Shown here piece after piece: positions 1 through 64,000 of a stretch of DNA of 64,000 nt. Numbering within the stretch: the first letter of the stretch is position 1; each line of letters begins with the position of its first letter. The notes beneath the pieces are model-generated. The model was not told where the DNA came from. It saw only the letters and a program-made list of their open reading frames with translations, and ran no database searches. The translations under genes and the position numbers were made by a program. The stretch lies in assembly GCA_015061285.1 (NCBI GenBank), contig SUWW01000001.1, positions 1 through 64,000 of the forward strand, in the 5' to 3' direction. Source of the stretch: Bacteroidales bacterium. GTDB taxonomy: Bacteria > Bacteroidota > Bacteroidia > Bacteroidales > Marinilabiliaceae.

Positions 1-464
1 TTTTACTGAAAGCTGCTACTAACGACTCATAAATCTACCCTTAATCGTGTATTGGATGATAGTTGCGGATTTTAGGGTTAATAAGATTAATAGACTTTTT
101 TTCATAACGTATTTATAATTAGTAGTTAATGTTTGAGTTTCTTTTCGGAAGACACATAGATTTATGTCGACTATATAAAAGCGCAAAGCCGCAAAAAGGC
201 TTCGAATAATAGAAAACCTTCTCACGGTGGCGAATTGTTACGATTATGCAAATCGTTGATATTTAGGCAGTTACCCCCCCTAAATCCTCGTGAAGAGATC
301 TATAATTAATGTGTAAGTGCATGTACAGCAACATAGAATAGAGGAAATGCGTTTTGTTTATTCGTTTTTGCGGTGGTAAAAGTACGTAAAAGTTAATAAC
401 TGCGAAAAAGAATTTTTATGTAATTAACCACGGAAAGCACAAAAGGCTCAGAAAATTAGTATTA

Positions 465-488
465 GACAGTGGGTCATGCCCCACTGTC
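465..488. repeat. Palindrome with GGGCATGCCCC-like core
   Basis: A 24-bp near-perfect inverted repeat, arms GACAGTGGG and CCCACTGTC around a CATG-like centre. The same core (GGGCATGCCCC) recurs twice inside the MmeI-type gene, at 48710-48729 and 50106-50127, so it looks like a member of a dispersed palindromic family and not a terminator for any gene here. Confidence 0.6.
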
Positions 489-552
489 AAGAGATAACTA
501 CGAAAAGCGCGAAAAACGCTAAAGTCACAGAGAACCGTCATTCCACTCTGTC

Positions 553-615
553 GTCTTGAGCGAAGCGAAAGATCTCCATGCGTTTTGGGGAGATGTTTCG
601 CTACGCTCAACATGA
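553..615. repeat. REP-like inverted repeat, copy 1
   Basis: Arms CTTGAGCGAAGCGAAAGATC and GATGTTTCGCTACGCTCAA can pair almost fully. A second close copy is at 2336-2402 and a related one at 20520-20592. This type of intergenic palindrome (GAGCGAAGCGAA ... TTCGCTACGCTC) is widespread in Bacteroidetes genomes. Confidence 0.8.
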
Positions 616-707
616 CAACCTTATTTTCCCGCAGGCACAGAGGCCTGCGAACCTACATGCACCATCCAATTATGAATTGTGAATTATGCATTTTGAATTG
701 CTTTTTC

Positions 708-1646
708 TCAAATCCTCGTCAACCTCTCTAATCTATCATCAATTAGTTGTTCGTATTGGCCTTTTAGCTCTTCGCTAAGAAATGAATCTTTTATTAGTTG
801 TTTCCATTTCGGCACAGCCTTGAATATGCTATCTATCAAACGCCTTACAACTTTTTCTTCTATTCCTATTGATGTTGCGAATTTTATAAAATCGCTCAAT
901 TGCAGTTTTGCCTTGCGTTCACTGAGTGTGAGAGCAAACTCTTCTTTGTCGTTCGGATTGGCGATGGCAACGTTAATAAGGTCGTAGGCTGGTGAAAGTT
1001 GGTAGTCGTTGTTGGGACAGAAAAGCGAAAAATTTTTCAAATGCATGTCGTTGTTACCTGTAATGAAACAGAATAGCAGCAAATGCAAGTAGTTTGTCAA
1101 GTCGAGTTTTGGTGTAGAGCAATATTGTTTGATGCATTTTGCTATCTGCTCGTACGAACTTTTGTATTTATATTCGGTTGGGTGTAATGTCAATTGGCAC
1201 ATATCCTCCATGTCAATTTTCTCTCCTGCCGTAGAGCGGTCTACGCGTTTGGTGATATAACCAAGTTTTCCATCGGCTAATCGAATGAGGCTATGAGGCA
1301 CAACTTTTATTTTTGCGGCTTCAGCGAGGTGCATCGTCAAATCTTCGTTTTCGGGCAGTTGCGGATAAGAGTCGGTTTGTGGCTTGAAGATGTAGTCGCC
1401 CCAAAGCCCAACTATCGTTAGCCTATTAGTGCCTTCGTGCTTGTTGAGGTTCAGCGACAATTTTGGCTGAACTCCGGTCAATGTGGTTTGTGCACGAATT
1501 ATCTGCTCTGCCAATTTATCGAGGTCTTCATGCCTATATTCAATCAGTGGCTTTTCTCGAACATCGAAGAATTTCTTTATGCAATTTGGATGAAAATCTT
1601 GGCAATCGTCGTCCAAATCTTTATAGCAATACAAACACTTACTCAT
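708..1646 (-). CDS. hipT: HipT-like serine/threonine kinase toxin (HipA C-terminal part)
   Basis: A 312-aa protein matching the C-terminal kinase core of HipA toxins, which in E. coli phosphorylate tRNA synthetases and block translation. A Gly/Ser-Thr loop (TTLTGVQPKLS, about residue 53) stands for the phosphate-binding/autophosphorylation segment. GNNDMHLKNFSLF (about residue 198) is the catalytic loop with Asp and Asn, and SPAYDLI supplies the metal-binding Asp. The first 30 residues hold Cys-x2-Cys and His-x2-Cys pairs (CLYC, HPNC), a possible zinc knuckle. The N-terminal HipA domain is encoded separately by the upstream gene, whose stop overlaps this start (ATGA). Full-length HipA is about 440 aa, so this is a split version as in HipBST. 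The target is not known from sequence. Confidence 0.85.
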   Translation of the reverse strand: MSKCLYCYKDLDDDCQDFHPNCIKKFFDVREKPLIEYRHEDLDKLAEQIIRAQTTLTGVQPKLSLNLNKHEGTNRLTIVGLWGDYIFKPQTDSYPQLPENEDLTMHLAEAAKIKVVPHSLIRLADGKLGYITKRVDRSTAGEKIDMEDMCQLTLHPTEYKYKSSYEQIAKCIKQYCSTPKLDLTNYLHLLLFCFITGNNDMHLKNFSLFCPNNDYQLSPAYDLINVAIANPNDKEEFALTLSERKAKLQLSDFIKFATSIGIEEKVVRRLIDSIFKAVPKWKQLIKDSFLSEELKGQYEQLIDDRLERLTRI

Positions 1647-1978
1647 TGTTCGTCTCCTCCGTTAATTATAGGCACAACACTTATTGCTCCAATGCAATCT
1701 TTACAACACAGCAGCAACAGCGACATGCGGTCGTATGTTTTGAGATTGGTATTTCTGAGTGCTACATCGAGCAACCAGCCTTCTGGTATCAAGCCATCGA
1801 AGAATGGGAAAAGTATCGTGCTAACGAAAGCCTCTTCTTGCAAAGGCAATGTTAGGCTTATGGGCTTTGCACCGTCTTGCTTTAGATACGAACTGTCGTA
1901 GCAGAAACGGTATTCCCCTTCGTCCTCGGTCAGTATACCAGCGAAAATTTCTTTTCGGAAAATGCGTGCTTGTCTCAT
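1643..1978 (-). CDS. hipS: HipS-like protein (HipA N-terminal domain)
   Basis: A 111-aa stand-alone HipA N-terminal subdomain. It has the family signature FFDGLIPEG around residue 63 and the sheet-rich start FAGILTEDEGEYRFCYD. In tripartite HipBST modules the corresponding protein HipS, not HipB, is the main neutraliser of the kinase HipT. Whether that division of labour holds here is inference from architecture. The gene overlaps hipT downstream by 4 nt and hipB upstream by 4 nt, which points to translational coupling and fixed stoichiometry. No key residues appear missing. Confidence 0.82.
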   Translation of the reverse strand: MRQARIFRKEIFAGILTEDEGEYRFCYDSSYLKQDGAKPISLTLPLQEEAFVSTILFPFFDGLIPEGWLLDVALRNTNLKTYDRMSLLLLCCKDCIGAISVVPIINGGDEQ

Positions 1979-2178
1979 GATTTCTTTGATGCCGTTAGTT
2001 CATAGTTGAACAAATCAAGAAGTTGGTTAACCTTGTCCATGCGCAACGTTTGTTTGCCTTGCTCAACACTTCGCACAAAGCACAACCCAACTCCCGATTT
2101 CATAGCAAGGTCCTCTTGTGTAAGCCCATTTTCCTTGCGCAGAGTCTTTACAACCATCGATAATTGTGTCTTTGCCAT
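1975..2178 (-). CDS. hipB: HipB-like helix-turn-helix antitoxin/repressor
   Basis: A 67-aa Cro/C1-type DNA-binding protein: the pattern LRKENGLTQEDLAMKSGVG...FVRSVEQGK (residues 13-44) is a classic HTH_3 with the recognition helix near VGLCFVRSVEQ. First gene of the three-gene operon, overlapping hipS by 4 nt. It very likely represses its own operon: three inverted repeats with TTATAT/ATATAA half-sites lie just upstream (2192-2288). It ends in KKS with no long C-terminal tail, so the antitoxic part may rest on hipS. Confidence 0.85.
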   Translation of the reverse strand: MAKTQLSMVVKTLRKENGLTQEDLAMKSGVGLCFVRSVEQGKQTLRMDKVNQLLDLFNYELTASKKS

Positions 2179-2191
2179 AAAGTAAATTATA

Positions 2192-2288
2192 TTATATCGG
2201 ATATAAAATTACAAAAGATATTTGACTTTATATTATTTCACATATAATTTCTGTTGTGCTGTGTGATTTTATATTACATCGCATATAA
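2192..2288. promoter_or_regulatory. Three phased HipB operator-like palindromes
   Basis: Site 1 at 2192-2206 is TTATATCGGATATAA, a perfect palindrome around a central G. Site 2 at 2228-2247 is TTATATTATTTCACATATAA. Site 3 at 2269-2288 is TTATATTACATCGCATATAA. All share TTATAT and ATATAA half-sites. Centres lie 38-41 bp apart, close to four helical turns, which fits cooperative binding on one DNA face. They start 14 bp upstream of the hipB ATG. Binding by HipB is inferred. Confidence 0.65.
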
Positions 2289-2335
2289 TACACAAGGGAA
2301 TCGTTGGCTTCGACAGGCTCAGCCAGCAACCAGTT

Positions 2336-2402
2336 GTCATCTTGAGCGAAGCGAAAGATCTCCTTGCGTTTTGGGGGATGTTTCGCTACGCTCAACATGA
2401 GA
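2336..2402. repeat. REP-like inverted repeat, copy 2
   Basis: Nearly identical to the repeat at 553-615: GTCATCTTGAGCGAAGCG at the left arm and TTCGCTACGCTCAACATGA at the right arm, with the same central TGCGTTTTGGGG. The two copies flank the hip operon on both sides. Confidence 0.8.
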
Positions 2403-2456
2403 CACCAATTTACAAGTAACTCATGCTTCATCTACATCATAGCCAAGTTTTAGATG

Positions 2457-2464
2457 TAGCTTTG
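2457..2464 (+). promoter_or_regulatory. Bacteroidetes -7 box before the exonuclease gene
   Basis: TAGCTTTG fits the consensus TAnnTTTG exactly and sits 24 bp upstream of the ATG at 2488. No clear -33 TTTG is seen at the expected distance. Confidence 0.5.
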
Positions 2465-2487
2465 CAGCGACGGAATACATATAAACA

Positions 2488-2979
2488 ATGACGGATTTTG
2501 TAGCAATAGATTTCGAGACAGCCAACAATGTGCGTTCATCGGTATGCTCGGTGGGCATCGTAGTTGTACGTAACGGCGAGATTGCAGATACGTTCTATTC
2601 GCTCATTCAGCCTGAGCCAAATTATTATAATTATTGGTGCAGCCGAGTGCATGGACTTTGTCGCGAAGACACCGATGAAGCGCCAGTATTTCCTGAAGTA
2701 TGGGCACAGATAGCACCACGTATAGAAGGCTTGCCACTGGTGGCGCACAACAAACCATTTGACGAGAGCTGTTTGAAAGCCGTTTTTCGTGTTTATCAAA
2801 TGGACTATCCCGACTACGAATTCTTCGACACACTTGCTGCATCACGTCGTGTTTTCAAGGATCTTCCCGACCATCAGCTTCATACGGTAGCAGCTCGATG
2901 TGGATATATATTAGAAAGCCACCACCACGCCTTAGCCGATGCAGAAGCATGCGCATGGATTGCAAGGGAAATATTATAA
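2488..2979 (+). CDS. DEDDh 3'-5' exonuclease (DnaQ/epsilon-like)
   Basis: A 163-aa single-domain exonuclease of the DnaQ fold. Motif ExoI is FVAIDFETA (residues 4-12, catalytic Asp and Glu), ExoII is VAHNKPFD (residues 85-92), and ExoIII is HHALADAEA (residues 146-154, with the catalytic His and Asp), so all four acidic residues and the His are present. It degrades single-stranded DNA or RNA ends; which substrate is not deducible. No polymerase or helicase domain is attached, unlike DNA polymerase III epsilon. It has its own promoter-like box and no operon partner. Confidence 0.85.
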   Translation: MTDFVAIDFETANNVRSSVCSVGIVVVRNGEIADTFYSLIQPEPNYYNYWCSRVHGLCREDTDEAPVFPEVWAQIAPRIEGLPLVAHNKPFDESCLKAVFRVYQMDYPDYEFFDTLAASRRVFKDLPDHQLHTVAARCGYILESHHHALADAEACAWIAREIL

Positions 2980-3003
2980 TTTCCAAAATTGAGACAATTA
3001 TGA

Positions 3004-5676
<2,673 letters not shown>

Positions 5677-6023
5677 TAAATTGTAAGTGAGCAATTTACT
5701 ATTATGGCGGATACAGAAATGTGTTCGCCATTTTCTATTTTATGGTAAGGATTATGCTTGCGGGAACATTTCTGCTGACGCATGCATCGCGTCCCTACAT
5801 GCGCCAACTAATTATGCATTTACAATTTTCAATTTTCCATCGCAATCGTTTGCGAGTAAAAAAGGTTGACTACGGCCGTTTTAGTGTGAATAAATCTAAA
5901 ATCATCGTAATGGCACTGCTATCTTTGTTCGCATATAGTTAGTTCAGAGTAGGCGTAAAATTTTGCATATACATAATTTTTATACCTACACGAATGGTTT
6001 AATCGTAAATATTATATATATAA
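5677..6023. other. Intergenic region upstream of susA
   Basis: Contains a degenerate palindromic repeat at about 5773-5801 (GACGCATGCATCGCGTCCCT, related to the element at 49186-49248 inside the MmeI-type gene), an AT-rich CAATTTTCAATTTTC motif (5823-5838), and the operator-like palindrome at 5842-5853. The expected -7 box is only loosely matched (AAAATTTTG, 5957-5965). No gene is seen. Confidence 0.55.
5842..5853. promoter_or_regulatory. Operator-like palindrome upstream of susA
   Basis: GCAATCGTTTGC, extended to TCGCAATCGTTTGCGA with flanking symmetry. It matches the form GCAANCGNTTGC that occurs three times upstream of susC. The central CG with flanking symmetry is the hallmark of LacI-family operators. 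No LacI-type gene is in the window, so the regulator is inferred. Confidence 0.5.
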
Positions 6024-7868
6024 ATGAATAGAATTCTCTTTCTCGCCCTTGCTGCCCTTACCATTGGCACGGCTCAAGCTCAAAAGAACTCCATCGCTAT
6101 TCAGCATGTAGAACCTATGAACTGGTGGGTGGGTATGCACAATCCCAATCTGCAACTTCTCGTTCATGCCAAAGGCATTGCTGAGTGTCGTCCACAAATA
6201 GATTACACTGGTGTAACTATCAGCAGCACAACGCTTACCGACAATGAAAATTACATATTCTTAAACCTCAATATTGCGCACGATGCCAAGCCTGGCAAAT
6301 TCGATATTCGGTTTATGAAAGATGGCAAGCAGGTAACCGTTGTAAACTACGAACTCAAGGCTCGCGAAGCTAATTCTGCCAACCGAGAGAGTTTCACTTC
6401 CGACGATGCCATATACCTACTCATGCCCGACCGCTTTGCCAATGCCAACCCTGCCAACGACGATATGCCTAATTTGATTGAAAAAGCCGACCGCAAAGCC
6501 GACTATGGCCGTCATGGTGGCGACTTGCAAGGCGTGATGGAACATATCGACTACATAAAAAATCTTGGTATGACAGCCCTTTGGATGACACCTGTGTTGG
6601 AAAACAACATGCCACAATCGTCGTATCACGGCTATGCCATCACCGATTATTATGCCGTTGATGCACGCCTTGGCTCACTCGACGAATACAAACAATTGAG
6701 CGATAAACTTCATCAGAATGGTATGAAGTTGATTATGGACATGGTGTTCAACCACTGCGGCACAAACCACTGGTGGATGAAGGATTTGCCATGCAAGGAC
6801 TGGATTTTCCAATGGAACGGCAACCCAATGCGCTCGTCGTATCGTCTTTCTACAGTGGCCGATACGCATTGCTCGCAGTTCGACCTACGTCAGGCTACCG
6901 AAGGTTGGTTCGATAGCTCGATGGCCGACATGAACCTTGGTAACGAATTGGTTAAGAACTACTTCATACAGAATAGTATATGGTGGGTTGAGACCGTTGG
7001 TCTTGATGGCATTCGACAAGATACTTATCCTTATCCAGAGAAAAACGCAATGCGCGAATGGAACTTGCGTGTGCGCGAGGAGTATCCAAATTTCAACATC
7101 GTAGGCGAGGCGTGGATTAGCGAAGCAAGCAAACTTGCTTATTGGCAAAAAGATGCAAACAACAAAGATGGCTACAACTCGGAACTACCTACAATAATGG
7201 ACTTTCCTCTTATGGAAGCCATCTATCGAGCATTCAACGAACAACCTTCGTGGGACGACGGCATAATCCGCCTCTACAACTCGCTGGCAAACGACTATCT
7301 CTATGCCGACCCAATGCACATAATGGTGATGGGCGAAAACCACGACGCCGGTCGACTACTTACCAAGCTCAACGGCAATGTGAATAGCCTGAAAATGGCG
7401 ACTGCATTCCTGGCTACGGTGCGTGGTATAGCGCAGTGGTATGTTGGTACTGAGGTGCTTATGGAAGGCGACGCAGTGCAACACGCCTACATTCGCCGCG
7501 ACTTTGCGGGTGGCTGGCAAGGCGACAAAGAGAACAACTTCACTGCGCGCAAAGGTGCAGCAGCCGATATGTATGACTACACCTCGCGACTCTTCAACTA
7601 TCGCAAGCAGAGCGATGCCTTGCGACATGGCGAACTGCTTCACTTCCTACCTGTAAACGAGGTGTATGTATACTTCCGCTACACCGATAAAGAGTGCGTA
7701 ATGGTAGTTATGAACAATAGCGATGCCGAGCAAAAACTCGACACACCACGCTATGCCGAAAAACTTGCGCAATACACTAATGGCAAGGACATCATCAGCG
7801 GACAGTCTGTCGACATCAACAATATCACCATAAAAGCAAAAACAGCATTAGTAGTAGAATTGAAATAA
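6024..7868 (+). CDS. susA: Periplasmic GH13 neopullulanase/cyclomaltodextrinase (SusA-like)
   Basis: A 614-aa protein close in length to Bacteroides SusA. Signal peptide MNRILFLALAALTIGTAQAQ without a lipobox, so it is periplasmic. An N-terminal beta-sandwich (about 25-115) precedes the alpha-amylase barrel. Catalytic residues are visible: GLDGIRQDTYPY (about 327, nucleophile Asp), IVGEAW (about 359, acid/base Glu), and MGENHDAGR (about 436, third Asp), with conserved region I MDMVFNH (about 240). It would cleave maltooligosaccharides, cyclodextrins or pullulan entering through SusC. It forms its own transcription unit with a terminator at 7937-7972 and an operator-like site upstream. Confidence 0.88.
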   Translation: MNRILFLALAALTIGTAQAQKNSIAIQHVEPMNWWVGMHNPNLQLLVHAKGIAECRPQIDYTGVTISSTTLTDNENYIFLNLNIAHDAKPGKFDIRFMKDGKQVTVVNYELKAREANSANRESFTSDDAIYLLMPDRFANANPANDDMPNLIEKADRKADYGRHGGDLQGVMEHIDYIKNLGMTALWMTPVLENNMPQSSYHGYAITDYYAVDARLGSLDEYKQLSDKLHQNGMKLIMDMVFNHCGTNHWWMKDLPCKDWIFQWNGNPMRSSYRLSTVADTHCSQFDLRQATEGWFDSSMADMNLGNELVKNYFIQNSIWWVETVGLDGIRQDTYPYPEKNAMREWNLRVREEYPNFNIVGEAWISEASKLAYWQKDANNKDGYNSELPTIMDFPLMEAIYRAFNEQPSWDDGIIRLYNSLANDYLYADPMHIMVMGENHDAGRLLTKLNGNVNSLKMATAFLATVRGIAQWYVGTEVLMEGDAVQHAYIRRDFAGGWQGDKENNFTARKGAAADMYDYTSRLFNYRKQSDALRHGELLHFLPVNEVYVYFRYTDKECVMVVMNNSDAEQKLDTPRYAEKLAQYTNGKDIISGQSVDINNITIKAKTALVVELK

Positions 7869-7936
7869 ATACAATCAGCAAACCTTACATATAAACAGAC
7901 ACATACAAACATTATATAGCATTTAGAATAGTAGCT

Positions 7937-7972
7937 ATGCAAAACAGTCGTGAAGATTGTTTTGCATTTTTT
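7937..7972 (+). terminator. Rho-independent terminator after susA
   Basis: Stem ATGCAAAACA (7937-7946) pairs with TGTTTTGCAT (7958-7967), 11-nt loop, followed by a T run. It separates susA from susC-G. Confidence 0.7.
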
Positions 7973-8049
7973 ATTTGCATACCACTCAACATATATGTGA
8001 CTCATAACAAAACAACTCAATTGTTAAATATCTAAGCGGATGCAGACAT

Positions 8050-8085
8050 GCAAACGTTTCCGCAAACGTTTCCGCAACCGATTGC
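8050..8085. promoter_or_regulatory. Triple tandem 12-bp operator array upstream of susC
   Basis: Three contiguous 12-mers: GCAAACGTTTCC (8050-8061), GCAAACGTTTCC (8062-8073) and GCAACCGATTGC (8074-8085). Each carries a central CG with partial dyad symmetry and agrees with the single susA site. They lie about 208 bp upstream of the susC ATG. The form is LacI-like, but 12-bp periodicity is too tight for three dimers side by side, so either alternative registers or another kind of regulator is used. Confidence 0.6.
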
Positions 8086-8292
8086 ACTCTTATGGCGGTT
8101 AAACATGCTTTAGTTGTGTGAAAAAATGTTGCCAATACTTGCTTTTTAGTGAAAATTTGCATTGCTGGAGTGTGAGAGAGAGGCGCAGCGATGCGAGTCT
8201 TAAAACAAGCAGAACACTACGGCAGAAAAAATAAGTCCAAAAAACTAAAAAGAAGAATGTTAATTATTTATCAATCTAAAAATCAATCTATC

Positions 8293-11200
8293 ATGAATGG
8301 AAGACAATTCCTCAAAGAAGCGCTTTTGACGCTGATGTGCATGATGGGCGCATTGTCAGTATGGGCTCAGCAGATTGCAGTCAAAGGTGTTGTTCGTGAT
8401 GCGGCCGACAATTCGCCAATTCCAGGCGTTTCGGTCGTTGTCAAAAACACAACAAGAGGCACCATCACCGATTTCAATGGCAACTTTAGTGTCAATGCCA
8501 ACCAAGGCGATGTGCTCGTATTCTCATTTATAGGATACACCAATCAAGAACTTGCTGCAGCAGCCAACATGCAAGTAAGCCTTGTTAGCGATGCTCAAGA
8601 ACTCGACGATGTAGTTGTTATTGGTTATGGTACGGCCAAGAAAAACGATATGACAGGTTCAGTTACAGCTATCAAGCCTGACGAAATGAACAAAGGTATG
8701 ATTACCAATGCTCAAGATATGATTTCGGGCAAGATTGCTGGTGTGAACGTAACAAGCGATGGCGGTACGCCAGGTGGTGGCTCAACCATTCGTATTCGTG
8801 GTGGTTCTTCGCTCAACGCATCTAACGACCCACTTATCGTCATCGACGGTCTTGCAATGGACCAAAGCGGTGTGAAAGGTTTGGCCAACCCACTTTCGAT
8901 GGTCAATCCTGCCGACATTGAGACATTCACCGTACTCAAAGACGCTTCGGCTACAGCCATCTATGGTTCGCGTGGTTCGAATGGTGTTATCATTATTACT
9001 ACTAAAAAAGGTAAAGCCAACGGCGGTCGTCCACAGATAAGCTACAACGGCAACGTGTCTGTAAGTATGATACAGAATCAACTCGAATTGCTCGATGGCG
9101 ATGAATATCGCGCAAAGATTGAGGAGTTGTATGGCGAAGGTGGTATGTACTACAACGAGAAGACGTATGCAGCAATCAAAGCTAACCTCGGCGACGCAAA
9201 CACCGATTGGCAAGACGAGATTTTCCGTGTAGCACTCAGCACCGACCACAACCTCACTATCAGCGGTGGCGTGAAAGATGTTCCTTATCGCGTTGGCTTT
9301 GGCTATACGAAACAAAATGGTATCCTCGATACCTCAGACTTCGAGCGCTACACCGTTTCGCTCAACGTTAATCCTACATTCCTCGACAAACACCTAAGCT
9401 TCAACCTTGCTGCAAAAGGTATGTTAGCAAAGAGCCGTTTTGCTGATACGGGAGCTATCTCGGCAGCTTATCGTATGGACCCAACACAGCCTGTGAAGAC
9501 CGACGACGAGAAGTATCAAAACTTCGGCGGTTTCTTCCAGTGGACTGTAAATGGCGAATCGCTTAGCGACCCTAATTGGGCATACAACACTAACCGCAAT
9601 GCTCCAGGCAACCCTGTTTCGTATCTTGAAGATAAGGAAGACAAAGCAACCTCTAAATCGTTTATTGGCAGCTTAGAAGGCGACTACAAGATTCATGGTT
9701 TTGAAGACTTGCGCATTCATGGTAGCATTGGCATCGACGCATCTACTGGTAAGCAGACAACCGTTGTTAGTCCATATTCATACCTAAACACCTACTTCGG
9801 TTGGGACGGTTGGGACAAGATCGACAAATACAACCTGTCGCTCAATGCCTACGCACAATACAGCAAAGACTTCACCGAGACTCAGCACTTCGATATAATG
9901 GCTGGTTATGAGTGGCAACACTTCCACAAAGTGCAAGAATATGATGGTTGGGGACTCTATCAGAGCACATATGTAGAAACAGTGAAAGATGCAGATGGCA
10001 AAGTAGTAAAAGATGAAGCCGGCAACCCCGTTACACAGCCATCAGCCCTTGCTGGTACGCAATATGGTCGTAGTGCTAAGACTATCAAGACAGAGAACTA
10101 CTTAGTTTCGTTCTTTGGACGTTTGAACTATTCGCTTCTCGATCGCTATTTGCTTACCATAACATTGCGTAACGATGGTTCGTCACGATTCAAAGACCAC
10201 TGGTCACTCTTCCCATCAGTAGCTCTTGGATGGCGTGTTAAGCAAGAGGCATTCCTCGAAGATGTTGAAGCTATTTCGGATATGAAAGTACGTCTTGGCT
10301 ATGGTCAAACAGGTCAGCAAGAAGGCATTGGCGACTATAACTATTTCGCGTCATACAACATCAGCTCGGGCGTAGGTAGCAAATACAACCTCGTTGGCGA
10401 TGGCACAATGTATCGTCCTGATGCATACAACGAAAACCTCAAATGGGAAACTACCACCACATACAATGCTGGTCTCGACCTCGGCTTCTTCAACAACCGT
10501 TTGACTGTGAATGCCGACTTCTACTATCGCGAGACAACCGACCTCTTGAACACTGTTTCGGTTGCTGCAGGTTCTAACTTCCGCAACAAAGTAACTTCAA
10601 ACATCGGTTCGCTCGAGAACAAAGGTTTCGAACTTGGCATCACCGGCCACCCAATTCACACCGACGATTGGCATTGGGAAGTGAGCGCAAACGCTACATA
10701 TAACAAGAATGAAATCACCGAACTCATCAGCAACGACGAAGGTTATTATGTAGAGACTGGTGGTATATCTTCGGGTACTGGTAACTACTGTCAAGCACAC
10801 GCCGTTGGTCATGCAGCAAGCGCATTCTATGTATATCAACAAGTTTATGGCTCTGACGGCAAAGCACTCGAAGGCGTATTTGTCGACCGCAATGGCGATG
10901 GTCAGATAACTTCTGACGACCGTTACTTCTACAAGCAACCTACAGCACCTTGGACATTTGGTTTCAGCTCTAAACTTCAGTGGAAGAATGTCGACTTCGG
11001 ATTCTCACTCCGTGCAAGCATAGGTAACTATGTATACAACGACCGTGAAGCTGGTTCGAGCGACCTTAGCCAAAGCACAGGTTTGTGGAACTCTTCATTC
11101 GAATATCTATCGAATCGTCCTAAATATGCTTTCGAACGCAACTGGGGCGCACTCTCAAACTACTCGGCTTTGTCGGACTACTTCGTACAGAATGCTTCGT

Positions 11201-11406
11201 TTCTCAAGTGCGACAACATCACACTTGGCTATAGCTTCAAGAACATAGCTTCGGCTCCGCTCAGTGGTCGTGTATATGGTAGTGTATCGAACGTATTCAC
11301 CATCACCGACTACAAGGGCATCGATCCTGAAGTGTTTGGTGGCATCGACAATACCATCTATCCACGTCCTATCACGTTCCTTGTAGGTCTTTCACTTAAC
11401 TTCTAA
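8293..11406 (+). CDS. susC: SusC-like TonB-dependent outer-membrane transporter
   Basis: About 1037 aa from the ATG at 8293, chosen because it starts the signal peptide ending WAQQIAVKG. Residues about 25-105 form the CarboxypepD_reg-like domain (VKGVVRDAADNSPIPGVSVV ... FSFIGY), followed by the TonB-box region (ELDDVVVIGYGTAKK), the plug with the SusC signature (GTPGGGSTIRIRGGSSL, LIVIDG, LKDASATAIYGSRGSNG), and a 22-strand-type barrel ending in an aromatic residue (FLVGLSLNF). It imports maltooligosaccharides together with SusD. First gene of susCDEFG with 13 bp to susD. Confidence 0.93.
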   Translation: MNGRQFLKEALLTLMCMMGALSVWAQQIAVKGVVRDAADNSPIPGVSVVVKNTTRGTITDFNGNFSVNANQGDVLVFSFIGYTNQELAAAANMQVSLVSDAQELDDVVVIGYGTAKKNDMTGSVTAIKPDEMNKGMITNAQDMISGKIAGVNVTSDGGTPGGGSTIRIRGGSSLNASNDPLIVIDGLAMDQSGVKGLANPLSMVNPADIETFTVLKDASATAIYGSRGSNGVIIITTKKGKANGGRPQISYNGNVSVSMIQNQLELLDGDEYRAKIEELYGEGGMYYNEKTYAAIKANLGDANTDWQDEIFRVALSTDHNLTISGGVKDVPYRVGFGYTKQNGILDTSDFERYTVSLNVNPTFLDKHLSFNLAAKGMLAKSRFADTGAISAAYRMDPTQPVKTDDEKYQNFGGFFQWTVNGESLSDPNWAYNTNRNAPGNPVSYLEDKEDKATSKSFIGSLEGDYKIHGFEDLRIHGSIGIDASTGKQTTVVSPYSYLNTYFGWDGWDKIDKYNLSLNAYAQYSKDFTETQHFDIMAGYEWQHFHKVQEYDGWGLYQSTYVETVKDADGKVVKDEAGNPVTQPSALAGTQYGRSAKTIKTENYLVSFFGRLNYSLLDRYLLTITLRNDGSSRFKDHWSLFPSVALGWRVKQEAFLEDVEAISDMKVRLGYGQTGQQEGIGDYNYFASYNISSGVGSKYNLVGDGTMYRPDAYNENLKWETTTTYNAGLDLGFFNNRLTVNADFYYRETTDLLNTVSVAAGSNFRNKVTSNIGSLENKGFELGITGHPIHTDDWHWEVSANATYNKNEITELISNDEGYYVETGGISSGTGNYCQAHAVGHAASAFYVYQQVYGSDGKALEGVFVDRNGDGQITSDDRYFYKQPTAPWTFGFSSKLQWKNVDFGFSLRASIGNYVYNDREAGSSDLSQSTGLWNSSFEYLSNRPKYAFERNWGALSNYSALSDYFVQNASFLKCDNITLGYSFKNIASAPLSGRVYGSVSNVFTITDYKGIDPEVFGGIDNTIYPRPITFLVGLSLNF

Positions 11407-11419
11407 AAACCGAATTATC

Positions 11420-13012
11420 ATGAAACTCAAATATATTCTGCCTTCGGCTCTTGTGGCAGCTATGGGAATGAGCTCATGCGTCAACGACTTGGACGTAACA
11501 CCTATCGATCCAAGCACAGTGATGATTGTTGATGCTAACGGCCTTTTCAACAAGTGCTATGCTAATATGGCAGTGGCTGGCAACAGCGGCGCCAATGGCG
11601 ACTGCGACATCGACGGCCTCGATGGTGGTACAACAGGCTTTGTGCGTCAGATGTTCAACGCCAACGAACTTACTACCGACGAATCGATATGCGCATGGGG
11701 CGACCCTGGCATTCCTGAGTTCAACTTCAACCAATGGACTGCTGCTCACCCAATGCTCAAAGGTTTCTACAACCGACTTACTACTGGTATCTCATATTGC
11801 AACCACTACCTCAGCGAGTGTAGCGCTGTAGATGCCACAATGACTGCCGAAATTCGTTTTGTGCGTGCATTCTACTATTTCCAACTTATGGACTGCTTCG
11901 GCAACGTACCTTTTGCAACCGAACTTCTTTCGGACAATGCGCCACAAGCATCTCGCTCTGAGGTATTTGCATTTGTAGAAAACGAACTTCTCGAATGTCT
12001 CAACGATATGGCTGAGCCTCGCACCAACACCTACGGTCGTGCCGATAAAGCTGCCGCTTGGATGCTTCTTGCACGCATCTATTTGAATGCTGAAGTATAC
12101 ACAGGCACAGCACAATGGGATAAGGCTGCCGAATATGCTAAAAAAGTAATGGAATCGGGCTACAAAGTATTCGACAATGGTGGTAATTACGAAGGCGCAA
12201 GCGGTTGGTCGGCATATCAGATGCTCTTTATGGGCAATAATGGTGAAAATGGTGCTCAAGTTGAAGCCATTCTTCCTATTCTTCAAGATGGAAAAGAGAC
12301 AACCAGCTGGGGCACAACACTCTTCCTTATGGCTTCGACCTTCAAGGCTGATATGACTTTGGTTGGCACTGCTACCAACGGCACTTCAGAGGCTTGGGGC
12401 GGCAACCGAGCTCGTCCTGAACTCGTTGCAAAATTCTTCCCTAATGGCGATGCTCCACAAGTTGATGTTTGGGAAATGATAGACAAAGCAGGCGACGACC
12501 GCGCACTCTTCTGGGGTAAAGATCGTAGCCTCGACATCACCAATACTACCGAGTTTACCGAAGGCTATTCTGTATGCAAATTCACCAACTTCTACTCAGA
12601 TGGAAGTTCGCCCAAAGATCCTCAATTCCCTGATGCCGACTTCTTCATGATGCGTGCTGCTGAAGCTAATCTTACATACGCCGAAGCTCTTACACGTCAG
12701 AATGGTGGCACAGCACCGCAAGAGGCTCTCGATGCACTCAATGCACTCCGCACTCGTGCTCATGCTACTAAAAAAGCCAGCTATACGCTTGCTGAAATAT
12801 GCGACGAATGGTGCCGCGAATTCTACTACGAAGGTCGCCGTCGTTCGGACCTTATCCGCTTCGGTTTCTTCGGTGGCAACAACTCATACAAATGGCAGTG
12901 GAAAGGTGGCGTAAAAGCAGGTGCAAACTTCGATGAACACCTCAACATATTCGCTATTCCTGACGATGATATGAATGCAAACTCTAATCTCGTTCAGAAT
13001 CCAGGTTATTAA
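11420..13012 (+). CDS. susD: SusD-like starch-binding lipoprotein
   Basis: A 530-aa RagB/SusD-family lipoprotein; lipobox Cys in GMSSCVNDLD. TPR-like helices include RFVRAFYYFQLMDCFGNVP (about 140-158) and KAAAWMLLARIYLNAEVY (about 212), and the C-terminal SusD block runs EICDEWCREFYYEGRRRSDLIRFG (about 455-480), ending in the family-typical LVQNPGY. It forms the surface lid on SusC and binds starch helices. It sits directly between susC and susE with short spacers, so co-transcription is near certain. Confidence 0.93.
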   Translation: MKLKYILPSALVAAMGMSSCVNDLDVTPIDPSTVMIVDANGLFNKCYANMAVAGNSGANGDCDIDGLDGGTTGFVRQMFNANELTTDESICAWGDPGIPEFNFNQWTAAHPMLKGFYNRLTTGISYCNHYLSECSAVDATMTAEIRFVRAFYYFQLMDCFGNVPFATELLSDNAPQASRSEVFAFVENELLECLNDMAEPRTNTYGRADKAAAWMLLARIYLNAEVYTGTAQWDKAAEYAKKVMESGYKVFDNGGNYEGASGWSAYQMLFMGNNGENGAQVEAILPILQDGKETTSWGTTLFLMASTFKADMTLVGTATNGTSEAWGGNRARPELVAKFFPNGDAPQVDVWEMIDKAGDDRALFWGKDRSLDITNTTEFTEGYSVCKFTNFYSDGSSPKDPQFPDADFFMMRAAEANLTYAEALTRQNGGTAPQEALDALNALRTRAHATKKASYTLAEICDEWCREFYYEGRRRSDLIRFGFFGGNNSYKWQWKGGVKAGANFDEHLNIFAIPDDDMNANSNLVQNPGY

Positions 13013-13033
13013 TTATCTAAAAAGACTTAGAAA

Positions 13034-14260
13034 ATGAAAAAGTTATTATATAGCGCATTGATGCTGAGCTGCATAGGCACATTCACTGCTTGCGACGATG
13101 ATCGCGATGACAACCCTACACTCAGCGATAATGCCAATGTTGAGTTCGTTCTCAACACGCCTGCTTACGCTTCGTCGATAGTCGATTTAGCATCTTCGGA
13201 GAGTGTAAACCTCTATTGTTCGCAACCTGAATGGGGCTTTCCTACGGCTGTAAACTATATAACTCAAGTGTCGCTAAACGGCGAATACAAAATATCTAAT
13301 GAAACTGCTGATGCCGATGAATCGGGCGAGACAAAGGCCGATTATTACGCTCTCGACCCTATCACTTCGGCAAGTTTGGCCATCGTGCCCGAAAATTTAG
13401 CAGCAGCACTCACATATCTCAATGGTTGGGAAGGCGACGAAGATGTGCCTGCCACAGAGGAGATATATGTACGCATAGTTGCTACACCAAGCACCAACTC
13501 ATCGAATGGACTTTCGGCTCAGTCGGTTGCTAAATATGCAGTAACATCGAACGTAGTAAAGTTCAATGTAGCTCCATACTACGTAGAACTTGCTCCAGCG
13601 CCTATCGAACTCTGGTATTTGGTTGGTGCAAATATTGGTAGTGCTTCATGGTCGAACGGAACCGACCAAATCGGAAATGGCTTAGTGCCTCTCGAACCAA
13701 TTCAAAATGCTGAATACGACAAGAAGACTGGTCGTGGCGAAATAGCCATAACAGCATATTTCGACGATGAATTCAAACTCATAAATGTTCCTGGCAACTG
13801 GGAAATTCAGTGGGCACAAGGCGACGCCTTCGGTTCATTCAAGAAGAATGATGGCGGGGCTGGCAACATTGTTGTTCCTTCGGCTGGCTACTACAAAGTG
13901 TTGCTCAACACGGCTACTGATGTACTCGAAATTACTAAAGCAGAAGAAGTAAAAGAACTTGGCGAAATATCTATCGCAGGCAGCTTCAACGATTGGGGCG
14001 ACCAACCAATGACTCCTGTATTCTCGCTCACCGACGACCAAAAGGCTCACAACCACCTTTGGAAATACGAGTTCGAAGCAACTGAAGATGTCGAGCTCAA
14101 GTTCAAGACCACTGGCAGCTGGGACACCAACTGGGGTACTACTACATTCCCTACTGGATGGGGCGTAAATGGAGGCGACAACATTCCTGTGGCTGCTGGT
14201 AAATACTTGATACTCTTCGACGATATTACTGGTTACTACACCTTCATAACTCAAGAGTAG
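13034..14260 (+). CDS. susE: SusE-like starch-binding outer-membrane lipoprotein
   Basis: A 408-aa lipoprotein (lipobox ending FTACDDDRDD). The N-terminal Ig-like domain (about 35-180) carries the SusE start pattern NVEFVLNTPAYASSIVDL. Two C-terminal CBM-like beta-sandwich domains follow (about 195-300, and 315-405 starting ISIAGSFNDWGDQP), with the aromatic residues such domains use to hold glucan. It helps keep starch at the surface and shapes which chain lengths enter. Its start MKKLLYSALM is nearly the same as that of the next gene, so the two look like duplicates. Exact SusE or SusF assignment rests on order. Confidence 0.82.
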   Translation: MKKLLYSALMLSCIGTFTACDDDRDDNPTLSDNANVEFVLNTPAYASSIVDLASSESVNLYCSQPEWGFPTAVNYITQVSLNGEYKISNETADADESGETKADYYALDPITSASLAIVPENLAAALTYLNGWEGDEDVPATEEIYVRIVATPSTNSSNGLSAQSVAKYAVTSNVVKFNVAPYYVELAPAPIELWYLVGANIGSASWSNGTDQIGNGLVPLEPIQNAEYDKKTGRGEIAITAYFDDEFKLINVPGNWEIQWAQGDAFGSFKKNDGGAGNIVVPSAGYYKVLLNTATDVLEITKAEEVKELGEISIAGSFNDWGDQPMTPVFSLTDDQKAHNHLWKYEFEATEDVELKFKTTGSWDTNWGTTTFPTGWGVNGGDNIPVAAGKYLILFDDITGYYTFITQE

Positions 14261-14349
14261 AGCAGTTTATATAAACATTATTTATATAAATATCGGGTGC
14301 CGTTTTGCTTGCCATGCGGCGGCATCCGATTCTAAAAAAGATTCCGAAA

Positions 14350-15795
14350 ATGAAAAAGTTAATATATAGCGCCCTCGCATTCATGGCTGTCGGCTTCGCT
14401 TCGTGCGACGACGAAAGCTACGACGATTGGGCTCAGCCTATAACCAATGCACAAGAGGCTTCACAAAACTTCACTTTTAGTGCTGCTGCCGTTGATGCCA
14501 TCAACCTTGCCGACATCGACACCAACATTGTGAAAGTTTTCACTCCTACAGTTGATCTCACCGACGACAATGCCACTGTCAACAACTTCAACGTATTGTT
14601 CTCTGATGGTTCTACTATCAGTGCCGATGCTAATGGTAATGTGCTTGTAGATGACCTCGTTTCAGTTATTGAGGCAATCTACGGCAAAGCTCCCGAACTG
14701 CGCACACTCCCAACGAGTGTTGTAGCTCTCATCAATCGCGATGGTCAACTTATGAAGAGCGACACAGCTAAGATTGAGATAAAGGCTACGCTCGAAGCAC
14801 CTGTAATCGAATCGGCATACTATGTCATTGGAGCTGTTCCTGGTTGGAGTTTCGAAGCAGCTGCAACGGCTAAGTTCGAGCATTCTGACGTTAATGTATA
14901 CGACGACCCAATCTTCACCATAACAATGGAAGCACCATACAAGAAAGATGATGCTGGTGAATTTGTTCTTGATGAAGATGGCAATAAAATTCGCGACGAT
15001 TATTGGTTCCGCTTCGTACCTCAATCATCGCTCGAAAAAGCCGATTGGACTGGTACTATCGGTTGCCTCAAAAATGGCACTGAAGACCTCGAAGGCAAGC
15101 TCTATATGGTCGATGAAATTGAAGGCGATGGCTGCATCAAGATGCCTGCTACCGATGGCGCTCTCTTCTATAAGATTGAACTCAATATGATGGAATACAC
15201 CTACAAAGTTACTCCGCTCATGTTCGAGAATTATATCTATTTGCCAGGCAATGCTCAGAGCTGGAGCCCTGAAACAGCACCTGCACTCAAGCATCAAGGC
15301 AATGGCATCTACACCGGCTTTGCATATATGGATGGTGAATTCAAGTTTACTCGCGCTCGCAATTGGAGTTCTGAATACAATGCAGGAGCGTTCAAAAACG
15401 CAAGCGAAGGCTTCAGCCTCGAAAAAGGTGATGGTGGCAATATCATCAATAGCGTCTCTGGTCTCTATTACTTCGAAGTTGATGTAGTTAATGGCGACCT
15501 CAAGGCTACCCCAATTACCAACATGAACCTCGTTGGCGTTTTCAATGATTGGAACAATGCTGATGATACGCAGCAGATGACGTGGAATGCTACTAACCTA
15601 TGCTACGAGATAACTGGCGCAACAGTAACTGCCGATGGTTGGAAATTTACAGCTAACAATGCTTGGGACATCAACCTTGGTGGCGACTTGAACGACCTCG
15701 TTAGCAATGGCGGCAACCTTAGCGCAGTTGGCACTACCATCAAGCTCTATCCTTGCCGTACTACAAAAGACGAGATTTACGCTACGGTAGAATAG
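14350..15795 (+). CDS. susF: SusF-like starch-binding outer-membrane lipoprotein
   Basis: 481 aa from the ATG at 14350, chosen for its lipoprotein signal (MKKLIYSALAFMAVGFASC). An N-terminal Ig-like domain (about 30-150, NFTFSAAAVDAINL...) is followed by three CBM-like domains: AYYVIGAVPGWSFE (about 158), NYIYLPGNAQSWSPETA (about 295) and MNLVGVFNDWNNADD (about 393). Three CBM modules is the SusF arrangement in Bacteroides, against two in SusE. It is an accessory surface binder, not required for uptake in the model system. The 90-bp gap from susE has no terminator. Confidence 0.82.
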   Translation: MKKLIYSALAFMAVGFASCDDESYDDWAQPITNAQEASQNFTFSAAAVDAINLADIDTNIVKVFTPTVDLTDDNATVNNFNVLFSDGSTISADANGNVLVDDLVSVIEAIYGKAPELRTLPTSVVALINRDGQLMKSDTAKIEIKATLEAPVIESAYYVIGAVPGWSFEAAATAKFEHSDVNVYDDPIFTITMEAPYKKDDAGEFVLDEDGNKIRDDYWFRFVPQSSLEKADWTGTIGCLKNGTEDLEGKLYMVDEIEGDGCIKMPATDGALFYKIELNMMEYTYKVTPLMFENYIYLPGNAQSWSPETAPALKHQGNGIYTGFAYMDGEFKFTRARNWSSEYNAGAFKNASEGFSLEKGDGGNIINSVSGLYYFEVDVVNGDLKATPITNMNLVGVFNDWNNADDTQQMTWNATNLCYEITGATVTADGWKFTANNAWDINLGGDLNDLVSNGGNLSAVGTTIKLYPCRTTKDEIYATVE

Positions 15796-15801
15796 CATAT
15801 A

Positions 15802-15889
15802 TATCACCAGATAAAACGAATAGTTGGCATGAACATCATAAGTCTTGCTAATTAATACAAAAAGTATAATTTCGTTTTATCTGGTGATA
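15802..15889. repeat. Perfect 19-bp inverted repeat between susF and susG
   Basis: TATCACCAGATAAAACGAA (15802-15820) and its exact reverse complement (15871-15889) enclose 50 nt. The right arm ends 5 nt before the first susG ATG. With no T run after it, it is a poor terminator. It could be an RNA stem that controls susG translation, protects the upstream mRNA, or is a very small mobile (MITE-like) element. No second copy was seen in the window. Confidence 0.75.
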
Positions 15890-15894
15890 ACTAT

Positions 15895-17547
15895 ATGAAT
15901 ACTAAACAATTATTTATGCATATAAGCTCAAAAATGGCAGGCTTCCTATTGGCTACTTCAATAGGTTGCCTGCTTTTCAGTTGTTCTAACACAGCTGAAC
16001 CGACACCCGACACTGATGTCATTATGCAAGCCTTCTATTGGGACGTGCCTGTAGATGCTGCCAACCAAAATGGCAATTGGTGGAATCACCTTGCTCAAGT
16101 GGCACCCGAGCTCCACGATGCGGGAATAACTGCAATTTGGACTCCAGTGCCAGCAAAAGGCAATTGGGGCATCTACGACAGCGGCTATGGCATCTACGAC
16201 CATTATGACCTCGGCAACTATAGCCAAAAAGGAACAGTGGAAACTCGCTATGGCAGCCGTGCTGAACTCGAACAGATGATTGCCACTATGCATCAGAATG
16301 GTATATATGTATATAGCGATGTGGTGCTCAACCATCTTTATGGTGGTGATGAAAATTTTGAAGCTAATCCTGCCGTAACAGACTACGCAAAGCATAATTA
16401 TAAATATGAGCCTTACCCCGACGACGAAATTCGATGGTCTGACGATTCGGTGGCTCACACACGCACCAATATTTTCTATCCGACACATGCCAACGAGCCG
16501 AACTACGAGTGGCACTACAACCACTTCCACCCGTCGTCGGCAACCGACTCTCTCACCGACTTTGCAGATGACGTGCTGCGTCCCAACACAAAATTCTTTG
16601 GCAACGACCTCGATTTGAACAACGAAGAGGTTTGCCAACGTCTGTGCGATTGGGGCAAATGGCTAAAATCGGACATCGGATTTGATGGCTTCCGCATGGA
16701 TTTTGTGCACGGACTTACCACGGAATTTGTTGCCAAATGGGTGAACAATTTGCCCAAGCAAGAAGGCAAGCAACCATTTGTTGTGGGTGAATATTGGGCT
16801 CAAGATAGTCGCTACATCAAAGATTGGGTAGAAACTGTTGCAAGCCTCGGAGCCAATGTTCATGCATTCGACTTTCCGCTCAAGTTTATCCTTACCGACA
16901 TGTGCAACAAAAGCGGTTCGGAGTTCAATATGTATTGGCTCAACCACGCTGGACTCGTTCGCAACCAATATGGCGCATCGCTTCCAAGCAATTCGGTGGT
17001 GACTTTCGTCGAAAATCACGACACTGGCAAAGAGTACGACAAATGGATTACTCACGATATGCACCTTGCATACGCATACATACTCACTCACGAAGGCACG
17101 CCATGCATATTCTACCCGCACTTCTTTGGCGATATTATGACCGATGCGCAAGACAACGAGTACACCATCATACCGCCTACAAACCTCGGCGAGATTATTG
17201 CTCAGCTTATAAATATTCGAAAAACATATTTAGGTGGAAATCTCGTTGTACTTAGCGAACAACCATCTGCCGAACCTAAGGAAAACTTGCAAAATGTTTA
17301 CATTGCTCGCCGACAAGGCAACGGCGTGAAAGATGGTGCTATAGTGGTCATAAACAACGACGACTACGAAGCAAAATCGCTCACAGTAAATGTCAATGCT
17401 GATGGTTTTACAAATTGGGCTAAGCAAACTCTTGTAAATTTGATTGATACAGCAGAAACTATTACTGTTGATGCCAATGGCCAAGTGGAGCTTAGTGCAC
17501 CAGCCCGCAATTACAGCATTTGGGTGAAACAACAAGATTTGAAATAG
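15895..17547 (+). CDS. susG: Surface GH13 alpha-amylase lipoprotein (SusG-like)
   Basis: A 550-aa lipoprotein with signal and lipobox around [13 protein letters not shown]. The start may be 15895 or the in-frame ATG at 15916. The amylase barrel begins at once ([12 protein letters not shown]). Region I is [10 protein letters not shown] (about 137), the nucleophile is in [12 protein letters not shown] (about 263), the acid/base is in VVGEYW (about 296), and the third carboxylate is in [12 protein letters not shown] (about 371). The start of the barrel resembles GH13_5-type liquefying amylases. Unlike Bacteroides SusG (about 690 aa, with an inserted CBM58), there is no room for such an insertion. 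It makes the first cut in extracellular starch. Confidence 0.85.
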
Positions 17548-17571
17548 GCTATCGACTTATAGTTATAAAAC

Positions 17572-17608
17572 AAGAGCCGAACTTTTTACTAACGTTCGGC
17601 TCTTTTTA
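17572..17608. terminator. Terminator between susG and the AddB-like gene
   Basis: AAGAGCCGAAC (17572-17582) pairs with GTTCGGCTCTT (17594-17604), followed by T residues; A residues on the left side would let it work in both directions for these convergent genes. Confidence 0.8.
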
Positions 17609-17628
17609 TTGTAGCAGATGGCTAATAA

Positions 17629-20472
17629 TTATGCTTCGCGATTGCACAAACTTATAAAATCGCAATACTTACAAGTATCGTCTTTGCTGCACATCACAAA
17701 AGATTCTTCAGCATCGAAAATGGACGAGAGACACACCTTCAAACGAGCTTCGAAATCTTCTCGAATATCGTTATACGTAAACTCTTTCTTGCAATAACTT
17801 AATGTAGTACCATCGTTATACTTAGGCAGCTCTTTCACCTTATACACTCGCAATTTCATATCGCCACAATGAGGATTTTGCGTGTCGTGGCAGAGCATAT
17901 AGCAATAAATCAGAACTTGTAAAACAGCCTTATAATCTCCAATTTTCTCGGCAGTAAACAAATTATTGTAATCGTCAAAGCCAAACTTTTTGTCGCTGCC
18001 AGTTTTGTAGTCACATACATAAGTAACACCGCCGCACTCGTGTATTCGGTCGATACTACCCTTGATATTGATAGTCTTTCCGTTATCAAGCGCAATAGGC
18101 ACCAAAAGTTCCTTTTCGGTTGCAAGCATTGTGACACCTTGTTTCGCGTCAATTTCGACCATTGTTGTTGCATAATCAACTATTGCATTGTAGAGCAATA
18201 TGTTACGACCTTGCAAATCCTCCTTTTTGAAATTCTTATTTCTAATCAGCTGCTCGCCAAAGCCTTGAAGCGTAAGCCGCTCTATTTCGCCAGTGCTCTT
18301 TATTTCGTTGAGTAGTTCTTGTGTGACTTTCACAGGAAATTGTCGACCGCCAAGTTTATATACATTTTCCATCACTCCGTGGAAAATCTGGCCTATCATG
18401 CGATTGTCGACCTCCTCAAGCACATCATCGGCTCGACCAATCTTGTAAATCTTCGAAAAGAAGAATTTCATTGGACACGATATGTAGCTAATGATGCTGG
18501 TAGGCGAAATATGAGTGAGTTTTTCATTCATCAACTGCAATATTTCAGGCGTTTTTCTTACGGCATTCTCACTTTTCTCAAACTGCGAAATAGCATTCGA
18601 CGACACACGTTGCGTGGTGTGCATATTGAACTCGTGGCGCAGTTGAAGCAAGAATCGGCTCTCGCCTACTCTATCGCCCGAAATGCTTGTGGAATAGAGC
18701 AAATGAACATTCTTAGCACGCTGAATGAGACGGAAGAAATAGTATGAAAATATGCTATCTTGATGCTCGCGCGTAGGCAATCCGAAGCCTAAACGCAAAT
18801 TATATGGAATGAACGACGGCGAAACAGCATTCTTAGGGAAAACGCCTTCGTTGAGGTCGAGAATTACAAGATTATCAAAGTCGAGCGCACGCGTTTCCAA
18901 AATACCAAGCACCTGCAAACCTGCATGAGGCATACCACAAAAATCGACCGTTTTACTTGCCACCACACAGTCCACCATACCAAAGAGCATATCTACACTC
19001 GAAATATCTACTCCAACCTTAATTATTTGAGCCTCAAACAGATGTATTGCATTTATGATTGCAAACGAGCACTCGCGTTGAAGTTGGTCGTTCTCTTGCA
19101 GACTCTCATATATAATCTCATAAATATTGAGCAAATATTTGATAAGATTGGCAGCCTCAACAGGCTTGAATATGGCCTTAAGCAGTTCGTGACCCGATAA
19201 ATCAGAAGGTTTTATCCAGATAGCATTTCCATTTATTATGGCTTTACGCAACTTGCCAACACACTCATCACCACAGATATAGAGCACTGTTGGGTGTTGC
19301 AAAATGCTAAGAACGCAATTGTGATAAAAAGCCAATTCACCTTCTGCCGTACGTCGCAAGTAGGCATCGGATTGCAAGCGACGCAGCAAATCGAGCAAGC
19401 CATAGAGAGGCGTCATTTTTATGGGATAGCCCATAGTTACGTTCACCGAGCTAACATTATCGGGCATGGCACTAAGCACGCCAAGAAGCATATTTTCGTC
19501 GGTCAGCACCACAGCCGAGCGAGTGCCACCATCGTAATTATGCAGAAGATAGTCATGCACAAAATTGAGCTGCCCTTGCGGATAGGCGAAAGTGGTAATG
19601 TTTATAGATGGTTGCTCCTGCGGCAAAGGTAGATGATAGTCGGAAGGCGAAGGATAGAGTTCTACATACTTACGCACAAAGCGCCCAGGTCCGTGCTCGT
19701 CGCCAGGGACTATTGGCGTGAGCATCTGCGGAGTGTAGTCCCAAAAGAAATCGGCGCGAGCAGCTACGCGAAAGAATGTAAACATCTTCTCCTCGGCCCG
19801 AGTAAGCGCGTTGAAACCAACAAATACGTAGCGAACTCCATTGTCGGGAAACGAATCGACAAGCGACTCAGCTACATTCCTATATATCATGCCAGAATAG
19901 GCCAAACCTTTCTGCTCCAAGCGCTTACGAAACTCCACATAGATAGAGTTAAGATTCTCGTAGAGCTTGACAAATTCGCTCTTCTCGGAGTCGGCTTTAC
20001 ACCCTCGCTTGAATATTACGTTCCAAAATTCATTTATTGCTTCACGCTGATTTTCTGTAAGATACGTATACTTATCGGCTAATTTTTCAAGGTCTAAGGT
20101 GTTCATAAAAATATCACCAGCATCGATGAGATATTTATCAATATCGTCGAAGTCGCCAATGAAGGTGCGAGCCCAGCCATAGAACGTTTCGAAATCGGTT
20201 TCGGGCTTATATATATCGCGATAGACCTGAAAGAGTTCAAATGCAAGCGTAATATCGTCGGCCACCATCAAGTTGGAGCGCGAAGCAAGAAACTCGGTTA
20301 TGGTGGTTGTATTTACACCAAAAATAGTTTTATGTCTCTGCTTCAACTCATTGCGGAGTTCGTTCATAAATAGCACTCCCGCGCGATGGCTCGGAAAGAC
20401 AAACATCAAGTCGCTCCAATTGGAAGCTGCGTGACGGTCTAAATAGTATTGTGCAACAGATTTTAGAAACAC
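17629..20472 (-). CDS. AddB-like helicase/nuclease with C-terminal iron-sulfur PD-(D/E)XK domain
   Basis: A 947-aa protein. The N-terminal part (FPSHRAGVLFMNEL, about residue 26) is a degenerate UvrD-like helicase domain without a Walker A loop, as in AddB. The C-terminal nuclease domain begins SYISCPMKFFF (Cys about 665), with GQIFHGVMENVY, the catalytic YVCDYKTGSDKKFG (Asp and Lys about 825) and a closing Cys cluster CKYCDFISLC (about 935-945), so the four cysteines of the AddB-type 4Fe-4S clasp are present. It would work with an AddA helicase-nuclease in double-strand-break repair; no addA gene is in the window. A REP-like repeat and the DUF4293 gene lie upstream on the same strand. Confidence 0.8.
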   Translation of the reverse strand: MFLKSVAQYYLDRHAASNWSDLMFVFPSHRAGVLFMNELRNELKQRHKTIFGVNTTTITEFLASRSNLMVADDITLAFELFQVYRDIYKPETDFETFYGWARTFIGDFDDIDKYLIDAGDIFMNTLDLEKLADKYTYLTENQREAINEFWNVIFKRGCKADSEKSEFVKLYENLNSIYVEFRKRLEQKGLAYSGMIYRNVAESLVDSFPDNGVRYVFVGFNALTRAEEKMFTFFRVAARADFFWDYTPQMLTPIVPGDEHGPGRFVRKYVELYPSPSDYHLPLPQEQPSINITTFAYPQGQLNFVHDYLLHNYDGGTRSAVVLTDENMLLGVLSAMPDNVSSVNVTMGYPIKMTPLYGLLDLLRRLQSDAYLRRTAEGELAFYHNCVLSILQHPTVLYICGDECVGKLRKAIINGNAIWIKPSDLSGHELLKAIFKPVEAANLIKYLLNIYEIIYESLQENDQLQRECSFAIINAIHLFEAQIIKVGVDISSVDMLFGMVDCVVASKTVDFCGMPHAGLQVLGILETRALDFDNLVILDLNEGVFPKNAVSPSFIPYNLRLGFGLPTREHQDSIFSYYFFRLIQRAKNVHLLYSTSISGDRVGESRFLLQLRHEFNMHTTQRVSSNAISQFEKSENAVRKTPEILQLMNEKLTHISPTSIISYISCPMKFFFSKIYKIGRADDVLEEVDNRMIGQIFHGVMENVYKLGGRQFPVKVTQELLNEIKSTGEIERLTLQGFGEQLIRNKNFKKEDLQGRNILLYNAIVDYATTMVEIDAKQGVTMLATEKELLVPIALDNGKTINIKGSIDRIHECGGVTYVCDYKTGSDKKFGFDDYNNLFTAEKIGDYKAVLQVLIYCYMLCHDTQNPHCGDMKLRVYKVKELPKYNDGTTLSYCKKEFTYNDIREDFEARLKVCLSSIFDAEESFVMCSKDDTCKYCDFISLCNREA

Positions 20473-20519
20473 CTTGGAATAATTACGAGTTAAGAGTTAT
20501 GAATTATTGCTTCCTTGTT

Positions 20520-20592
20520 GTCATTCTGAGCGAAGCGAAGAATCTTCTAAATTTTAGTTTCGCTTATATCCTTCGCTACGCTCAGGATGACA
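20520..20592. repeat. REP-like inverted repeat, copy 3 (variant)
   Basis: Arms GTCATTCTGAGCGAAGCGAA and TTCGCTACGCTCAGGATGAC pair across a 33-nt AT-rich middle. It shares GAGCGAAGCGAA and TTCGCTACGCTC with copies 1 and 2 but has the TCATTCTGAG outer arm, a common Bacteroidetes variant. Confidence 0.8.
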
Positions 20593-20614
20593 TTATTCCA
20601 TTTATCTGGCGTAT

Positions 20615-21079
20615 TTATCGCAAACGATCGAGACTACGCACAATGGCCTCGTCGATGCCAATGCGGCGATAGGCAAAATAGTGCAGCACGGCAGAAAAAA
20701 GCGGAATAATCATAGCAGTAGAGAAGTGCCAATCCAATTCGAGACGCGATGCACAAAGAATATTCACAGCCAAAATCATTATAGCCACACCAACAACAAT
20801 GGTGATATTGATGCCACAAACTCGCATTTGCAACGGACGATTCGAAAACAGAAAAATATCGAGCAAATTGAGCAGCGTAGATACCACGAGCAGCACCGTC
20901 AGAGGCCAGAGAACAATGAGGGTTTGCGGATTTTCGACATCAGCCACATCTACGAGTCCATAAAAACGGATGTCGAAGAGGCCAACTTCGCCCGAAAGCG
21001 AGCCGAGGCTAATGAAATAAAGTGAGATTAATAATAGTAGACTTACGAACAGAAATAGTGATTGTTTACGTTGAATCAT
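20615..21079 (-). CDS. DUF4293 integral membrane protein
   Basis: About 154 aa starting at the ATG at 21079 (MIQRKQSLFLF), the usual start of DUF4293 proteins. Four hydrophobic segments are visible: residues 6-24, 55-76, 91-108 and 118-135. The family is Bacteroidetes-specific and has no established function. It shares a very compact divergent promoter region with malQ and precedes the AddB-like gene by 142 bp on the same strand, with a REP-like repeat between. Confidence 0.78.
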   Translation of the reverse strand: MIQRKQSLFLFVSLLLLISLYFISLGSLSGEVGLFDIRFYGLVDVADVENPQTLIVLWPLTVLLVVSTLLNLLDIFLFSNRPLQMRVCGINITIVVGVAIMILAVNILCASRLELDWHFSTAMIIPLFSAVLHYFAYRRIGIDEAIVRSLDRLR

Positions 21080-21106
21080 TGAGTTATAATTTAGATTATG
21101 AATGAG

Positions 21107-21124
21107 CAAAAATAGATAATTTTG
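21107..21124. promoter_or_regulatory. Divergent -7 boxes for the DUF4293 gene and malQ
   Basis: Minus strand: TATTTTTG (21114-21107). Plus strand: TAATTTTG (21117-21124). Both fit TAnnTTTG and are separated by only 2 bp, so the two polymerases would compete for the same DNA. The leaders would be about 20-25 nt on each side. Confidence 0.55.
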
Positions 21125-21154
21125 CACGCTACGATAAAAATAATCTTATTGCTT

Positions 21155-23794
21155 ATGGCAAGGCTTTTCAAATTACATTATAACGTCGGTGATGGCGAAA
21201 AAATGGTGATATGGACTCGCGCGACACAAAATTCGGAGCCATTGATGCACGAAATGACAAACAACGGAGGAATACACACCTACACCGACACCACAGGAGC
21301 TGACTTTTGGTATAAATATGCCCTAATTACACGCGATGGCACTATAGCAGAACGCCACGAACGACACATAGGCGAATCAGACAACTTAACAATATACGAT
21401 GAATGGCGCTCACCTCAGATGGCTCAAGACGCTTTGCGATACGAAGCTTTTGCAGCCGCTCTATTTATACCCAACGAGAATGAGAAGCCTTTTCCTAAAG
21501 TCAAACAAGGTTCGCTAACAATCACACTCGACGAACCTCGAATAGGTGCTGATGAGGCGTTTTGCATAATTAGCAAACAGATAATCAACTGGAACACAGA
21601 AAATTCGTTCATCATGACGCGCTACATGGGCAACGTGTGGCAATACGAAATAGAAGCATCGATATTGATGAAGGAGTTTGAGTTCAAATTCGGCATTTGG
21701 GATACCAAAAACAACTGCTTCAAGCGCTACGAAGATGGACTAAACCACACGATTATGTTCGTTTCGGGCGAGACACAAATGGTGAATTTCAACGCATTCA
21801 ACTATGGCAACGAATGGCGCGCAGCAGGTGTGGCCGTGCCAGTATTCTCGCTACGTACGAAGAAGAGCCGCGGCTGTGGCGAATTCCTCGACATTAAGCC
21901 TCTTGCCGATTGGTGCGTGGCTGCGGGATTGCGCGTAATTCAACTTCTGCCTATCAACGATACCACAGCAACGTTCGGTTGGCGCGACAGCTACCCCTAC
22001 AACGCCATATCTACCAACGCATTGCACCCTAACTACATATCGCTCGACCGCGTTTTTGCTTATTATGGCGTACGTATGCCAGTGCTCGAAAAGGAATCAG
22101 GATTGTTTTTGAACGATATAAACTTCTCGGACTACAACCGCACACGCGATTGGAAACGCAAAAACTTGAAATACGTATTTGAAAAGGCCTACGACCAAAT
22201 AATTAGCGACGACAAATTCAACAAGTGGACAGAACTCAACAAAGCGTGGATCTACGACTACGGCGTATTTACCACGCTACGCGATAGATACAACACTTGC
22301 AATTGGCACGAATGGCACGACGACGCTCAATACAGTAAAAAAATTATTGCTAAGTATACCGCTAAGGATTCCGATACGTACAAAGAGGTGCTGTTCAAAA
22401 TATTTATTCAATATCATCTTGAACTACAGCTGCGCGAAGCGGTCGACTATGCACATTCGCTTGGCGTGGCTATAAAAGGCGACCTTCCTATTGGCATAAA
22501 TCCTTCGTCGGTTGAGGCATGGGTAGAACCAGAACTATTCAACTTCGGATTGCAAGCAGGAGCACCACCCGATTTCTTCTCACGCGATGGCCAAAACTGG
22601 GGTTTCCCTATTTACAATTGGGACAAGATGGCAGTGGACGGCTTCGATTGGTGGGCTCGCCGACTAAACCGCATGCAGCAGTTCTTCGACGCATTCCGCA
22701 TCGACCACATACTTGGTTTCTTCCGCATTTGGTCTATTCCAAGCGACTTCAAAAGTGGCTTGATGGGCATCTTTTCACCTGCACTGCCCTACACTGCCGA
22801 CGAATTGAAAGACAAAGGGTTTTGCCACGACCCAAAATTCTTTTCACGTCCTGTTGAGACAGAAGATACGCTCAATAGAATGTTTGAAGAATATGCCGAG
22901 GAAGCCAAACACGAACTATTCCGCAAGATGGACGATGGCTTGTATCGATTGAAAGATGAATACTTCAGTCGCACCGCAGTAGATAAATGGGTAACCGCCA
23001 ACGTTCGACAAATGTCGGCAGAACGAATAAAGAATAATCTTTCAGACATTCTACACAATGTGCTCTTTGTGAGTGTAGTAGACAACGAATATCATCCACG
23101 CATCATGCTGACAGAGACACGCCGTTTTGCGATGCTTTCGCCCAACGATCAGAACATTTTGCGCGCCATTCACGATGACTTTTTCTACTCGCGTCACAAC
23201 GAATTTTGGAAGACCAAAGCAATGGAGCACCTCGAAGGAATGCTCAAAAAGTGCAAAATGCTCGTTTGCGGCGAAGATTTGGGTATGATTCCAGCTTCTG
23301 TTCCAGTGGTTATGCAACGTATGCAAATACTATCGCTCGAACTACAACGAATGCCCAAAGAGAATTGGCAACGCTATGGCGATTGCTCACATTTCCCATA
23401 TTTATCAGTATGTGCAACATCAACACACGACATATCATCGCTGCGTGGCTGGTGGGAAGAGAACTACGAAGAGAGTGCATACTATTACAACAATGTACTT
23501 CATCTGGGCGGAGAAGCGCCCAAGGTGGCCAATGCAAGCATAATTACGCCAATTGTAGCACAACATCTCAATTCGCCATCGATGCTTTGTATCAACCCAA
23601 TACAAGACTACGCTGGATTGATTGACGAGATGCCTCACCTACTTCCATTCGAGGAGCGCATAAACGAGCCATCAGACCCTAACCGCAAATGGTGCTACCG
23701 CATACCATTCAACCTCGACGACATGGAGCTTCACTATCAACACCTTACGCATAAAGTTCGCAACATGCTAAGCGAAGCAGGACGACTGAATTGA
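21155..23794 (+). CDS. malQ: 4-alpha-glucanotransferase (amylomaltase, GH77) with two starch-binding domains
   Basis: About 879 aa from the ATG at 21155. Two CBM20-like domains occupy about 1-105 (LHYNVGDGEKMVIW) and 120-220. The GH77 barrel follows: GAPPDFFSRDGQNWGFPIYNW-like loop (about 470), nucleophile region DAFRIDHILGFFRIW (about 512-526), acid/base CGEDLGMIP (about 705), and STHDISSLRGWW (about 758). It shuffles glucan chains in the cytoplasm, feeding maltodextrins from the sus system to central metabolism or to glycogen. This N-terminally extended, two-CBM form is usual for Bacteroidetes MalQ. No sus-type operator was seen in its promoter. Confidence 0.9.
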   Translation: MARLFKLHYNVGDGEKMVIWTRATQNSEPLMHEMTNNGGIHTYTDTTGADFWYKYALITRDGTIAERHERHIGESDNLTIYDEWRSPQMAQDALRYEAFAAALFIPNENEKPFPKVKQGSLTITLDEPRIGADEAFCIISKQIINWNTENSFIMTRYMGNVWQYEIEASILMKEFEFKFGIWDTKNNCFKRYEDGLNHTIMFVSGETQMVNFNAFNYGNEWRAAGVAVPVFSLRTKKSRGCGEFLDIKPLADWCVAAGLRVIQLLPINDTTATFGWRDSYPYNAISTNALHPNYISLDRVFAYYGVRMPVLEKESGLFLNDINFSDYNRTRDWKRKNLKYVFEKAYDQIISDDKFNKWTELNKAWIYDYGVFTTLRDRYNTCNWHEWHDDAQYSKKIIAKYTAKDSDTYKEVLFKIFIQYHLELQLREAVDYAHSLGVAIKGDLPIGINPSSVEAWVEPELFNFGLQAGAPPDFFSRDGQNWGFPIYNWDKMAVDGFDWWARRLNRMQQFFDAFRIDHILGFFRIWSIPSDFKSGLMGIFSPALPYTADELKDKGFCHDPKFFSRPVETEDTLNRMFEEYAEEAKHELFRKMDDGLYRLKDEYFSRTAVDKWVTANVRQMSAERIKNNLSDILHNVLFVSVVDNEYHPRIMLTETRRFAMLSPNDQNILRAIHDDFFYSRHNEFWKTKAMEHLEGMLKKCKMLVCGEDLGMIPASVPVVMQRMQILSLELQRMPKENWQRYGDCSHFPYLSVCATSTHDISSLRGWWEENYEESAYYYNNVLHLGGEAPKVANASIITPIVAQHLNSPSMLCINPIQDYAGLIDEMPHLLPFEERINEPSDPNRKWCYRIPFNLDDMELHYQHLTHKVRNMLSEAGRLN

Positions 23795-23826
23795 GTAAAA
23801 TAATTATGATTTATCAATACAATACG

Positions 23827-23860
23827 AAGCACGGAGATCTTTAGTCTTCGTGCTTTTTCT
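23827..23860 (+). terminator. Terminator after malQ
   Basis: AAGCACGGAGA (23827-23837) pairs, with one G-T, with TCTTCGTGCTT (23845-23855), followed by TTTT. Confidence 0.65.
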
Positions 23861-23981
23861 TTAGTAGCTCCAAGCTCACGGCTACTACTATAGAGTATTA
23901 ATTTAGTTAGCAATTCTTATTTGAATTATAATTGGTAATTTCGCGCCGAAAAAAAACTCGAAGGGAGATAACAACGATAAC

Positions 23982-26900
23982 ATGCAACAATATAAAATCG
24001 GAATCGATGCAGGATCTACAACAATAAAGTTTGTAGCAATAGATTCTAATACAGGTCAAGTAGCTTATAGCTCCTACGAACGCCACTATGCCGACATACG
24101 CGCATGTCTCGACAGACAAATTGCAGCAATGGCGGAGAAACTTGGTGCAGATGCTCGTTACGCTGTATGCATAACGGGCTCGGCAGGTATTGGTCTTAGC
24201 GAACGCAGCGGACTTCCTTTTGTTCAAGAAGTTTTGGCTGCTGGCAAAGTGATGAAAGCCTTATCGCACACCGACTTTACACAAATAGACCTTGGAGGCG
24301 AAGATGCCAAAATGGTATTCTTCCGCAAAGGCAAAAGCCCCGATATACGTATGAACGGCTCTTGTGCAGGTGGCACAGGCGCTTTCATCGACCAAATGGC
24401 TACATTGCTCAACATCTCACCCAAAGAGATGAGCGATGCAGCGCTTAACTACAAACAACTATACCCTATCGCTTCACGTTGTGGCGTATTTGCCAAAACC
24501 GACGTGCAGAATCTTCTCAGCCGCCGACTCTCGTTAGCCGACATATCAGCATCGATATTCAATGCTGTAGCCATGCAAACCATGACTACACTTGCGCGTG
24601 GTGCCGACATTGTTACTCCTATCTTATGTACGGGCGGACCGCTCAACTTCCTACCTGCGTTGCGCGAAGCTTTCGTACGTGTTATGAAGCTTAAGCCCGA
24701 AGACCTCATAGTTCTGCCTAATGCTGAAGTAATTACAGCGCGTGGAGCTGCACTTTCGGTCGACAAAGAGCCTAAGATGACCATCGATGAAATTAGCTGT
24801 GCTCTTCATAAAGATGTTATCACAGCAAGCGAACAATTCCTTTCGCCGCTCTTCACGTCTAAAGAAGCATACGCAGAATGGTCTAAGAATCTAAAGGTTA
24901 GGCGTTTGCAATATGCCGAGATTGAGAAGGGGAAACACTACGAAGTTTTCTTAGGTATCGACTCTGGATCTACCACCACGAAGTTCCTAATAACTGATAT
25001 TGAGGGTAATATACTATTCAAGTCGTACGCCAACAACGAAGGCAATCCGCTGAAGAAAGTAGCAGAGGCATTACAGTTGTTCTACAACACGCTCGACACA
25101 ATTGGTGCAACCGTAACATTCATAGGTTCTTGCGTAACAGGCTACGGCGAAGATTTGGTAAAAGCCGCACTCAACCTCGACCACGGCATAGTGGAAACCA
25201 TGGCGCACTTCAAAGCAGCGCACTACGTGGCTTCCGATGTTTCGTTCATTCTCGACATTGGTGGTCAGGATATTAAATCGATATTTATAAATAATGGTAC
25301 AGTATCGAACATCGAGTTGAACGAATCGTGCTCGTCGGGCTGTGGCTCGTTCTTGCAGAGTTTCGCTGGTATGCTCGATATGCCACTAAGTGAGTTTGCA
25401 CAAGCTGCATGCGAAGCGCAACATCCGTGCGACCTTGGTACTCGTTGCACCGTATTTATGAACTCGAAGGTGAAGGAAGCCCTTCGCCAAAACATTGAGC
25501 CAGGCGACATTGCTGCTGGTTTGGCAATATCGGTAGTGAAAAATTGCCTATACAAAGTTCTCAAACTACAGAATCTCAATAAGTTAGGTAACACCATAGT
25601 AGTACAAGGCGGAACTTTCAAAAACCGCGCAGTGCTACGTGCATTGGAAATACTTTCGGGCAAAGAGGTTCACACCACCGATGCTCCTGAACTTATGGGT
25701 GCATATGGTGCTGCTCTATATGCCATCGACCAATATAAAATCGACAATAAGGCATCGTCGTTTGTTGGCCGCGAAGTGCTCGACACACTGTCGAATATCA
25801 AAACCGACAATGTGCAATGCAAAGGCTGTACGAACAATTGTCAGGTAGTACGCTTCAAATTCCCGAATGGGAATATGAGTTTCGCAGGCAACAAATGCGA
25901 GCGCATTTTCCATAGCAAGGCCAAGAGCGAACAGAGCGGGCATAACCAAATAGAAGAAAAATACAAATACACATTTAGCTGCGCATCCAACGCCTCAGTG
26001 GATTATGGAGACAAACGCACAATAGGCATTCCGCGCGTGCTGAATATGTTTGAGAACTTCCCATTCTGGAATACACTTTTCACCGAATGTGGGTTCAACG
26101 TTGTATTGTCCGACGAATCGAACACAACGCTCTATCGCGGCGGTATATTCTCGATAATGTCCGACAACATTTGCTTCCCAGCTAAGCTTACCAACGGACA
26201 TATTATGAACCTCATATCCAAAGGAGTTGCACGCATATTCTATCCATTGGTAATAAAGGAAAGCAAAGAGCACGAGCACGACACCAACTGCTTCAACTGC
26301 CCAGTTGTCAGTGGCTATCCCGATGTCATTCGCTCGGCTGTCGACCCTGAGAATAAGCATGGTATAAAATTCGACACACCTGTTGTTTCGTTCAAAGACG
26401 AAAAAGCACTTTTCAACAGTTGCAAGAATTATTTGCAAACACTCGGCGTAAGTAGCAAAAAGATAAAGCAAGCCGTACGTAAAGCTGTAGAAAAGAAACA
26501 CGAGACAAAACAACACCTCATCGACACAGAGCGCGTATTGCTCGACGAAGCCGTAAAAAGTGGCAAGATGCTCTTTGTGATGACAGGTCGTCCATATCAT
26601 ATCGATCCTCTTATAAATCAACGCGTAGCTCAGATTGTAACAGATCTCGGCGCCGACATTATCTCCGACGATGTGTTCCGCGAAGATGTTGATGGTTGTC
26701 TTGAGATGAACTACATATCGCAATGGACCTATCCAAACCGCGTGATTCATGCGGCTCACGGCGTAGCTAAATTGCCTGCAAATATTCAGCTCATTCAAAT
26801 CAACTCGTTCGGTTGTGGTCCAGACAGTTTCTTGATGGACGAGGCATCGAACATACTCAATGCAGCAGGTAAAAACCATACAGTCATTCGCGTTGACGAA

Positions 26901-28271
26901 ATTAGTTCTCCAGGTTCAGTGCGTTTGCGCTTACGCTCGCTCATAGAATCGCTACGCCAGAGTTCGGCAATGAATATGCAACGTAGCACACACGACTACA
27001 AAGCGCTACATAACGCATTCACACAGAAGGAGAAAGATGAACGCACCATAGTAGTACCTTGGTTCAGCGACTCACTTTCGCCAATGTTGCCTAACTACTT
27101 CGCTCGCCTCGGTTTCCGCTTGCAAAACTTGCCTAAATCCGACGAACAGTCGATACAAATGGGTTTGAAATATGGTCACAACGAAGTGTGCTATCCAGCC
27201 ACACTTGTGCTTGGCGACATCATGAAGTTTCTTACGACCCATCGCGACAGTCGCGATAAATATGTCATAGGTATGACGCAGACTGGTGGTCAGTGCCGCG
27301 CAACTAACTACTTAGCTCTTATAAAGAACGCTATGATTACAGCAGGCTTTGCCGACGTTCCTGTGCTATCTATCAACACTGGCACAGCGTATGGCAACGA
27401 CCAGCCAGCATTCACAGCCGATTGGAAAGTGGCACTCTCGTTAGCCATAAAAATCATTCACTTCTCGGAAGGCTTAGCAGCTATGCAACGTGCTATGGTC
27501 GTAAGAGAGAAGATTGCTGGTCAATCAAAAGAGATTATGAATCGCTACTTGGAAATGGGTAATACGCTCGTTGCCGAGATGCGCGAAAAAGAGCTCATAA
27601 CACTTCTCGAAAAAGCTGTTGCAGAATATAATAGTATGGAAATTCGCGACGTAAAGCCTCACACCGTAGGTTTGGTCGGCGAGATATACATAAAATATAA
27701 TACATACGGACAATTGCACTTAACCGAATGGCTGCAAAGCCGTGGCATAGAAGTGGTTGTACCATCACTATTTAGTTTCCTTCTGCAGTCGTTCATCAAC
27801 GATCCTGTAAATAATAAAAACAATATCGAGAACACCACATTCATGCAGCGTACTGTTACTGATATGATACGTATGTATGTCGACAGCCGCGCTCATAAAT
27901 GGGAAAAGGTGAAAAAGAGATTCAGATTCTATCGCCCAGAGGGTAACATATTCTCTATTGCTAAAGACGCATCGAATGTGCTAAACCTTGTGAACCAATT
28001 TGGCGAAGGTTGGCTCATTGCTGGCGAAGTGATAGAACTTAGCAAAATTGGCATCGATAGAGTTGTTTGCCTACAACCGTTTGGTTGTATTGCCAACCAT
28101 ATTGTGGCACGAGGCATCGAAAACCGATTGAAGAAAATTTGTCCGTCAAGCAGTATGCTCTTCTTGGACATCGATTCGAGTGTTGCCAAAGTTAACCTCG
28201 AAAACCGCTTGCACTTCCTCGTCGACCAAATGGAAAATGAGGAACGCGAAAAGACTGAAGCTTCTGCATAA
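23982..28271 (+). CDS. Giant acyl-CoA dehydratase activase-related protein (two ASKHA domains, DUF2229, HgdB-like)
   Basis: A 1429-aa multidomain protein. The first ASKHA ATPase domain (1-250) has KIGIDAGSTTIKFVAID, GGEDAKMVFF and NGSCAGGTGAF. The second (about 320-590) has FLGIDSGSTTTKFLITD, DIGGQDIKSIFI and NESCSSGCGSFLQ; the Cys in the SCAGGTG/SCSSGCG motifs is where the activase family binds a shared 4Fe-4S cluster. Then come a Cys cluster (CKGCTNNCQVVRF, about 611), a DUF2229 domain (KRTIGIPRVLNMFENFPFW, about 672) and a 2-hydroxyglutaryl-CoA dehydratase D-like region (about 740-1420). Family members use ATP to push electrons at low potential, but the partner of this stand-alone fused form is not known. 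It is a single-gene unit ending in a strong terminator. Confidence 0.82.
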   Translation: MQQYKIGIDAGSTTIKFVAIDSNTGQVAYSSYERHYADIRACLDRQIAAMAEKLGADARYAVCITGSAGIGLSERSGLPFVQEVLAAGKVMKALSHTDFTQIDLGGEDAKMVFFRKGKSPDIRMNGSCAGGTGAFIDQMATLLNISPKEMSDAALNYKQLYPIASRCGVFAKTDVQNLLSRRLSLADISASIFNAVAMQTMTTLARGADIVTPILCTGGPLNFLPALREAFVRVMKLKPEDLIVLPNAEVITARGAALSVDKEPKMTIDEISCALHKDVITASEQFLSPLFTSKEAYAEWSKNLKVRRLQYAEIEKGKHYEVFLGIDSGSTTTKFLITDIEGNILFKSYANNEGNPLKKVAEALQLFYNTLDTIGATVTFIGSCVTGYGEDLVKAALNLDHGIVETMAHFKAAHYVASDVSFILDIGGQDIKSIFINNGTVSNIELNESCSSGCGSFLQSFAGMLDMPLSEFAQAACEAQHPCDLGTRCTVFMNSKVKEALRQNIEPGDIAAGLAISVVKNCLYKVLKLQNLNKLGNTIVVQGGTFKNRAVLRALEILSGKEVHTTDAPELMGAYGAALYAIDQYKIDNKASSFVGREVLDTLSNIKTDNVQCKGCTNNCQVVRFKFPNGNMSFAGNKCERIFHSKAKSEQSGHNQIEEKYKYTFSCASNASVDYGDKRTIGIPRVLNMFENFPFWNTLFTECGFNVVLSDESNTTLYRGGIFSIMSDNICFPAKLTNGHIMNLISKGVARIFYPLVIKESKEHEHDTNCFNCPVVSGYPDVIRSAVDPENKHGIKFDTPVVSFKDEKALFNSCKNYLQTLGVSSKKIKQAVRKAVEKKHETKQHLIDTERVLLDEAVKSGKMLFVMTGRPYHIDPLINQRVAQIVTDLGADIISDDVFREDVDGCLEMNYISQWTYPNRVIHAAHGVAKLPANIQLIQINSFGCGPDSFLMDEASNILNAAGKNHTVIRVDEISSPGSVRLRLRSLIESLRQSSAMNMQRSTHDYKALHNAFTQKEKDERTIVVPWFSDSLSPMLPNYFARLGFRLQNLPKSDEQSIQMGLKYGHNEVCYPATLVLGDIMKFLTTHRDSRDKYVIGMTQTGGQCRATNYLALIKNAMITAGFADVPVLSINTGTAYGNDQPAFTADWKVALSLAIKIIHFSEGLAAMQRAMVVREKIAGQSKEIMNRYLEMGNTLVAEMREKELITLLEKAVAEYNSMEIRDVKPHTVGLVGEIYIKYNTYGQLHLTEWLQSRGIEVVVPSLFSFLLQSFINDPVNNKNNIENTTFMQRTVTDMIRMYVDSRAHKWEKVKKRFRFYRPEGNIFSIAKDASNVLNLVNQFGEGWLIAGEVIELSKIGIDRVVCLQPFGCIANHIVARGIENRLKKICPSSSMLFLDIDSSVAKVNLENRLHFLVDQMENEEREKTEASA

Positions 28272-28289
28272 AAATATTTTTGCCGCAAC

Positions 28290-28330
28290 ACAAGAGAGGT
28301 CGTCTATCGTGATGACCTCTCTTGTTTTTA
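28290..28330 (+). terminator. Terminator after the activase gene
   Basis: ACAAGAGAGGTC (28290-28301) pairs perfectly with GACCTCTCTTGT (28314-28325), followed by TTTT. Confidence 0.8.
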
Positions 28331-28446
28331 GATACTTACATGCTACTTTCGGCTTCATTTTTTTAGTAACTTCGTTCTCGTTACTCAATAACAATATGGT
28401 CATATATACATACACAACACTCCATAAAACACTAATAAACAGAGTA

Positions 28447-29379
28447 ATGAAAAACATCATAATATCATTCATATCAATATTATCTGCACTCTTGTTATGC
28501 ACATCGTGTAGCGCACAAATGAGTGGCGACAAAGCAACAACGGTAGAGGCCTCAGAGATTGTAAAGCGCATCAAAAAAGGAAAACCAGTCAACTATACCA
28601 ACGTACATATAGTAGGAGCAATCGACCTAACTCAAATAGCAAACAAAAACTCAACTACAGCATATATAAATTGCGAAATAACATTCGACGGGTGCGTATT
28701 CGAAGATGACTTTTCTGCCTTCACGTCAAGCAATAACAAATTGATTTATAGCATATTTATGCGCAACATATCATTTCGCAATTGCACATTTCTCAAGAAT
28801 TTTTCGTTTCGCCAAGCACAATGCGCTTTTAGGCTCGATTTTGAGAATTGCCACGTGAAAGGCGAAAGCGATTTTTGCGCCATAAGCGTCAACGGAGCAT
28901 CGTTTAGTGGCTGCACTTTCGACGACAACGCACTCTTTGTTAGCTCTACGTTCAACCAACGTTCATCGTTTGCGACAACAAAATTCATTCAAGGAGCCAA
29001 TTTTCAGTATTGCCATTTCAACAACATAGTAAGTTTCACCGATACTCATTTTGGCGGCTACACAGATTTCTCGAACGCGCACGCAAGTGCTTTGTGCGAT
29101 TTCACCAACGCTCAATTTGGTGCACGTGTTGTTATGCTCAATGCTACATACTTAGGGCAATTGAAATTGGCAAAATGCGTATTCTTCGACAACCTTAGCA
29201 TCACTCAATGCAGAATGCTTAGTGGCCTAAACTTGACAAATGCCAAAGTAAACAAGCTATTTGAACTTTCAGACAACATATTCGGCTCAGTGCCCGACCT
29301 AACTACACTCGTAAAAGGCGAAAAATGCCACTGCGAGATGATTAACAACAAAAGTTTGCAACAAATAAACCTTCAATAA
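28447..29379 (+). CDS. Pentapeptide-repeat-like lipoprotein
   Basis: 310 aa from the ATG at 28447, chosen for its lipoprotein signal (lipobox LLLCTSC). After a short region (VEASEIVKRIKKGKPVNY) it has repeated five-residue steps with central Phe or Leu, such as SFRNCTF, ANFQYCHF, TDFSNAH and CDFTNAQF, expected to fold into a right-handed beta helix. Such proteins act as scaffolds or DNA mimics; an exported lipoprotein form is more likely structural. It is followed after 9 bp by the papain-like protease lipoprotein, so the two probably act together at the envelope. No catalytic residues are evident. Confidence 0.65.
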   Translation: MKNIIISFISILSALLLCTSCSAQMSGDKATTVEASEIVKRIKKGKPVNYTNVHIVGAIDLTQIANKNSTTAYINCEITFDGCVFEDDFSAFTSSNNKLIYSIFMRNISFRNCTFLKNFSFRQAQCAFRLDFENCHVKGESDFCAISVNGASFSGCTFDDNALFVSSTFNQRSSFATTKFIQGANFQYCHFNNIVSFTDTHFGGYTDFSNAHASALCDFTNAQFGARVVMLNATYLGQLKLAKCVFFDNLSITQCRMLSGLNLTNAKVNKLFELSDNIFGSVPDLTTLVKGEKCHCEMINNKSLQQINLQ

Positions 29380-29388
29380 GAGAGCATT

Positions 29389-31161
29389 ATGGCTAAACTA
29401 AAAAACATCGCAATAGCTATGTGCGTGGGGCTAACATTCACGTCGTGCGACGAAGAGACCCTCGGCACAGTGCTTGAAATAGTCGGCTACATTTTGAGCG
29501 ACGATGGCTCAACAACCATAGCTACAGACGACGGCACATATCTCGGATGGCTTGGCGACGACGAAGATCCAGAGACCATCGAAGATGACATCGACCTCAA
29601 CGACGTCGATAACGATTTGTCAGGAGAATTGCCAACCAAAGTCGACCTATCGAAAAACCTTCCTCGAATAGGCGATCAGGGTCAGTATGGCACTTGCGTG
29701 GCTTGGGCTACGGCATACAACTGCCGCACGTGGCTATATGCCAAAGCTAACGGACTGAAGACAAGCCAACTGAACGACCAAAACACATTTTCGCCCGCTG
29801 ATGTATTTATGGCCATCGACGCCAAAGACAAAGGCTCTAATTGCGGTGGCACTAACATTCGCTATGCATTCGACGTGATGCAAACTCGCGGTGTAGCTAC
29901 GCAAGCCGACGTACCATACACCAAAGATATGTGCTCGTGCTCGCCTTCTTCGGCTGCCACTTCGGTAGCTAATAATTACAAGATAAAGGCCTATCGCGAG
30001 ATAAACATTAAGGACGTAAACACTGTGAAACGCTATCTTGCCAATGGACGATTGGTGGTGTTCGGCGCAAAGCTCGGCGATGAATTTATGTATAGCAACG
30101 ATGCTACAGTGCTAACCAAACAGACAACATTCAAATCCACTGGGCAGCATGGCTATCATGCTATAGTTTGTTGTGGCTACGACGATAACAAAGGTGCTAA
30201 TGGCGCATTCCGCGTTGTCAATTCGTGGGGTTCTTCGTGGGGCGACAATGGCTACATTTGGGTCGACTACAACTTCTTCTGCAGTGGCGAATTTGCTTAC
30301 ACTGGCTTCGTTGCTTATGGAATGGACGAAGAGATCATTGTAGACGAAACAGAAAATACTGTTACAAACACATCGAGTGGCTACGACCTCGTTCCGCTAA
30401 CACTCTCCGATGTCGATTACGACAATCCTTCAGACAAAGATTCTGACGACCCTACTTGGCGTTCTATTATTTATAATGTATATAACGCTGGTAGTCAAAC
30501 TATTACTCCTAAAAATCCTTGGGGTATTATATATGTACTCTACGATGCCTACAAAGCTGACAACTACCAAGTTCTGCTTGTTGATCTCTATACAGATGTC
30601 TTTGGTAAATATGTAGACCCAGAATCTGGCAAGGAACAAAACTTCAACCCAAACTGGGACGAAAACGTAGCTAAAGAACTTCTTGGCGTGACGGCTCAAG
30701 GTTATTGCTGGAGCAATGTAGATGTATATGGAGGAGAGAGCGTTTCTCATGCTGTGTATGGCAATGACGACCCATTTGAATGGGGCTACAAAATGCCCAA
30801 CGTAACAGGTTCATATTATTTAGTTATGATTGCCGATGCGTTCAGCAGCGTGGCAGAAGACAACGAAGACAACAACTTCTACTTCCTCACAACGAGCGAC
30901 GGCAAACCTCTTACCATAAAAAATGGTGTAATCACAAGCACCATAGGCAACAACAAGTCAGCAAAACTGCGCTCCAGCAGCGAATCTCCATCGCCAACTG
31001 CGGTGACAATTGCTGCGCCTAATACCTACACTCCAAAAGAGATTTCAGCCATGATTAAGGCTCACCGACGCTCGGGCTCTCTCAAAAACAAAGCCCTTAA
31101 GTGGTGCGAAAGCGACGAAGGCAAAGCCGTTTTAGCTAAAAAGAGAAGACAAGTAAATTGA
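29389..31161 (+). CDS. Papain-like (C1A) cysteine protease lipoprotein
   Basis: A 590-aa lipoprotein (lipobox LTFTSCDEE). An acidic linker (about 45-80) leads to a peptidase C1A domain starting LPTKVDLSKNLPRIGDQG. The active site is complete: Gln and Cys in GQYGTCVAWA (about 99-105), His in HGYHAIVCCGYDD (about 255), Asn in VNSWGSSWGDNGY (about 279). The region about 345-525 looks like a CARDB-type adhesion domain, ending VAEDNEDNNFYF. The C-terminal 60 residues are Lys/Arg-rich. The lipidated N-terminus suggests attachment to the outer membrane; substrate unknown. The C1A fold in bacteria is often used for host or competitor protein degradation, but that is only possible here. Confidence 0.82.
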   Translation: MAKLKNIAIAMCVGLTFTSCDEETLGTVLEIVGYILSDDGSTTIATDDGTYLGWLGDDEDPETIEDDIDLNDVDNDLSGELPTKVDLSKNLPRIGDQGQYGTCVAWATAYNCRTWLYAKANGLKTSQLNDQNTFSPADVFMAIDAKDKGSNCGGTNIRYAFDVMQTRGVATQADVPYTKDMCSCSPSSAATSVANNYKIKAYREINIKDVNTVKRYLANGRLVVFGAKLGDEFMYSNDATVLTKQTTFKSTGQHGYHAIVCCGYDDNKGANGAFRVVNSWGSSWGDNGYIWVDYNFFCSGEFAYTGFVAYGMDEEIIVDETENTVTNTSSGYDLVPLTLSDVDYDNPSDKDSDDPTWRSIIYNVYNAGSQTITPKNPWGIIYVLYDAYKADNYQVLLVDLYTDVFGKYVDPESGKEQNFNPNWDENVAKELLGVTAQGYCWSNVDVYGGESVSHAVYGNDDPFEWGYKMPNVTGSYYLVMIADAFSSVAEDNEDNNFYFLTTSDGKPLTIKNGVITSTIGNNKSAKLRSSSESPSPTAVTIAAPNTYTPKEISAMIKAHRRSGSLKNKALKWCESDEGKAVLAKKRRQVN

Positions 31162-31189
31162 TTGACAATAAAAACAGAAATAGTTGAGT

Positions 31190-31444
31190 ATGAAACGTTT
31201 ATATTACATAGCAGCAATAGCAGCATCGGCACTAATGTTAACAGCTTGCGGCGTGGCAACAACAACAACTTCGCATAGCAAAGCAAAAACAGCCACCACA
31301 ACAACAAAATCGACAAGCACAACTTCAGAAAACAAAGTCTCAAGTTCGTCGGCTACACAAACCAATTCGAGTGCACAGCAAGCAGGTCAAGCCACGTCGA
31401 CTGGCACAACATCGAAAGGGCGAAAAAGCAGTTCGAGCAAGTAG
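31190..31444 (+). CDS. Small Ser/Thr-rich lipoprotein
   Basis: 84 aa, start at the ATG 31190 (a TTG two codons earlier is less likely). Signal and lipobox: ALMLTACGVAT. The mature part is almost entirely Ser, Thr, Lys, Gln and Ala and is surely disordered. Such Ser/Thr-rich low-complexity tails are potential sites for the Bacteroidetes O-glycosylation system, though no Asp-Ser/Thr-Ala/Leu/Ile/Val/Met/Thr motif stands out. Last gene of a three-lipoprotein run and followed by a terminator. Confidence 0.6.
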   Translation: MKRLYYIAAIAASALMLTACGVATTTTSHSKAKTATTTTKSTSTTSENKVSSSSATQTNSSAQQAGQATSTGTTSKGRKSSSSK

Positions 31445-31466
31445 AATTGGTATACACATAAAAAAC

Positions 31467-31499
31467 AAAAGGCAGGCTTCGTTACAAGTCTGCCTTTTT
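31467..31499. terminator. Terminator after the lipoprotein run
   Basis: AAAGGCAGGCTT pairs, with one G-T, with AAGTCTGCCTTT around a 6-nt loop and is followed by T. It lies between convergent genes and could serve both. Confidence 0.75.
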
Positions 31500-31521
31500 G
31501 AATATATATACACCAATTAAT

Positions 31522-32160
31522 CTATAGGAAATAAGGATTATAGTGACGTTCGTATCCGACTGTAGTCGAAGGTCCATGGCCAGGATAGATAACAGTGTTA
31601 TCGGGCAAAGCAAAAATCTTGGTACGAATAGAAGCAATAAGATCTTCTTCGGTTGAGCCGCCAATATCAGTTCTACCAATACTCATACGGAATAGAGCAT
31701 CACCACTAATGCATACCGATTCATCGCTGGAAACGAATGCAAGACTTCCTGCCGAATGGCCAGGAATATGTAACGCACGAAAGCGTGAATTGCCAAAAGA
31801 CAACGAAGACTCTTCATCGATAAAACTCGTTATAGCAAATTGCTCAGGAGCATCAATGCCCCACATCTCCATCAAACGTTTATTTACATCTAAGAGATAG
31901 AGGTCGCTCGCAGAAGCCATTGGCGTAAGATTGTAATTATCAATAACATAACGAGCACCATAAATATGATCGAAATGCAAATGCGTAAACCACAGAGCTA
32001 CAGGCTTTAGCGACTGCTTTGCTATGAAATCGGAGAGGAGTTGTTGTTCAGCCTTTGTTTGACAGGCAGGATCGACAATGGCACACTCACCAGTTTCGTC
32101 GCTAAGCAGATAGGTATTTGTCTGAATAGCATTGAAAGTAAGCGCATTAACAGTAATCAT
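31522..32160 (-). CDS. Metallo-beta-lactamase-fold hydrolase (glyoxalase II-like)
   Basis: A 212-aa single-domain MBL hydrolase. Metal ligands are seen in THLHFDHIYG (HxHxDH, about 59-64), IPGHSAGS (about 134) and SGDALF (about 153), plus the late His in YPGHGPSTT (about 193). The size and motifs fit the glyoxalase II/YcbL-like group, which hydrolyses thioesters such as S-lactoylglutathione or related adducts; the true substrate cannot be told. Third gene of an SDR-thioesterase-MBL operon, 18 bp after the thioesterase gene. Confidence 0.82.
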   Translation of the reverse strand: MITVNALTFNAIQTNTYLLSDETGECAIVDPACQTKAEQQLLSDFIAKQSLKPVALWFTHLHFDHIYGARYVIDNYNLTPMASASDLYLLDVNKRLMEMWGIDAPEQFAITSFIDEESSLSFGNSRFRALHIPGHSAGSLAFVSSDESVCISGDALFRMSIGRTDIGGSTEEDLIASIRTKIFALPDNTVIYPGHGPSTTVGYERHYNPYFL

Positions 32161-32178
32161 ATATCGATAAATTAACGA

Positions 32179-32586
32179 TTATACCCAGCGTGAAGCGAGT
32201 GCATCAGCAACAGACTGAGGCATACGAGTCGGACGACCAGTCTGCATATTTACAAACACAAGAGTGGTTTCGCCAGTGCAGAGGAGCTCATCTTTCTGAT
32301 TGAAAATCTCATAGTTGAACACCACCTTTGCCGTTGGCATATCCTTGATTGTGGTCTTGATGGTGAGAAGATCGTCGTAGCGAGCCGAACGTTTGTATGA
32401 GACATGAAGGTCAGCCACGGGAAGAGCTATACCCTCCTCTTCCATCTTAGAATATGGCACGCCAAGTTCTCTAAACATCTCTGTGCGACCAACTTCGAAG
32501 AATACAGCATAATTAGCGTAATAGACTACGCCCATATTATCGGTGTCGGCATAGCGAACACGAACCTTTGTTTCAGTGGTAATCAT
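32179..32586 (-). CDS. Acyl-CoA thioesterase (hot-dog fold, YbgC/4HBT family)
   Basis: A 135-aa hot-dog protein. The family signature VRYADTDNMGVVYYANYAVFFEVGRTEMF spans residues 9-37 (split here for length as YADTDNMGVVYYANY then FFEVGRTEMF), including the catalytic Asp of the 4HBT/YbgC type. It hydrolyses short-chain acyl-CoA or acyl-ACP. It starts 1 bp after the stop of the SDR gene, so translation is probably coupled. The pairing with an oxidoreductase and an MBL hydrolase suggests turnover of an acyl thioester, an inference from neighbourhood only. Confidence 0.85.
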   Translation of the reverse strand: MITTETKVRVRYADTDNMGVVYYANYAVFFEVGRTEMFRELGVPYSKMEEEGIALPVADLHVSYKRSARYDDLLTIKTTIKDMPTAKVVFNYEIFNQKDELLCTGETTLVFVNMQTGRPTRMPQSVADALASRWV

Positions 32587-32587
32587 A

Positions 32588-33388
32588 TTATTTTTTTTCT
32601 TTACTCATAAACTTATAAACCAGATAATTAGTCAACTTAGGGAATCGTCTGTGCAACCACACAGGCAAACGTCCTTGCCCAAAAGAAAGAATCACCTCAC
32701 GCTTCTGATACAGAATAGCTTTGTAGACCACAGTAGCCACATGTTCAGCAGTCATCATACTCTTTTCGTTGCGCGGCGACATTTTTTGCTCCGAGCCATC
32801 GGCAGTGAGTGCATGCAGTCTAATATTAGAGGCCGTAAAAGAAGGAGAGACCATACATACATTAAGTCCTGTATTGATATACTCGGTGCGAAGAGTCTCA
32901 AAAAAGCCACGCAAAGCAAATTTAGAAGCAGAATAGCCACTACGACCTGGAAGACCTAAATAGCCTGCTATAGAATTGATACACACCACAGTTCCTCGCG
33001 ACTTAAGTAAATATGGTATGGCATAGCGGACACAACGCACTACGCCAAAAAAGTTGACATCAATAACACGATGAATAACGTCAATATTGAGTTTGTCGAA
33101 GTCTGCTCGCATAGATATACCAGCATTGCACACAATTACATCAATACTACCAAAATGCTCTATCGTAGCATCAATAAGATGCTTGCAATCTTCGACTTTT
33201 GTAACATCGGTAGGGACAACAAGAGTGTCGGCAGAGCCAATCTCTGAAGCAACAGCATTCAAATTATCTACATTACGAGCAGCCAACACCACACGCATGC
33301 CACGTTGCGCGAAACAAATAGCAATAGCTCGTCCAATTCCTGAAGAAGCTCCAGTTACTATAGCTACTTTACCAAATAAATTGAGCAT
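32588..33388 (-). CDS. Short-chain dehydrogenase/reductase
   Basis: A 266-aa classical SDR. Cofactor loop VAIVTGASSGIGRA (about 8-21), NAGIS (about 89), catalytic Ser region CINSIAGY and the YSASKFA motif (Tyr and Lys, about 153-157). It would reduce or oxidise a small carbonyl/alcohol substrate with NAD(P)H. First gene of a three-gene operon; a weak -7-like TACCTTCG (minus strand, 33413-33420) lies upstream. Confidence 0.85.
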   Translation of the reverse strand: MLNLFGKVAIVTGASSGIGRAIAICFAQRGMRVVLAARNVDNLNAVASEIGSADTLVVPTDVTKVEDCKHLIDATIEHFGSIDVIVCNAGISMRADFDKLNIDVIHRVIDVNFFGVVRCVRYAIPYLLKSRGTVVCINSIAGYLGLPGRSGYSASKFALRGFFETLRTEYINTGLNVCMVSPSFTASNIRLHALTADGSEQKMSPRNEKSMMTAEHVATVVYKAILYQKREVILSFGQGRLPVWLHRRFPKLTNYLVYKFMSKEKK

Positions 33389-33462
33389 TTATAAAGTGTA
33401 TTTTTTGCGATGCGAAGGTAATTTACACCAACTAAATATTAACGTTACTTTTTATTAATACG

Positions 33463-33470
33463 TATATTTG
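33463..33470 (+). promoter_or_regulatory. Bacteroidetes -7 box of the polysaccharide export pair
   Basis: TATATTTG matches TAnnTTTG and lies 28 bp before the ATG at 33499. Confidence 0.55.
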
Positions 33471-33498
33471 CGAGCTAAAATGAACAAAACAAACATAC

Positions 33499-34278
33499 AT
33501 GCGTCACGTAACTAAAGTTGTTTCCTTTTTCGTATGCGCTCTATTGTTTACGGCTTGCATACCACAGCGTAAGATTGTTTTGATGCAGGACAAGAATAAA
33601 GACGAAAAAGTTGAGTTTGATGCACAAGATAATATCACTGATAGATATTACTTGCAGCCAAACGATTACTTATATATAAATGTAAAATCGCCAGACGAGA
33701 AGATCTCTATGATTTTCAACCCTATGCAGTCGAGTTCGTATAGTTCTTCGATAAACAATACCGAGGTTCAACGCTACTACAACTACATGATTGACGATAG
33801 CATGCGCATAGATTTTCCTTTTGTAGGCAAGATAGACCTCACAGGCTGCAACATGAAGATGGCCAAAGACAAAATCAGAAGCGTTCTTCAGAATTATGTA
33901 AGTGAATTCTCGCTCACAGTACGTTTAGCTACCAATAGCTATTCGGTGCTTGGCGAAGTAAACAAGCAGGGCGTATACACTATGAGTCGCGACCAAGTGA
34001 CAATATTGTCGGCCATAGCTAATGCAGGAGGTTTCACATCGTATGCACGCCGCGGAGAAGTAAAAATTGTAAGACAAGAAGCAAACGGCAAATCGAAAGT
34101 TTACACACTCGACTTAACCGATGACGACATAATAAACTCCGATTTATATTACGTATATCCTAACGATGTTCTATACGTACGTCCGATGCGAATAAAGATG
34201 TTCGGTTGGGGCGAAACATTCTCACTAACATTAGTTTCATCACTTGTTACTCTATACCTCCTCGCAAGACAATTATGA
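33499..34278 (+). CDS. Polysaccharide export outer-membrane lipoprotein (Wza/OPX family)
   Basis: A 259-aa OPX protein with lipobox LLFTACIPQ. The Poly_export domain (about 50-140, YYLQPNDYLYINVKSPDEKI ... VGKIDLTGC) is followed by an SLBB domain (about 145-230, NSYSVLGEVNKQGVYTM ... ITILSAIANAGGFTSYA). It ends with a hydrophobic helix (FSLTLVSSLVTLYLLA), which in Wza-like proteins forms the outer-membrane pore helix. It exports a capsule or exopolysaccharide with the downstream Wzc-like protein; its stop overlaps the next start (ATGA). Confidence 0.87.
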   Translation: MRHVTKVVSFFVCALLFTACIPQRKIVLMQDKNKDEKVEFDAQDNITDRYYLQPNDYLYINVKSPDEKISMIFNPMQSSSYSSSINNTEVQRYYNYMIDDSMRIDFPFVGKIDLTGCNMKMAKDKIRSVLQNYVSEFSLTVRLATNSYSVLGEVNKQGVYTMSRDQVTILSAIANAGGFTSYARRGEVKIVRQEANGKSKVYTLDLTDDDIINSDLYYVYPNDVLYVRPMRIKMFGWGETFSLTLVSSLVTLYLLARQL

Positions 34279-36755
34279 TAAATAACAACGATATGCAGCA
34301 ATCGTCATACAACACACAAGAAGACGATTCTTTTTTCAACATCGACCTAAAGAAGTTACTCAACGATGTTCTGAAATTTTGGTGGTTGTTTCTCATCACC
34401 ATTATTTTAGCGTTTCTAATAGTGAATGTCTACCATCGTTTCAAGAAGCCTGTCTATTCGGCCGACCTAACTCTTATTATCGATGCTGACGCTACATCGC
34501 AAACATCATTACAAAATTCACAAAATAGCCTCATTGGTGGCATTATGCTCTCGCCAATGATGCGAAACCTCGACAACCAAGTTGAAATTCTATCATCGCT
34601 ATCGATGACAGAGCGCGTAGTAAATTCTCTGAATATATACGTGAGTTACTATTCCATTGGACGTGTGAGAGAATCGGAGACGTACAAAAGTTCGCAATTT
34701 GTGGTAGTGTTCGACTCTACTCATTGTCAACCATTGGGAGCAAAAATGCATGTCGACCCAATCGACGACGAATACTTCTATCTTGATGTAGATGCGGGGA
34801 AAACTGCACTGTATATATACTCAGAAAGAAAAAATGGCGGTGAGCCAATAGAGGAAATACACTATAGAGCAAAACATAAATATGGCGAACCTATAATTAC
34901 GCCATGGTGCGCATTTTCGGTAAATAAGAGAAAAGAACAGTCTCCCGACACAAGAGGATATTTTGTTTTCAATTCGCCCGAGATCTTAGCCCAAAAATTC
35001 AAATCGTCGACTGTTGTTACGAAGCATCAAAGTAGAAACAACGAATCGTCGGTGCTTACGATTTCGACCACTGGCACTTGCACAAGCAAAATGCTCGACT
35101 ACCTCAACCAAACAGCCTATTCGTTTATCAACGACAACCTAAAGCAAAAAAACGAAGTAGCAGAAAACACGATAAAGTTCATCAATGAGCAGTTGATATT
35201 TCTTGGCGACACGCTTTATAACATTGGTAGTCAACTAAGTACATATCGTGTAGAACACGGATTGGAACAAGACGCAAAAGTTAAGAGCTCACAAATATTC
35301 GAAGAGATAAAGCGCTACGACAAAGAAATAGAAGAACAAAAAATCATACTTGCCTACTACGACTATCTTGAAAAATATTTCAATGACGATAGCGTGATGC
35401 ATAGCGTGATAGCTCCTGCTTTCTACGACACAAAAAGCGCTTCGATAATTACACAACTCAACGAAATTATGAAGTTGAGCACCGAGCGCCATACCTATGA
35501 AGAGACGTATGGCAGAGGCGAAAACCCTGTTGGCAAACAACTTACAGCAAAACTCTACATTGCTCGCAATACACTTTTGAATAGCATCAACAACCACCGA
35601 GCAATGATAAACAAGCATATCAGCGATTTGAATTATGAATATGAATATGCTACTAAAGAGTTGATGAAACTTCCTGAAGCTGAGCGCGTTTTGCTAAACA
35701 TCGACCGTCGCTATGCACTTAACAACGATGTTTTCAACTTCTTGATGAGAAAACGCAGCGAGGCACAAATACAGAAAGCTTCTAATACGCCTGACCACAA
35801 GATTCTCGACAAAGCAAAACTCAATGGCATTATATCACCTAAAGTTAGCTTCGACTTTGCTATAGGCCTCATGGCTGCTTTGGCATTACCTTTGGCTTTC
35901 TTGATTATACGCCAATTGCTCGACGACAAAATCAGAAGCGAAGAGGACCTTGAAAAACTTACGCGTAACAAAATTATCGGTCGCATACCAAACAATGATA
36001 AGGGCGACATGCTGATATTCAATGCTCCTCGATCGTATATTGCAGAGAGTATCAGACGCATAAGAAACAAGCTCTCGTTTTATGCCAACGATGGCAAACT
36101 CTCCGTATTGGTTTCTTCGACATCTCCTGGCGAAGGAAAGACTTTCATGTCAATGAATATAGCATCGGCCTTTGCCATTAGCGGTAAAAAGACCGTCCTT
36201 ATGGGCTACGACCTCAGAAAGCCAGGACTCAATAAAGTTGTTGGCATTGAGAATCAACTCGGATTGAGCAACTATATTATTGGCGATTGCGAAAAGAAAG
36301 ACATCATTGTAAATATAAAACAAGACTTCGACGTAATTCTTTCGGGCGATGTACCACCCAATCCTGCCGAACTCATAGCTCAGCAACGTAGTATCGATCT
36401 GATAAATGAGCTCAAACAAGAATACGACGTCGTAGTCATCGACACGCCACCGCTCGGCGTTGTTGGTGATGCTCTCTCTATAATACCATACGTAGACGCA
36501 ATGGTTTTTGTGGTTCGTCAGGACTATACTGTGAAAAATCTACTGAGCGACACGCTACAAATATTGTGGGACGAAAAAATTCCAAATCTATGCCACGTTC
36601 TCAACGACGTCGACAGCAAAGATGCTCGCTACGGATATAAATATGGACATAGATATGGTTATGGATACGGATATTATGGTAGTAGAAGAAAAAAGGAACA
36701 TAGCAAAGGCTACTACTACGATCAGGATTCACAAAACCACTACTACACCGAATAA
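34275..36755 (+). CDS. Wzc-like polysaccharide copolymerase and BY-type tyrosine kinase
   Basis: 826 aa from the ATG at 34275, which overlaps the previous stop. TM1 near residue 35-52 (FWWLFLITIILAFLIVNVY), a periplasmic Wzz domain with coiled coil (about 290-520), TM2 near 545-562 (FAIGLMAALALPLAFLI), then a cytoplasmic kinase: Walker A SSTSPGEGKTFM (about 618), Walker A' MGYDLRKPG, Walker B VVVIDTPPLG. The tail (about 775-826) is packed with Tyr (RYGYKYGHRYGYGYGYYG), the autophosphorylation cluster of BY-kinases. It controls chain length and export of the surface polysaccharide. No glycosyltransferases follow, and a terminator closes the unit, so the biosynthesis genes must be elsewhere. 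Confidence 0.88.
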   Translation: MINNNDMQQSSYNTQEDDSFFNIDLKKLLNDVLKFWWLFLITIILAFLIVNVYHRFKKPVYSADLTLIIDADATSQTSLQNSQNSLIGGIMLSPMMRNLDNQVEILSSLSMTERVVNSLNIYVSYYSIGRVRESETYKSSQFVVVFDSTHCQPLGAKMHVDPIDDEYFYLDVDAGKTALYIYSERKNGGEPIEEIHYRAKHKYGEPIITPWCAFSVNKRKEQSPDTRGYFVFNSPEILAQKFKSSTVVTKHQSRNNESSVLTISTTGTCTSKMLDYLNQTAYSFINDNLKQKNEVAENTIKFINEQLIFLGDTLYNIGSQLSTYRVEHGLEQDAKVKSSQIFEEIKRYDKEIEEQKIILAYYDYLEKYFNDDSVMHSVIAPAFYDTKSASIITQLNEIMKLSTERHTYEETYGRGENPVGKQLTAKLYIARNTLLNSINNHRAMINKHISDLNYEYEYATKELMKLPEAERVLLNIDRRYALNNDVFNFLMRKRSEAQIQKASNTPDHKILDKAKLNGIISPKVSFDFAIGLMAALALPLAFLIIRQLLDDKIRSEEDLEKLTRNKIIGRIPNNDKGDMLIFNAPRSYIAESIRRIRNKLSFYANDGKLSVLVSSTSPGEGKTFMSMNIASAFAISGKKTVLMGYDLRKPGLNKVVGIENQLGLSNYIIGDCEKKDIIVNIKQDFDVILSGDVPPNPAELIAQQRSIDLINELKQEYDVVVIDTPPLGVVGDALSIIPYVDAMVFVVRQDYTVKNLLSDTLQILWDEKIPNLCHVLNDVDSKDARYGYKYGHRYGYGYGYYGSRRKKEHSKGYYYDQDSQNHYYTE

Positions 36756-36772
36756 TTGATAAATGACATAAA

Positions 36773-36805
36773 AAAACCTTGCAGCGCTTACCACTGCAAG
36801 GTTTT
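36773..36805. terminator. Bidirectional terminator
   Basis: AAAACCTTGCAG (36773-36784) pairs perfectly with CTGCAAGGTTTT (36794-36805), with A and T tracts at either end, between the convergent Wzc-like and GNAT genes. Confidence 0.85.
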
Positions 36806-36806
36806 G

Positions 36807-37325
36807 TTATTTATGCTCACCTATGAGTTTTTCCATCCAAACCATGTCATACCATCGGTCGAATTTCTTGCCACATTTATGAAAATGAGCTACTAAACTG
36901 TAGCCTAACCGTTCATGAAACCGCACACTATCGAGCGTGAGAAATTCATCTTCAGGTTCACAATATGCAATACAAGCATTCATATTCAACACGCCTTGAC
37001 GCTTGAGTGCCTCTTCCAATGCATCGTGCAAAAGGCGTCCTATTCCACTTCGTTTTCTATCCTTATCGACATAAATAGAAGTCTCGACAGACCACTGATA
37101 GGCCGCACGTTCCTTGAATGCGCTTGCATAGGCATAGCCAACAATATTACCATTATCGACAGCTACAAGCCACGGATATTTAGCACTAACTGCAATGATG
37201 CGATTGCGAAACTCGTCAATACTCGGCACATCATACTCAAACGTTATTGCTGTTTTTTCTACATAAGGCGTATATATCGCAAGCAACGCCTCCGCATCGT
37301 CTGTTTTTGCTAATCTTATTTCCAT
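36807..37325 (-). CDS. GNAT N-acetyltransferase (phosphinothricin acetyltransferase-like)
   Basis: 172 aa from the ATG at 37325 (MEIRLAKTDDAEALLAIY). The acetyl-CoA loop is visible at about 85-97 (SIYVDKDRKRSGIGRLL, R/Q-x2-G-x-G/A form). The order and spacing, including TAITFEYDVPSIDEF near the N-terminus and HERLGYSLVAHFHKCGKKFDRWYDMVWMEK (in pieces) at the C-terminus, match the Pat/YncA-like group that acetylates small amines such as methionine derivatives. The in-cell substrate is unknown. It stands alone. Confidence 0.82.
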   Translation of the reverse strand: MEIRLAKTDDAEALLAIYTPYVEKTAITFEYDVPSIDEFRNRIIAVSAKYPWLVAVDNGNIVGYAYASAFKERAAYQWSVETSIYVDKDRKRSGIGRLLHDALEEALKRQGVLNMNACIAYCEPEDEFLTLDSVRFHERLGYSLVAHFHKCGKKFDRWYDMVWMEKLIGEHK

Positions 37326-37615
37326 AAATTTTGGGTATAAACAATGCAACAAATTTCTCTCTTTTTATTGACTTGTGTGCTCATATTCTATTATATATTT
37401 TATACACAATGTTAAATTTCAACAACAAACACACGAATAATAAACACAAAAAAGTCACTTTTTAGTCAAAATAGAGATATAAATCCGTTCAAATGCTCTA
37501 CGCATACTATAATACACTTTGTAATATTTAACACTTGATAACTTTACCCCGATAATTTTTCAGACTTCACATAAATAGTGTGAAGAAATATGAATAAACA
37601 AGTCATATCTTATCT
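37326..37615. other. AT-rich intergenic region
   Basis: About 290 bp of very AT-rich sequence. No terminator, operator or gene is evident; it is presumably the former promoter region of the broken lipoprotein gene downstream. Confidence 0.4.
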
Positions 37616-38314
37616 ATGAACAGACTAAATCTTTTCCTGACAAATAGGTCAGTTGAGAAATCGTTGTCGGCAAAGCGAATTGGAGCACAATTGGCAGTTG
37701 CAGCCATTGTTGCAAGTTCGCTCATTGCCTGCGAGGATTGGGGAGAAAAAGATCCACCAGCAGGTGGGCAGATCTATCCACGCTTAGCGGCGGTTAACGC
37801 ATTATCTTGAACAACATGAGTTTCAAAAAGCCTACAAACTACGTGCATGCTTGTCCTATATTCCGCTATGCCGAAATATTGCTCAATGCTGCTGAAGCTC
37901 TCAACGAAGCTGGTTCTACAGCCGATGCTTACCAATATGTAAACCAAGTTCGTGCTCGCGTTGGTATGCCTGCCTACTCTGGCATGACACAAGACAAACT
38001 TCGCGAACGAATTCGCAACGAACGTCGCATTGAGCTCTGTTTCGAAGACCATCGTTTCTTCGACGAACGCCGTTGGATGCTCTTTGCCGAGAATGGTTCT
38101 GCATCGTCTGAAAAGTCGAAGCCTATTCGCCAACAGGTTTTCAACCTCTACAGCACTTCGGTAGGTGGCGAAGCTGATGCTCCTACATACTCTGTAGTGG
38201 CTAACGCGAAGCACTCGGTTCGTGTGTTCAATGCACCTAAAAACTACTATTTCCCAATTCCTGAAAGCGAAAACGAAAATGGTTCCTTCGCTTGGTCAGA
38301 ATGAAGGTTGGTAA
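37616..38314 (+). pseudogene. Chimeric remnant: lipoprotein start fused to a SusD C-terminus
   Basis: The first 64 codons (37616-37810) encode a lipoprotein start, lipobox SLIACEDWGEKDPPAGG, of the sort seen in surface glycan-binding lipoproteins of polysaccharide loci. From about 37807 a different frame encodes the C-terminal third of a SusD protein: IFRYAEILLNAAEALNEAG, VRARVGMP, RIRNERRIELCFEDHRFFD and YYFPIPESE. The SusD part then has a second lesion: its frame ends SFAWSE-stop at 38304, whereas the next frame reads LGQNEGW-stop at 38314, the normal SusD ending. So one large deletion joined two neighbouring genes, and one indel broke the tail. It is dead as a transporter component. Confidence 0.82.
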
Positions 38315-38340
38315 CTACTAACTAAATCTATATATGTGTT

Positions 38341-38376
38341 GGGCGGCTATTGCGAAATGCATAGTCGCCCTTTTTT
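38341..38376 (+). terminator. Terminator after the SusD remnant
   Basis: GGGCGGCTAT (38341-38350) pairs, with one G-T, with ATAGTCGCCC (38361-38370), followed by six T. Confidence 0.8.
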
Positions 38377-38436
38377 ACAATATGTTTTCCTATTTTCGGG
38401 TAATTAATTTTTATCTAACACTATAATATTTCTACT

Positions 38437-38610
38437 ATGAAAGATCAAGTATTAAAATGCATGCGCGAGGCTGGCAAACCTCTTTCGGCGGGTGAAGTAG
38501 CAAAACTTCTAAATGCCGACCGCAAAGAAGTCGATAAGGCATTTGCCGAGTTGAAAAAAGATGGCGCTATAGTGTCGCCGGTTCGTTGCAAATGGGCACC
38601 AGCACAATAA
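38437..38610 (+). CDS. 57-aa winged-helix protein
   Basis: A short intact frame starting MKDQVLKCMREAGKPLSAGE and ending CKWAPAQ. The pattern helix - LSAGEVAKLLNADRKEVDKAF - helix - DGAIVSPVRCKWAP is a minimal winged helix: KPLSAGEVAKLL is the first two helices, NADRKEVDKAFAELKKDG the recognition helix, and IVSPVRCKWA the wing. It is likely a small DNA-binding or protein-binding regulator; proteins of this size and shape are common in Bacteroidales but not characterised as far as I know. It lies between two terminators and so is a separate unit. Confidence 0.7.
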   Translation: MKDQVLKCMREAGKPLSAGEVAKLLNADRKEVDKAFAELKKDGAIVSPVRCKWAPAQ

Positions 38611-38625
38611 CCACAAAAATGAAAA

Positions 38626-38655
38626 AGGCGAGCACTTCAGCTCGCCTCAATTTTA
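38626..38655. terminator. Terminator after the small winged-helix gene
   Basis: AGGCGAGC (38626-38633) pairs with GCTCGCCT (38640-38647), with A-rich and T-rich flanks. Shared by convergent genes. Confidence 0.7.
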
Positions 38656-38679
38656 TATGTACCACTTTCTCAATATCGG

Positions 38680-39933
38680 TTATTTACTCATGGTCAAACG
38701 CACCTTTTCTATTTTGGTATGCGAAGCCATAAGTATGCGGAAGTGGAATTTGTCAATGTCTATTTCGTCGTTAATATCTGGTATCGACTGCGTGGTGCTA
38801 AGTATCAAGCCAGCAATGGTATCATATTCGTCGTTGGTAGGCAAATCGAGATGATATTTATCGTTGATATAGTCAATCTCAAGACGTCCAGAAAAGATAT
38901 AATCGCCCTCGCCGAGTTGTTTTTCTACATACTCAGCCACATCGTGTTCATCGTTTATCTCGCCAAAAATTTCCTCAAGCACATCTTCGAGCGTAACCAT
39001 ACCAGCAGTACCGCCAAACTCATCAACAACGAGTGCTATGCTCTTATGCTGCCCTGTAAATAGTTTCAATAGTTTGTTAGCCCCCATAGTTTCGGGCACA
39101 ATGGCAATAGGCGACATCATAGCACGTATGCTCTTGGCTTGATGAAATTCTGCCGAAACGTGCACAAAACCTATAATATTATCAATACTATCGTCATAGA
39201 CGAGAATCTTCGAAAAACCTGTTTCTATAAATAGTTTGTTCAGCTCCGACACTGGGTCGTTGACATCTATAGCAACAATTTCTGTTCGAGGAATGGCACA
39301 ATCGCGGACCTTAATTTTGGCGAAGTCGAGCGTGTTGCGCATAAGTTTGGCTTCTTGGCTGATAGGCGAATTAGACTCGTGGCTATCATCACTTTGCGTA
39401 CGCAACAATTTGTCGAGGTCGAAGCGTCCTACTTGTTTGTCGACATCTTCTGTCTTGCGCGATGGCAGTAAACTTCTGATTACCAGGTCGGCAAGCCATT
39501 GCATAGAACGGCCAATTGGGTAGAAAACAATGTAGAAAAACATCAGCGGCATGGAGAATACGTTAAGCATTGCCGCCGGATTGGTTTGTATAAGCGCTTT
39601 GGGTAAAAATTCGGCCACAATAATAATTATGACTGTGGAGACGAGCGTTTGCACTAAAAGCGTCAGCGCATCGCTACTGAAATTGCAGAATTGCGCAAAC
39701 TCTTCGCCAAATGCCAAGCCATAAACAACCATAGCTATATTGTTGCCTACCAATATGATAGCTATGAGCGTAGAGGCATTAGCGTTGAATATATCTATGA
39801 TATGAGTAAAATGCGGGTGACGCTTACGATTAATCTCAAGCATCAGCTTGTTGGAAGATAGGAATGCCATCTCGCCTGCCGAAAAGAATGCCGAGAAAAT
39901 CAACATCGACACTATGAGTAACAAATTCACCAT
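38680..39933 (-). CDS. CorC/HlyC-family membrane protein (DUF21-CBS-CorC_HlyC, GldE-like)
   Basis: A 417-aa protein with a DUF21/CNNM membrane domain (about 1-150: four hydrophobic helices, with FSAGEMAFLSSNKL near residue 17), paired CBS domains (about 200-320: VRDCAIPRTEIVAIDVNDP, FVHVSAEF, ALVVDEFGGTAGMVTLEDVLEEI) and a C-terminal CorC_HlyC domain (about 335-415). The family is linked to Mg2+/Co2+ efflux; the gliding protein GldE has the same architecture. Last gene of the long purB-led operon, 13 bp after the lipoprotein gene. Confidence 0.85.
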   Translation of the reverse strand: MVNLLLIVSMLIFSAFFSAGEMAFLSSNKLMLEINRKRHPHFTHIIDIFNANASTLIAIILVGNNIAMVVYGLAFGEEFAQFCNFSSDALTLLVQTLVSTVIIIIVAEFLPKALIQTNPAAMLNVFSMPLMFFYIVFYPIGRSMQWLADLVIRSLLPSRKTEDVDKQVGRFDLDKLLRTQSDDSHESNSPISQEAKLMRNTLDFAKIKVRDCAIPRTEIVAIDVNDPVSELNKLFIETGFSKILVYDDSIDNIIGFVHVSAEFHQAKSIRAMMSPIAIVPETMGANKLLKLFTGQHKSIALVVDEFGGTAGMVTLEDVLEEIFGEINDEHDVAEYVEKQLGEGDYIFSGRLEIDYINDKYHLDLPTNDEYDTIAGLILSTTQSIPDINDEIDIDKFHFRILMASHTKIEKVRLTMSK

Positions 39934-39946
39934 TGCCCTACCCTCT

Positions 39947-40483
39947 TCATTGGTTATTCATCTTCACCACAAATCCAGCACGCAAGCCTGCCAATTTGCC
40001 TTCGCGAAATATTGCATAGGCCACATGCACCGAAATTACACGCTTGCGAAATGCCACCTGCGCTGCATCGTATTCCCACGCCTCGGTAAACTGAAGTAGC
40101 GACACAAGATTGCGACGAAATTCTGGCTCTTCAATCTCTATTCTTCGCATCTCATCGATGCTTATTGGCGAGCCATCGCGAAATTTGTATGCTTGCGCTT
40201 TGCCATTATATACAGAACTAAAAATGGCATCAACAAGTTGCATTCTATTGAGATACTGCAAATTATCCTTTTCGTAATCCTCTTCGGCAATAAGCGATAC
40301 ATTGTATCGAATGGTATCTACGCTAACGGTAGTAAGTTCATCAACATTGTTTTCTGGACTACTACTTGTCACAAAACCACCAGTCGTTGCGGGTTCTGCT
40401 TGTTCGGCAGGAGTTTTCTGCTCGCTGCAACCTACAGCTACATATGCCCCAACAATTATTGATATTATTGATAAGTATTTCAT
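39947..40483 (-). CDS. Uncharacterised lipoprotein
   Basis: 178 aa with a lipobox Cys (GAYVAVGCSEQK). A Thr/Ser/Pro-rich linker (about 20-50) leads to a folded domain of about 120 residues: NLQYLNRMQLVDAIFSSVYNGK, GSPISIDEMRRIEIEEPEF, and a strand-rich end AFRKRVISVHVAYAIFREG. The helical part with an invariant-looking acidic patch reminds me weakly of the GldN/PorN C-terminal domain, but the size is smaller and I do not claim homology. Position between pyrC and the CorC-like gene with 20-bp and 13-bp spacers shows it is co-transcribed. Confidence 0.6.
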   Translation of the reverse strand: MKYLSIISIIVGAYVAVGCSEQKTPAEQAEPATTGGFVTSSSPENNVDELTTVSVDTIRYNVSLIAEEDYEKDNLQYLNRMQLVDAIFSSVYNGKAQAYKFRDGSPISIDEMRRIEIEEPEFRRNLVSLLQFTEAWEYDAAQVAFRKRVISVHVAYAIFREGKLAGLRAGFVVKMNNQ

Positions 40484-40503
40484 ATATGTATGTACAGTTC
40501 TTG

Positions 40504-41841
40504 TTATCTACTAAATGTCAAACGCTTACCACGCACATCGTCGTTTACATAGCCATTTTCGAAAGCTATTCTGCCATTCACAAAGGTGCGCACCACCTGA
40601 TGATGCAACGTGCGACCATTGAGCGGCGACCAACCACATTTGTAAAAAACATTATCGTCGGTGACCACAAAATCGCGTTTGCGAACCATCACCAAATCTG
40701 CATAATAGCCTTCACGAATATATCCACGACGATTTATTTTGAACAATTCGGCTGGAGCATGAGCCATACGTTGAGCCACAGTCTCGTACGACCAATAGCC
40801 TTCGGCTGCAAGATCGAGCATCACGAGCAAAGAGTGTTGCACCATAGGGCCTCCAGAAGGGGTGCTGAAAAAGTTTTTTCCGAACTTCTCTTCGCGAGTG
40901 TGAGGTGCATGATCGGTTGCCACGACAGGAATCACACCTTCGACAACAGCTTTGCGGAGTGCATCGCGGTCGGCTGCCGTCTTTATGGCAGGATTCCATT
41001 TTATGCGCTCGCCAAGTGTATCGTAATCAGCATCACTAAAAAGCAGATAGTGAACACATGCCTCACCAGTTATTTTACACTCGGCTATGCTGCCAGTATC
41101 GAGCAACCCAACCTCTTGAGCTGTAGACAAATGCAAAATATGCAAGCGCGCGCCATACTTACGCGCAAGTGTTGCAGCTTTTTGCGATGACAAGAAGCAA
41201 GCCTCTGCCGAACGTATCTGGCTATGCAAGCGCCAAGGAATGTTAGCACTGTCGGCATATTTAGCTTTAGCTTCAGCAAGATTTCGCTGAATGGTTTGCT
41301 CATCTTCGCAATGTGTGGCTATGAGCGCTGGGTGTGCCTCAAAGAGAGCTGCAAGCGCAGTTTCATTATCTACAAGCATATTACCTGTCGACGAACCCAT
41401 AAATACCTTTATACCACACACTTGGCTATAATCAACCGATACTACTTCGGCAAGATTATCGTTGGTAGCGCCAATATAAAATGAGTAGTTGGCAAGCGAA
41501 GTTTGAGCAGCTCGCTCGTATTTCTTTTCGAGTTCATCAACAGTGGTTGTGTTGGGCACTGTGTTGGGCATATCCATAAAAGATGTAACGCCACCAGCCA
41601 CCGCAGCACACGACTCGCTATGAATATCAGCCTTTTGCGTCAATCCAGGTTCACGAAAATGCACTTGGTCATCTATGACACCCGGAAAGAGATAACAATC
41701 CTTCTCACGAATCACAACATCGGCATCTACTTGAGCACCAACGGGCAGAATGGCTTTGATATATTCATCTTCCACCAGCACCGATGCACGTCGGATTGTG
41801 CCTTCGTTAACGAGCTGAATATCTTTTATAAGTATTCTCAT
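40504..41841 (-). CDS. pyrC: Dihydroorotase
   Basis: About 445 aa from the ATG at 41841 (MRILIKDIQLVNEG). It is an amidohydrolase of pyrimidine synthesis, interconverting carbamoyl aspartate and dihydroorotate. Zinc ligands: VIDDQVHFREPG (HxH-type, about 60), the Lys that becomes carbamylated in GIKVFMGSSTGN (about 146), ATHCED (about 173), HILHLSTAQE (about 229) and the catalytic Asp in ATDHAPHT (about 300). Length and motifs match class I bacterial dihydroorotase. It is placed after the GT2 gene by 18 bp in an operon that also starts with purB, thus bringing purine and pyrimidine synthesis together. Confidence 0.92.
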   Translation of the reverse strand: MRILIKDIQLVNEGTIRRASVLVEDEYIKAILPVGAQVDADVVIREKDCYLFPGVIDDQVHFREPGLTQKADIHSESCAAVAGGVTSFMDMPNTVPNTTTVDELEKKYERAAQTSLANYSFYIGATNDNLAEVVSVDYSQVCGIKVFMGSSTGNMLVDNETALAALFEAHPALIATHCEDEQTIQRNLAEAKAKYADSANIPWRLHSQIRSAEACFLSSQKAATLARKYGARLHILHLSTAQEVGLLDTGSIAECKITGEACVHYLLFSDADYDTLGERIKWNPAIKTAADRDALRKAVVEGVIPVVATDHAPHTREEKFGKNFFSTPSGGPMVQHSLLVMLDLAAEGYWSYETVAQRMAHAPAELFKINRRGYIREGYYADLVMVRKRDFVVTDDNVFYKCGWSPLNGRTLHHQVVRTFVNGRIAFENGYVNDDVRGKRLTFSR

Positions 41842-41859
41842 ACCCAACGTTTTTCGTAT

Positions 41860-42603
41860 TTATTCTTCGGCAGTCTCTATACGTTTATAACTACGGAAGA
41901 AGCTGCGAATTTTCATACCTATTACGCCCCAAACAGCTTCGTTGAATATGCCGCCCGACATTTTGGACGAACCTTGTTTGCGGTCGGTGAATATGATTGG
42001 CACTTCCACAATATTGAAGCCATACTTCCAAGCTGTGAATTTCATCTCTATTTGAAATCCGTAGCCCTTCAGTTTCACTTTGTCGAGCGGAATGGTTTCG
42101 AGCACTTTGCGCGTGTAGCATTTGAAGCCCGCTGTGGTGTCCATAATCTTCATACCAGTGACAAGACGCACATAGACCGATGCAAAATAGGACATCAGCA
42201 CACGACCAATAGGCCAATTTACCACATTCACACCCGAGATGTATCGCGAGCCAATAGCGAGATCGGCACCACCATCTGTACATGCTTCATGTAGTTTTAG
42301 CAAATCCTTTGGTGGATGCGAGAAATCGGCGTCCATTTCATAAATAAGATCATATTTATGCTCAATAGCCCATTGAAATCCGCGTAAATAGGCCGTTCCT
42401 AAGCCCAATTTACCCGACCTCTCAATCATGAATAGGCGGTCGGTATATTTCGTCATGAGGTCGCGCACTATATCGGCAGTGCCGTCGGGCGAACCATCAT
42501 CTATTATAAGTATGTGATACTCTACAGGCAGCGTAAACACTGCACTGATGATAGCATTGATATTTTCTTTTTCGTTGTAAGTGGGAATGATTACAAGATC
42601 CAT
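41860..42603 (-). CDS. Polyprenol monophosphomannose/glucose synthase (GT2)
   Basis: A 247-aa GT2 glycosyltransferase of the Dpm1-like group. VIIPTYNEKENI at the N-terminus, IDDGSPDGTADI (about 36), and the DxD motif in YEMDADFSHPP (about 90) bind nucleotide sugar and metal. RKQGSSKMSGG (about 207) is the amphipathic lipid-facing loop. No TM helix is attached, so it works at the membrane surface, moving mannose (or glucose) to a polyprenyl phosphate for later use outside the membrane. It overlaps the EI24 stop by 1 nt (TAATG), so is translationally coupled. Confidence 0.87.
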   Translation of the reverse strand: MDLVIIPTYNEKENINAIISAVFTLPVEYHILIIDDGSPDGTADIVRDLMTKYTDRLFMIERSGKLGLGTAYLRGFQWAIEHKYDLIYEMDADFSHPPKDLLKLHEACTDGGADLAIGSRYISGVNVVNWPIGRVLMSYFASVYVRLVTGMKIMDTTAGFKCYTRKVLETIPLDKVKLKGYGFQIEMKFTAWKYGFNIVEVPIIFTDRKQGSSKMSGGIFNEAVWGVIGMKIRSFFRSYKRIETAEE

Positions 42604-43352
42604 TATGCTTGATTATTATTGTCTTTATTTAGGTAGAAATTTCTTGCGCAAGCCACTGTAGTAGCGGGAGCGATAAGCAAAGCTAAAAACGAGCCTACTA
42701 ATGGTATGAGCATAAGCAAAGCGAATGGCAAGCCGAGTCCAATATATCGCCACATATTCTTGTGGCAGTAACGTCGGCTCTCGCTTGGCGTCATGTTGAG
42801 CCACTCCATAGCGTAGTCGCCCATCGACATGGCGTAGAAATAGGCATTCACAGCCAACGTCAATGGTAGTATAAATATTTTGAACGGTCCGACGAAGAAG
42901 CCTATTACGAAGAGCAACAAAAGCAACGAAAGCTGCAAAAGCGAATTCAGCACAACCACAACTACAGTGCGCAAAATATTATGCCACAAGCTCTGCGACA
43001 ACGGTTTTGCTCCAGTCTCCACGGCAATTGTTTTTTCGGCTATTATGCTCAACGTTGGACCCATAATTACCAATATTATTGATGCACCAAACACTACGTA
43101 TGGCAAAAGCATCAGCAGCCACGAGAGTAGGTAGGCGCTGTAGGAAATCACAGTGTGAAGCGTTGGCATATCCTCTGCGATGGCCGATTGCGACACCCAA
43201 TCATAAATGCTATTCGCACCCCATCTCATTAGAAAGCTACACAACACGGTGAATGCTATGCCAATTATGATGGTATAGATGTATATGCCGCCCAAACGAT
43301 GTTGGCGTATATACGATATTGACGACAGAGTAAGACGCAGACCTTCGAACAT
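42603..43352 (-). CDS. EI24-domain (CysZ-like) membrane protein
   Basis: A 249-aa protein with about four to five long hydrophobic segments: 22-40, 72-98, 130-160, 205-230. The N-terminus (MFEGLRLTLSSISYIRQH) and RRYCHKNMWRYIGLGLPFALLMLIPLVGSF (two pieces) are typical of the EI24/CysZ family. CysZ moves sulfate in E. coli; other family members have no assigned cargo, so a specific transport role is not claimed. It starts 11 bp after the ABC exporter gene. Confidence 0.75.
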   Translation of the reverse strand: MFEGLRLTLSSISYIRQHRLGGIYIYTIIIGIAFTVLCSFLMRWGANSIYDWVSQSAIAEDMPTLHTVISYSAYLLSWLLMLLPYVVFGASIILVIMGPTLSIIAEKTIAVETGAKPLSQSLWHNILRTVVVVVLNSLLQLSLLLLLFVIGFFVGPFKIFILPLTLAVNAYFYAMSMGDYAMEWLNMTPSESRRYCHKNMWRYIGLGLPFALLMLIPLVGSFLALLIAPATTVACARNFYLNKDNNNQA

Positions 43353-43363
43353 ATTATTGCTAT

Positions 43364-45214
43364 TTATAGTGCTTGCATATCATGTAGTTTCTTATAGTAT
43401 CCGCCCAAAGCCACAAGTTCGTCGTGTGTACCAACTTCCACAATACGTCCTTCGTGGAACACGCAAATCATGTCGGCATTACGAATGGTAGATAGTCGAT
43501 GGGCAATGACGAGCGACGTACGACCCACGAGCAATTTCTCGAGGGCATCTTGCACAAGACGTTCACTCTCGGTATCGAGAGCCGAAGTTGCTTCATCGAG
43601 AATAAGTATGTCGGGGTTGCGGAGCACAGCACGCGCTATAGATATGCGTTGACGCTGTCCTCCTGATAGCTTGGAACCGCGATCGCCTACATTTGTCTGA
43701 TAGCCTTCAGGTTGCGCAAGTATGAAGTCGTGGGCATTAGCTATGCGAGCTGCTCGCTCTACATCTTCTTGCGTAACATTGTCGACACCAAAAGCTATGT
43801 TGTTGTATATGGTATCATTGAAGAGCAAAGCATCTTGATTCACATTACCCATCAAGCCTCGAAGATCGTGTAGTCGATAATCTTTGATATTCACACCATC
43901 GATAAGTATCTCGCCCTTTTCAATATCCCAAAAACGTGGCAACAGGTCGACAAATGTTGACTTTCCACTACCACTCTGACCAACGAGAGCTATCATTTTG
44001 CCTTTGGGAACTTTTAGGCTGACGTTTTTGAGAACATCAATCTCACCATTGTATGAGAACGTAACATTGCGATACTCTATACCCGATTGCAAATGCTTAA
44101 TAGGCGTACCATCGGCATTTTCGAAAATGTGGTCATCGGCAAGAAGAATCTTATCGATGCGCTCCATAGCAGCCATACCTTTTTGTATGTTATAGTATGC
44201 CGATGAAAAATTCTTTGCGGGGTTGATAACCTGATAGAATATGCCTAAGTATGCGAGGAATTTAGCCACAGTAAGTGCATTGTCGCTATCGCTGAAAAAT
44301 AGCGTACCACTTCCGCCCAAGATGAGCGTGCCACCGAACCATACTACCATAATTACTACGATAGTACCCAAAAACTCGCTCATAGGATGAGCCAAGTCGC
44401 GACGACGGCTAAGACGTTTAGCAATGTTGCAATACGATTGTGTCTCTTTGCTATAATGGTCGACAATATGCTTTTCGGCATTGAAAGCCTTCACTACGCG
44501 CAAACCGCCAATTGTCTCTTCGAGAATACCAAGCAGAAGACCCATCTTAGCTTGACCCTCGCTCGACTGTCGCTTGAGCGATTTGCCCACACGACCAATA
44601 AGCGACCCTGCTATTGGCAACATAACAAATGCGAAAACTGTCAGTTCTAAACTGATGTAGAACATCGATGCTATGTATACAATTATAAGCACGGGATTTT
44701 TCACAAACATATCCAACGATGCCATGACAGAGTTTTCCACTTCAGCCACGTCGCCTGTAGCACGCTGCATAATGTCGCCCTTGCGCTCGTTGCTGAAAAA
44801 GCCTACTGGCAACGAAACAATCTTGGCAAAAATCTCGCGACGTATATCGCGTACCATATTGTTGCGCAACCCTACGTTGGAATACGACGCTGCATAGGCC
44901 ATACCACATTTCAGCATCGTAGCAATAATCATAAACAATCCTGAAAATAGCAGCGCATAGCCAGGACCATAGGTCACTTTCACTGAGGTTACGTAGTAAT
45001 AAAAGTTGTTTATCACAACCTTAGAGTCGAGTGTCCATGGCAGCAGCGTTGTCACTTCGCTATCTTGCTGGAATATTATCTCGAGAATAGGTATAAGCAA
45101 AGCCACCGACACCACCGAAAACACTGCTGAGGCGATGTTGCATAGCAAAGTAATTACGACCTTCGACTTGTATGGAGGCAGATAGCGGCGAAGAAAGCTA
45201 AAAAAGTATCGCAA
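43364..45214 (-). CDS. ABC exporter, fused permease and ATPase (MsbA-like)
   Basis: A 616-aa half-transporter with six TM helices in the first 320 residues and one ATPase domain: Walker A ALVGQSGSGKSTF (about 405), signature LSGGQRQRISIARA (about 510), Walker B DILILDEATSALD (about 532) and the H-loop VIAHRLSTIRNAD (about 564). It would dimerise. The architecture fits lipid A/phospholipid flippases and drug exporters of the MsbA group; a lipid role is suggested, not shown, by the following membrane and GT2 genes. Confidence 0.85.
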   Translation of the reverse strand: MRYFFSFLRRYLPPYKSKVVITLLCNIASAVFSVVSVALLIPILEIIFQQDSEVTTLLPWTLDSKVVINNFYYYVTSVKVTYGPGYALLFSGLFMIIATMLKCGMAYAASYSNVGLRNNMVRDIRREIFAKIVSLPVGFFSNERKGDIMQRATGDVAEVENSVMASLDMFVKNPVLIIVYIASMFYISLELTVFAFVMLPIAGSLIGRVGKSLKRQSSEGQAKMGLLLGILEETIGGLRVVKAFNAEKHIVDHYSKETQSYCNIAKRLSRRRDLAHPMSEFLGTIVVIMVVWFGGTLILGGSGTLFFSDSDNALTVAKFLAYLGIFYQVINPAKNFSSAYYNIQKGMAAMERIDKILLADDHIFENADGTPIKHLQSGIEYRNVTFSYNGEIDVLKNVSLKVPKGKMIALVGQSGSGKSTFVDLLPRFWDIEKGEILIDGVNIKDYRLHDLRGLMGNVNQDALLFNDTIYNNIAFGVDNVTQEDVERAARIANAHDFILAQPEGYQTNVGDRGSKLSGGQRQRISIARAVLRNPDILILDEATSALDTESERLVQDALEKLLVGRTSLVIAHRLSTIRNADMICVFHEGRIVEVGTHDELVALGGYYKKLHDMQAL

Positions 45215-45238
45215 GATTCTGTTTTTTCGGGTTAATAA

Positions 45239-46588
45239 TTACTTATAAATACCTGTGTACGATTGCGGAGTGATGGCGCGGAGTTCTGCTTTCACGCTAT
45301 CCGAAACGTTCAGTTCGTCGATGAATTTTGCAATTGTCTCGTGGTTCACCTTTGTGTTGGTGCGAGTCAACGCCTTCAACGTTTCGTATGGATTAGGATA
45401 ACCCTCGCGACGCAGAATCGTTTGAATGCCTTCTGCCACAACCATCCAGTTGTTTTCGAGGTCGCGCTCAATTGCTTCTGGGTTCAAAAGCAACTTGCCA
45501 AGACCTTTCATTATCGATTTTATAGATATTATGCTATGAGCCATAGGCACACCTACATTGCGAAGAACGGTAGAGTCGGTGAGGTCACGCTGTAAACGCG
45601 AAACTGGCAACTTAGCCGATAGATGCTCGAGAATGGCATTTGCAATACCGAGGTTACCTTCTGCGTTCTCGTAGTCGATAGGATTCACTTTGTGTGGCAT
45701 GGCACTACTACCCACCTCGCCAGCTTTGATCTTCTGCTTGAAGTACTCCATCATTATGTACATCCAGAAGTCGCGGCAGAGGTCAATCATAATTACGTTG
45801 ATGCGCTTAAGCGAATCGAATATGCGCGAGAGATTGTCGTAGTTAGAAATCTGCGTGGTGTACTGCTCGCGTTGCAGACCAAGAGTATTGTTAACGAAAT
45901 TGTTACCAAAAGCTACCCAATCGATAGCAGGGAAAGCCACATGATGGGCATTGAAGTTGCCCGTTGCGCCACCAAATTTAGCGGGAGGCACCATCGTGCG
46001 AAGTTCTGCCACTTGTGTCTGAAGACGCGACACAAACACACGAATCTCTTTACCAAGACGCGTAGGCGAAGCAGGCTGTCCGTGAGTTTTGGCAAGCATA
46101 GAAATATCTTTCCACTCTTCGGCATAGCGTGCGAGTTCGGCAATCAAGCCATCGATTTGAGGCAAGAATACTTCATCGATAGCCTCCTTGAGCGACAAAG
46201 GAATTGAGGTGTTGTTGATGTCCTGCGATGTAAGGCCAAAGTGTATATACTCTTTCACCTCACTCATGCCAAGGGCGTCAAACTGCTCTTTGAGGAAATA
46301 CTCTACTGCCTTAACATCGTGATTTGTTGTATTCTCTATTTCCTTGATTCTCTTCGCATTATCGATAGAGAAATTTTTATAAATATTGCGAAGTGCTTCA
46401 TATTTATTCTTATCGACCGACGAAAGTGCTGGCACAGGAATCTCGCACAGAGCAATGAAATACTCTATTTCAACACGAACGCGATACTTGATAAGTGCAT
46501 ACTCAGAAAAATAGTTAGCCAAATCGTCGACTTTATTGCGATAACGACCGTCGATAGGTGAAACGGCAGTAAGCTGTTGTAAATCCAT
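45239..46588 (-). CDS. purB: Adenylosuccinate lyase
   Basis: A 449-aa lyase of the fumarase/aspartase superfamily, catalysing two fumarate-releasing steps of purine synthesis. Start MDLQQLTAVSPIDGRY is the PurB hallmark. Catalytic His region TSQDINNTSIPL (about 120) and AKTHGQPASPT (about 168), and the signature loop GSSAMPHKVNPIDYENAEGN (about 292-311) with the catalytic Ser. First gene of a seven-gene operon reaching 38680. A perfect -7 box precedes it. Confidence 0.94.
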   Translation of the reverse strand: MDLQQLTAVSPIDGRYRNKVDDLANYFSEYALIKYRVRVEIEYFIALCEIPVPALSSVDKNKYEALRNIYKNFSIDNAKRIKEIENTTNHDVKAVEYFLKEQFDALGMSEVKEYIHFGLTSQDINNTSIPLSLKEAIDEVFLPQIDGLIAELARYAEEWKDISMLAKTHGQPASPTRLGKEIRVFVSRLQTQVAELRTMVPPAKFGGATGNFNAHHVAFPAIDWVAFGNNFVNNTLGLQREQYTTQISNYDNLSRIFDSLKRINVIMIDLCRDFWMYIMMEYFKQKIKAGEVGSSAMPHKVNPIDYENAEGNLGIANAILEHLSAKLPVSRLQRDLTDSTVLRNVGVPMAHSIISIKSIMKGLGKLLLNPEAIERDLENNWMVVAEGIQTILRREGYPNPYETLKALTRTNTKVNHETIAKFIDELNVSDSVKAELRAITPQSYTGIYK

Positions 46589-46616
46589 ATTTATCGTTTA
46601 ATTGAAAAATAAAGTG

Positions 46617-46624
46617 CAAAGGTA
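46617..46624 (-). promoter_or_regulatory. Bacteroidetes -7 box of the purB operon
   Basis: On the minus strand TACCTTTG, exactly TAnnTTTG, 28 bp upstream of the purB ATG. It probably serves all seven genes since no terminator was seen down to 38680. Confidence 0.6.
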
Positions 46625-47165
46625 AAATCATTTATTATTTGACCATTTACTATTTGACAATTTGCTTCACGGCTTTTTCATTTACATTTTTCGCACTGAG
46701 AACACAGATTTTATTACCATAATCGAAGCCACTCGTACATAAAAATGTCACAACAGGAATAAAGGTCGTACATAAAAATGTAACTTAGCAACGAAAAGTC
46801 ATACATAATTTAGATAGTTACTCCACCCCTTCACAGCCCTTGTAAATGTTACCTTTTTCTGCGAGGCGCTAAGCTTTAGTAGCTTATTTAGTATCTTAGC
46901 GGGCGTGAAATCAATCTTATAAAAACGACATTGAACAGAAGATAATTTTACAATAACATATTACTAATCAAGCGTTTGCTATTTATTCGGTATAATCCTA
47001 AAACCTGAGAAATTTTAGAAAAGTCTTCACTCGAATAAGTCTGTGAATGCCTGCGCGTATGCGTGGGCTTGACTTATCTGTGAGGACGGGCAGTCTCAGG
47101 GCCTTAGGATTGTGGATAATGTTAAGTCCACGTTCTTTTTGCCCTAAGTGATTGTCCGTCAGCCG
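46625..47165. other. Intergenic region between purB and the MmeI-type gene
   Basis: About 540 bp without a credible gene. It holds a pair of identical 16-mers at 46733 and 46766. The segment 47020-47150 is more GC-rich, with short complementary pieces (TGCCTGCGCGTATGCGTGGG), and may be a decayed element end. A reading frame on the minus strand here (46998-47189) looks non-coding. Confidence 0.4.
46733..46781. repeat. Two identical 16-mers 33 bp apart
   Basis: TCGTACATAAAAATGT occurs at 46733-46748 and again at 46766-46781; each contains the dyad ACAT-AAAA-ATGT. A weaker third relative (TCATACATAATT) starts at 46799. The 33-bp step is three helical turns, as for paired regulator or recombinase sites. 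Confidence 0.55.
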
Positions 47166-50100
47166 ATGCAGATAAGCGAGCGCCAACACTTAGCGCAGAT
47201 GACACCACAGCAACAACAAGCTGCAGCCGCTGAGTTTGCCGCATTCTGGGCAGACAAAGGCGACGAGAAGCAAGAAACACAACGCTTTTGGATTCAGTTG
47301 CTTAGCGATGTTTTAGGCATCGAGAATCCTACACGATACATCGAGTTTGAACGACGCGTGAAGGTAGAGACACGGCGTGCCACGTCTCTACAAACGCATA
47401 CCCTTTTTATCGATGCATATATACCTGACACCAAAACGCTTATAGAGCAAAAGGGCGCAAAAATAGACCTACACCGCGCCTACGAGCAGAGCGACGGCTC
47501 GGAACTTACTCCATATCAGCAAGCTAAGCGCTATGCCGATGAGATGCCAAACTCGTTGCGACCGAGCTGGATTGTGGTGTGCAACTTCCAAGAATTCCTC
47601 GTCTACGACCTCGAAAAACCTGGCTCTGAGCCCGAACAAATTTTCCTGAAAGACCTTGAAAAAGAGCACTATCGCCTGCAGTTTCTTGCCGATGCAAAGC
47701 ACGACTATCTGCGCCGCGAGGAGGAACTCTCGTTGCAAGCTGGTGTGCTGGTTGGAAAACTCTACGACGCGCTAATTAAGCAATATTATAATCCTAAAGA
47801 CGAGCAGAGTCTGCGTTCGCTTAACATACTGTGTGTCAGATTGGTATTCTGCCTATATGCCGAAGACGCAGGACTTTTCGCCACGCGCACGGCTTTTGAA
47901 GATTACATACACTCGTTCACAATAGACAACCTTCGCGATGGCATAATAAAACTCTTCCGCGCCCTCGACACGCCGCTCGACAAACGCGACCGCTACGACA
48001 CCAAATTGCAACCATTCCCGTACGTAAACGGCGGCCTCTTTGCAGCAGAAAACATTGAGATCCCGAATTTTACGGACGAAATTGTAGATGTGCTATGCAA
48101 CCACTGCGCACCGTTCAACTGGTCGGAAATTTCGCCAACCATCTTCGGCGCAGTTTTCGAGAGCACGCTGAACCCCGACACGCGCCGCAAAGGCGGTATG
48201 CACTACACGAGCGTTCAGAACATTCATAAGGTTATCGACCCACTATTCATGGACGATTTGAATGCTGAATATCAATCGATTGTAGAGACGATGTGTACAT
48301 CGTCTCAGCAACGCAAACATCAACAACAACGTCTCCACGATTTTCAGCAAAAACTCGGTTCGCTCACATTCCTCGACCCAGCTTGCGGCAGCGGCAACTT
48401 CCTGACGGAGACCTATTTGAGCCTTCGCCGACTTGAAAACAAGGTTATCTCTACGCTCAACAAAGGCGAAAAGGTGATTGGTTTTGAGGATTTTATCTAC
48501 GTGAAAATCAGCCAATTTTACGGCATAGAGATAAACGACTTTGCCGTGACGGTGGCGAAAACGGCGTTGTGGATTGCAGAGAGCCAGATGATGGAGGAGA
48601 CGGAGAGAATTCTTGGCATGAACCTCAATTTCTTGCCGCTCAAGACCAATGCATACATAGTGGAAGGCAACGCCTTGCGCACCGATTGGAGTACGCTTTT
48701 ACCTATTGACAAGGGGGCATGCCCCCTTGCCAGAGACGGAGAAGCAAATTTGTTTGCAGGCTTCACCACCCAAACCGACGGCACGGCTCATCATTACGAT
48801 TATATCATTGGAAATCCGCCGTTTGTAGGAGCGAGATTGATGAGCGAGGAACAGAAAAAAGATGTATTTTCTATTTTCGGCAACACAAAAAATGTAGGCA
48901 ACCTCGATTATGTGGCGTGTTGGTATAAAAAGGCTGCCGATTTGATGGCAACCTATTGTAGAGACGCGGCGCGCCGCGTCTCTACAGGCATGGAACACCG
49001 CGTCTATACACGCGCAGCCCTCGTTTCCACAAATTCAATTACGCAAGGCGAACAAGTGGCGATTCTTTGGAAACCATTGTTTGAAAAATTTGGCGTGCAT
49101 ATCGATTTTGCGTGGCGCACATTCCGTTGGGACAGCGAATCGAATCAAAAGGCACATGTGCATTGCGTGATTGTTGGATTCACGTGTAGGGACGCATTGA
49201 ATGCGTCCGCCGACGCGAAAAATACGGACGCACGCAGTGCGTCCCTACAACGCCGTATTTTCAACGCCGATGGAACAATCATAAACGCCCAAAATATCAA
49301 TGCGTATTTATTGGATGCGCCGAATGTGTTCGCAGAAAGCCGCCAGCATCCGATTTGTGACGTTCCTGAAATTGGCATTGGAAATAAGCCAATCGATGGA
49401 GGTAACTATCTTTTCACAGAAGAAGAAAAGAACGAATTCGTGAAGAAAGAACCGAATGCCGAAAAATATTTCCGCAAATGGTTAGGGGCAGATGAATTTA
49501 TAAATGGCTGGTATAGATGGTGTTTATGGTTAGGCGATTGCTCTCCTACGGAAATAAGGACAATGCCAGAATGTTTGAAACGAGTTCAAAAAGTACGCGA
49601 ACTGCGTTTGGCAAGCAAAAGTGAAGGAACTAGGAAAATTGCTGATACACCGACGCGCTTCCACGTTGAAAATATGCCAAGTACTACATACATAATTATT
49701 CCCGAGACATCTTCAGAAAATAGAGCGTATGTACCAATAGGTTTTATGTCTCCTAATGTTTTTTGTAGTAATGCTATAAGATTAATTCCTTCCGCCACGC
49801 TTTACGATTTTGGTGTGCTAACCTCATCGGTTCACATGGCGTGGATGCGTGCTGTGTGCGGCAGATTGAAGAGCGACTACAGATACAGCAAGGATATTGT
49901 CTACAACAATTTTGTGTGGCCCGAGAAAATTGAAAATGAAAAATTGAAAATTGAAAAGACAGCACAAGCCATTCTCGATGCTCGCGCGCTCTATCCTGAT
50001 TCGTCGCTTGCCGACCTTTACGACGAAACGCTTATGCCCGTAGAACTTCGCAAAGCCCACCGCGCCAACGATGAAGCCGTCCTCGCTGCATACGGTTGGG

Positions 50101-50183
50101 CCTCAACAAGTGGGCATGCCCCCTTGTCAGAGGAAGAGATTGTGGCGCGGCTGTTTGAACTGTACGAGAAGGCTGTAAATTGA
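47166..50183 (+). CDS. Single-chain type IIL (MmeI-like) restriction-modification enzyme
   Basis: About 1005 aa from the ATG at 47166 (a GTG at 47148 is possible). The N-terminal nuclease has a PD-(D/E)xK core: Asp in FIDAYIPD (about 83) and EQK about ten residues on. A helical spacer (about 180-390) leads to the adenine-type methyltransferase: motif I FLDPACGSGNFLTET (about 402-416) and motif IV IIGNPPFVGA (about 546-555). A target-recognition region (about 730-920) and C-terminal helices follow. One protein thus both methylates and cuts, and needs no separate partner. The frame is enlarged by at least four in-frame palindromic inserts (about residues 515, 600, 675-695 and 981), which give low-complexity peptides such as CRDAARRVST. 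Whether it is still active is open, though the frame is intact and no catalytic motif is hit. Confidence 0.83.
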   Translation: MQISERQHLAQMTPQQQQAAAAEFAAFWADKGDEKQETQRFWIQLLSDVLGIENPTRYIEFERRVKVETRRATSLQTHTLFIDAYIPDTKTLIEQKGAKIDLHRAYEQSDGSELTPYQQAKRYADEMPNSLRPSWIVVCNFQEFLVYDLEKPGSEPEQIFLKDLEKEHYRLQFLADAKHDYLRREEELSLQAGVLVGKLYDALIKQYYNPKDEQSLRSLNILCVRLVFCLYAEDAGLFATRTAFEDYIHSFTIDNLRDGIIKLFRALDTPLDKRDRYDTKLQPFPYVNGGLFAAENIEIPNFTDEIVDVLCNHCAPFNWSEISPTIFGAVFESTLNPDTRRKGGMHYTSVQNIHKVIDPLFMDDLNAEYQSIVETMCTSSQQRKHQQQRLHDFQQKLGSLTFLDPACGSGNFLTETYLSLRRLENKVISTLNKGEKVIGFEDFIYVKISQFYGIEINDFAVTVAKTALWIAESQMMEETERILGMNLNFLPLKTNAYIVEGNALRTDWSTLLPIDKGACPLARDGEANLFAGFTTQTDGTAHHYDYIIGNPPFVGARLMSEEQKKDVFSIFGNTKNVGNLDYVACWYKKAADLMATYCRDAARRVSTGMEHRVYTRAALVSTNSITQGEQVAILWKPLFEKFGVHIDFAWRTFRWDSESNQKAHVHCVIVGFTCRDALNASADAKNTDARSASLQRRIFNADGTIINAQNINAYLLDAPNVFAESRQHPICDVPEIGIGNKPIDGGNYLFTEEEKNEFVKKEPNAEKYFRKWLGADEFINGWYRWCLWLGDCSPTEIRTMPECLKRVQKVRELRLASKSEGTRKIADTPTRFHVENMPSTTYIIIPETSSENRAYVPIGFMSPNVFCSNAIRLIPSATLYDFGVLTSSVHMAWMRAVCGRLKSDYRYSKDIVYNNFVWPEKIENEKLKIEKTAQAILDARALYPDSSLADLYDETLMPVELRKAHRANDEAVLAAYGWASTSGHAPLSEEEIVARLFELYEKAVN
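48710..48729. repeat. In-frame palindrome A inside the MmeI-type gene
   Basis: Perfect 20-bp palindrome CAAGGGGGCATGCCCCCTTG, translated as part of DKGACPLA. Same core as the intergenic element at 465-488 and the one at 50106-50127. Confidence 0.8.
48958..48985. repeat. In-frame palindrome B inside the MmeI-type gene
   Basis: Perfect 28-bp palindrome: GTAGAGACGCGGCG (48958-48971) followed directly by its reverse complement (48972-48985). Translated as CRDAARRVST. The next 30 bp (GGAACACCGCGTCTATACAC) look like more of the same repeat family. Confidence 0.85.
49186..49248. repeat. In-frame compound palindrome C inside the MmeI-type gene
   Basis: Outer arms GTAGGGACGCA (49186-49196) and TGCGTCCCTAC (49238-49248) enclose two inner hairpins (GGACGCATTGAATGCGTCC and GGACGCACGCAGTGCGTCC). 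Translated as a 21-22-residue insert, CRDALNASADAKNTDARSAS. A degenerate relative lies in the intergenic region near 5773-5801. Confidence 0.85.
49923..49957. repeat. AT-rich tandem motif inside the MmeI-type gene
   Basis: Repeats of GAAAATTGAAAATGAAAA type, translated ENEKLKIEK. The same motif occurs just after the stop codon (50183-50203) and upstream of susA (reverse sense, about 5823-5838). Confidence 0.65.
50106..50127. repeat. In-frame palindrome D near the end of the MmeI-type gene
   Basis: 22-bp palindrome with one mismatch, arms ACAAGTGGGCA and TGCCCCCTTGT, translated TSGHAPLS. Same family as palindrome A. Confidence 0.75.
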
Positions 50184-50282
50184 AAATTGAAAGTTGAAAA
50201 TTGGATATTGATGATTGGTTGTGCAATGCAAGAGCCTTAATTTTAGCGCTGCGTTAGCCAACGTGATAAACCCAAAAGAGTA

Positions 50283-51035
50283 ATGAAAAGCATATTTCTA
50301 AACGAAAGGGTTGTACTGAGTGTTATAGTATTCAACGCCATAATAATATTCATACAAGAGTGTGGCGTTGATGTCGTTTGGCTCAACATCATCGATTTTC
50401 TATGTACGCTGTTTTTTGTAACAGAGATTTGCGTAAAAATATCGCACTTGGGATGGAAAGGATATTGGAAAGACGGATGGAACTGGTTCGATTTCATTGT
50501 TATTACCATATCGCTTCCATCTGTTGCTGAGTTCTTTATTCCAATCCACGATAGCTTCGACGCTATACAAATAACTCGTACACTGCGAATAATAAAATTC
50601 TCACGTCTCTTTCATCACTTCCCCGATTTTCCGATAATAGTAAAGCACTTTGGGAGTGCAATGAAGAAGACTTGGGGCATATTATGCGCTTTTGCTCTTT
50701 GCCTAATAGTGGCATCGCTAATATGTACTTCACTGCTCAAAAATGTTGTACCAGAATATTTTGGCAATCCAGGAGAATCCATCTATACCATATTTCGCAT
50801 GTGCACCATTGAAGGTTGGTACGAAGTGCCCAATGCCATAGCTACGGCAACCGAACCCGTGTGGGGTGCAGTGGCAAAAGTGGCGTTTAGTCTGGTACTT
50901 ATAATGGGCGGAATCATAGGTATGTCGCTTGTCAATTCCATATTCGTAGACGAGATGGTAAGCGACAACAACGACGACATAAAAGAGCAACTAAAACGCA
51001 TCGAAGAGAAGTTGGATAGAATGGGCAAAAATTGA
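50283..51035 (+). CDS. Voltage-gated cation channel, single 6-TM domain (NaChBac-like)
   Basis: A 250-aa ion-transport protein. S1-S4 occupy about 10-120, with the voltage-sensing S4 (ITRTLRIIKFSRLF, Arg/Lys every third residue, about 98-111). S5 is at about 130-152, the pore loop with filter FRMCTIEGWYEVP at about 172-184, and S6 at about 195-222. NaChBac has TLESW at the filter; here TIEGW keeps the ring Glu but changes the Ser to Gly, so ion choice is uncertain. The last 25 residues (DDIKEQLKRIEEKLDRM) form a tetramerising coiled coil, as in bacterial Nav channels. It lies next to the restriction gene without other links. Confidence 0.82.
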   Translation: MKSIFLNERVVLSVIVFNAIIIFIQECGVDVVWLNIIDFLCTLFFVTEICVKISHLGWKGYWKDGWNWFDFIVITISLPSVAEFFIPIHDSFDAIQITRTLRIIKFSRLFHHFPDFPIIVKHFGSAMKKTWGILCAFALCLIVASLICTSLLKNVVPEYFGNPGESIYTIFRMCTIEGWYEVPNAIATATEPVWGAVAKVAFSLVLIMGGIIGMSLVNSIFVDEMVSDNNDDIKEQLKRIEEKLDRMGKN

Positions 51036-51111
51036 GATTTTACACGGTGAGCACTGCGGTTATAGAGAGTTGGGTATACCTAATTCGCAATGCAAAATAG
51101 GTAGAAGACGC

Positions 51112-51336
51112 TTATTTCTCTGAAGTTTGCATGTAGCCATATTCCAATAAAAGTTCGTCAGCAAGATATTCATCGCTGAAGCAGTGCATATCTGCTACGC
51201 CAGTGCTTATAAGAAAGTACGTTTTCGAGTCGTAGAATTTGCCCAAAGCCTCTTCGTATGAGAGCCCAGCCAATTCGGCAAATAGTTTTACGATGCGCGC
51301 ATACTTCATTTGTAATATTGATGGGTTGGCTATCAT
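51112..51336 (-). CDS. DUF3791 protein, second copy (candidate antitoxin)
   Basis: A 74-aa protein of the DUF3791 type: ARIVKLFAELAGLSYEEALGKF ... YDSKTYFLISTGVADMHCFSDEYLADEL (in pieces) is the pattern of the subgroup found next to DUF3990 genes. All-helical, no signal peptide. It begins 2 bp after the DUF3990 stop. By position and size it could be the antitoxin; the first gene of the operon is a different DUF3791 subgroup, so the roles of the two may differ. Confidence 0.7.
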   Translation of the reverse strand: MIANPSILQMKYARIVKLFAELAGLSYEEALGKFYDSKTYFLISTGVADMHCFSDEYLADELLLEYGYMQTSEK

Positions 51337-51338
51337 AG

Positions 51339-51809
51339 CTATAAAATTGTAGATGATTGGAAATGTAAATAATTATCGAGAACAAGTTGCGAAGTGATGC
51401 ATATCTGATGATTAGGCTTTTTATACTGAAGTTGATTGAGAGCTTGTTCGCGAGTATATACGCCGGCAAAATACAAGTCGATAGTATCGAATACTTGGTC
51501 GTCGGCAATGCCACCCTCAATAATATCGTATATAGTGTGCGGCATATCTTTTCGGCAAGCCGTCACAAAATCGAGCCATTCACCATCGTAAGCTGTAAAT
51601 ATTTTATGCAAGCAATCTGTTCTGTTGTCATCTAATTGATAAATATTCAGAATGGCTGAATCGCCTCTTTTTATGAAACGTTCACCATATCGTTCTGCTT
51701 GGTCGCGCAAAAGAGTAAGGTAGAATCCTTTGCCGAAGTCAAGTCGTGGACGAGAATGCAACAAGTCAGGGCGACGAATTTCAACAGTCGAAGTATGATA
51801 TAATATCAT
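51339..51809 (-). CDS. DUF3990 protein (ADP-ribosyltransferase-like, candidate toxin)
   Basis: 156 aa from the ATG at 51809. The start MILYHTSTVEI followed by LDFGKGFYLTLLRDQAERYG (about 22-41) is the DUF3990 pattern: His-Thr-Ser then G-K-G-F-Y-L-T correspond to the H and Y motifs by which ART-fold enzymes hold NAD. It may attach ADP-ribose to a target. Its ATG overlaps the stop of the upstream DUF3791 gene (ATGA), and a second DUF3791 gene begins 2 bp downstream, as in toxin-antitoxin operons. Target and toxicity are unknown; a fold-level, not residue-level, assignment. Confidence 0.7.
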   Translation of the reverse strand: MILYHTSTVEIRRPDLLHSRPRLDFGKGFYLTLLRDQAERYGERFIKRGDSAILNIYQLDDNRTDCLHKIFTAYDGEWLDFVTACRKDMPHTIYDIIEGGIADDQVFDTIDLYFAGVYTREQALNQLQYKKPNHQICITSQLVLDNYLHFQSSTIL

Positions 51810-52051
51810 GCCAACACTCCTTTCTTCTGCATAAATGAAATCAAATCTTCTACTATGTATTCTTTTGAATAAGAATGCAATACGTCGTAGCAAGGCACAA
51901 TATAGCCATCTATAATATCAGCATTTTGCATCATGTGATAGATTTCTGTAGCACTTCTGTTTAGATGTTCAGCCACATTGTTCACGCAGAATATCGTAAA
52001 GCGCATACTTTCGTAATTCATAACCGTTTTTTTCATCTTTTCTGAATACAT
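51806..52051 (-). CDS. DUF3791 protein, first copy (candidate antitoxin)
   Basis: Up to 81 aa; starts at 52051, 52036 or 52021 are all possible (MYSEK, MKKTV, MNYES). The core FCVNNVAEHLNRSATEIYHMM ... YIVPCYDVLHSYSKEYIVEDLISFM (split) is the DUF3791 subgroup that precedes DUF3990 genes. Small and helical. First gene of the trio; a perfect -7 box lies 11 bp upstream of the 52051 start, so the leader is very short or absent. Confidence 0.7.
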   Translation of the reverse strand: MYSEKMKKTVMNYESMRFTIFCVNNVAEHLNRSATEIYHMMQNADIIDGYIVPCYDVLHSYSKEYIVEDLISFMQKKGVLA

Positions 52052-52061
52052 AAATCGTTAT

Positions 52062-52069
52062 CAAAAATA
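52062..52069 (-). promoter_or_regulatory. -7 box of the DUF3791-DUF3990-DUF3791 operon
   Basis: Minus-strand TATTTTTG, fitting TAnnTTTG. Confidence 0.5.
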
Positions 52070-52168
52070 TAAACTATGTACAATTTGCCCGATTCTTCAT
52101 TCATCAAATTATAAATATCAGTTCGAGGAGATTTGCAATCCCCGATTGCTAGTTTTGCGGATTTCAAA

Positions 52169-52243
52169 TCAGCCTAAACGAGGTCTCTTGTATGGCTTCA
52201 TTGTCCAGATGGTGTAGTTTATATGTTTATGAGCGTTGAGCAT
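52169..52243 (-). pseudogene. RHS leader scar (24 codons)
   Basis: The frame begins MLNAHKHI, the same start as the fragment at 57521, and soon reads WTMKPYKRPRLG, a piece of the RHS core WPMKPYKRPYGG. Beginning and core are joined with all between lost. The 22-bp DNA around the start (52226-52247) is identical to 57504-57525. A GCGGATTTCAAATCAGC palindrome follows at 52157-52173. This is a deletion scar of an RHS gene. Confidence 0.72.
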
Positions 52244-52275
52244 TTATATACTAAAAGTTTTGAATTGGCTCATTG

Positions 52276-53343
52276 TTATATTGAAGGTGTTATGACCACC
52301 CTCCATGTCCTATCCTTATCTGTTCGTTGTATGTAGCCTTTGCTCGTTAGCTGTTTGATATGCTTGTTGACGGCTGCGATATTGATGCCGATTTCATCAG
52401 AAAGACGTTGTGTTGTAATATCAGGTGTAGCGTACATTAGGTTTAGTATCTTTGAAGTGGAGTCACTGCGGAAGTTGATTCTCTCGCCATCGAACCACCA
52501 AACGTTTTCACCGCGTTCCGTCAGAAACCTAATGTTATAGTTTACCTCCTCAACGAATAGGTTTGTAAAGTAAGTGAGAAAACGCTGTATGTCTCTCTTG
52601 GAAGCATGCGCGCCATCTGACGGCACTGCACCCACTGTGAGATCTGTATTGTGCAATGCTTCAAGGTATTGCTGTTTCTTCCGACTCCTGACGACAATCA
52701 TAGGATAATTATGTCGTGAAAGGATGTAGTTAACCATCAAGCGCGCAATTCGTCCGTTTCCATCTTCAAATGGGTGTATGCGAATGTAGCGGTAGTGGAA
52801 CATGGCAGCGAGCTCTACAGGTGTTAAACGTCCTTCTCTTTCAGCTTCATTATACCATTCGACAAGATCCGCCATCAAAGCAGGAGTCTCTTCTGGAGAG
52901 GCATATTCAAAACGATCGCCATAGCGAGTGATGACACTATTGGGACGAGTCTTGTATTGCCCAGCATGTATGACGTAACTCGTTGTCTGACCGCCAGGTA
53001 GATTGCGATAGACTGTATAATCCTCGCGTAATAGAGTTCTGTGAAGTGTGCGGATAAAGTTTTGCGTCAATGGGACGTCCTTGAACTGCGCCTCTTCTGT
53101 CATCATTTTCAATCCGACGTTGCTGGCTGTCATCTCCTGAATGTCTTTTACTTCAGCTTCTCCTACAACTTTGCCAAAGAGAAGAAGGATCTCAGTTTGA
53201 CCATATGTCAGCGTGTTGCCCTCTATGTGATTGCTGTTATAGTTGAAGTCAATGGAGAATCTTCTGCTTAACATTTCCCTGTCTTTATCAGAGAAAGGCA
53301 ACAGCGAGTTCCATCGCTTCATTATGTCTTTTACCTTGTCCAT
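52276..53343 (-). CDS. Fic-family AMP-transferase with autoinhibitory motif and winged helix
   Basis: A 355-aa Fic protein. Active-site motif HPFEDGNGRIARL (about 193-205) is complete. The N-terminal SNHIEGN (about 37) fits the (S/T)xxxE(G/N) inhibitory motif, so it is self-inhibited. The C-terminal 80 residues (LMYATPDITTQRLSDEIGINIAAVNKHIKQL) form a winged helix, which suggests DNA binding and perhaps control of its own gene. It transfers AMP (or another nucleotide part) to a hydroxyl of a target protein. Promoter box TACCTTTG (minus, 53375-53382). It stands alone, close to the DUF3990 trio. Confidence 0.87.
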   Translation of the reverse strand: MDKVKDIMKRWNSLLPFSDKDREMLSRRFSIDFNYNSNHIEGNTLTYGQTEILLLFGKVVGEAEVKDIQEMTASNVGLKMMTEEAQFKDVPLTQNFIRTLHRTLLREDYTVYRNLPGGQTTSYVIHAGQYKTRPNSVITRYGDRFEYASPEETPALMADLVEWYNEAEREGRLTPVELAAMFHYRYIRIHPFEDGNGRIARLMVNYILSRHNYPMIVVRSRKKQQYLEALHNTDLTVGAVPSDGAHASKRDIQRFLTYFTNLFVEEVNYNIRFLTERGENVWWFDGERINFRSDSTSKILNLMYATPDITTQRLSDEIGINIAAVNKHIKQLTSKGYIQRTDKDRTWRVVITPSI

Positions 53344-53374
53344 AGTTTTTCTGCTTCGTGCAATATTTTACCCA

Positions 53375-53382
53375 CAAAGGTA
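53375..53382 (-). promoter_or_regulatory. -7 box of the Fic gene
   Basis: Minus-strand TACCTTTG, fitting TAnnTTTG, 32 bp upstream of the ATG. Confidence 0.55.
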
Positions 53383-53523
53383 TACAACATCTACCTTTTA
53401 GTGCATTTTTTTGCAAGAAAACATATTCATAGCTATTGAGGGCAATACACCGACATCAGCAATAGTTGGCAGAATTATGTGTAATACCTAATATCAAAAT
53501 AGAAAAATGCATATAATCTGCGT

Positions 53524-53531
53524 TACTTTTG
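53524..53531 (+). promoter_or_regulatory. -7 box of the PorE-like gene
   Basis: TACTTTTG fits TAnnTTTG. Transcription would start near 53538, close to the first possible ATG at 53549; starts at 53564 or 53567 are therefore also realistic. Confidence 0.5.
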
Positions 53532-53548
53532 CAGTACTGCAGCTATAA

Positions 53549-55552
53549 ATGATAAAACTGATAATGATGCACCGAATAATAATGATAACTCTGGCGGTTT
53601 TGGCTACCATCGACATAAACGCACAATATGCTTCAAAAAACAAAAGAGCAATTAGAGCTTACGAAGAAGCTGTCAACTACTACGAATTTGGTAAGTATAC
53701 GGCTGCACTCAATGGTCTGAATACAGCAAAACTTTTAGACCCAAATTTCACCGAAGCATACATACTTACCTCCGAAGTATACTACAACATAAAGGAATAC
53801 GAAAACCACATTAGCGAATTCAGCAAAGCCATAAGCCTCGATAGCACGCGCTACGTAGCAGGCTATTTTCTCGCTGCCGAAAGTGCATTCGAGCTCGATA
53901 AATTCGACTTGGCGCTGTGGTTTCTGAATAAATACAAACAATTTTCCAAGCAGACAAATCGCAAAATGTCATACGACGCACAAGGTTTCGAACGCCGCAT
54001 CAGTGAAATACGCGACATAATGAGTCACCCTGTGCCATTCAACCCGCGCCCTGCTTGCAAAACGCTCGAAAAGCCATACGACACTTATTTTCCAAGCCTT
54101 ACTCTCGATGGCAACGAAATGGTTGTCACGATGCTATTGCCACGCGACACCACGGCGTTCAAGCGCGATCCTATTATGATAAGACAACGCGGTGGCAGCT
54201 TTTTCCAAGAAGATTTCTACTTCGTACGAAAAGTAGATGGCGAGTGGCAAGCGCCTAAACCGCTCACAAGCATCAATACCGATAGCAACGAGGGAGCGCA
54301 AGCACTCTCGGCCGATGGCAACTGGATGTTCTTCACAGCCTGCGGTCGCCCAGACTCCTACGGAAGTTGCGACTTATATTTCTCAAGGCGCATAGCATCG
54401 GGTTGGTCAAAGCCCATAAATGTGGGCGCGCCAATCAACACATCGGGTTGGGAATCGCAGCCCTGCTTCTCGGCCGATGGGCAAACGCTATTTTTCGTGA
54501 GCAACCGTCCTGGAGGCAAAGGAGGTCGCGACATTTGGAGCTCGCAGATTGTAGGATTCCGCACCGATGGCCTACCCCGATTCAGCATGCCCAAAAACTT
54601 AGGCGACTCTATCAATTCTCGACGAAACGAATCGACACCATTCCTACATGCCGATGGACGCACGCTCTACTTCTCGTCTGACGGACACCCAGGGCTCGGC
54701 GGCGAAGATATTTTCTATTCGCAACGCAACGACTCGGGCGTTTGGTCGAGACCTAAAAATATTGGCTACCCCATAAATACCAAAGGCGATGACAACAGCC
54801 TACGCGTCTCGTCGGATGGTAAGACAGGCTACTATGCTTCGGAGGTTGAAACCCAATGGGGCAAAACGCTTCGTGTGATGGAGTTTGATATGCCGCAAAT
54901 ATCGCGACCCAAGACCACACCACACGTGAAAGGACACGTATTCAACGCCAAAACGCAAAAACCTATTGGCGCCGAACTTGAGCTCATCGACCTCGCGACA
55001 GGAAAACTACAGACACACGCCTACTCGTCGTCGACAAGTGGATCGTACATAGTAAACCTTCCTACTGGACGCGATTACGCTCTGATAGTCAGCCATGAAG
55101 GGTATCTATTCTTCTCGCAGAACTTCTCTACGTCAAACATTAGCGACCCTTCGCAAACAATAATTCTCGATGTGCCATTGTCGCCTATTGTGAAAGATGA
55201 GAAAATCACCCTTCGCAACATTTTCTTCGACACCGATTCGGACGTACTGAAGGAGGAATCGTTCATTGAACTTGGGCGCATTGTGGAATTCATGAAAAAG
55301 AATCCGAAAATACATATAGAAATTGGCGGACACACCGACAATGTCGGCTCGGCTGAATATAACCTGAAACTCAGTCAAGCCCGCGCCACTTCTACGAAAA
55401 ACTACATTGTAGAACATGGCATCGATGCCAATCGCATAACATGTAAAGGATATGGACTTACACAGCCTATAGCTAAAAACACTACCGAACAAGGTCGCGC
55501 GCTCAACCGCCGAATAGAAGCCAAAGTGGTTAAGATTGTCGATAGCCACTAA
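53549..55552 (+). CDS. OmpA-family protein with TPR, beta-propeller and regulatory domain (PorE-like)
   Basis: Up to 667 aa. After a signal peptide ending DINAQ come TPR helices (about 30-135), a PD40/WD40-like propeller (about 170-445, repeats SADGNWMFFTACGR, SADGQTLFFVSNRPGG, HADGRTLYFSSDGHPG), a CarboxypepD_reg-like domain (about 455-535, VKGHVFNAKTQKPIGAELEL) and an OmpA C-terminal domain (about 548-660, FDTDSDVLKEES, IGGHTDNVGSAEYN, LSQARATSTKNYI), which binds peptidoglycan. This order is that of PorE, an accessory component of the type IX secretion system. Without the other por genes here, a general envelope-anchoring role is the safer reading. Confidence 0.8.
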   Translation: MIKLIMMHRIIMITLAVLATIDINAQYASKNKRAIRAYEEAVNYYEFGKYTAALNGLNTAKLLDPNFTEAYILTSEVYYNIKEYENHISEFSKAISLDSTRYVAGYFLAAESAFELDKFDLALWFLNKYKQFSKQTNRKMSYDAQGFERRISEIRDIMSHPVPFNPRPACKTLEKPYDTYFPSLTLDGNEMVVTMLLPRDTTAFKRDPIMIRQRGGSFFQEDFYFVRKVDGEWQAPKPLTSINTDSNEGAQALSADGNWMFFTACGRPDSYGSCDLYFSRRIASGWSKPINVGAPINTSGWESQPCFSADGQTLFFVSNRPGGKGGRDIWSSQIVGFRTDGLPRFSMPKNLGDSINSRRNESTPFLHADGRTLYFSSDGHPGLGGEDIFYSQRNDSGVWSRPKNIGYPINTKGDDNSLRVSSDGKTGYYASEVETQWGKTLRVMEFDMPQISRPKTTPHVKGHVFNAKTQKPIGAELELIDLATGKLQTHAYSSSTSGSYIVNLPTGRDYALIVSHEGYLFFSQNFSTSNISDPSQTIILDVPLSPIVKDEKITLRNIFFDTDSDVLKEESFIELGRIVEFMKKNPKIHIEIGGHTDNVGSAEYNLKLSQARATSTKNYIVEHGIDANRITCKGYGLTQPIAKNTTEQGRALNRRIEAKVVKIVDSH

Positions 55553-55765
55553 ACAGCATCGGAGGGTGCCTACGGCGCTTTGCAACGCGAAGATGCTTTT
55601 AGGTCTATGAATAGGAACGGTTAATAGCTCGACAAAAACTGATTATGTCGGCTTAGTTCCATATAGTAATTATTATTATGAAAAACCTCAACGAAACCGC
55701 TCATTATCAGGCAATTTTATACATTTTATAAGTAATAGCAATATTACAGACACTAAACGAATTAT
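55553..55765. other. Intergenic region before the hybrid sensor gene
   Basis: About 210 bp; no gene, terminator or repeat is evident apart from the promoter box at its right edge. Confidence 0.4.
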
Positions 55766-55773
55766 TACTTTTG
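55766..55773 (+). promoter_or_regulatory. -7 box of the hybrid sensor gene
   Basis: TACTTTTG fits TAnnTTTG and is 34 bp upstream of the ATG at 55808. Confidence 0.5.
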
Positions 55774-55807
55774 ACAAGAAAACTGCATGCATTTACCACA
55801 ATATCTC

Positions 55808-57355
55808 ATGAAACAAATTATTCATCTACTAATTCTATGTTTTATTCTGACATCGTGCACATCTACAACAAAAAAAACTATTGTGGTGTCGCAATGTAGC
55901 ATCGATGATTGGCGCAACCAAATGAACCAAGAGATATTGCGCGAAGCATTCTTCCATACCGACATGAATGTAGAAATACACTCAGCGAGCGATAATTCGC
56001 AGCAACAAATAGCCATGATAGAGAGTTTTATCAAGAGGCGCGTCGACCTTATTATTGTAGCTCCTAACGAAGCCGAACCTTTGCGCCCAGTTATCGAAAA
56101 AGCCTTCGACGCGGGCATACCAATCATATTAGTCGATCGCAAAATAAATAGCAACAAATACACAGCTTTTATAGGAGGCGACAACGTAGAAGTGGGAAAA
56201 GCCGCTGGACTCTACATAGCCGAACTGCTGAATGGCAAAGGAAATATTATTGAGATTGAGGGATTAGACGGTTCATCGTCGTCGCAAGAGAGGCATAACG
56301 GGTTTCATGAGGTTATAGATAAATACAAAAACATAAAAGTTGTAGCAAATTTCGAAGCCGACTGGCTCAAGGATAAGGCCAAGCAAATAATGGACACAAT
56401 ATCCATATCGCCCGATGATGTCGATTTGGTCTTTGCCTACAACGACCGCATGGCAATAGGAGCCAAAGAGGCAGCGCAGACACGTTATCCGCAGAGCAAA
56501 CTTGCACAAATACCCTACATAGGCGTTGACGCACTTCGCAACGATAGCATTGGCATTGGGCGAATAGAAGACGGAATGCTCAGAGCCTCGTTTCTGTATC
56601 AGACGGGTGGCGCCAAAGCTATCGACATTGCCGACTGCATATTGAACAACAAGCCATACAATCGTAATAATATATTTCAGACCAGCATTGTAGATAAGTC
56701 GAACGTTCATCTGATGACCATTCAAACAAAGCATATCGACGAGCAAAACAATAAGATTGAGTTTTTGAATAATAAGCTCAACGATTTCTTTAGAGATTAC
56801 GAAGCTCAACGCACCATTCTCATAGCCTTTGTTATAATTACCATTCTTACGTGCAGCTTACTGTGGGTATCGATAAAAGCCTACCGAAACTCTACACGCA
56901 TGAACAACCAGTTGGCGCAGCAAAAAGAGCGATTGGAGCAACAGCGCGACCAACTTGAAGCCGAGCGCGACAAACTGATAGAGCTGCAAGCCACATCGGC
57001 AACGGAACCAGAAAGCAACACAATGGTTAACGAAGAGAATAATATGTTTATGGATAGGCTGAAAAAGGTTATCGACGAGAATATGAGCAACTCAGATTTG
57101 AGCGTTGAGATAATTGGCGCTGAAATGGGACTTAGCCGAGTGCAGCTATACAGACGAACAAAAGCTGCTTGCGGGTTGAGCCCTAATGAGACATTGCGCA
57201 CGCAGCGACTCAATAAGGCCTATAAACTTCTGCACGAAACACAAAAAACTATAAGCGAAGTGGCTTACGAAGTAGGATTCTCTTCGCCATCATATTTTGC
57301 CAAATGCTATAAAGATTACTTTGGTAAGAACCCAACCGAATCGCTTCGAAACTGA
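55808..57355 (+). CDS. One-component sensor: periplasmic sugar-binding domain, TM, AraC-type DNA-binding domain
   Basis: 515 aa from the ATG at 55808. A lipoprotein-like signal (LLILCFILTSC) leads to a Peripla_BP_4/RbsB-like domain (about 25-310: TIVVSQCSIDDWRNQMNQEI, FIKRRVDLIIVAPNEAEPL, IEIEGLDGSSSSQERHNGF, VFAYNDRMAIGAKEA). One TM segment (about 335-356, TILIAFVIITILTCSLLWVSI) and a coiled coil (about 365-400) lead to an AraC domain (about 415-513: SRVQLYRRTKAACGLSPNE, ISEVAYEVGFSSPSYFAKCYKDYFG). No kinase or receiver domain is present, unlike Bacteroides hybrid two-component sensors that share both ends. It would sense a sugar outside and bind DNA directly. No glycan locus lies next to it. 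Confidence 0.85.
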   Translation: MKQIIHLLILCFILTSCTSTTKKTIVVSQCSIDDWRNQMNQEILREAFFHTDMNVEIHSASDNSQQQIAMIESFIKRRVDLIIVAPNEAEPLRPVIEKAFDAGIPIILVDRKINSNKYTAFIGGDNVEVGKAAGLYIAELLNGKGNIIEIEGLDGSSSSQERHNGFHEVIDKYKNIKVVANFEADWLKDKAKQIMDTISISPDDVDLVFAYNDRMAIGAKEAAQTRYPQSKLAQIPYIGVDALRNDSIGIGRIEDGMLRASFLYQTGGAKAIDIADCILNNKPYNRNNIFQTSIVDKSNVHLMTIQTKHIDEQNNKIEFLNNKLNDFFRDYEAQRTILIAFVIITILTCSLLWVSIKAYRNSTRMNNQLAQQKERLEQQRDQLEAERDKLIELQATSATEPESNTMVNEENNMFMDRLKKVIDENMSNSDLSVEIIGAEMGLSRVQLYRRTKAACGLSPNETLRTQRLNKAYKLLHETQKTISEVAYEVGFSSPSYFAKCYKDYFGKNPTESLRN

Positions 57356-57365
57356 GGCGGTATGC

Positions 57366-57521
57366 CTAGGGCTGCATAGTCCAGTTGTCCTTATCGTGCC
57401 AGAGGATTCCTTGCGGTGCGCCGTTTACAAAGGCTACACTCACTTCATTTGCACGCACAGAAACACACGACCATAGAAGTATGATCAAAACCAATATTAT
57501 GTATTTATGAGCGTTGAGCAT
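57366..57521 (-). pseudogene. RHS remnant: leader plus core piece (51 codons)
   Basis: Begins MLNAHKYIILVLIILLWSC, a signal-peptide-like start, then VSVRANEV and VAFVNGAPQGILWHDKDNWT, a piece identical to the large RHS gene at about 59030-59080. It stops at TAG after QP. So a secretion signal was joined to an internal RHS core piece by deletion. It begins 1 nt after the stop of the fragment upstream. Confidence 0.75.
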
Positions 57522-57525
57522 TTAT
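57504..57525. repeat. 22-bp direct repeat at RHS leaders (with 52226-52247)
   Basis: TTTATGAGCGTTGAGCATTT plus two more bases are identical at 57504-57525 and 52226-52247; both carry the same start codon region (on the minus strand, ATGCTCAACGCTCAT). Confidence 0.8.
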
Positions 57526-57767
57526 GTGCAAATGTAGTTTGCGAATTTCAAATCCGCATCTCGCTGCCAGCGGATTACAAATCCGCTGGAACTGAAAACG
57601 TGCTTCTTGTCGTCGTACTCAATGCTTATCGTTGCCTGTCCACCTGCCTCAATCTCGTATGGCGCAGATACGCTCGTCAATCGCCCACGACTGTCGTAGG
57701 TGTAGTGCATCTCATTGCCGTTGATGTCGGTGAGCAAGTGCATTATATGTCTAAGCGTGCTTAGCAT
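57522..57767 (-). pseudogene. RHS repeat fragment (81 codons)
   Basis: HLLTDINGNEMHYTYDSRGRLTSVSAPYE is an RHS/YD repeat (YxxxGRLxxV) with INGNEMHYTYD. It lacks a signal peptide, core and tip. The last part (about 57541-57590) is built from palindromes of the GCGGATTTCAAATCCGC type, which are thus translated. A stop lies just before the ATG, so it is a self-contained relic and not part of the large gene at 57838-60131. Confidence 0.7.
57541..57588. repeat. GCGGATTTCAAATCCGC palindrome pair
   Basis: GCGAATTTCAAATCCGC (57541-57557) and CAGCGGATTACAAATCCGCTG-like dyad (57568-57588). Relatives at 52157-52173 and 61752-61768. A known kind of Bacteroidetes palindrome; all four here lie next to RHS leader sequences. 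Confidence 0.75.
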
Positions 57768-57837
57768 TTAGCACAATCTTTTTGTATTTACATCACAAAC
57801 CTAAGGTATGCCGAACGGAGCATAACATCTAATAAAA

Positions 57838-60131
57838 TTACCACAAATAGAATGTATTCTGTGAGCAAACTAAATATGTGAAATCATTAGATAGGATCAT
57901 ATAACGATACTGCCCATCTTGAATAATCTGAATCCGATATTTACCTACCAAAGGGTTATTGGGAGCTTCGAACACAACGGAGGAGTTGCGTCGTTAGAAA
58001 AAGTTCTATTCCTATCTGCAGGATCTATACCAGGTAATTTTTTGTCGTATTGGTATGGTTTATAAGAGAACGAAAGAACGGTTGTGTTCAATCCTATTTC
58101 GCCAGAACGCCAACAACTCGGATCATTATTCGCTAAATTCATATAAAATCTCGTGAATCTAGACATATTATTTTTATTAATCCCGAAAGTCCCATTTCCT
58201 CGGTATTCAATTCGTGATTTAGGAGCATTTCCATCAGGATCCACCAACTTCACCGGATTCCCCGCGCAATATACATATCCGCCAATATTCGGGTACTTCT
58301 CCGCCAACGCATCCACGCCATACCACAAAGCCAACACTGGCTCATAGTAGCGTGCGCCATAGTAGTAGAGTCCGGTCTCGCTGTCTAACTCCTTGCCATT
58401 GAACTTCCACGGAGATTCAAAACTCGTCGCATGCTCATCAATTAACGCCTCTCCATAAGGTTTATATGACACAAACTGCGTGGCATTGCCATCTCTATCA
58501 GTAATATACGAGGTAGAGCCTAAGTGGCCTGAATGGTAGAAATAGATGTCATTTTCTTGAATATTCTCGGCGTTGGTGTAGCCGTACCCAGCACCTTCAT
58601 CTTCTGGGTCGCTTGGTTTTTCGTACATTACTGGTGCGCCTGGTGTGCCACCGTACGGGCGTTTGTATGGTTTCATTGGCCAACCACTCGGCACATCATA
58701 GTTGCCAAGAGGCTCTAAACTATAATCCCCGTATGCGCCGCTATACTCGGCCTCGCCATAAATACCTTTGGCTGTTGGTGGTCCGGGTGGTATGCCAAGG
58801 GCAGCATAATAATCGTTGCGAGACTGAGTTATCAAGTTCAATCTTTCCGCATAGTCTTTTTGCCCTGCCGTTACACAAGCCTTGGAAGCATCGTATAGGT
58901 TGTCAAACTCCCCTGCGCCTATTTTGCTTGCTATGCGTTGGCTGCCTGCATAATAGTGCTTGGTGAATCTATCACTATTCACAACCATGTAGGGGCTCAC
59001 GTACATCGTCCAGTTGTCCTTGTCGTGCCACAAGATGCCTTGCGGTGCGCCATTCACAAAAGCTACTGTCGTTGGTCCATGGCTCTTAATAACGCGCTCA
59101 CCTGCATGGTTGTAAGTATATCTTGAAACATAACCATCATCGCCGAGAGATTGCAGGCGGTTCTCCTCGTCCCACTGCATAACGCGGAGCGTGTTGGCTG
59201 TGGTATCTTCTACTGAAATAGGATTACCGTTGGCATCGTATGTAAAGAGTTTGTTGCCAGCGCTGCTTACAGCGTTCGGATGGTTTGGCGTGTTGTACTC
59301 ATAGCTTACCGAATCCTTTTGCAGCGGGTTGCTCATCAGGTCGTAGCGCATGAGCAGCTCGTAATTCTTATCTTTCGCTGCACCACTGGCACTTACAAGG
59401 CGGTTGAGCTCGTCGTATTGATAGCTGTGGCTGTATGTGCCGCCTATCTCGCCTGTTGGTGCAGCAGCATTAGAGATGCCGAGTATGTTGTCGACATTGT
59501 CGTATTTATAGACGTTCTCCATCATCTTCACACCATTGCTCGTGAGGCTCATGGAGTTCAGATGCAGGCGTTTTTCGTCGTAGTCGTACTTAGTCTCCGT
59601 GCCGTTGCCCATCTTGCGATAGGTCAGGTTGCCGTACTTATCGTACTTCTGGCTCTCTATCAACGTCTGCTTGTCGCCATCCTTTTCGGTGGTGATGGTG
59701 CTAAGATTTCCGCCTTTGTCATACGTATAACTAACCACCTCGCCATCGGGGTAGGTCATGGTCTGCACACGGTTCCAACTATCATAATCTGCCTCCCAGA
59801 TGTAGGTGCGGATATTGGTCTCGGCAAGGATAATCGACTTTATGGTCTTGGTCACCTCGCCAAGTTTGCCGTAGTAGTATGCCTCGCCGCCACTGCCGTC
59901 TTCTACGAGTTTCAAGCGTCCTGCGCGGTTGTACTTCGTCTCCGAGGTGTCGCCGTATGTATAAGTTACGCGATTATAGATGTTCTTCGGATAGATTATC
60001 TCGCTCAGGCGCTCGTAGTCGTAGGTGTACTGTATCTTGCCGTTAGCCGTACGCAAGTTCGGTGTCTGTTTGGCAATCATGTTGCCTGCCGCATCGTACT
60101 CGAAATTATTTGCCAACAAAGGTAGTGTCAA
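57838..60131 (-). pseudogene. RHS protein with frameshifted C-terminal tip (module C)
   Basis: A 728-aa frame (57945-60131) without signal peptide and with only a TTG-type start, so an N-terminally truncated RHS gene. YD repeats fill about 10-340 (YDAAGNMIAKQTP, YDYERLSEIIYP, YDSWNRVQTMTYPDGE). The RHS core spans about 470-635 (YFYHSGHLGSTSYITDRDGN, FNGKELDSETGLYYYGARYYE, GNPVKLVDPDGN). The tip then starts APKSRIEYRGNG. The annotated frame ends TPPLCSKLPITLW, but another frame (57990 to 57838) continues sensibly: NSSVVFEAPNNPLVGKY, IQDGQYRYMILSNDF, LVCSQNTFYLW. A one-base shift near the A5 run 57998-58002 explains this. The tip end resembles a lipocalin C-terminus. No immunity gene follows. 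A disabled or phase-variable cassette. Confidence 0.75.
58227..58706 (-). repeat. RHS core repeat, copy 1 (module C)
   Basis: About 480 bp from LGNYDVPSGW to LVDPDGN. Copies 2 and 3 at 61220-61705 and 63455-64000 encode nearly the same residues, with scattered changes. Each copy is followed by an unrelated tip, which makes them natural sites for recombination. Confidence 0.85.
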
Positions 60132-60729
60132 TATGGGAGATGTTAGATGGATAGTTGCTGTAATATATGGTTGTAATCAAGTTCTCATTATTAACAATTT
60201 TTACATAACAGCACGAATCGTCGCTATAGAATGTCGTTTCTTCATATAATGCATCAGCATAGTGTTTGTATACCAATACGTTGTTTTGGTATTTTATAGA
60301 AAACGACAATCTGTAATATTGATATATTGGCAATGATATTAATAATGCGGTCATTGTTGGCACAATCATAGTAACACATTCTGGCAACTTAGCTTTCCCG
60401 AACATGAAAGCATATGCGTAAAAGAATAATAATGCCACATACGATATTGATACCATCCAAAAGAATGGTCTGGCTATCCACTTTACGGCATCGTGAAATA
60501 TCGTTGCAAGTATGTTTGAAATTAGCAAACCCAAGATAGCTACGAATAGCCATTTGTGCTTTTTCAAATAGACAACACCTATGGTTGTTTTGTTGTTTTT
60601 ACAAAAACGAACAATGATAACAATATCAAATAAATACACTCCAATATAGAGAATTTCTCTTGCGTCGCATAACGACAATAAAATTGTCGTTACTAATACC
60701 AATAAGTTCAATACTACAATATTTTTCAT
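60106..60729 (-). CDS. Four-TM membrane protein, candidate immunity protein for tip B
   Basis: 207 aa from the ATG at 60729 (an ATG at 60750 would overlap the upstream stop). Hydrophobic segments at about 4-20, 28-44, 56-73, 82-104 and 112-135, then a soluble C-terminus (SIKYQNNVLVYKHYADALY). It starts 1 nt after the orphan RHS tip B, the normal place for an immunity gene, and a membrane location would fit a toxin that acts on the membrane. No family recognised. Its last codons overlap the TTG-start region of the next RHS fragment, showing that the fragment was joined here by recombination. Confidence 0.6.
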   Translation of the reverse strand: MKNIVVLNLLVLVTTILLSLCDAREILYIGVYLFDIVIIVRFCKNNKTTIGVVYLKKHKWLFVAILGLLISNILATIFHDAVKWIARPFFWMVSISYVALLFFYAYAFMFGKAKLPECVTMIVPTMTALLISLPIYQYYRLSFSIKYQNNVLVYKHYADALYEETTFYSDDSCCYVKIVNNENLITTIYYSNYPSNISHIDTTFVGK

Positions 60730-60730
60730 G

Positions 60731-61732
60731 TTATAACCTAAAGTTAACATCGAATTCCACTTTTACAATAACACTGACAGAGAAATGTATTCTAAAACTT
60801 CCTTTAGAAGTATTATTAGTAGAGGGTTGTCTTACCTCATAGTTAGGAGATAAATCTTTATTCAACCCATTCAATTCAAAGAATTCTGTGTGAACTTCAT
60901 GATCAGTATACCCATCAGTATACTTTCCTATAAATGACTGTCCACAATCTACAATTGTTAAACTGCCTAAATAATCAACACCAACTTCCGCAGAGACCCC
61001 TTGGTGCATACGCATTCCCTTTGATGTAAAAGAAGATGTAACATCAAATTTTATAGGTCCATTATCGTCCGTAGTTTGACTTACAGATGCACCTATCAAA
61101 TCAAGATCTAATAAGCTTACAGAAGCTCCTGCTTGTAATGGACCTAATGCAGCTTCTGCACCTACTTGAACACCGACATTGAGATTTATACTAATAGAGA
61201 ATTCTGGTTCTCCATCTTCATTACCATTGTAATCAACAAAACGTATAGGATTACCATGGCAATATACGTAACTACCAATACTTGGATAATCTTCAGCTAA
61301 TTTGTCAGGTCCATACCAAGCCGTCAACGAGGCTTCATAATACCTCGCCCCATAGTAATACAACCCTGTCTCGTTGTCCAGTTCCTTTCCGTTGAACTTC
61401 CATGGTTGTTCGTACGAAGTGTTATGCTCATCTACAATAGCTTCGCCGTATGGCTTATAGCATACAAACTGTGTAGCATTACCGTCTTTGTCGGTAATGT
61501 AAGAAGTGCTTCCTAAATGGTCGGAGTGGTAGAAATAAACATCCTTTTCTTGAATATTCTCGGCGTTGGTGTAGCCGTACCCAGCACTTTCGTATTCTGG
61601 GTCGCTTGGTTTTTCGTACATCACGGGTGGTCCGGGAGTGCCGCCGTATGGGCGTTTGTATGGCTTCATTGGCCAACCACTCGGCACATCATAGTTGCCA
61701 AGAGGGGGGGTATGTTTCTTGACATTGAACAT
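60731..61732 (-). CDS. Orphan RHS core plus tip B
   Basis: 333 aa. Starts MFNVKKHTPPLGNYDVP: only 9 codons before the RHS core begins, with no signal peptide or YD repeats, so it is a stand-alone cassette of core (about 10-170) and tip. Core ends YCHGNPIRFVDYNGN. The tip (about 173-333) is unlike the other two: FSISINLNVGVQVGAEAALG, ASVSLLDLDLIGASVSQTT, GMRMHQGVSAEVGVDYLG, alternating small and hydrophobic residues suggestive of beta strands, perhaps membrane-inserting. No known toxin family recognised. A G7 run (61704-61710) lies at the 5' junction. Candidate immunity gene 1 nt downstream. Confidence 0.7.
   Translation of the reverse strand: MFNVKKHTPPLGNYDVPSGWPMKPYKRPYGGTPGPPVMYEKPSDPEYESAGYGYTNAENIQEKDVYFYHSDHLGSTSYITDKDGNATQFVCYKPYGEAIVDEHNTSYEQPWKFNGKELDNETGLYYYGARYYEASLTAWYGPDKLAEDYPSIGSYVYCHGNPIRFVDYNGNEDGEPEFSISINLNVGVQVGAEAALGPLQAGASVSLLDLDLIGASVSQTTDDNGPIKFDVTSSFTSKGMRMHQGVSAEVGVDYLGSLTIVDCGQSFIGKYTDGYTDHEVHTEFFELNGLNKDLSPNYEVRQPSTNNTSKGSFRIHFSVSVIVKVEFDVNFRL
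61220..61705 (-). repeat. RHS core repeat, copy 2 (module B)
   Basis: Homology to copy 1 begins abruptly at LGN (about 61705), next to a run of seven G on the plus strand (61704-61710), and ends at the tip junction DYNGN. Confidence 0.85.
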
Positions 61733-61751
61733 TTGTGGTTAAATATAATTT

Positions 61752-61768
61752 GCGGATTTCAAATCCGC
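61752..61768. repeat. GCGGATTTCAAATCCGC palindrome upstream of tip B
   Basis: Perfect dyad around a central C, 20 bp upstream of the tip B start. The sequence from here to the ATG resembles that upstream of the relic at 57521, so the palindrome seems to travel with RHS leaders. Confidence 0.75.
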
Positions 61769-61779
61769 TGGAACGGATT

Positions 61780-62829
61780 TTATTCATAATCTTTTAAGCA
61801 TTCATCATAATTATACTTCCACAAAATAACATCATCGACTATTATATCTATGTAATTAGGTTCATTTGATTCAAGCAGTATTTTATCCTTGTACTTATAC
61901 AATAGTTTTTCTGCTTGTGAGGCATATTGTAGATTTATTCCTCTCATAAATTTTTCTGGCCAATACTGACATACAGTATCTTTGGAAATTGAATCCAATT
62001 TAAACCCCAAGAATTTATGCCCCATCCAATTACTAATACCTCCTTTAGTTTCCATTTCTGTGCCTATTATTTGGGAGATGAGATTTTTCTCAGAAACTCT
62101 ATTCTGTTCAAAAATTTTTGTTCTGAACTCTTCAAAGGATGACCGTTGTAGAATAGGACAAATGATCTGACTCAGATTGTATCTTTTGCAGAAAGATTGA
62201 ATAAGGGCACAAATATTCGATGGAATTTGTTGTATATAGCTTCCATCATAAGCTGAATTCAAAAGTCTATATCCGCCATTCTTATCGAAACTATAATAAG
62301 AGTACTCTAACAAAGGTTTCATTCCCACCGTTGGCAAACACAAATTTTCTTCATATTCGACGTATATGCTATTATATATATTCTGCAATTCACTAATCAA
62401 TTCGAGTACATTTACTTCATCTGATTGCAAATAGGTCCCATCTTCATCATATAATCTAAACAAATCAGAGAGGCAACAATTGTAGTTATCAAAGAAGGTC
62501 CAATCACGCAAATAGTAAGTTCCACAAGCATTACATATATGATGAGAATTGAAATAAATATCAGCACACTCTCCATTTCTATAGATGTAAACGTATAACG
62601 AATCCTTGTTATCTATTACAGATTGAGGTACGTGATTATTTGCATCTAACGTCCAGTCCCTAAGTATTTTGTCGAAATCATTGCTTAGCAAAGGGTATTT
62701 ACATATCGTTTGTTCTAACAGAAAATGCATCGTTCTTCTTACTTCTGGCGTAAATGTTTCTACTCCTTGCGAAATCGCTACTCTACATTGAATAACCAAT
62801 AACATGATAATCAACATTCTCATTGTCAT
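61780..62829 (-). CDS. Exported protein of unknown family, candidate immunity protein for tip A
   Basis: 349 aa with a signal peptide (MTMRMLIIMLLVIQCRVAISQ) and no lipobox, so periplasmic or secreted. The body is rich in aromatic residues (DWTFFDNYNCC, YGSYIQQIP-like stretches, WMGHKFLGFKL) with one Cys pair CNACGTYYL near residue 96. No recognised domain. It begins 1 nt after the stop of the RHS gene upstream, the same spacing as in module B, so an immunity role is suggested. It could also be a cargo or partner of the tip. Confidence 0.5.
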   Translation of the reverse strand: MTMRMLIIMLLVIQCRVAISQGVETFTPEVRRTMHFLLEQTICKYPLLSNDFDKILRDWTLDANNHVPQSVIDNKDSLYVYIYRNGECADIYFNSHHICNACGTYYLRDWTFFDNYNCCLSDLFRLYDEDGTYLQSDEVNVLELISELQNIYNSIYVEYEENLCLPTVGMKPLLEYSYYSFDKNGGYRLLNSAYDGSYIQQIPSNICALIQSFCKRYNLSQIICPILQRSSFEEFRTKIFEQNRVSEKNLISQIIGTEMETKGGISNWMGHKFLGFKLDSISKDTVCQYWPEKFMRGINLQYASQAEKLLYKYKDKILLESNEPNYIDIIVDDVILWKYNYDECLKDYE

Positions 62830-62830
62830 A

Positions 62831-64000
62831 TCACTTATTTTTTATAGTTGACCTAAGATAGTTTACTTTATTCTTGAATTGAATATACATGTTTTTCGAG
62901 TTAAAAGTAAGTACAACAATATCAGCAGATTTACTTTTCCATTCTTTGTTATTTTGGAAATTTATATGATAGCAGTATCTTCCTTTATCATACCCCCCAT
63001 AATATTTCTTTTGGGTTTGCATATTTCCTAGTGTCGATTTATAACCAACCATAGCTTCACTATCCTTGAACACATTTAGTATAACTGAAGCACCATTATA
63101 ACAATCAGCATTTTCATCAAACCAATGCTCATTCTCTCTTGTTGGTATTATAGATTCAATCCAATTGCATAGTCCAGAAAAATCAACTCGTTCTTTACTT
63201 TGGGATAATTCAAAATATATTGCCAAATCTATTTTCTTAGTCAATTCGGCCTTATTTACTCGCACATTTGACTCCAAGGATTCTTGCTTATCTATTTCTT
63301 GTCCAAATAAACTGTAATAAGTATTTTCTGTTTCATAGATGAGTCCCCTAAAAGTTCCCTCTTTATGCTTATCGTACAGATCCATATCAGAATTGATATC
63401 TCTGTCGTAAACCATTTGAGTATTTCCGCTTTCATCGGTTTTTGAATACCAACCATTTCCATCTAGATCCACCAACCTCACAGGATTCCCCGCACAATAG
63501 ACATACCCACCCATGCTTGGGTACTTCTCTGTGAGCGCATCCACACCATACCACAATGCCAACACTGGCTCATAGTAGCGTGCTCCATAGTAGTACAGAC
63601 CTGTTTCGCTATCGAGTTCTTTGCCGTTAAACTTCCAAGGCTGCTCGTATGAGGTATTATGCTCATCTACAAGCGCTTCGCCGTAAGGCTTGTAACATAC
63701 AAACTGCGTGACATTGCCATTAGCATCAGTAATGTAGCTTGTAGAACCGAGGTGGTCTGAATGGTAGAAATAGATGTCCTTTTCTTGAATATTCTCGGCG
63801 TTGGTGTAGCCGTAGCCAGCCCCTTCATCTTCTGGGTCGCTTGGTTTTTCGTACATCACTGGTGCTCCTGGCGTGCCACCATAAGGGCGTTTGTATGGTT
63901 TCATTGGCCAACCACTCGGCACATCATAGTTGCCAAGCGGTTCTACACTATAATCTCCGTATGCGCCACTATACTCGGCTTCGCCATAAATACCTTTTGC
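62831..64000 (-). CDS. RHS protein with tip A (partial, runs off the window)
   Basis: The frame is open to the edge of the window (KGIYGEAEYSGAYGDYSVEP before NYDVPSGW), so the N-terminal part lies beyond 64000. The core copy ends CAGNPVRLVDLDGN. The tip (about 205 residues, from GWYSKTDESGNTQ) includes LYDKHKEGTFRGLIYETENTY, a stretch DENADCYNGASVILNVFKD and RYCYHINFQNN. The Cys followed later by His might be a thiol-hydrolase pair, but this is a weak guess. The tip is different from those of modules B and C. A candidate immunity gene follows 1 nt later. RHS proteins in Bacteroidetes are commonly secreted by T6SS or other systems; no such genes are in view. Confidence 0.78.
   Translation of the reverse strand, partial: AKGIYGEAEYSGAYGDYSVEPLGNYDVPSGWPMKPYKRPYGGTPGAPVMYEKPSDPEDEGAGYGYTNAENIQEKDIYFYHSDHLGSTSYITDANGNVTQFVCYKPYGEALVDEHNTSYEQPWKFNGKELDSETGLYYYGARYYEPVLALWYGVDALTEKYPSMGGYVYCAGNPVRLVDLDGNGWYSKTDESGNTQMVYDRDINSDMDLYDKHKEGTFRGLIYETENTYYSLFGQEIDKQESLESNVRVNKAELTKKIDLAIYFELSQSKERVDFSGLCNWIESIIPTRENEHWFDENADCYNGASVILNVFKDSEAMVGYKSTLGNMQTQKKYYGGYDKGRYCYHINFQNNKEWKSKSADIVVLTFNSKNMYIQFKNKVNYLRSTIKNK
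63455..64000 (-). repeat. RHS core repeat, copy 3 (module A)
   Basis: Matches copy 1 through LGNYDVP and further upstream (KGIYGEAEYSGAYGDYS) to the window edge, so it is the longest of the three pairs. Confidence 0.85.

Follow-up and report, generated by a model that had tools for sequence, protein, structure and literature searches.

A conserved 36-bp operator block of 12-bp boxes upstream of susC in the Marinilabiliaceae and its likely LacI-type reader

As a model case of glycan uptake, starch use by Bacteroidetes has been described as controlled by SusR in Bacteroides. SusR of Bacteroides thetaiotaomicron is a membrane regulator under which susA and susC-type operons are activated and, in the available part of its description, its predicted sites are direct repeats 67 or 77 bp apart (PMC3878776); the same excerpt gives wwwTATGTTnTAnAACATAwww as the site consensus of Cur/Crp (BT4338). 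In the CytR-CRP system of E. coli, according to the portion of the source available, a LacI-family protein sits beside CRP-type sites, its half-sites may be inverted or direct, and a flexible site is combined with a conserved overall layout, with variable half-site spacing and a weak motif (PMC3454398). CcpA activates or represses from cre sites, including the clostridial cre-var, which are CG-centred palindromes; the accessible text describes single sites, and no three-box block or such geometry (PMC5263246). MdxR of Enterococcus faecium, a LacI-family protein with a positive role in maltodextrin use, is encoded away from its target cluster, and no operator is described for it in the excerpts available (PMC3737153). 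Likewise, the available part of a study of structural colour reports a cluster of LacI, maltose transporter, bPGM, GH65, GH97, GH13 and susCDE genes and describes no operator (PMC9131120). We found no earlier description of a LacI-type operator block at sus genes in the open-access literature, as far as its accessible text goes.

Here we analyse a window of 64,000 nucleotides (positions 1 to 64,000 of contig SUWW01000001.1, assembly GCA_015061285.1) from a Bacteroidales bacterium of the family Marinilabiliaceae. The window carries a sus-type locus (Table 1), and, as the initial annotation stated, susC is preceded by three abutting 12-bp units (8050-8085) and susA by one (5842-5853). The targets are those of SusR, with a putative LacI-type reader and 12-bp boxes in place of a membrane regulator and widely spaced repeats. 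Unlike those of CytR, the half-sites are strong, stand on a 12-bp grid, serve starch targets and lie at a near-fixed distance from the -7 box. The CG-centred palindrome is shared with cre, and the solved structures nearest to the candidate reader, P0002, are those of CcpA; MdxR shares with P0002 the LacI family and a gene apart from the targets, in another phylum and with another transport system.

Table 1. Features of the susA-susC region, in positions of the window
Feature	Position	Strand	Remarks
Lone palindromic site before susA	5842..5853	+	GCAATCGTTTGC
-7 box of susA, predicted	5920..5927	+	TATCTTTG; 66 bp past the susA site
susA-like GH13 gene	6024..7868	+	Cyclomaltodextrinase N- and C-terminal domains
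Box 1 of susC operator block	8050..8061	+	GCAAACGTTTCC; left half-site exact, right half one base off
Box 2 of susC operator block	8062..8073	+	GCAAACGTTTCC; left half-site exact, right half one base off
Box 3 of susC operator block	8074..8085	+	GCAACCGATTGC; full palindrome of the motif
-7 box of susC, degenerate, predicted	8152..8159	+	AAAATTTG; 66 bp past the block; by homology to TAnnTTTG at 65-67
susC-like TonB-dependent receptor gene	8293..11406	+	Start is the one common to relatives; a longer frame begins at 8191
Genes after susC, whole run	11420..17547	+	Names from reading translations only
susD-like gene	11420-13012	+	By reading the translation
First lipoprotein-like gene	13034-14260	+	By reading the translation
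Second lipoprotein-like gene	14305-15795	+	By reading the translation
Amylase-like gene	15895-17547	+	By reading the translation

No spacer separates the three boxes, which together make up 36 bp. Measured against the motif GCAANCGNTTGC, box 3 and the susA site match and boxes 1 and 2 are each one base away; the central-CG palindrome by which LacI-family operators are recognised is present in box 3 and in the susA site. Matches to the motif with at most one mismatch number 7 in the window against 3.0 expected, a mild enrichment that 2 of 100 shuffles reach, and two adjacent units appeared in none of 300 dinucleotide shuffles; the tandem arrangement is not chance. No part of the window matched an Rfam RNA family at gathering thresholds. 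As separate observations made by reading translations, several open frames on the minus strand at 57945-63922 have common RHS-like repeat ends (DNGTGLYYYGARYY-type) and differing tails, and the frame at 55787-57355 appears to combine a sugar-binding-protein domain, a membrane segment and an AraC-type helix-turn-helix.

The arrangement of boxes was compared across 50 susC loci, retained from 54 after G014, G024, G039 and G017 were dropped (no susC in the examined piece); nine of the 50 are from the window's genus and derive from susC loci rather than LacI-upstream pieces, and G002 is not among them. With L for a left half-site, R for a right half-site and P for both, the three-box classes are LLP (24 loci), LPR (12), LPx (2), LPP (2), PLP, PRR and LLR (1 each); three further loci have one box fewer (xLP) and four are largely degenerate (xLx 3, xLL 1). 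At least one full palindrome is found in 42 of the 43 three-box arrays, 41 of them keep both outer halves exact (the left half of box 1 and the right half of box 3), and the LPR arrays form near-perfect palindromes of 36 bp. A symmetric block is also found in the cultured relatives Alkalitalea and Natronoflexus. The half-site boxes of relatives thus stand in direct or mirror order. The initial annotation had described three palindromic operators, a description that nearly fits the window and does not fit the family, since most relatives have one full palindrome and a single half-site in each of the other boxes. It had also expected conservation before sus genes in close relatives, which is found in most, the exception being G002, without a site before its susC relative. 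A TGYAAA-like stretch is also conserved about 11-16 bp past the block in the susC promoters of the family (consensus of 33 loci); on the 12-bp grid it would count as a weak half-site two boxes further on.

Direct half-site repeats in boxes 1 and 2, present in 24 of the 50 loci, could suggest that the block is read mainly by another, direct-repeat protein while the LacI protein reads the palindrome only, or neighbouring genes only, and direct repeats are the predicted sites of SusR and of the hybrid two-component regulators in Bacteroides, in the part of the literature available (PMC3878776). The half-sites, however, agree in sequence and CG register with the palindrome, other relatives carry them inverted (12 of 50) or palindromic as well, and the SusR repeats are separated by 67 or 77 bp, not 12, in the same source (PMC3878776), so that we regard this reading as highly improbable.

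The distance from the block to the promoter is nearly fixed. Bacteroidetes promoters have a -7 box with the consensus TAnnTTTG, which is exact at susA and degenerate at susC of the window genome. It stands 65-67 bp past the block in 42 of the 50 susC loci, and a degenerate version is found at 66 in G000 and G003; the distances in G005, G011 and G013 are 65, 66 and 66 when measured from the last recognisable box, and in G001 and G006 the 55 bp from box 3 become 67 when the palindrome of box 2 is the reference. G036, with its -7 box at 76, is a clear exception to the spacing. Its block (L130) is mirror-symmetric and seems 1-2 bases short, with the -7 box about 12 bp too distant.

Whether the motif falls at random positions genome-wide, which the initial annotation had held would speak against an operator, depends on what is counted. 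The bare motif does so: the exact palindrome occurs at 11 sites in the window genome versus 9 for the reversed pattern, which is background, and for this reason it was dropped as a guide to a regulon. Other than those at susA, susC and C18:32226, exact palindromes are intragenic or precede genes without an evident starch link. The copy at C18:32226-32237, the sole one elsewhere in the genome that looks regulatory, lies between a divergent MFS transporter/HAD-type/GH65 operon, whose HAD-type phosphatase gene is probably a beta-phosphoglucomutase, and a SusG-like amylase with SusG CBM58 and SusG C-terminal domains. When promoter spacing is added (a palindrome, 65-67 bp, then TAnnTTTG), the distribution is far from random, with 39 matches in 38 of 71 genomes of the Marinilabiliaceae (assigned from named relatives including Natronoflexus, Alkalitalea and Geofilum) versus 1 for the reversed control. 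The gene downstream of 36 of these matches is susC in 26 cases, susG in 5, another amylase in 3 (read as such, with about 25% identity to the amylase-like gene of the window) and susA in 2; the remaining three (G001, G006 and G008) are susC loci, and starch-type genes follow in 39 of 39. The rule was derived from susC promoters, and its independent test consists of the ten matches at susA, susG and amylase genes; LPR arrays at susC escape it, as do 33 of the 71 genomes. In the window genome susA (66 bp) and the C18 susG (67 bp) fit, as two of 22 palindrome-orientation tests with a chance of about 0.0008 each.

A scan of the susA surroundings at 11 loci from relatives in the genus, allowing up to 2 mismatches, gave a single site. 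By reading of translations, GH65 or transporter genes immediately precede susA at 8 of these loci, where it would have no promoter of its own, and for this reason the scarcity of sites was rejected as a refutation. The spacing is not universal, as judged from the differing distances at the transporter promoters of the genus (L031-L040). There, sites come in pairs with a separation of 42 or 66-67 bp at 9 of 10 loci, and the second member of each pair is always GCAAACGTTTGA; the remaining locus has a single site. Of a pair, the site nearer to the -7 box ends 81 bp before it in five loci, 57 in three and 47 in one, and the single site is at 45 bp.

Three LacI genes are present in the window genome, P0002 (C18:185712-186795) and two on C8. 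P0002 matches PF00356 and PF13377/PF00532 above cut-off, corresponding to a LacI helix-turn-helix and a periplasmic-binding-protein-like core; it is an orphan far from the window genes, and among its recognised neighbours only a glycoside-hydrolase-like gene about 6 kb off offers a link to carbohydrates. The two C8 genes lie in clusters read as hexuronate, and C8 has no exact palindrome; on these two grounds they were set aside as less likely readers. Relatives of P0002 (E up to 1e-60) occur in 61 of the 71 family genomes, some of them paralog-like, and the closest named LacI genes are from assemblies of sheep rumen, reindeer and horse faeces. The upstream side of LacI was inspected in 53 loci, 44 outside the genus and 9 inside, leaving aside G020 and genomes whose only LacI match was paralog-like (about 33-42% identity). 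Outside the genus, susC is divergent beside the LacI ortholog in 41 of the 44 relatives, with the block in between; inside it, G011 and G013 have the ortholog immediately ahead of susC, and G008 has it next to the transporter. Judged from this gene order, the CcpA-like LacI protein P0002 is the likely reader of the block. One LacI-type regulator for both units, as the initial annotation proposed, gains support of a contextual kind, from the LacI-susC divergence around the block and from the same palindrome-to--7 distance at susA, susG and the amylases.

In wider sets of genomes the unified block was found in 1 of 395 from the phylum, the window genome itself, and in 12 of 393 order genomes, six of them outside the family; among the more distant LacI relatives in named records (at most 41% identity) there is no such block. 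At the six loci in other families the pieces examined hold a LacI relative in five and a susC relative in six, and the -7 box stands at 67 bp once, at 78, 57 and 50 in three others, and is missing in two. Two loci of another family (L152 at 9068, L153 at 3906) have a palindrome between LacI and a transporter gene, with TAnnTTTG at 68 bp. A record titled Desulfofustis sp. (L157, 539-550) holds a 45% LacI relative and a GCAAACGTTTGC site adjoining a half-site box; it may represent a transfer or a mis-binned contig.

Upstream of the block, most relatives carry a dyad resembling the Cur/Crp site. Of 37 loci outside the genus, 36 have it with at most 2 mismatches, centred 18 bp upstream of the block in 33 and 19 bp in 3; this set of 37 omits four such loci with a block score above 1 (G021, G023, G034 and G036); the dyad core ATGTTnTAnAACAT, again with up to 2 mismatches, is found 17-20 bp before the block in 38 of the 50 loci, its outer positions often ACATGT, not TATGT. 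At the three xLP loci the dyad is 19 bp from the first real box and the block 67 bp from the -7 box, so the two spacings seem to be held separately. This layout invites comparison with CytR, which acts beside CRP, can read direct half-site repeats and anti-activates, as the accessible text reports (PMC3454398). The same LacI reader and operator could accordingly serve as an anti-activator or repressor, blocking Cur/Crp without maltodextrin until an inducer releases it, and the dyad before the block, which keeps its distance even when a box is missing, speaks for such a role. On the other side, the window's own susC promoter lacks a Cur/Crp-like dyad (the best candidate has 5 mismatches), as does G003, yet both keep the block and the 66-bp spacing; a fixed distance to the -7 box is not obviously needed by a mere Cur blocker, and the susA and susG sites stand at the same 66-67 bp. 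We consider this role possible, if on the unlikely side. The window genome has one Crp-type helix-turn-helix gene, for which orthology to Cur is a candidate assignment, and BT4338 was not seen at polysaccharide-use genes of B. thetaiotaomicron in the available part of the study concerned (PMC6989115), which together with the missing dyad counts against a Cur partnership.

The boxes bear signs of having been copied and flipped. Spacer positions 8-11 are the same in boxes 1 and 2 of LLP arrays in 11 of 24 genomes (shuffled mean 2.6), and 12 of the 14 LPR and LPx arrays have a box 1 identical to box 3 as read on the opposite strand (shuffled mean 2.2); none of 20000 shuffles, which ignore ancestry, reaches either count, and seven different spacers contribute in each class. 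Spacers agree within species and differ between species. In genus g16 both box orders occur and share the spacer ATACC, the outcome that an inversion of the inner 24 bp would give. The amylase promoters of G051, G052 and G054 also have symmetric blocks, and in that of G052 both arms deviate identically from the half-site (GCAAAGG and CCTTTGC). In yeast, template switching that involves short inverted repeats homogenises the arms and inverts the spacers, according to the portion of the report available (PMC8604942); such a process would fit the within-species spacer match and the flipped inner boxes, with selection for symmetry as the alternative. The extra half-site boxes might also be functionless, with one palindrome as the operator and the others as debris of tandem duplication; the single palindrome in the same register at susA and the within-species spacers resembling recent copies speak for this. 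We nevertheless judge this improbable: half-sites are exact across 13 genera besides the window's own while spacers have diverged, three-box length is kept in direct and mirror classes alike, and the 0 to 3 mismatches in the unconstrained halves look like drift where it is allowed.

Taken at the level of sequence comparison, the block appears to be a real, conserved operator. We consider it probable, with moderate confidence, that it is the operator of P0002 as a CcpA-like LacI regulator of starch and maltose use and activates the susC promoter from an upstream position, both binding and activation being predicted; as part of this P0002-activator reading, the single palindromes in the same register would serve susA and the SusG-like amylase. 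LacI-type dimers span more than 12 bp, as in the PurR and LacI structures, and adjacent boxes would therefore be mutually exclusive: with each P0002 dimer centred on CG, either one dimer would occupy the palindrome or two would occupy boxes 1 and 3, 24 bp apart. If transcription starts a few bases past the -7 box, bound P0002 would aid RNA polymerase from about -84, where upstream activators typically sit, and in most relatives the centre of a Cur/Crp dimer would lie 24 bp from that of box 1. Slippage and template switching would homogenise or invert the box units as selection preserves the register. LacI proteins are mostly repressors, which counts against an activator, as do the distant, orphan position of P0002, the two other LacI genes, the degenerate -7 box of susC and the absence of the dyad here, the differing distances at the transporter promoters of the genus and at block loci in other families, the misfit of G036 and the missing site of G002. 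The initial annotation had proposed that the array, too tight at 12 bp for three LacI dimers side by side, may allow sliding or competing registers and thereby graded control. A bolder version, which we think unlikely, has the LacI activator on a register-switching, self-editing operator between Cur/Crp upstream and RNA polymerase downstream, with graded output. Register switching would mean a change between one dimer on the palindrome and two on the outer boxes 24 bp apart; self-editing would mean that template switching keeps the arms alike and flips the inner boxes, so that the palindrome could change box and the 36-bp place would stay.

The block is unusual in its near-rigid spacing on both sides, its half-site grammar and the concerted evolution of its boxes. 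Starch use in most of one family appears, from its promoter sequences, to rely on a LacI-type reader and an almost rigid arrangement of the promoter, and the block offers a natural test of how an operator evolves by the copying and flipping of units under a fixed geometric constraint.
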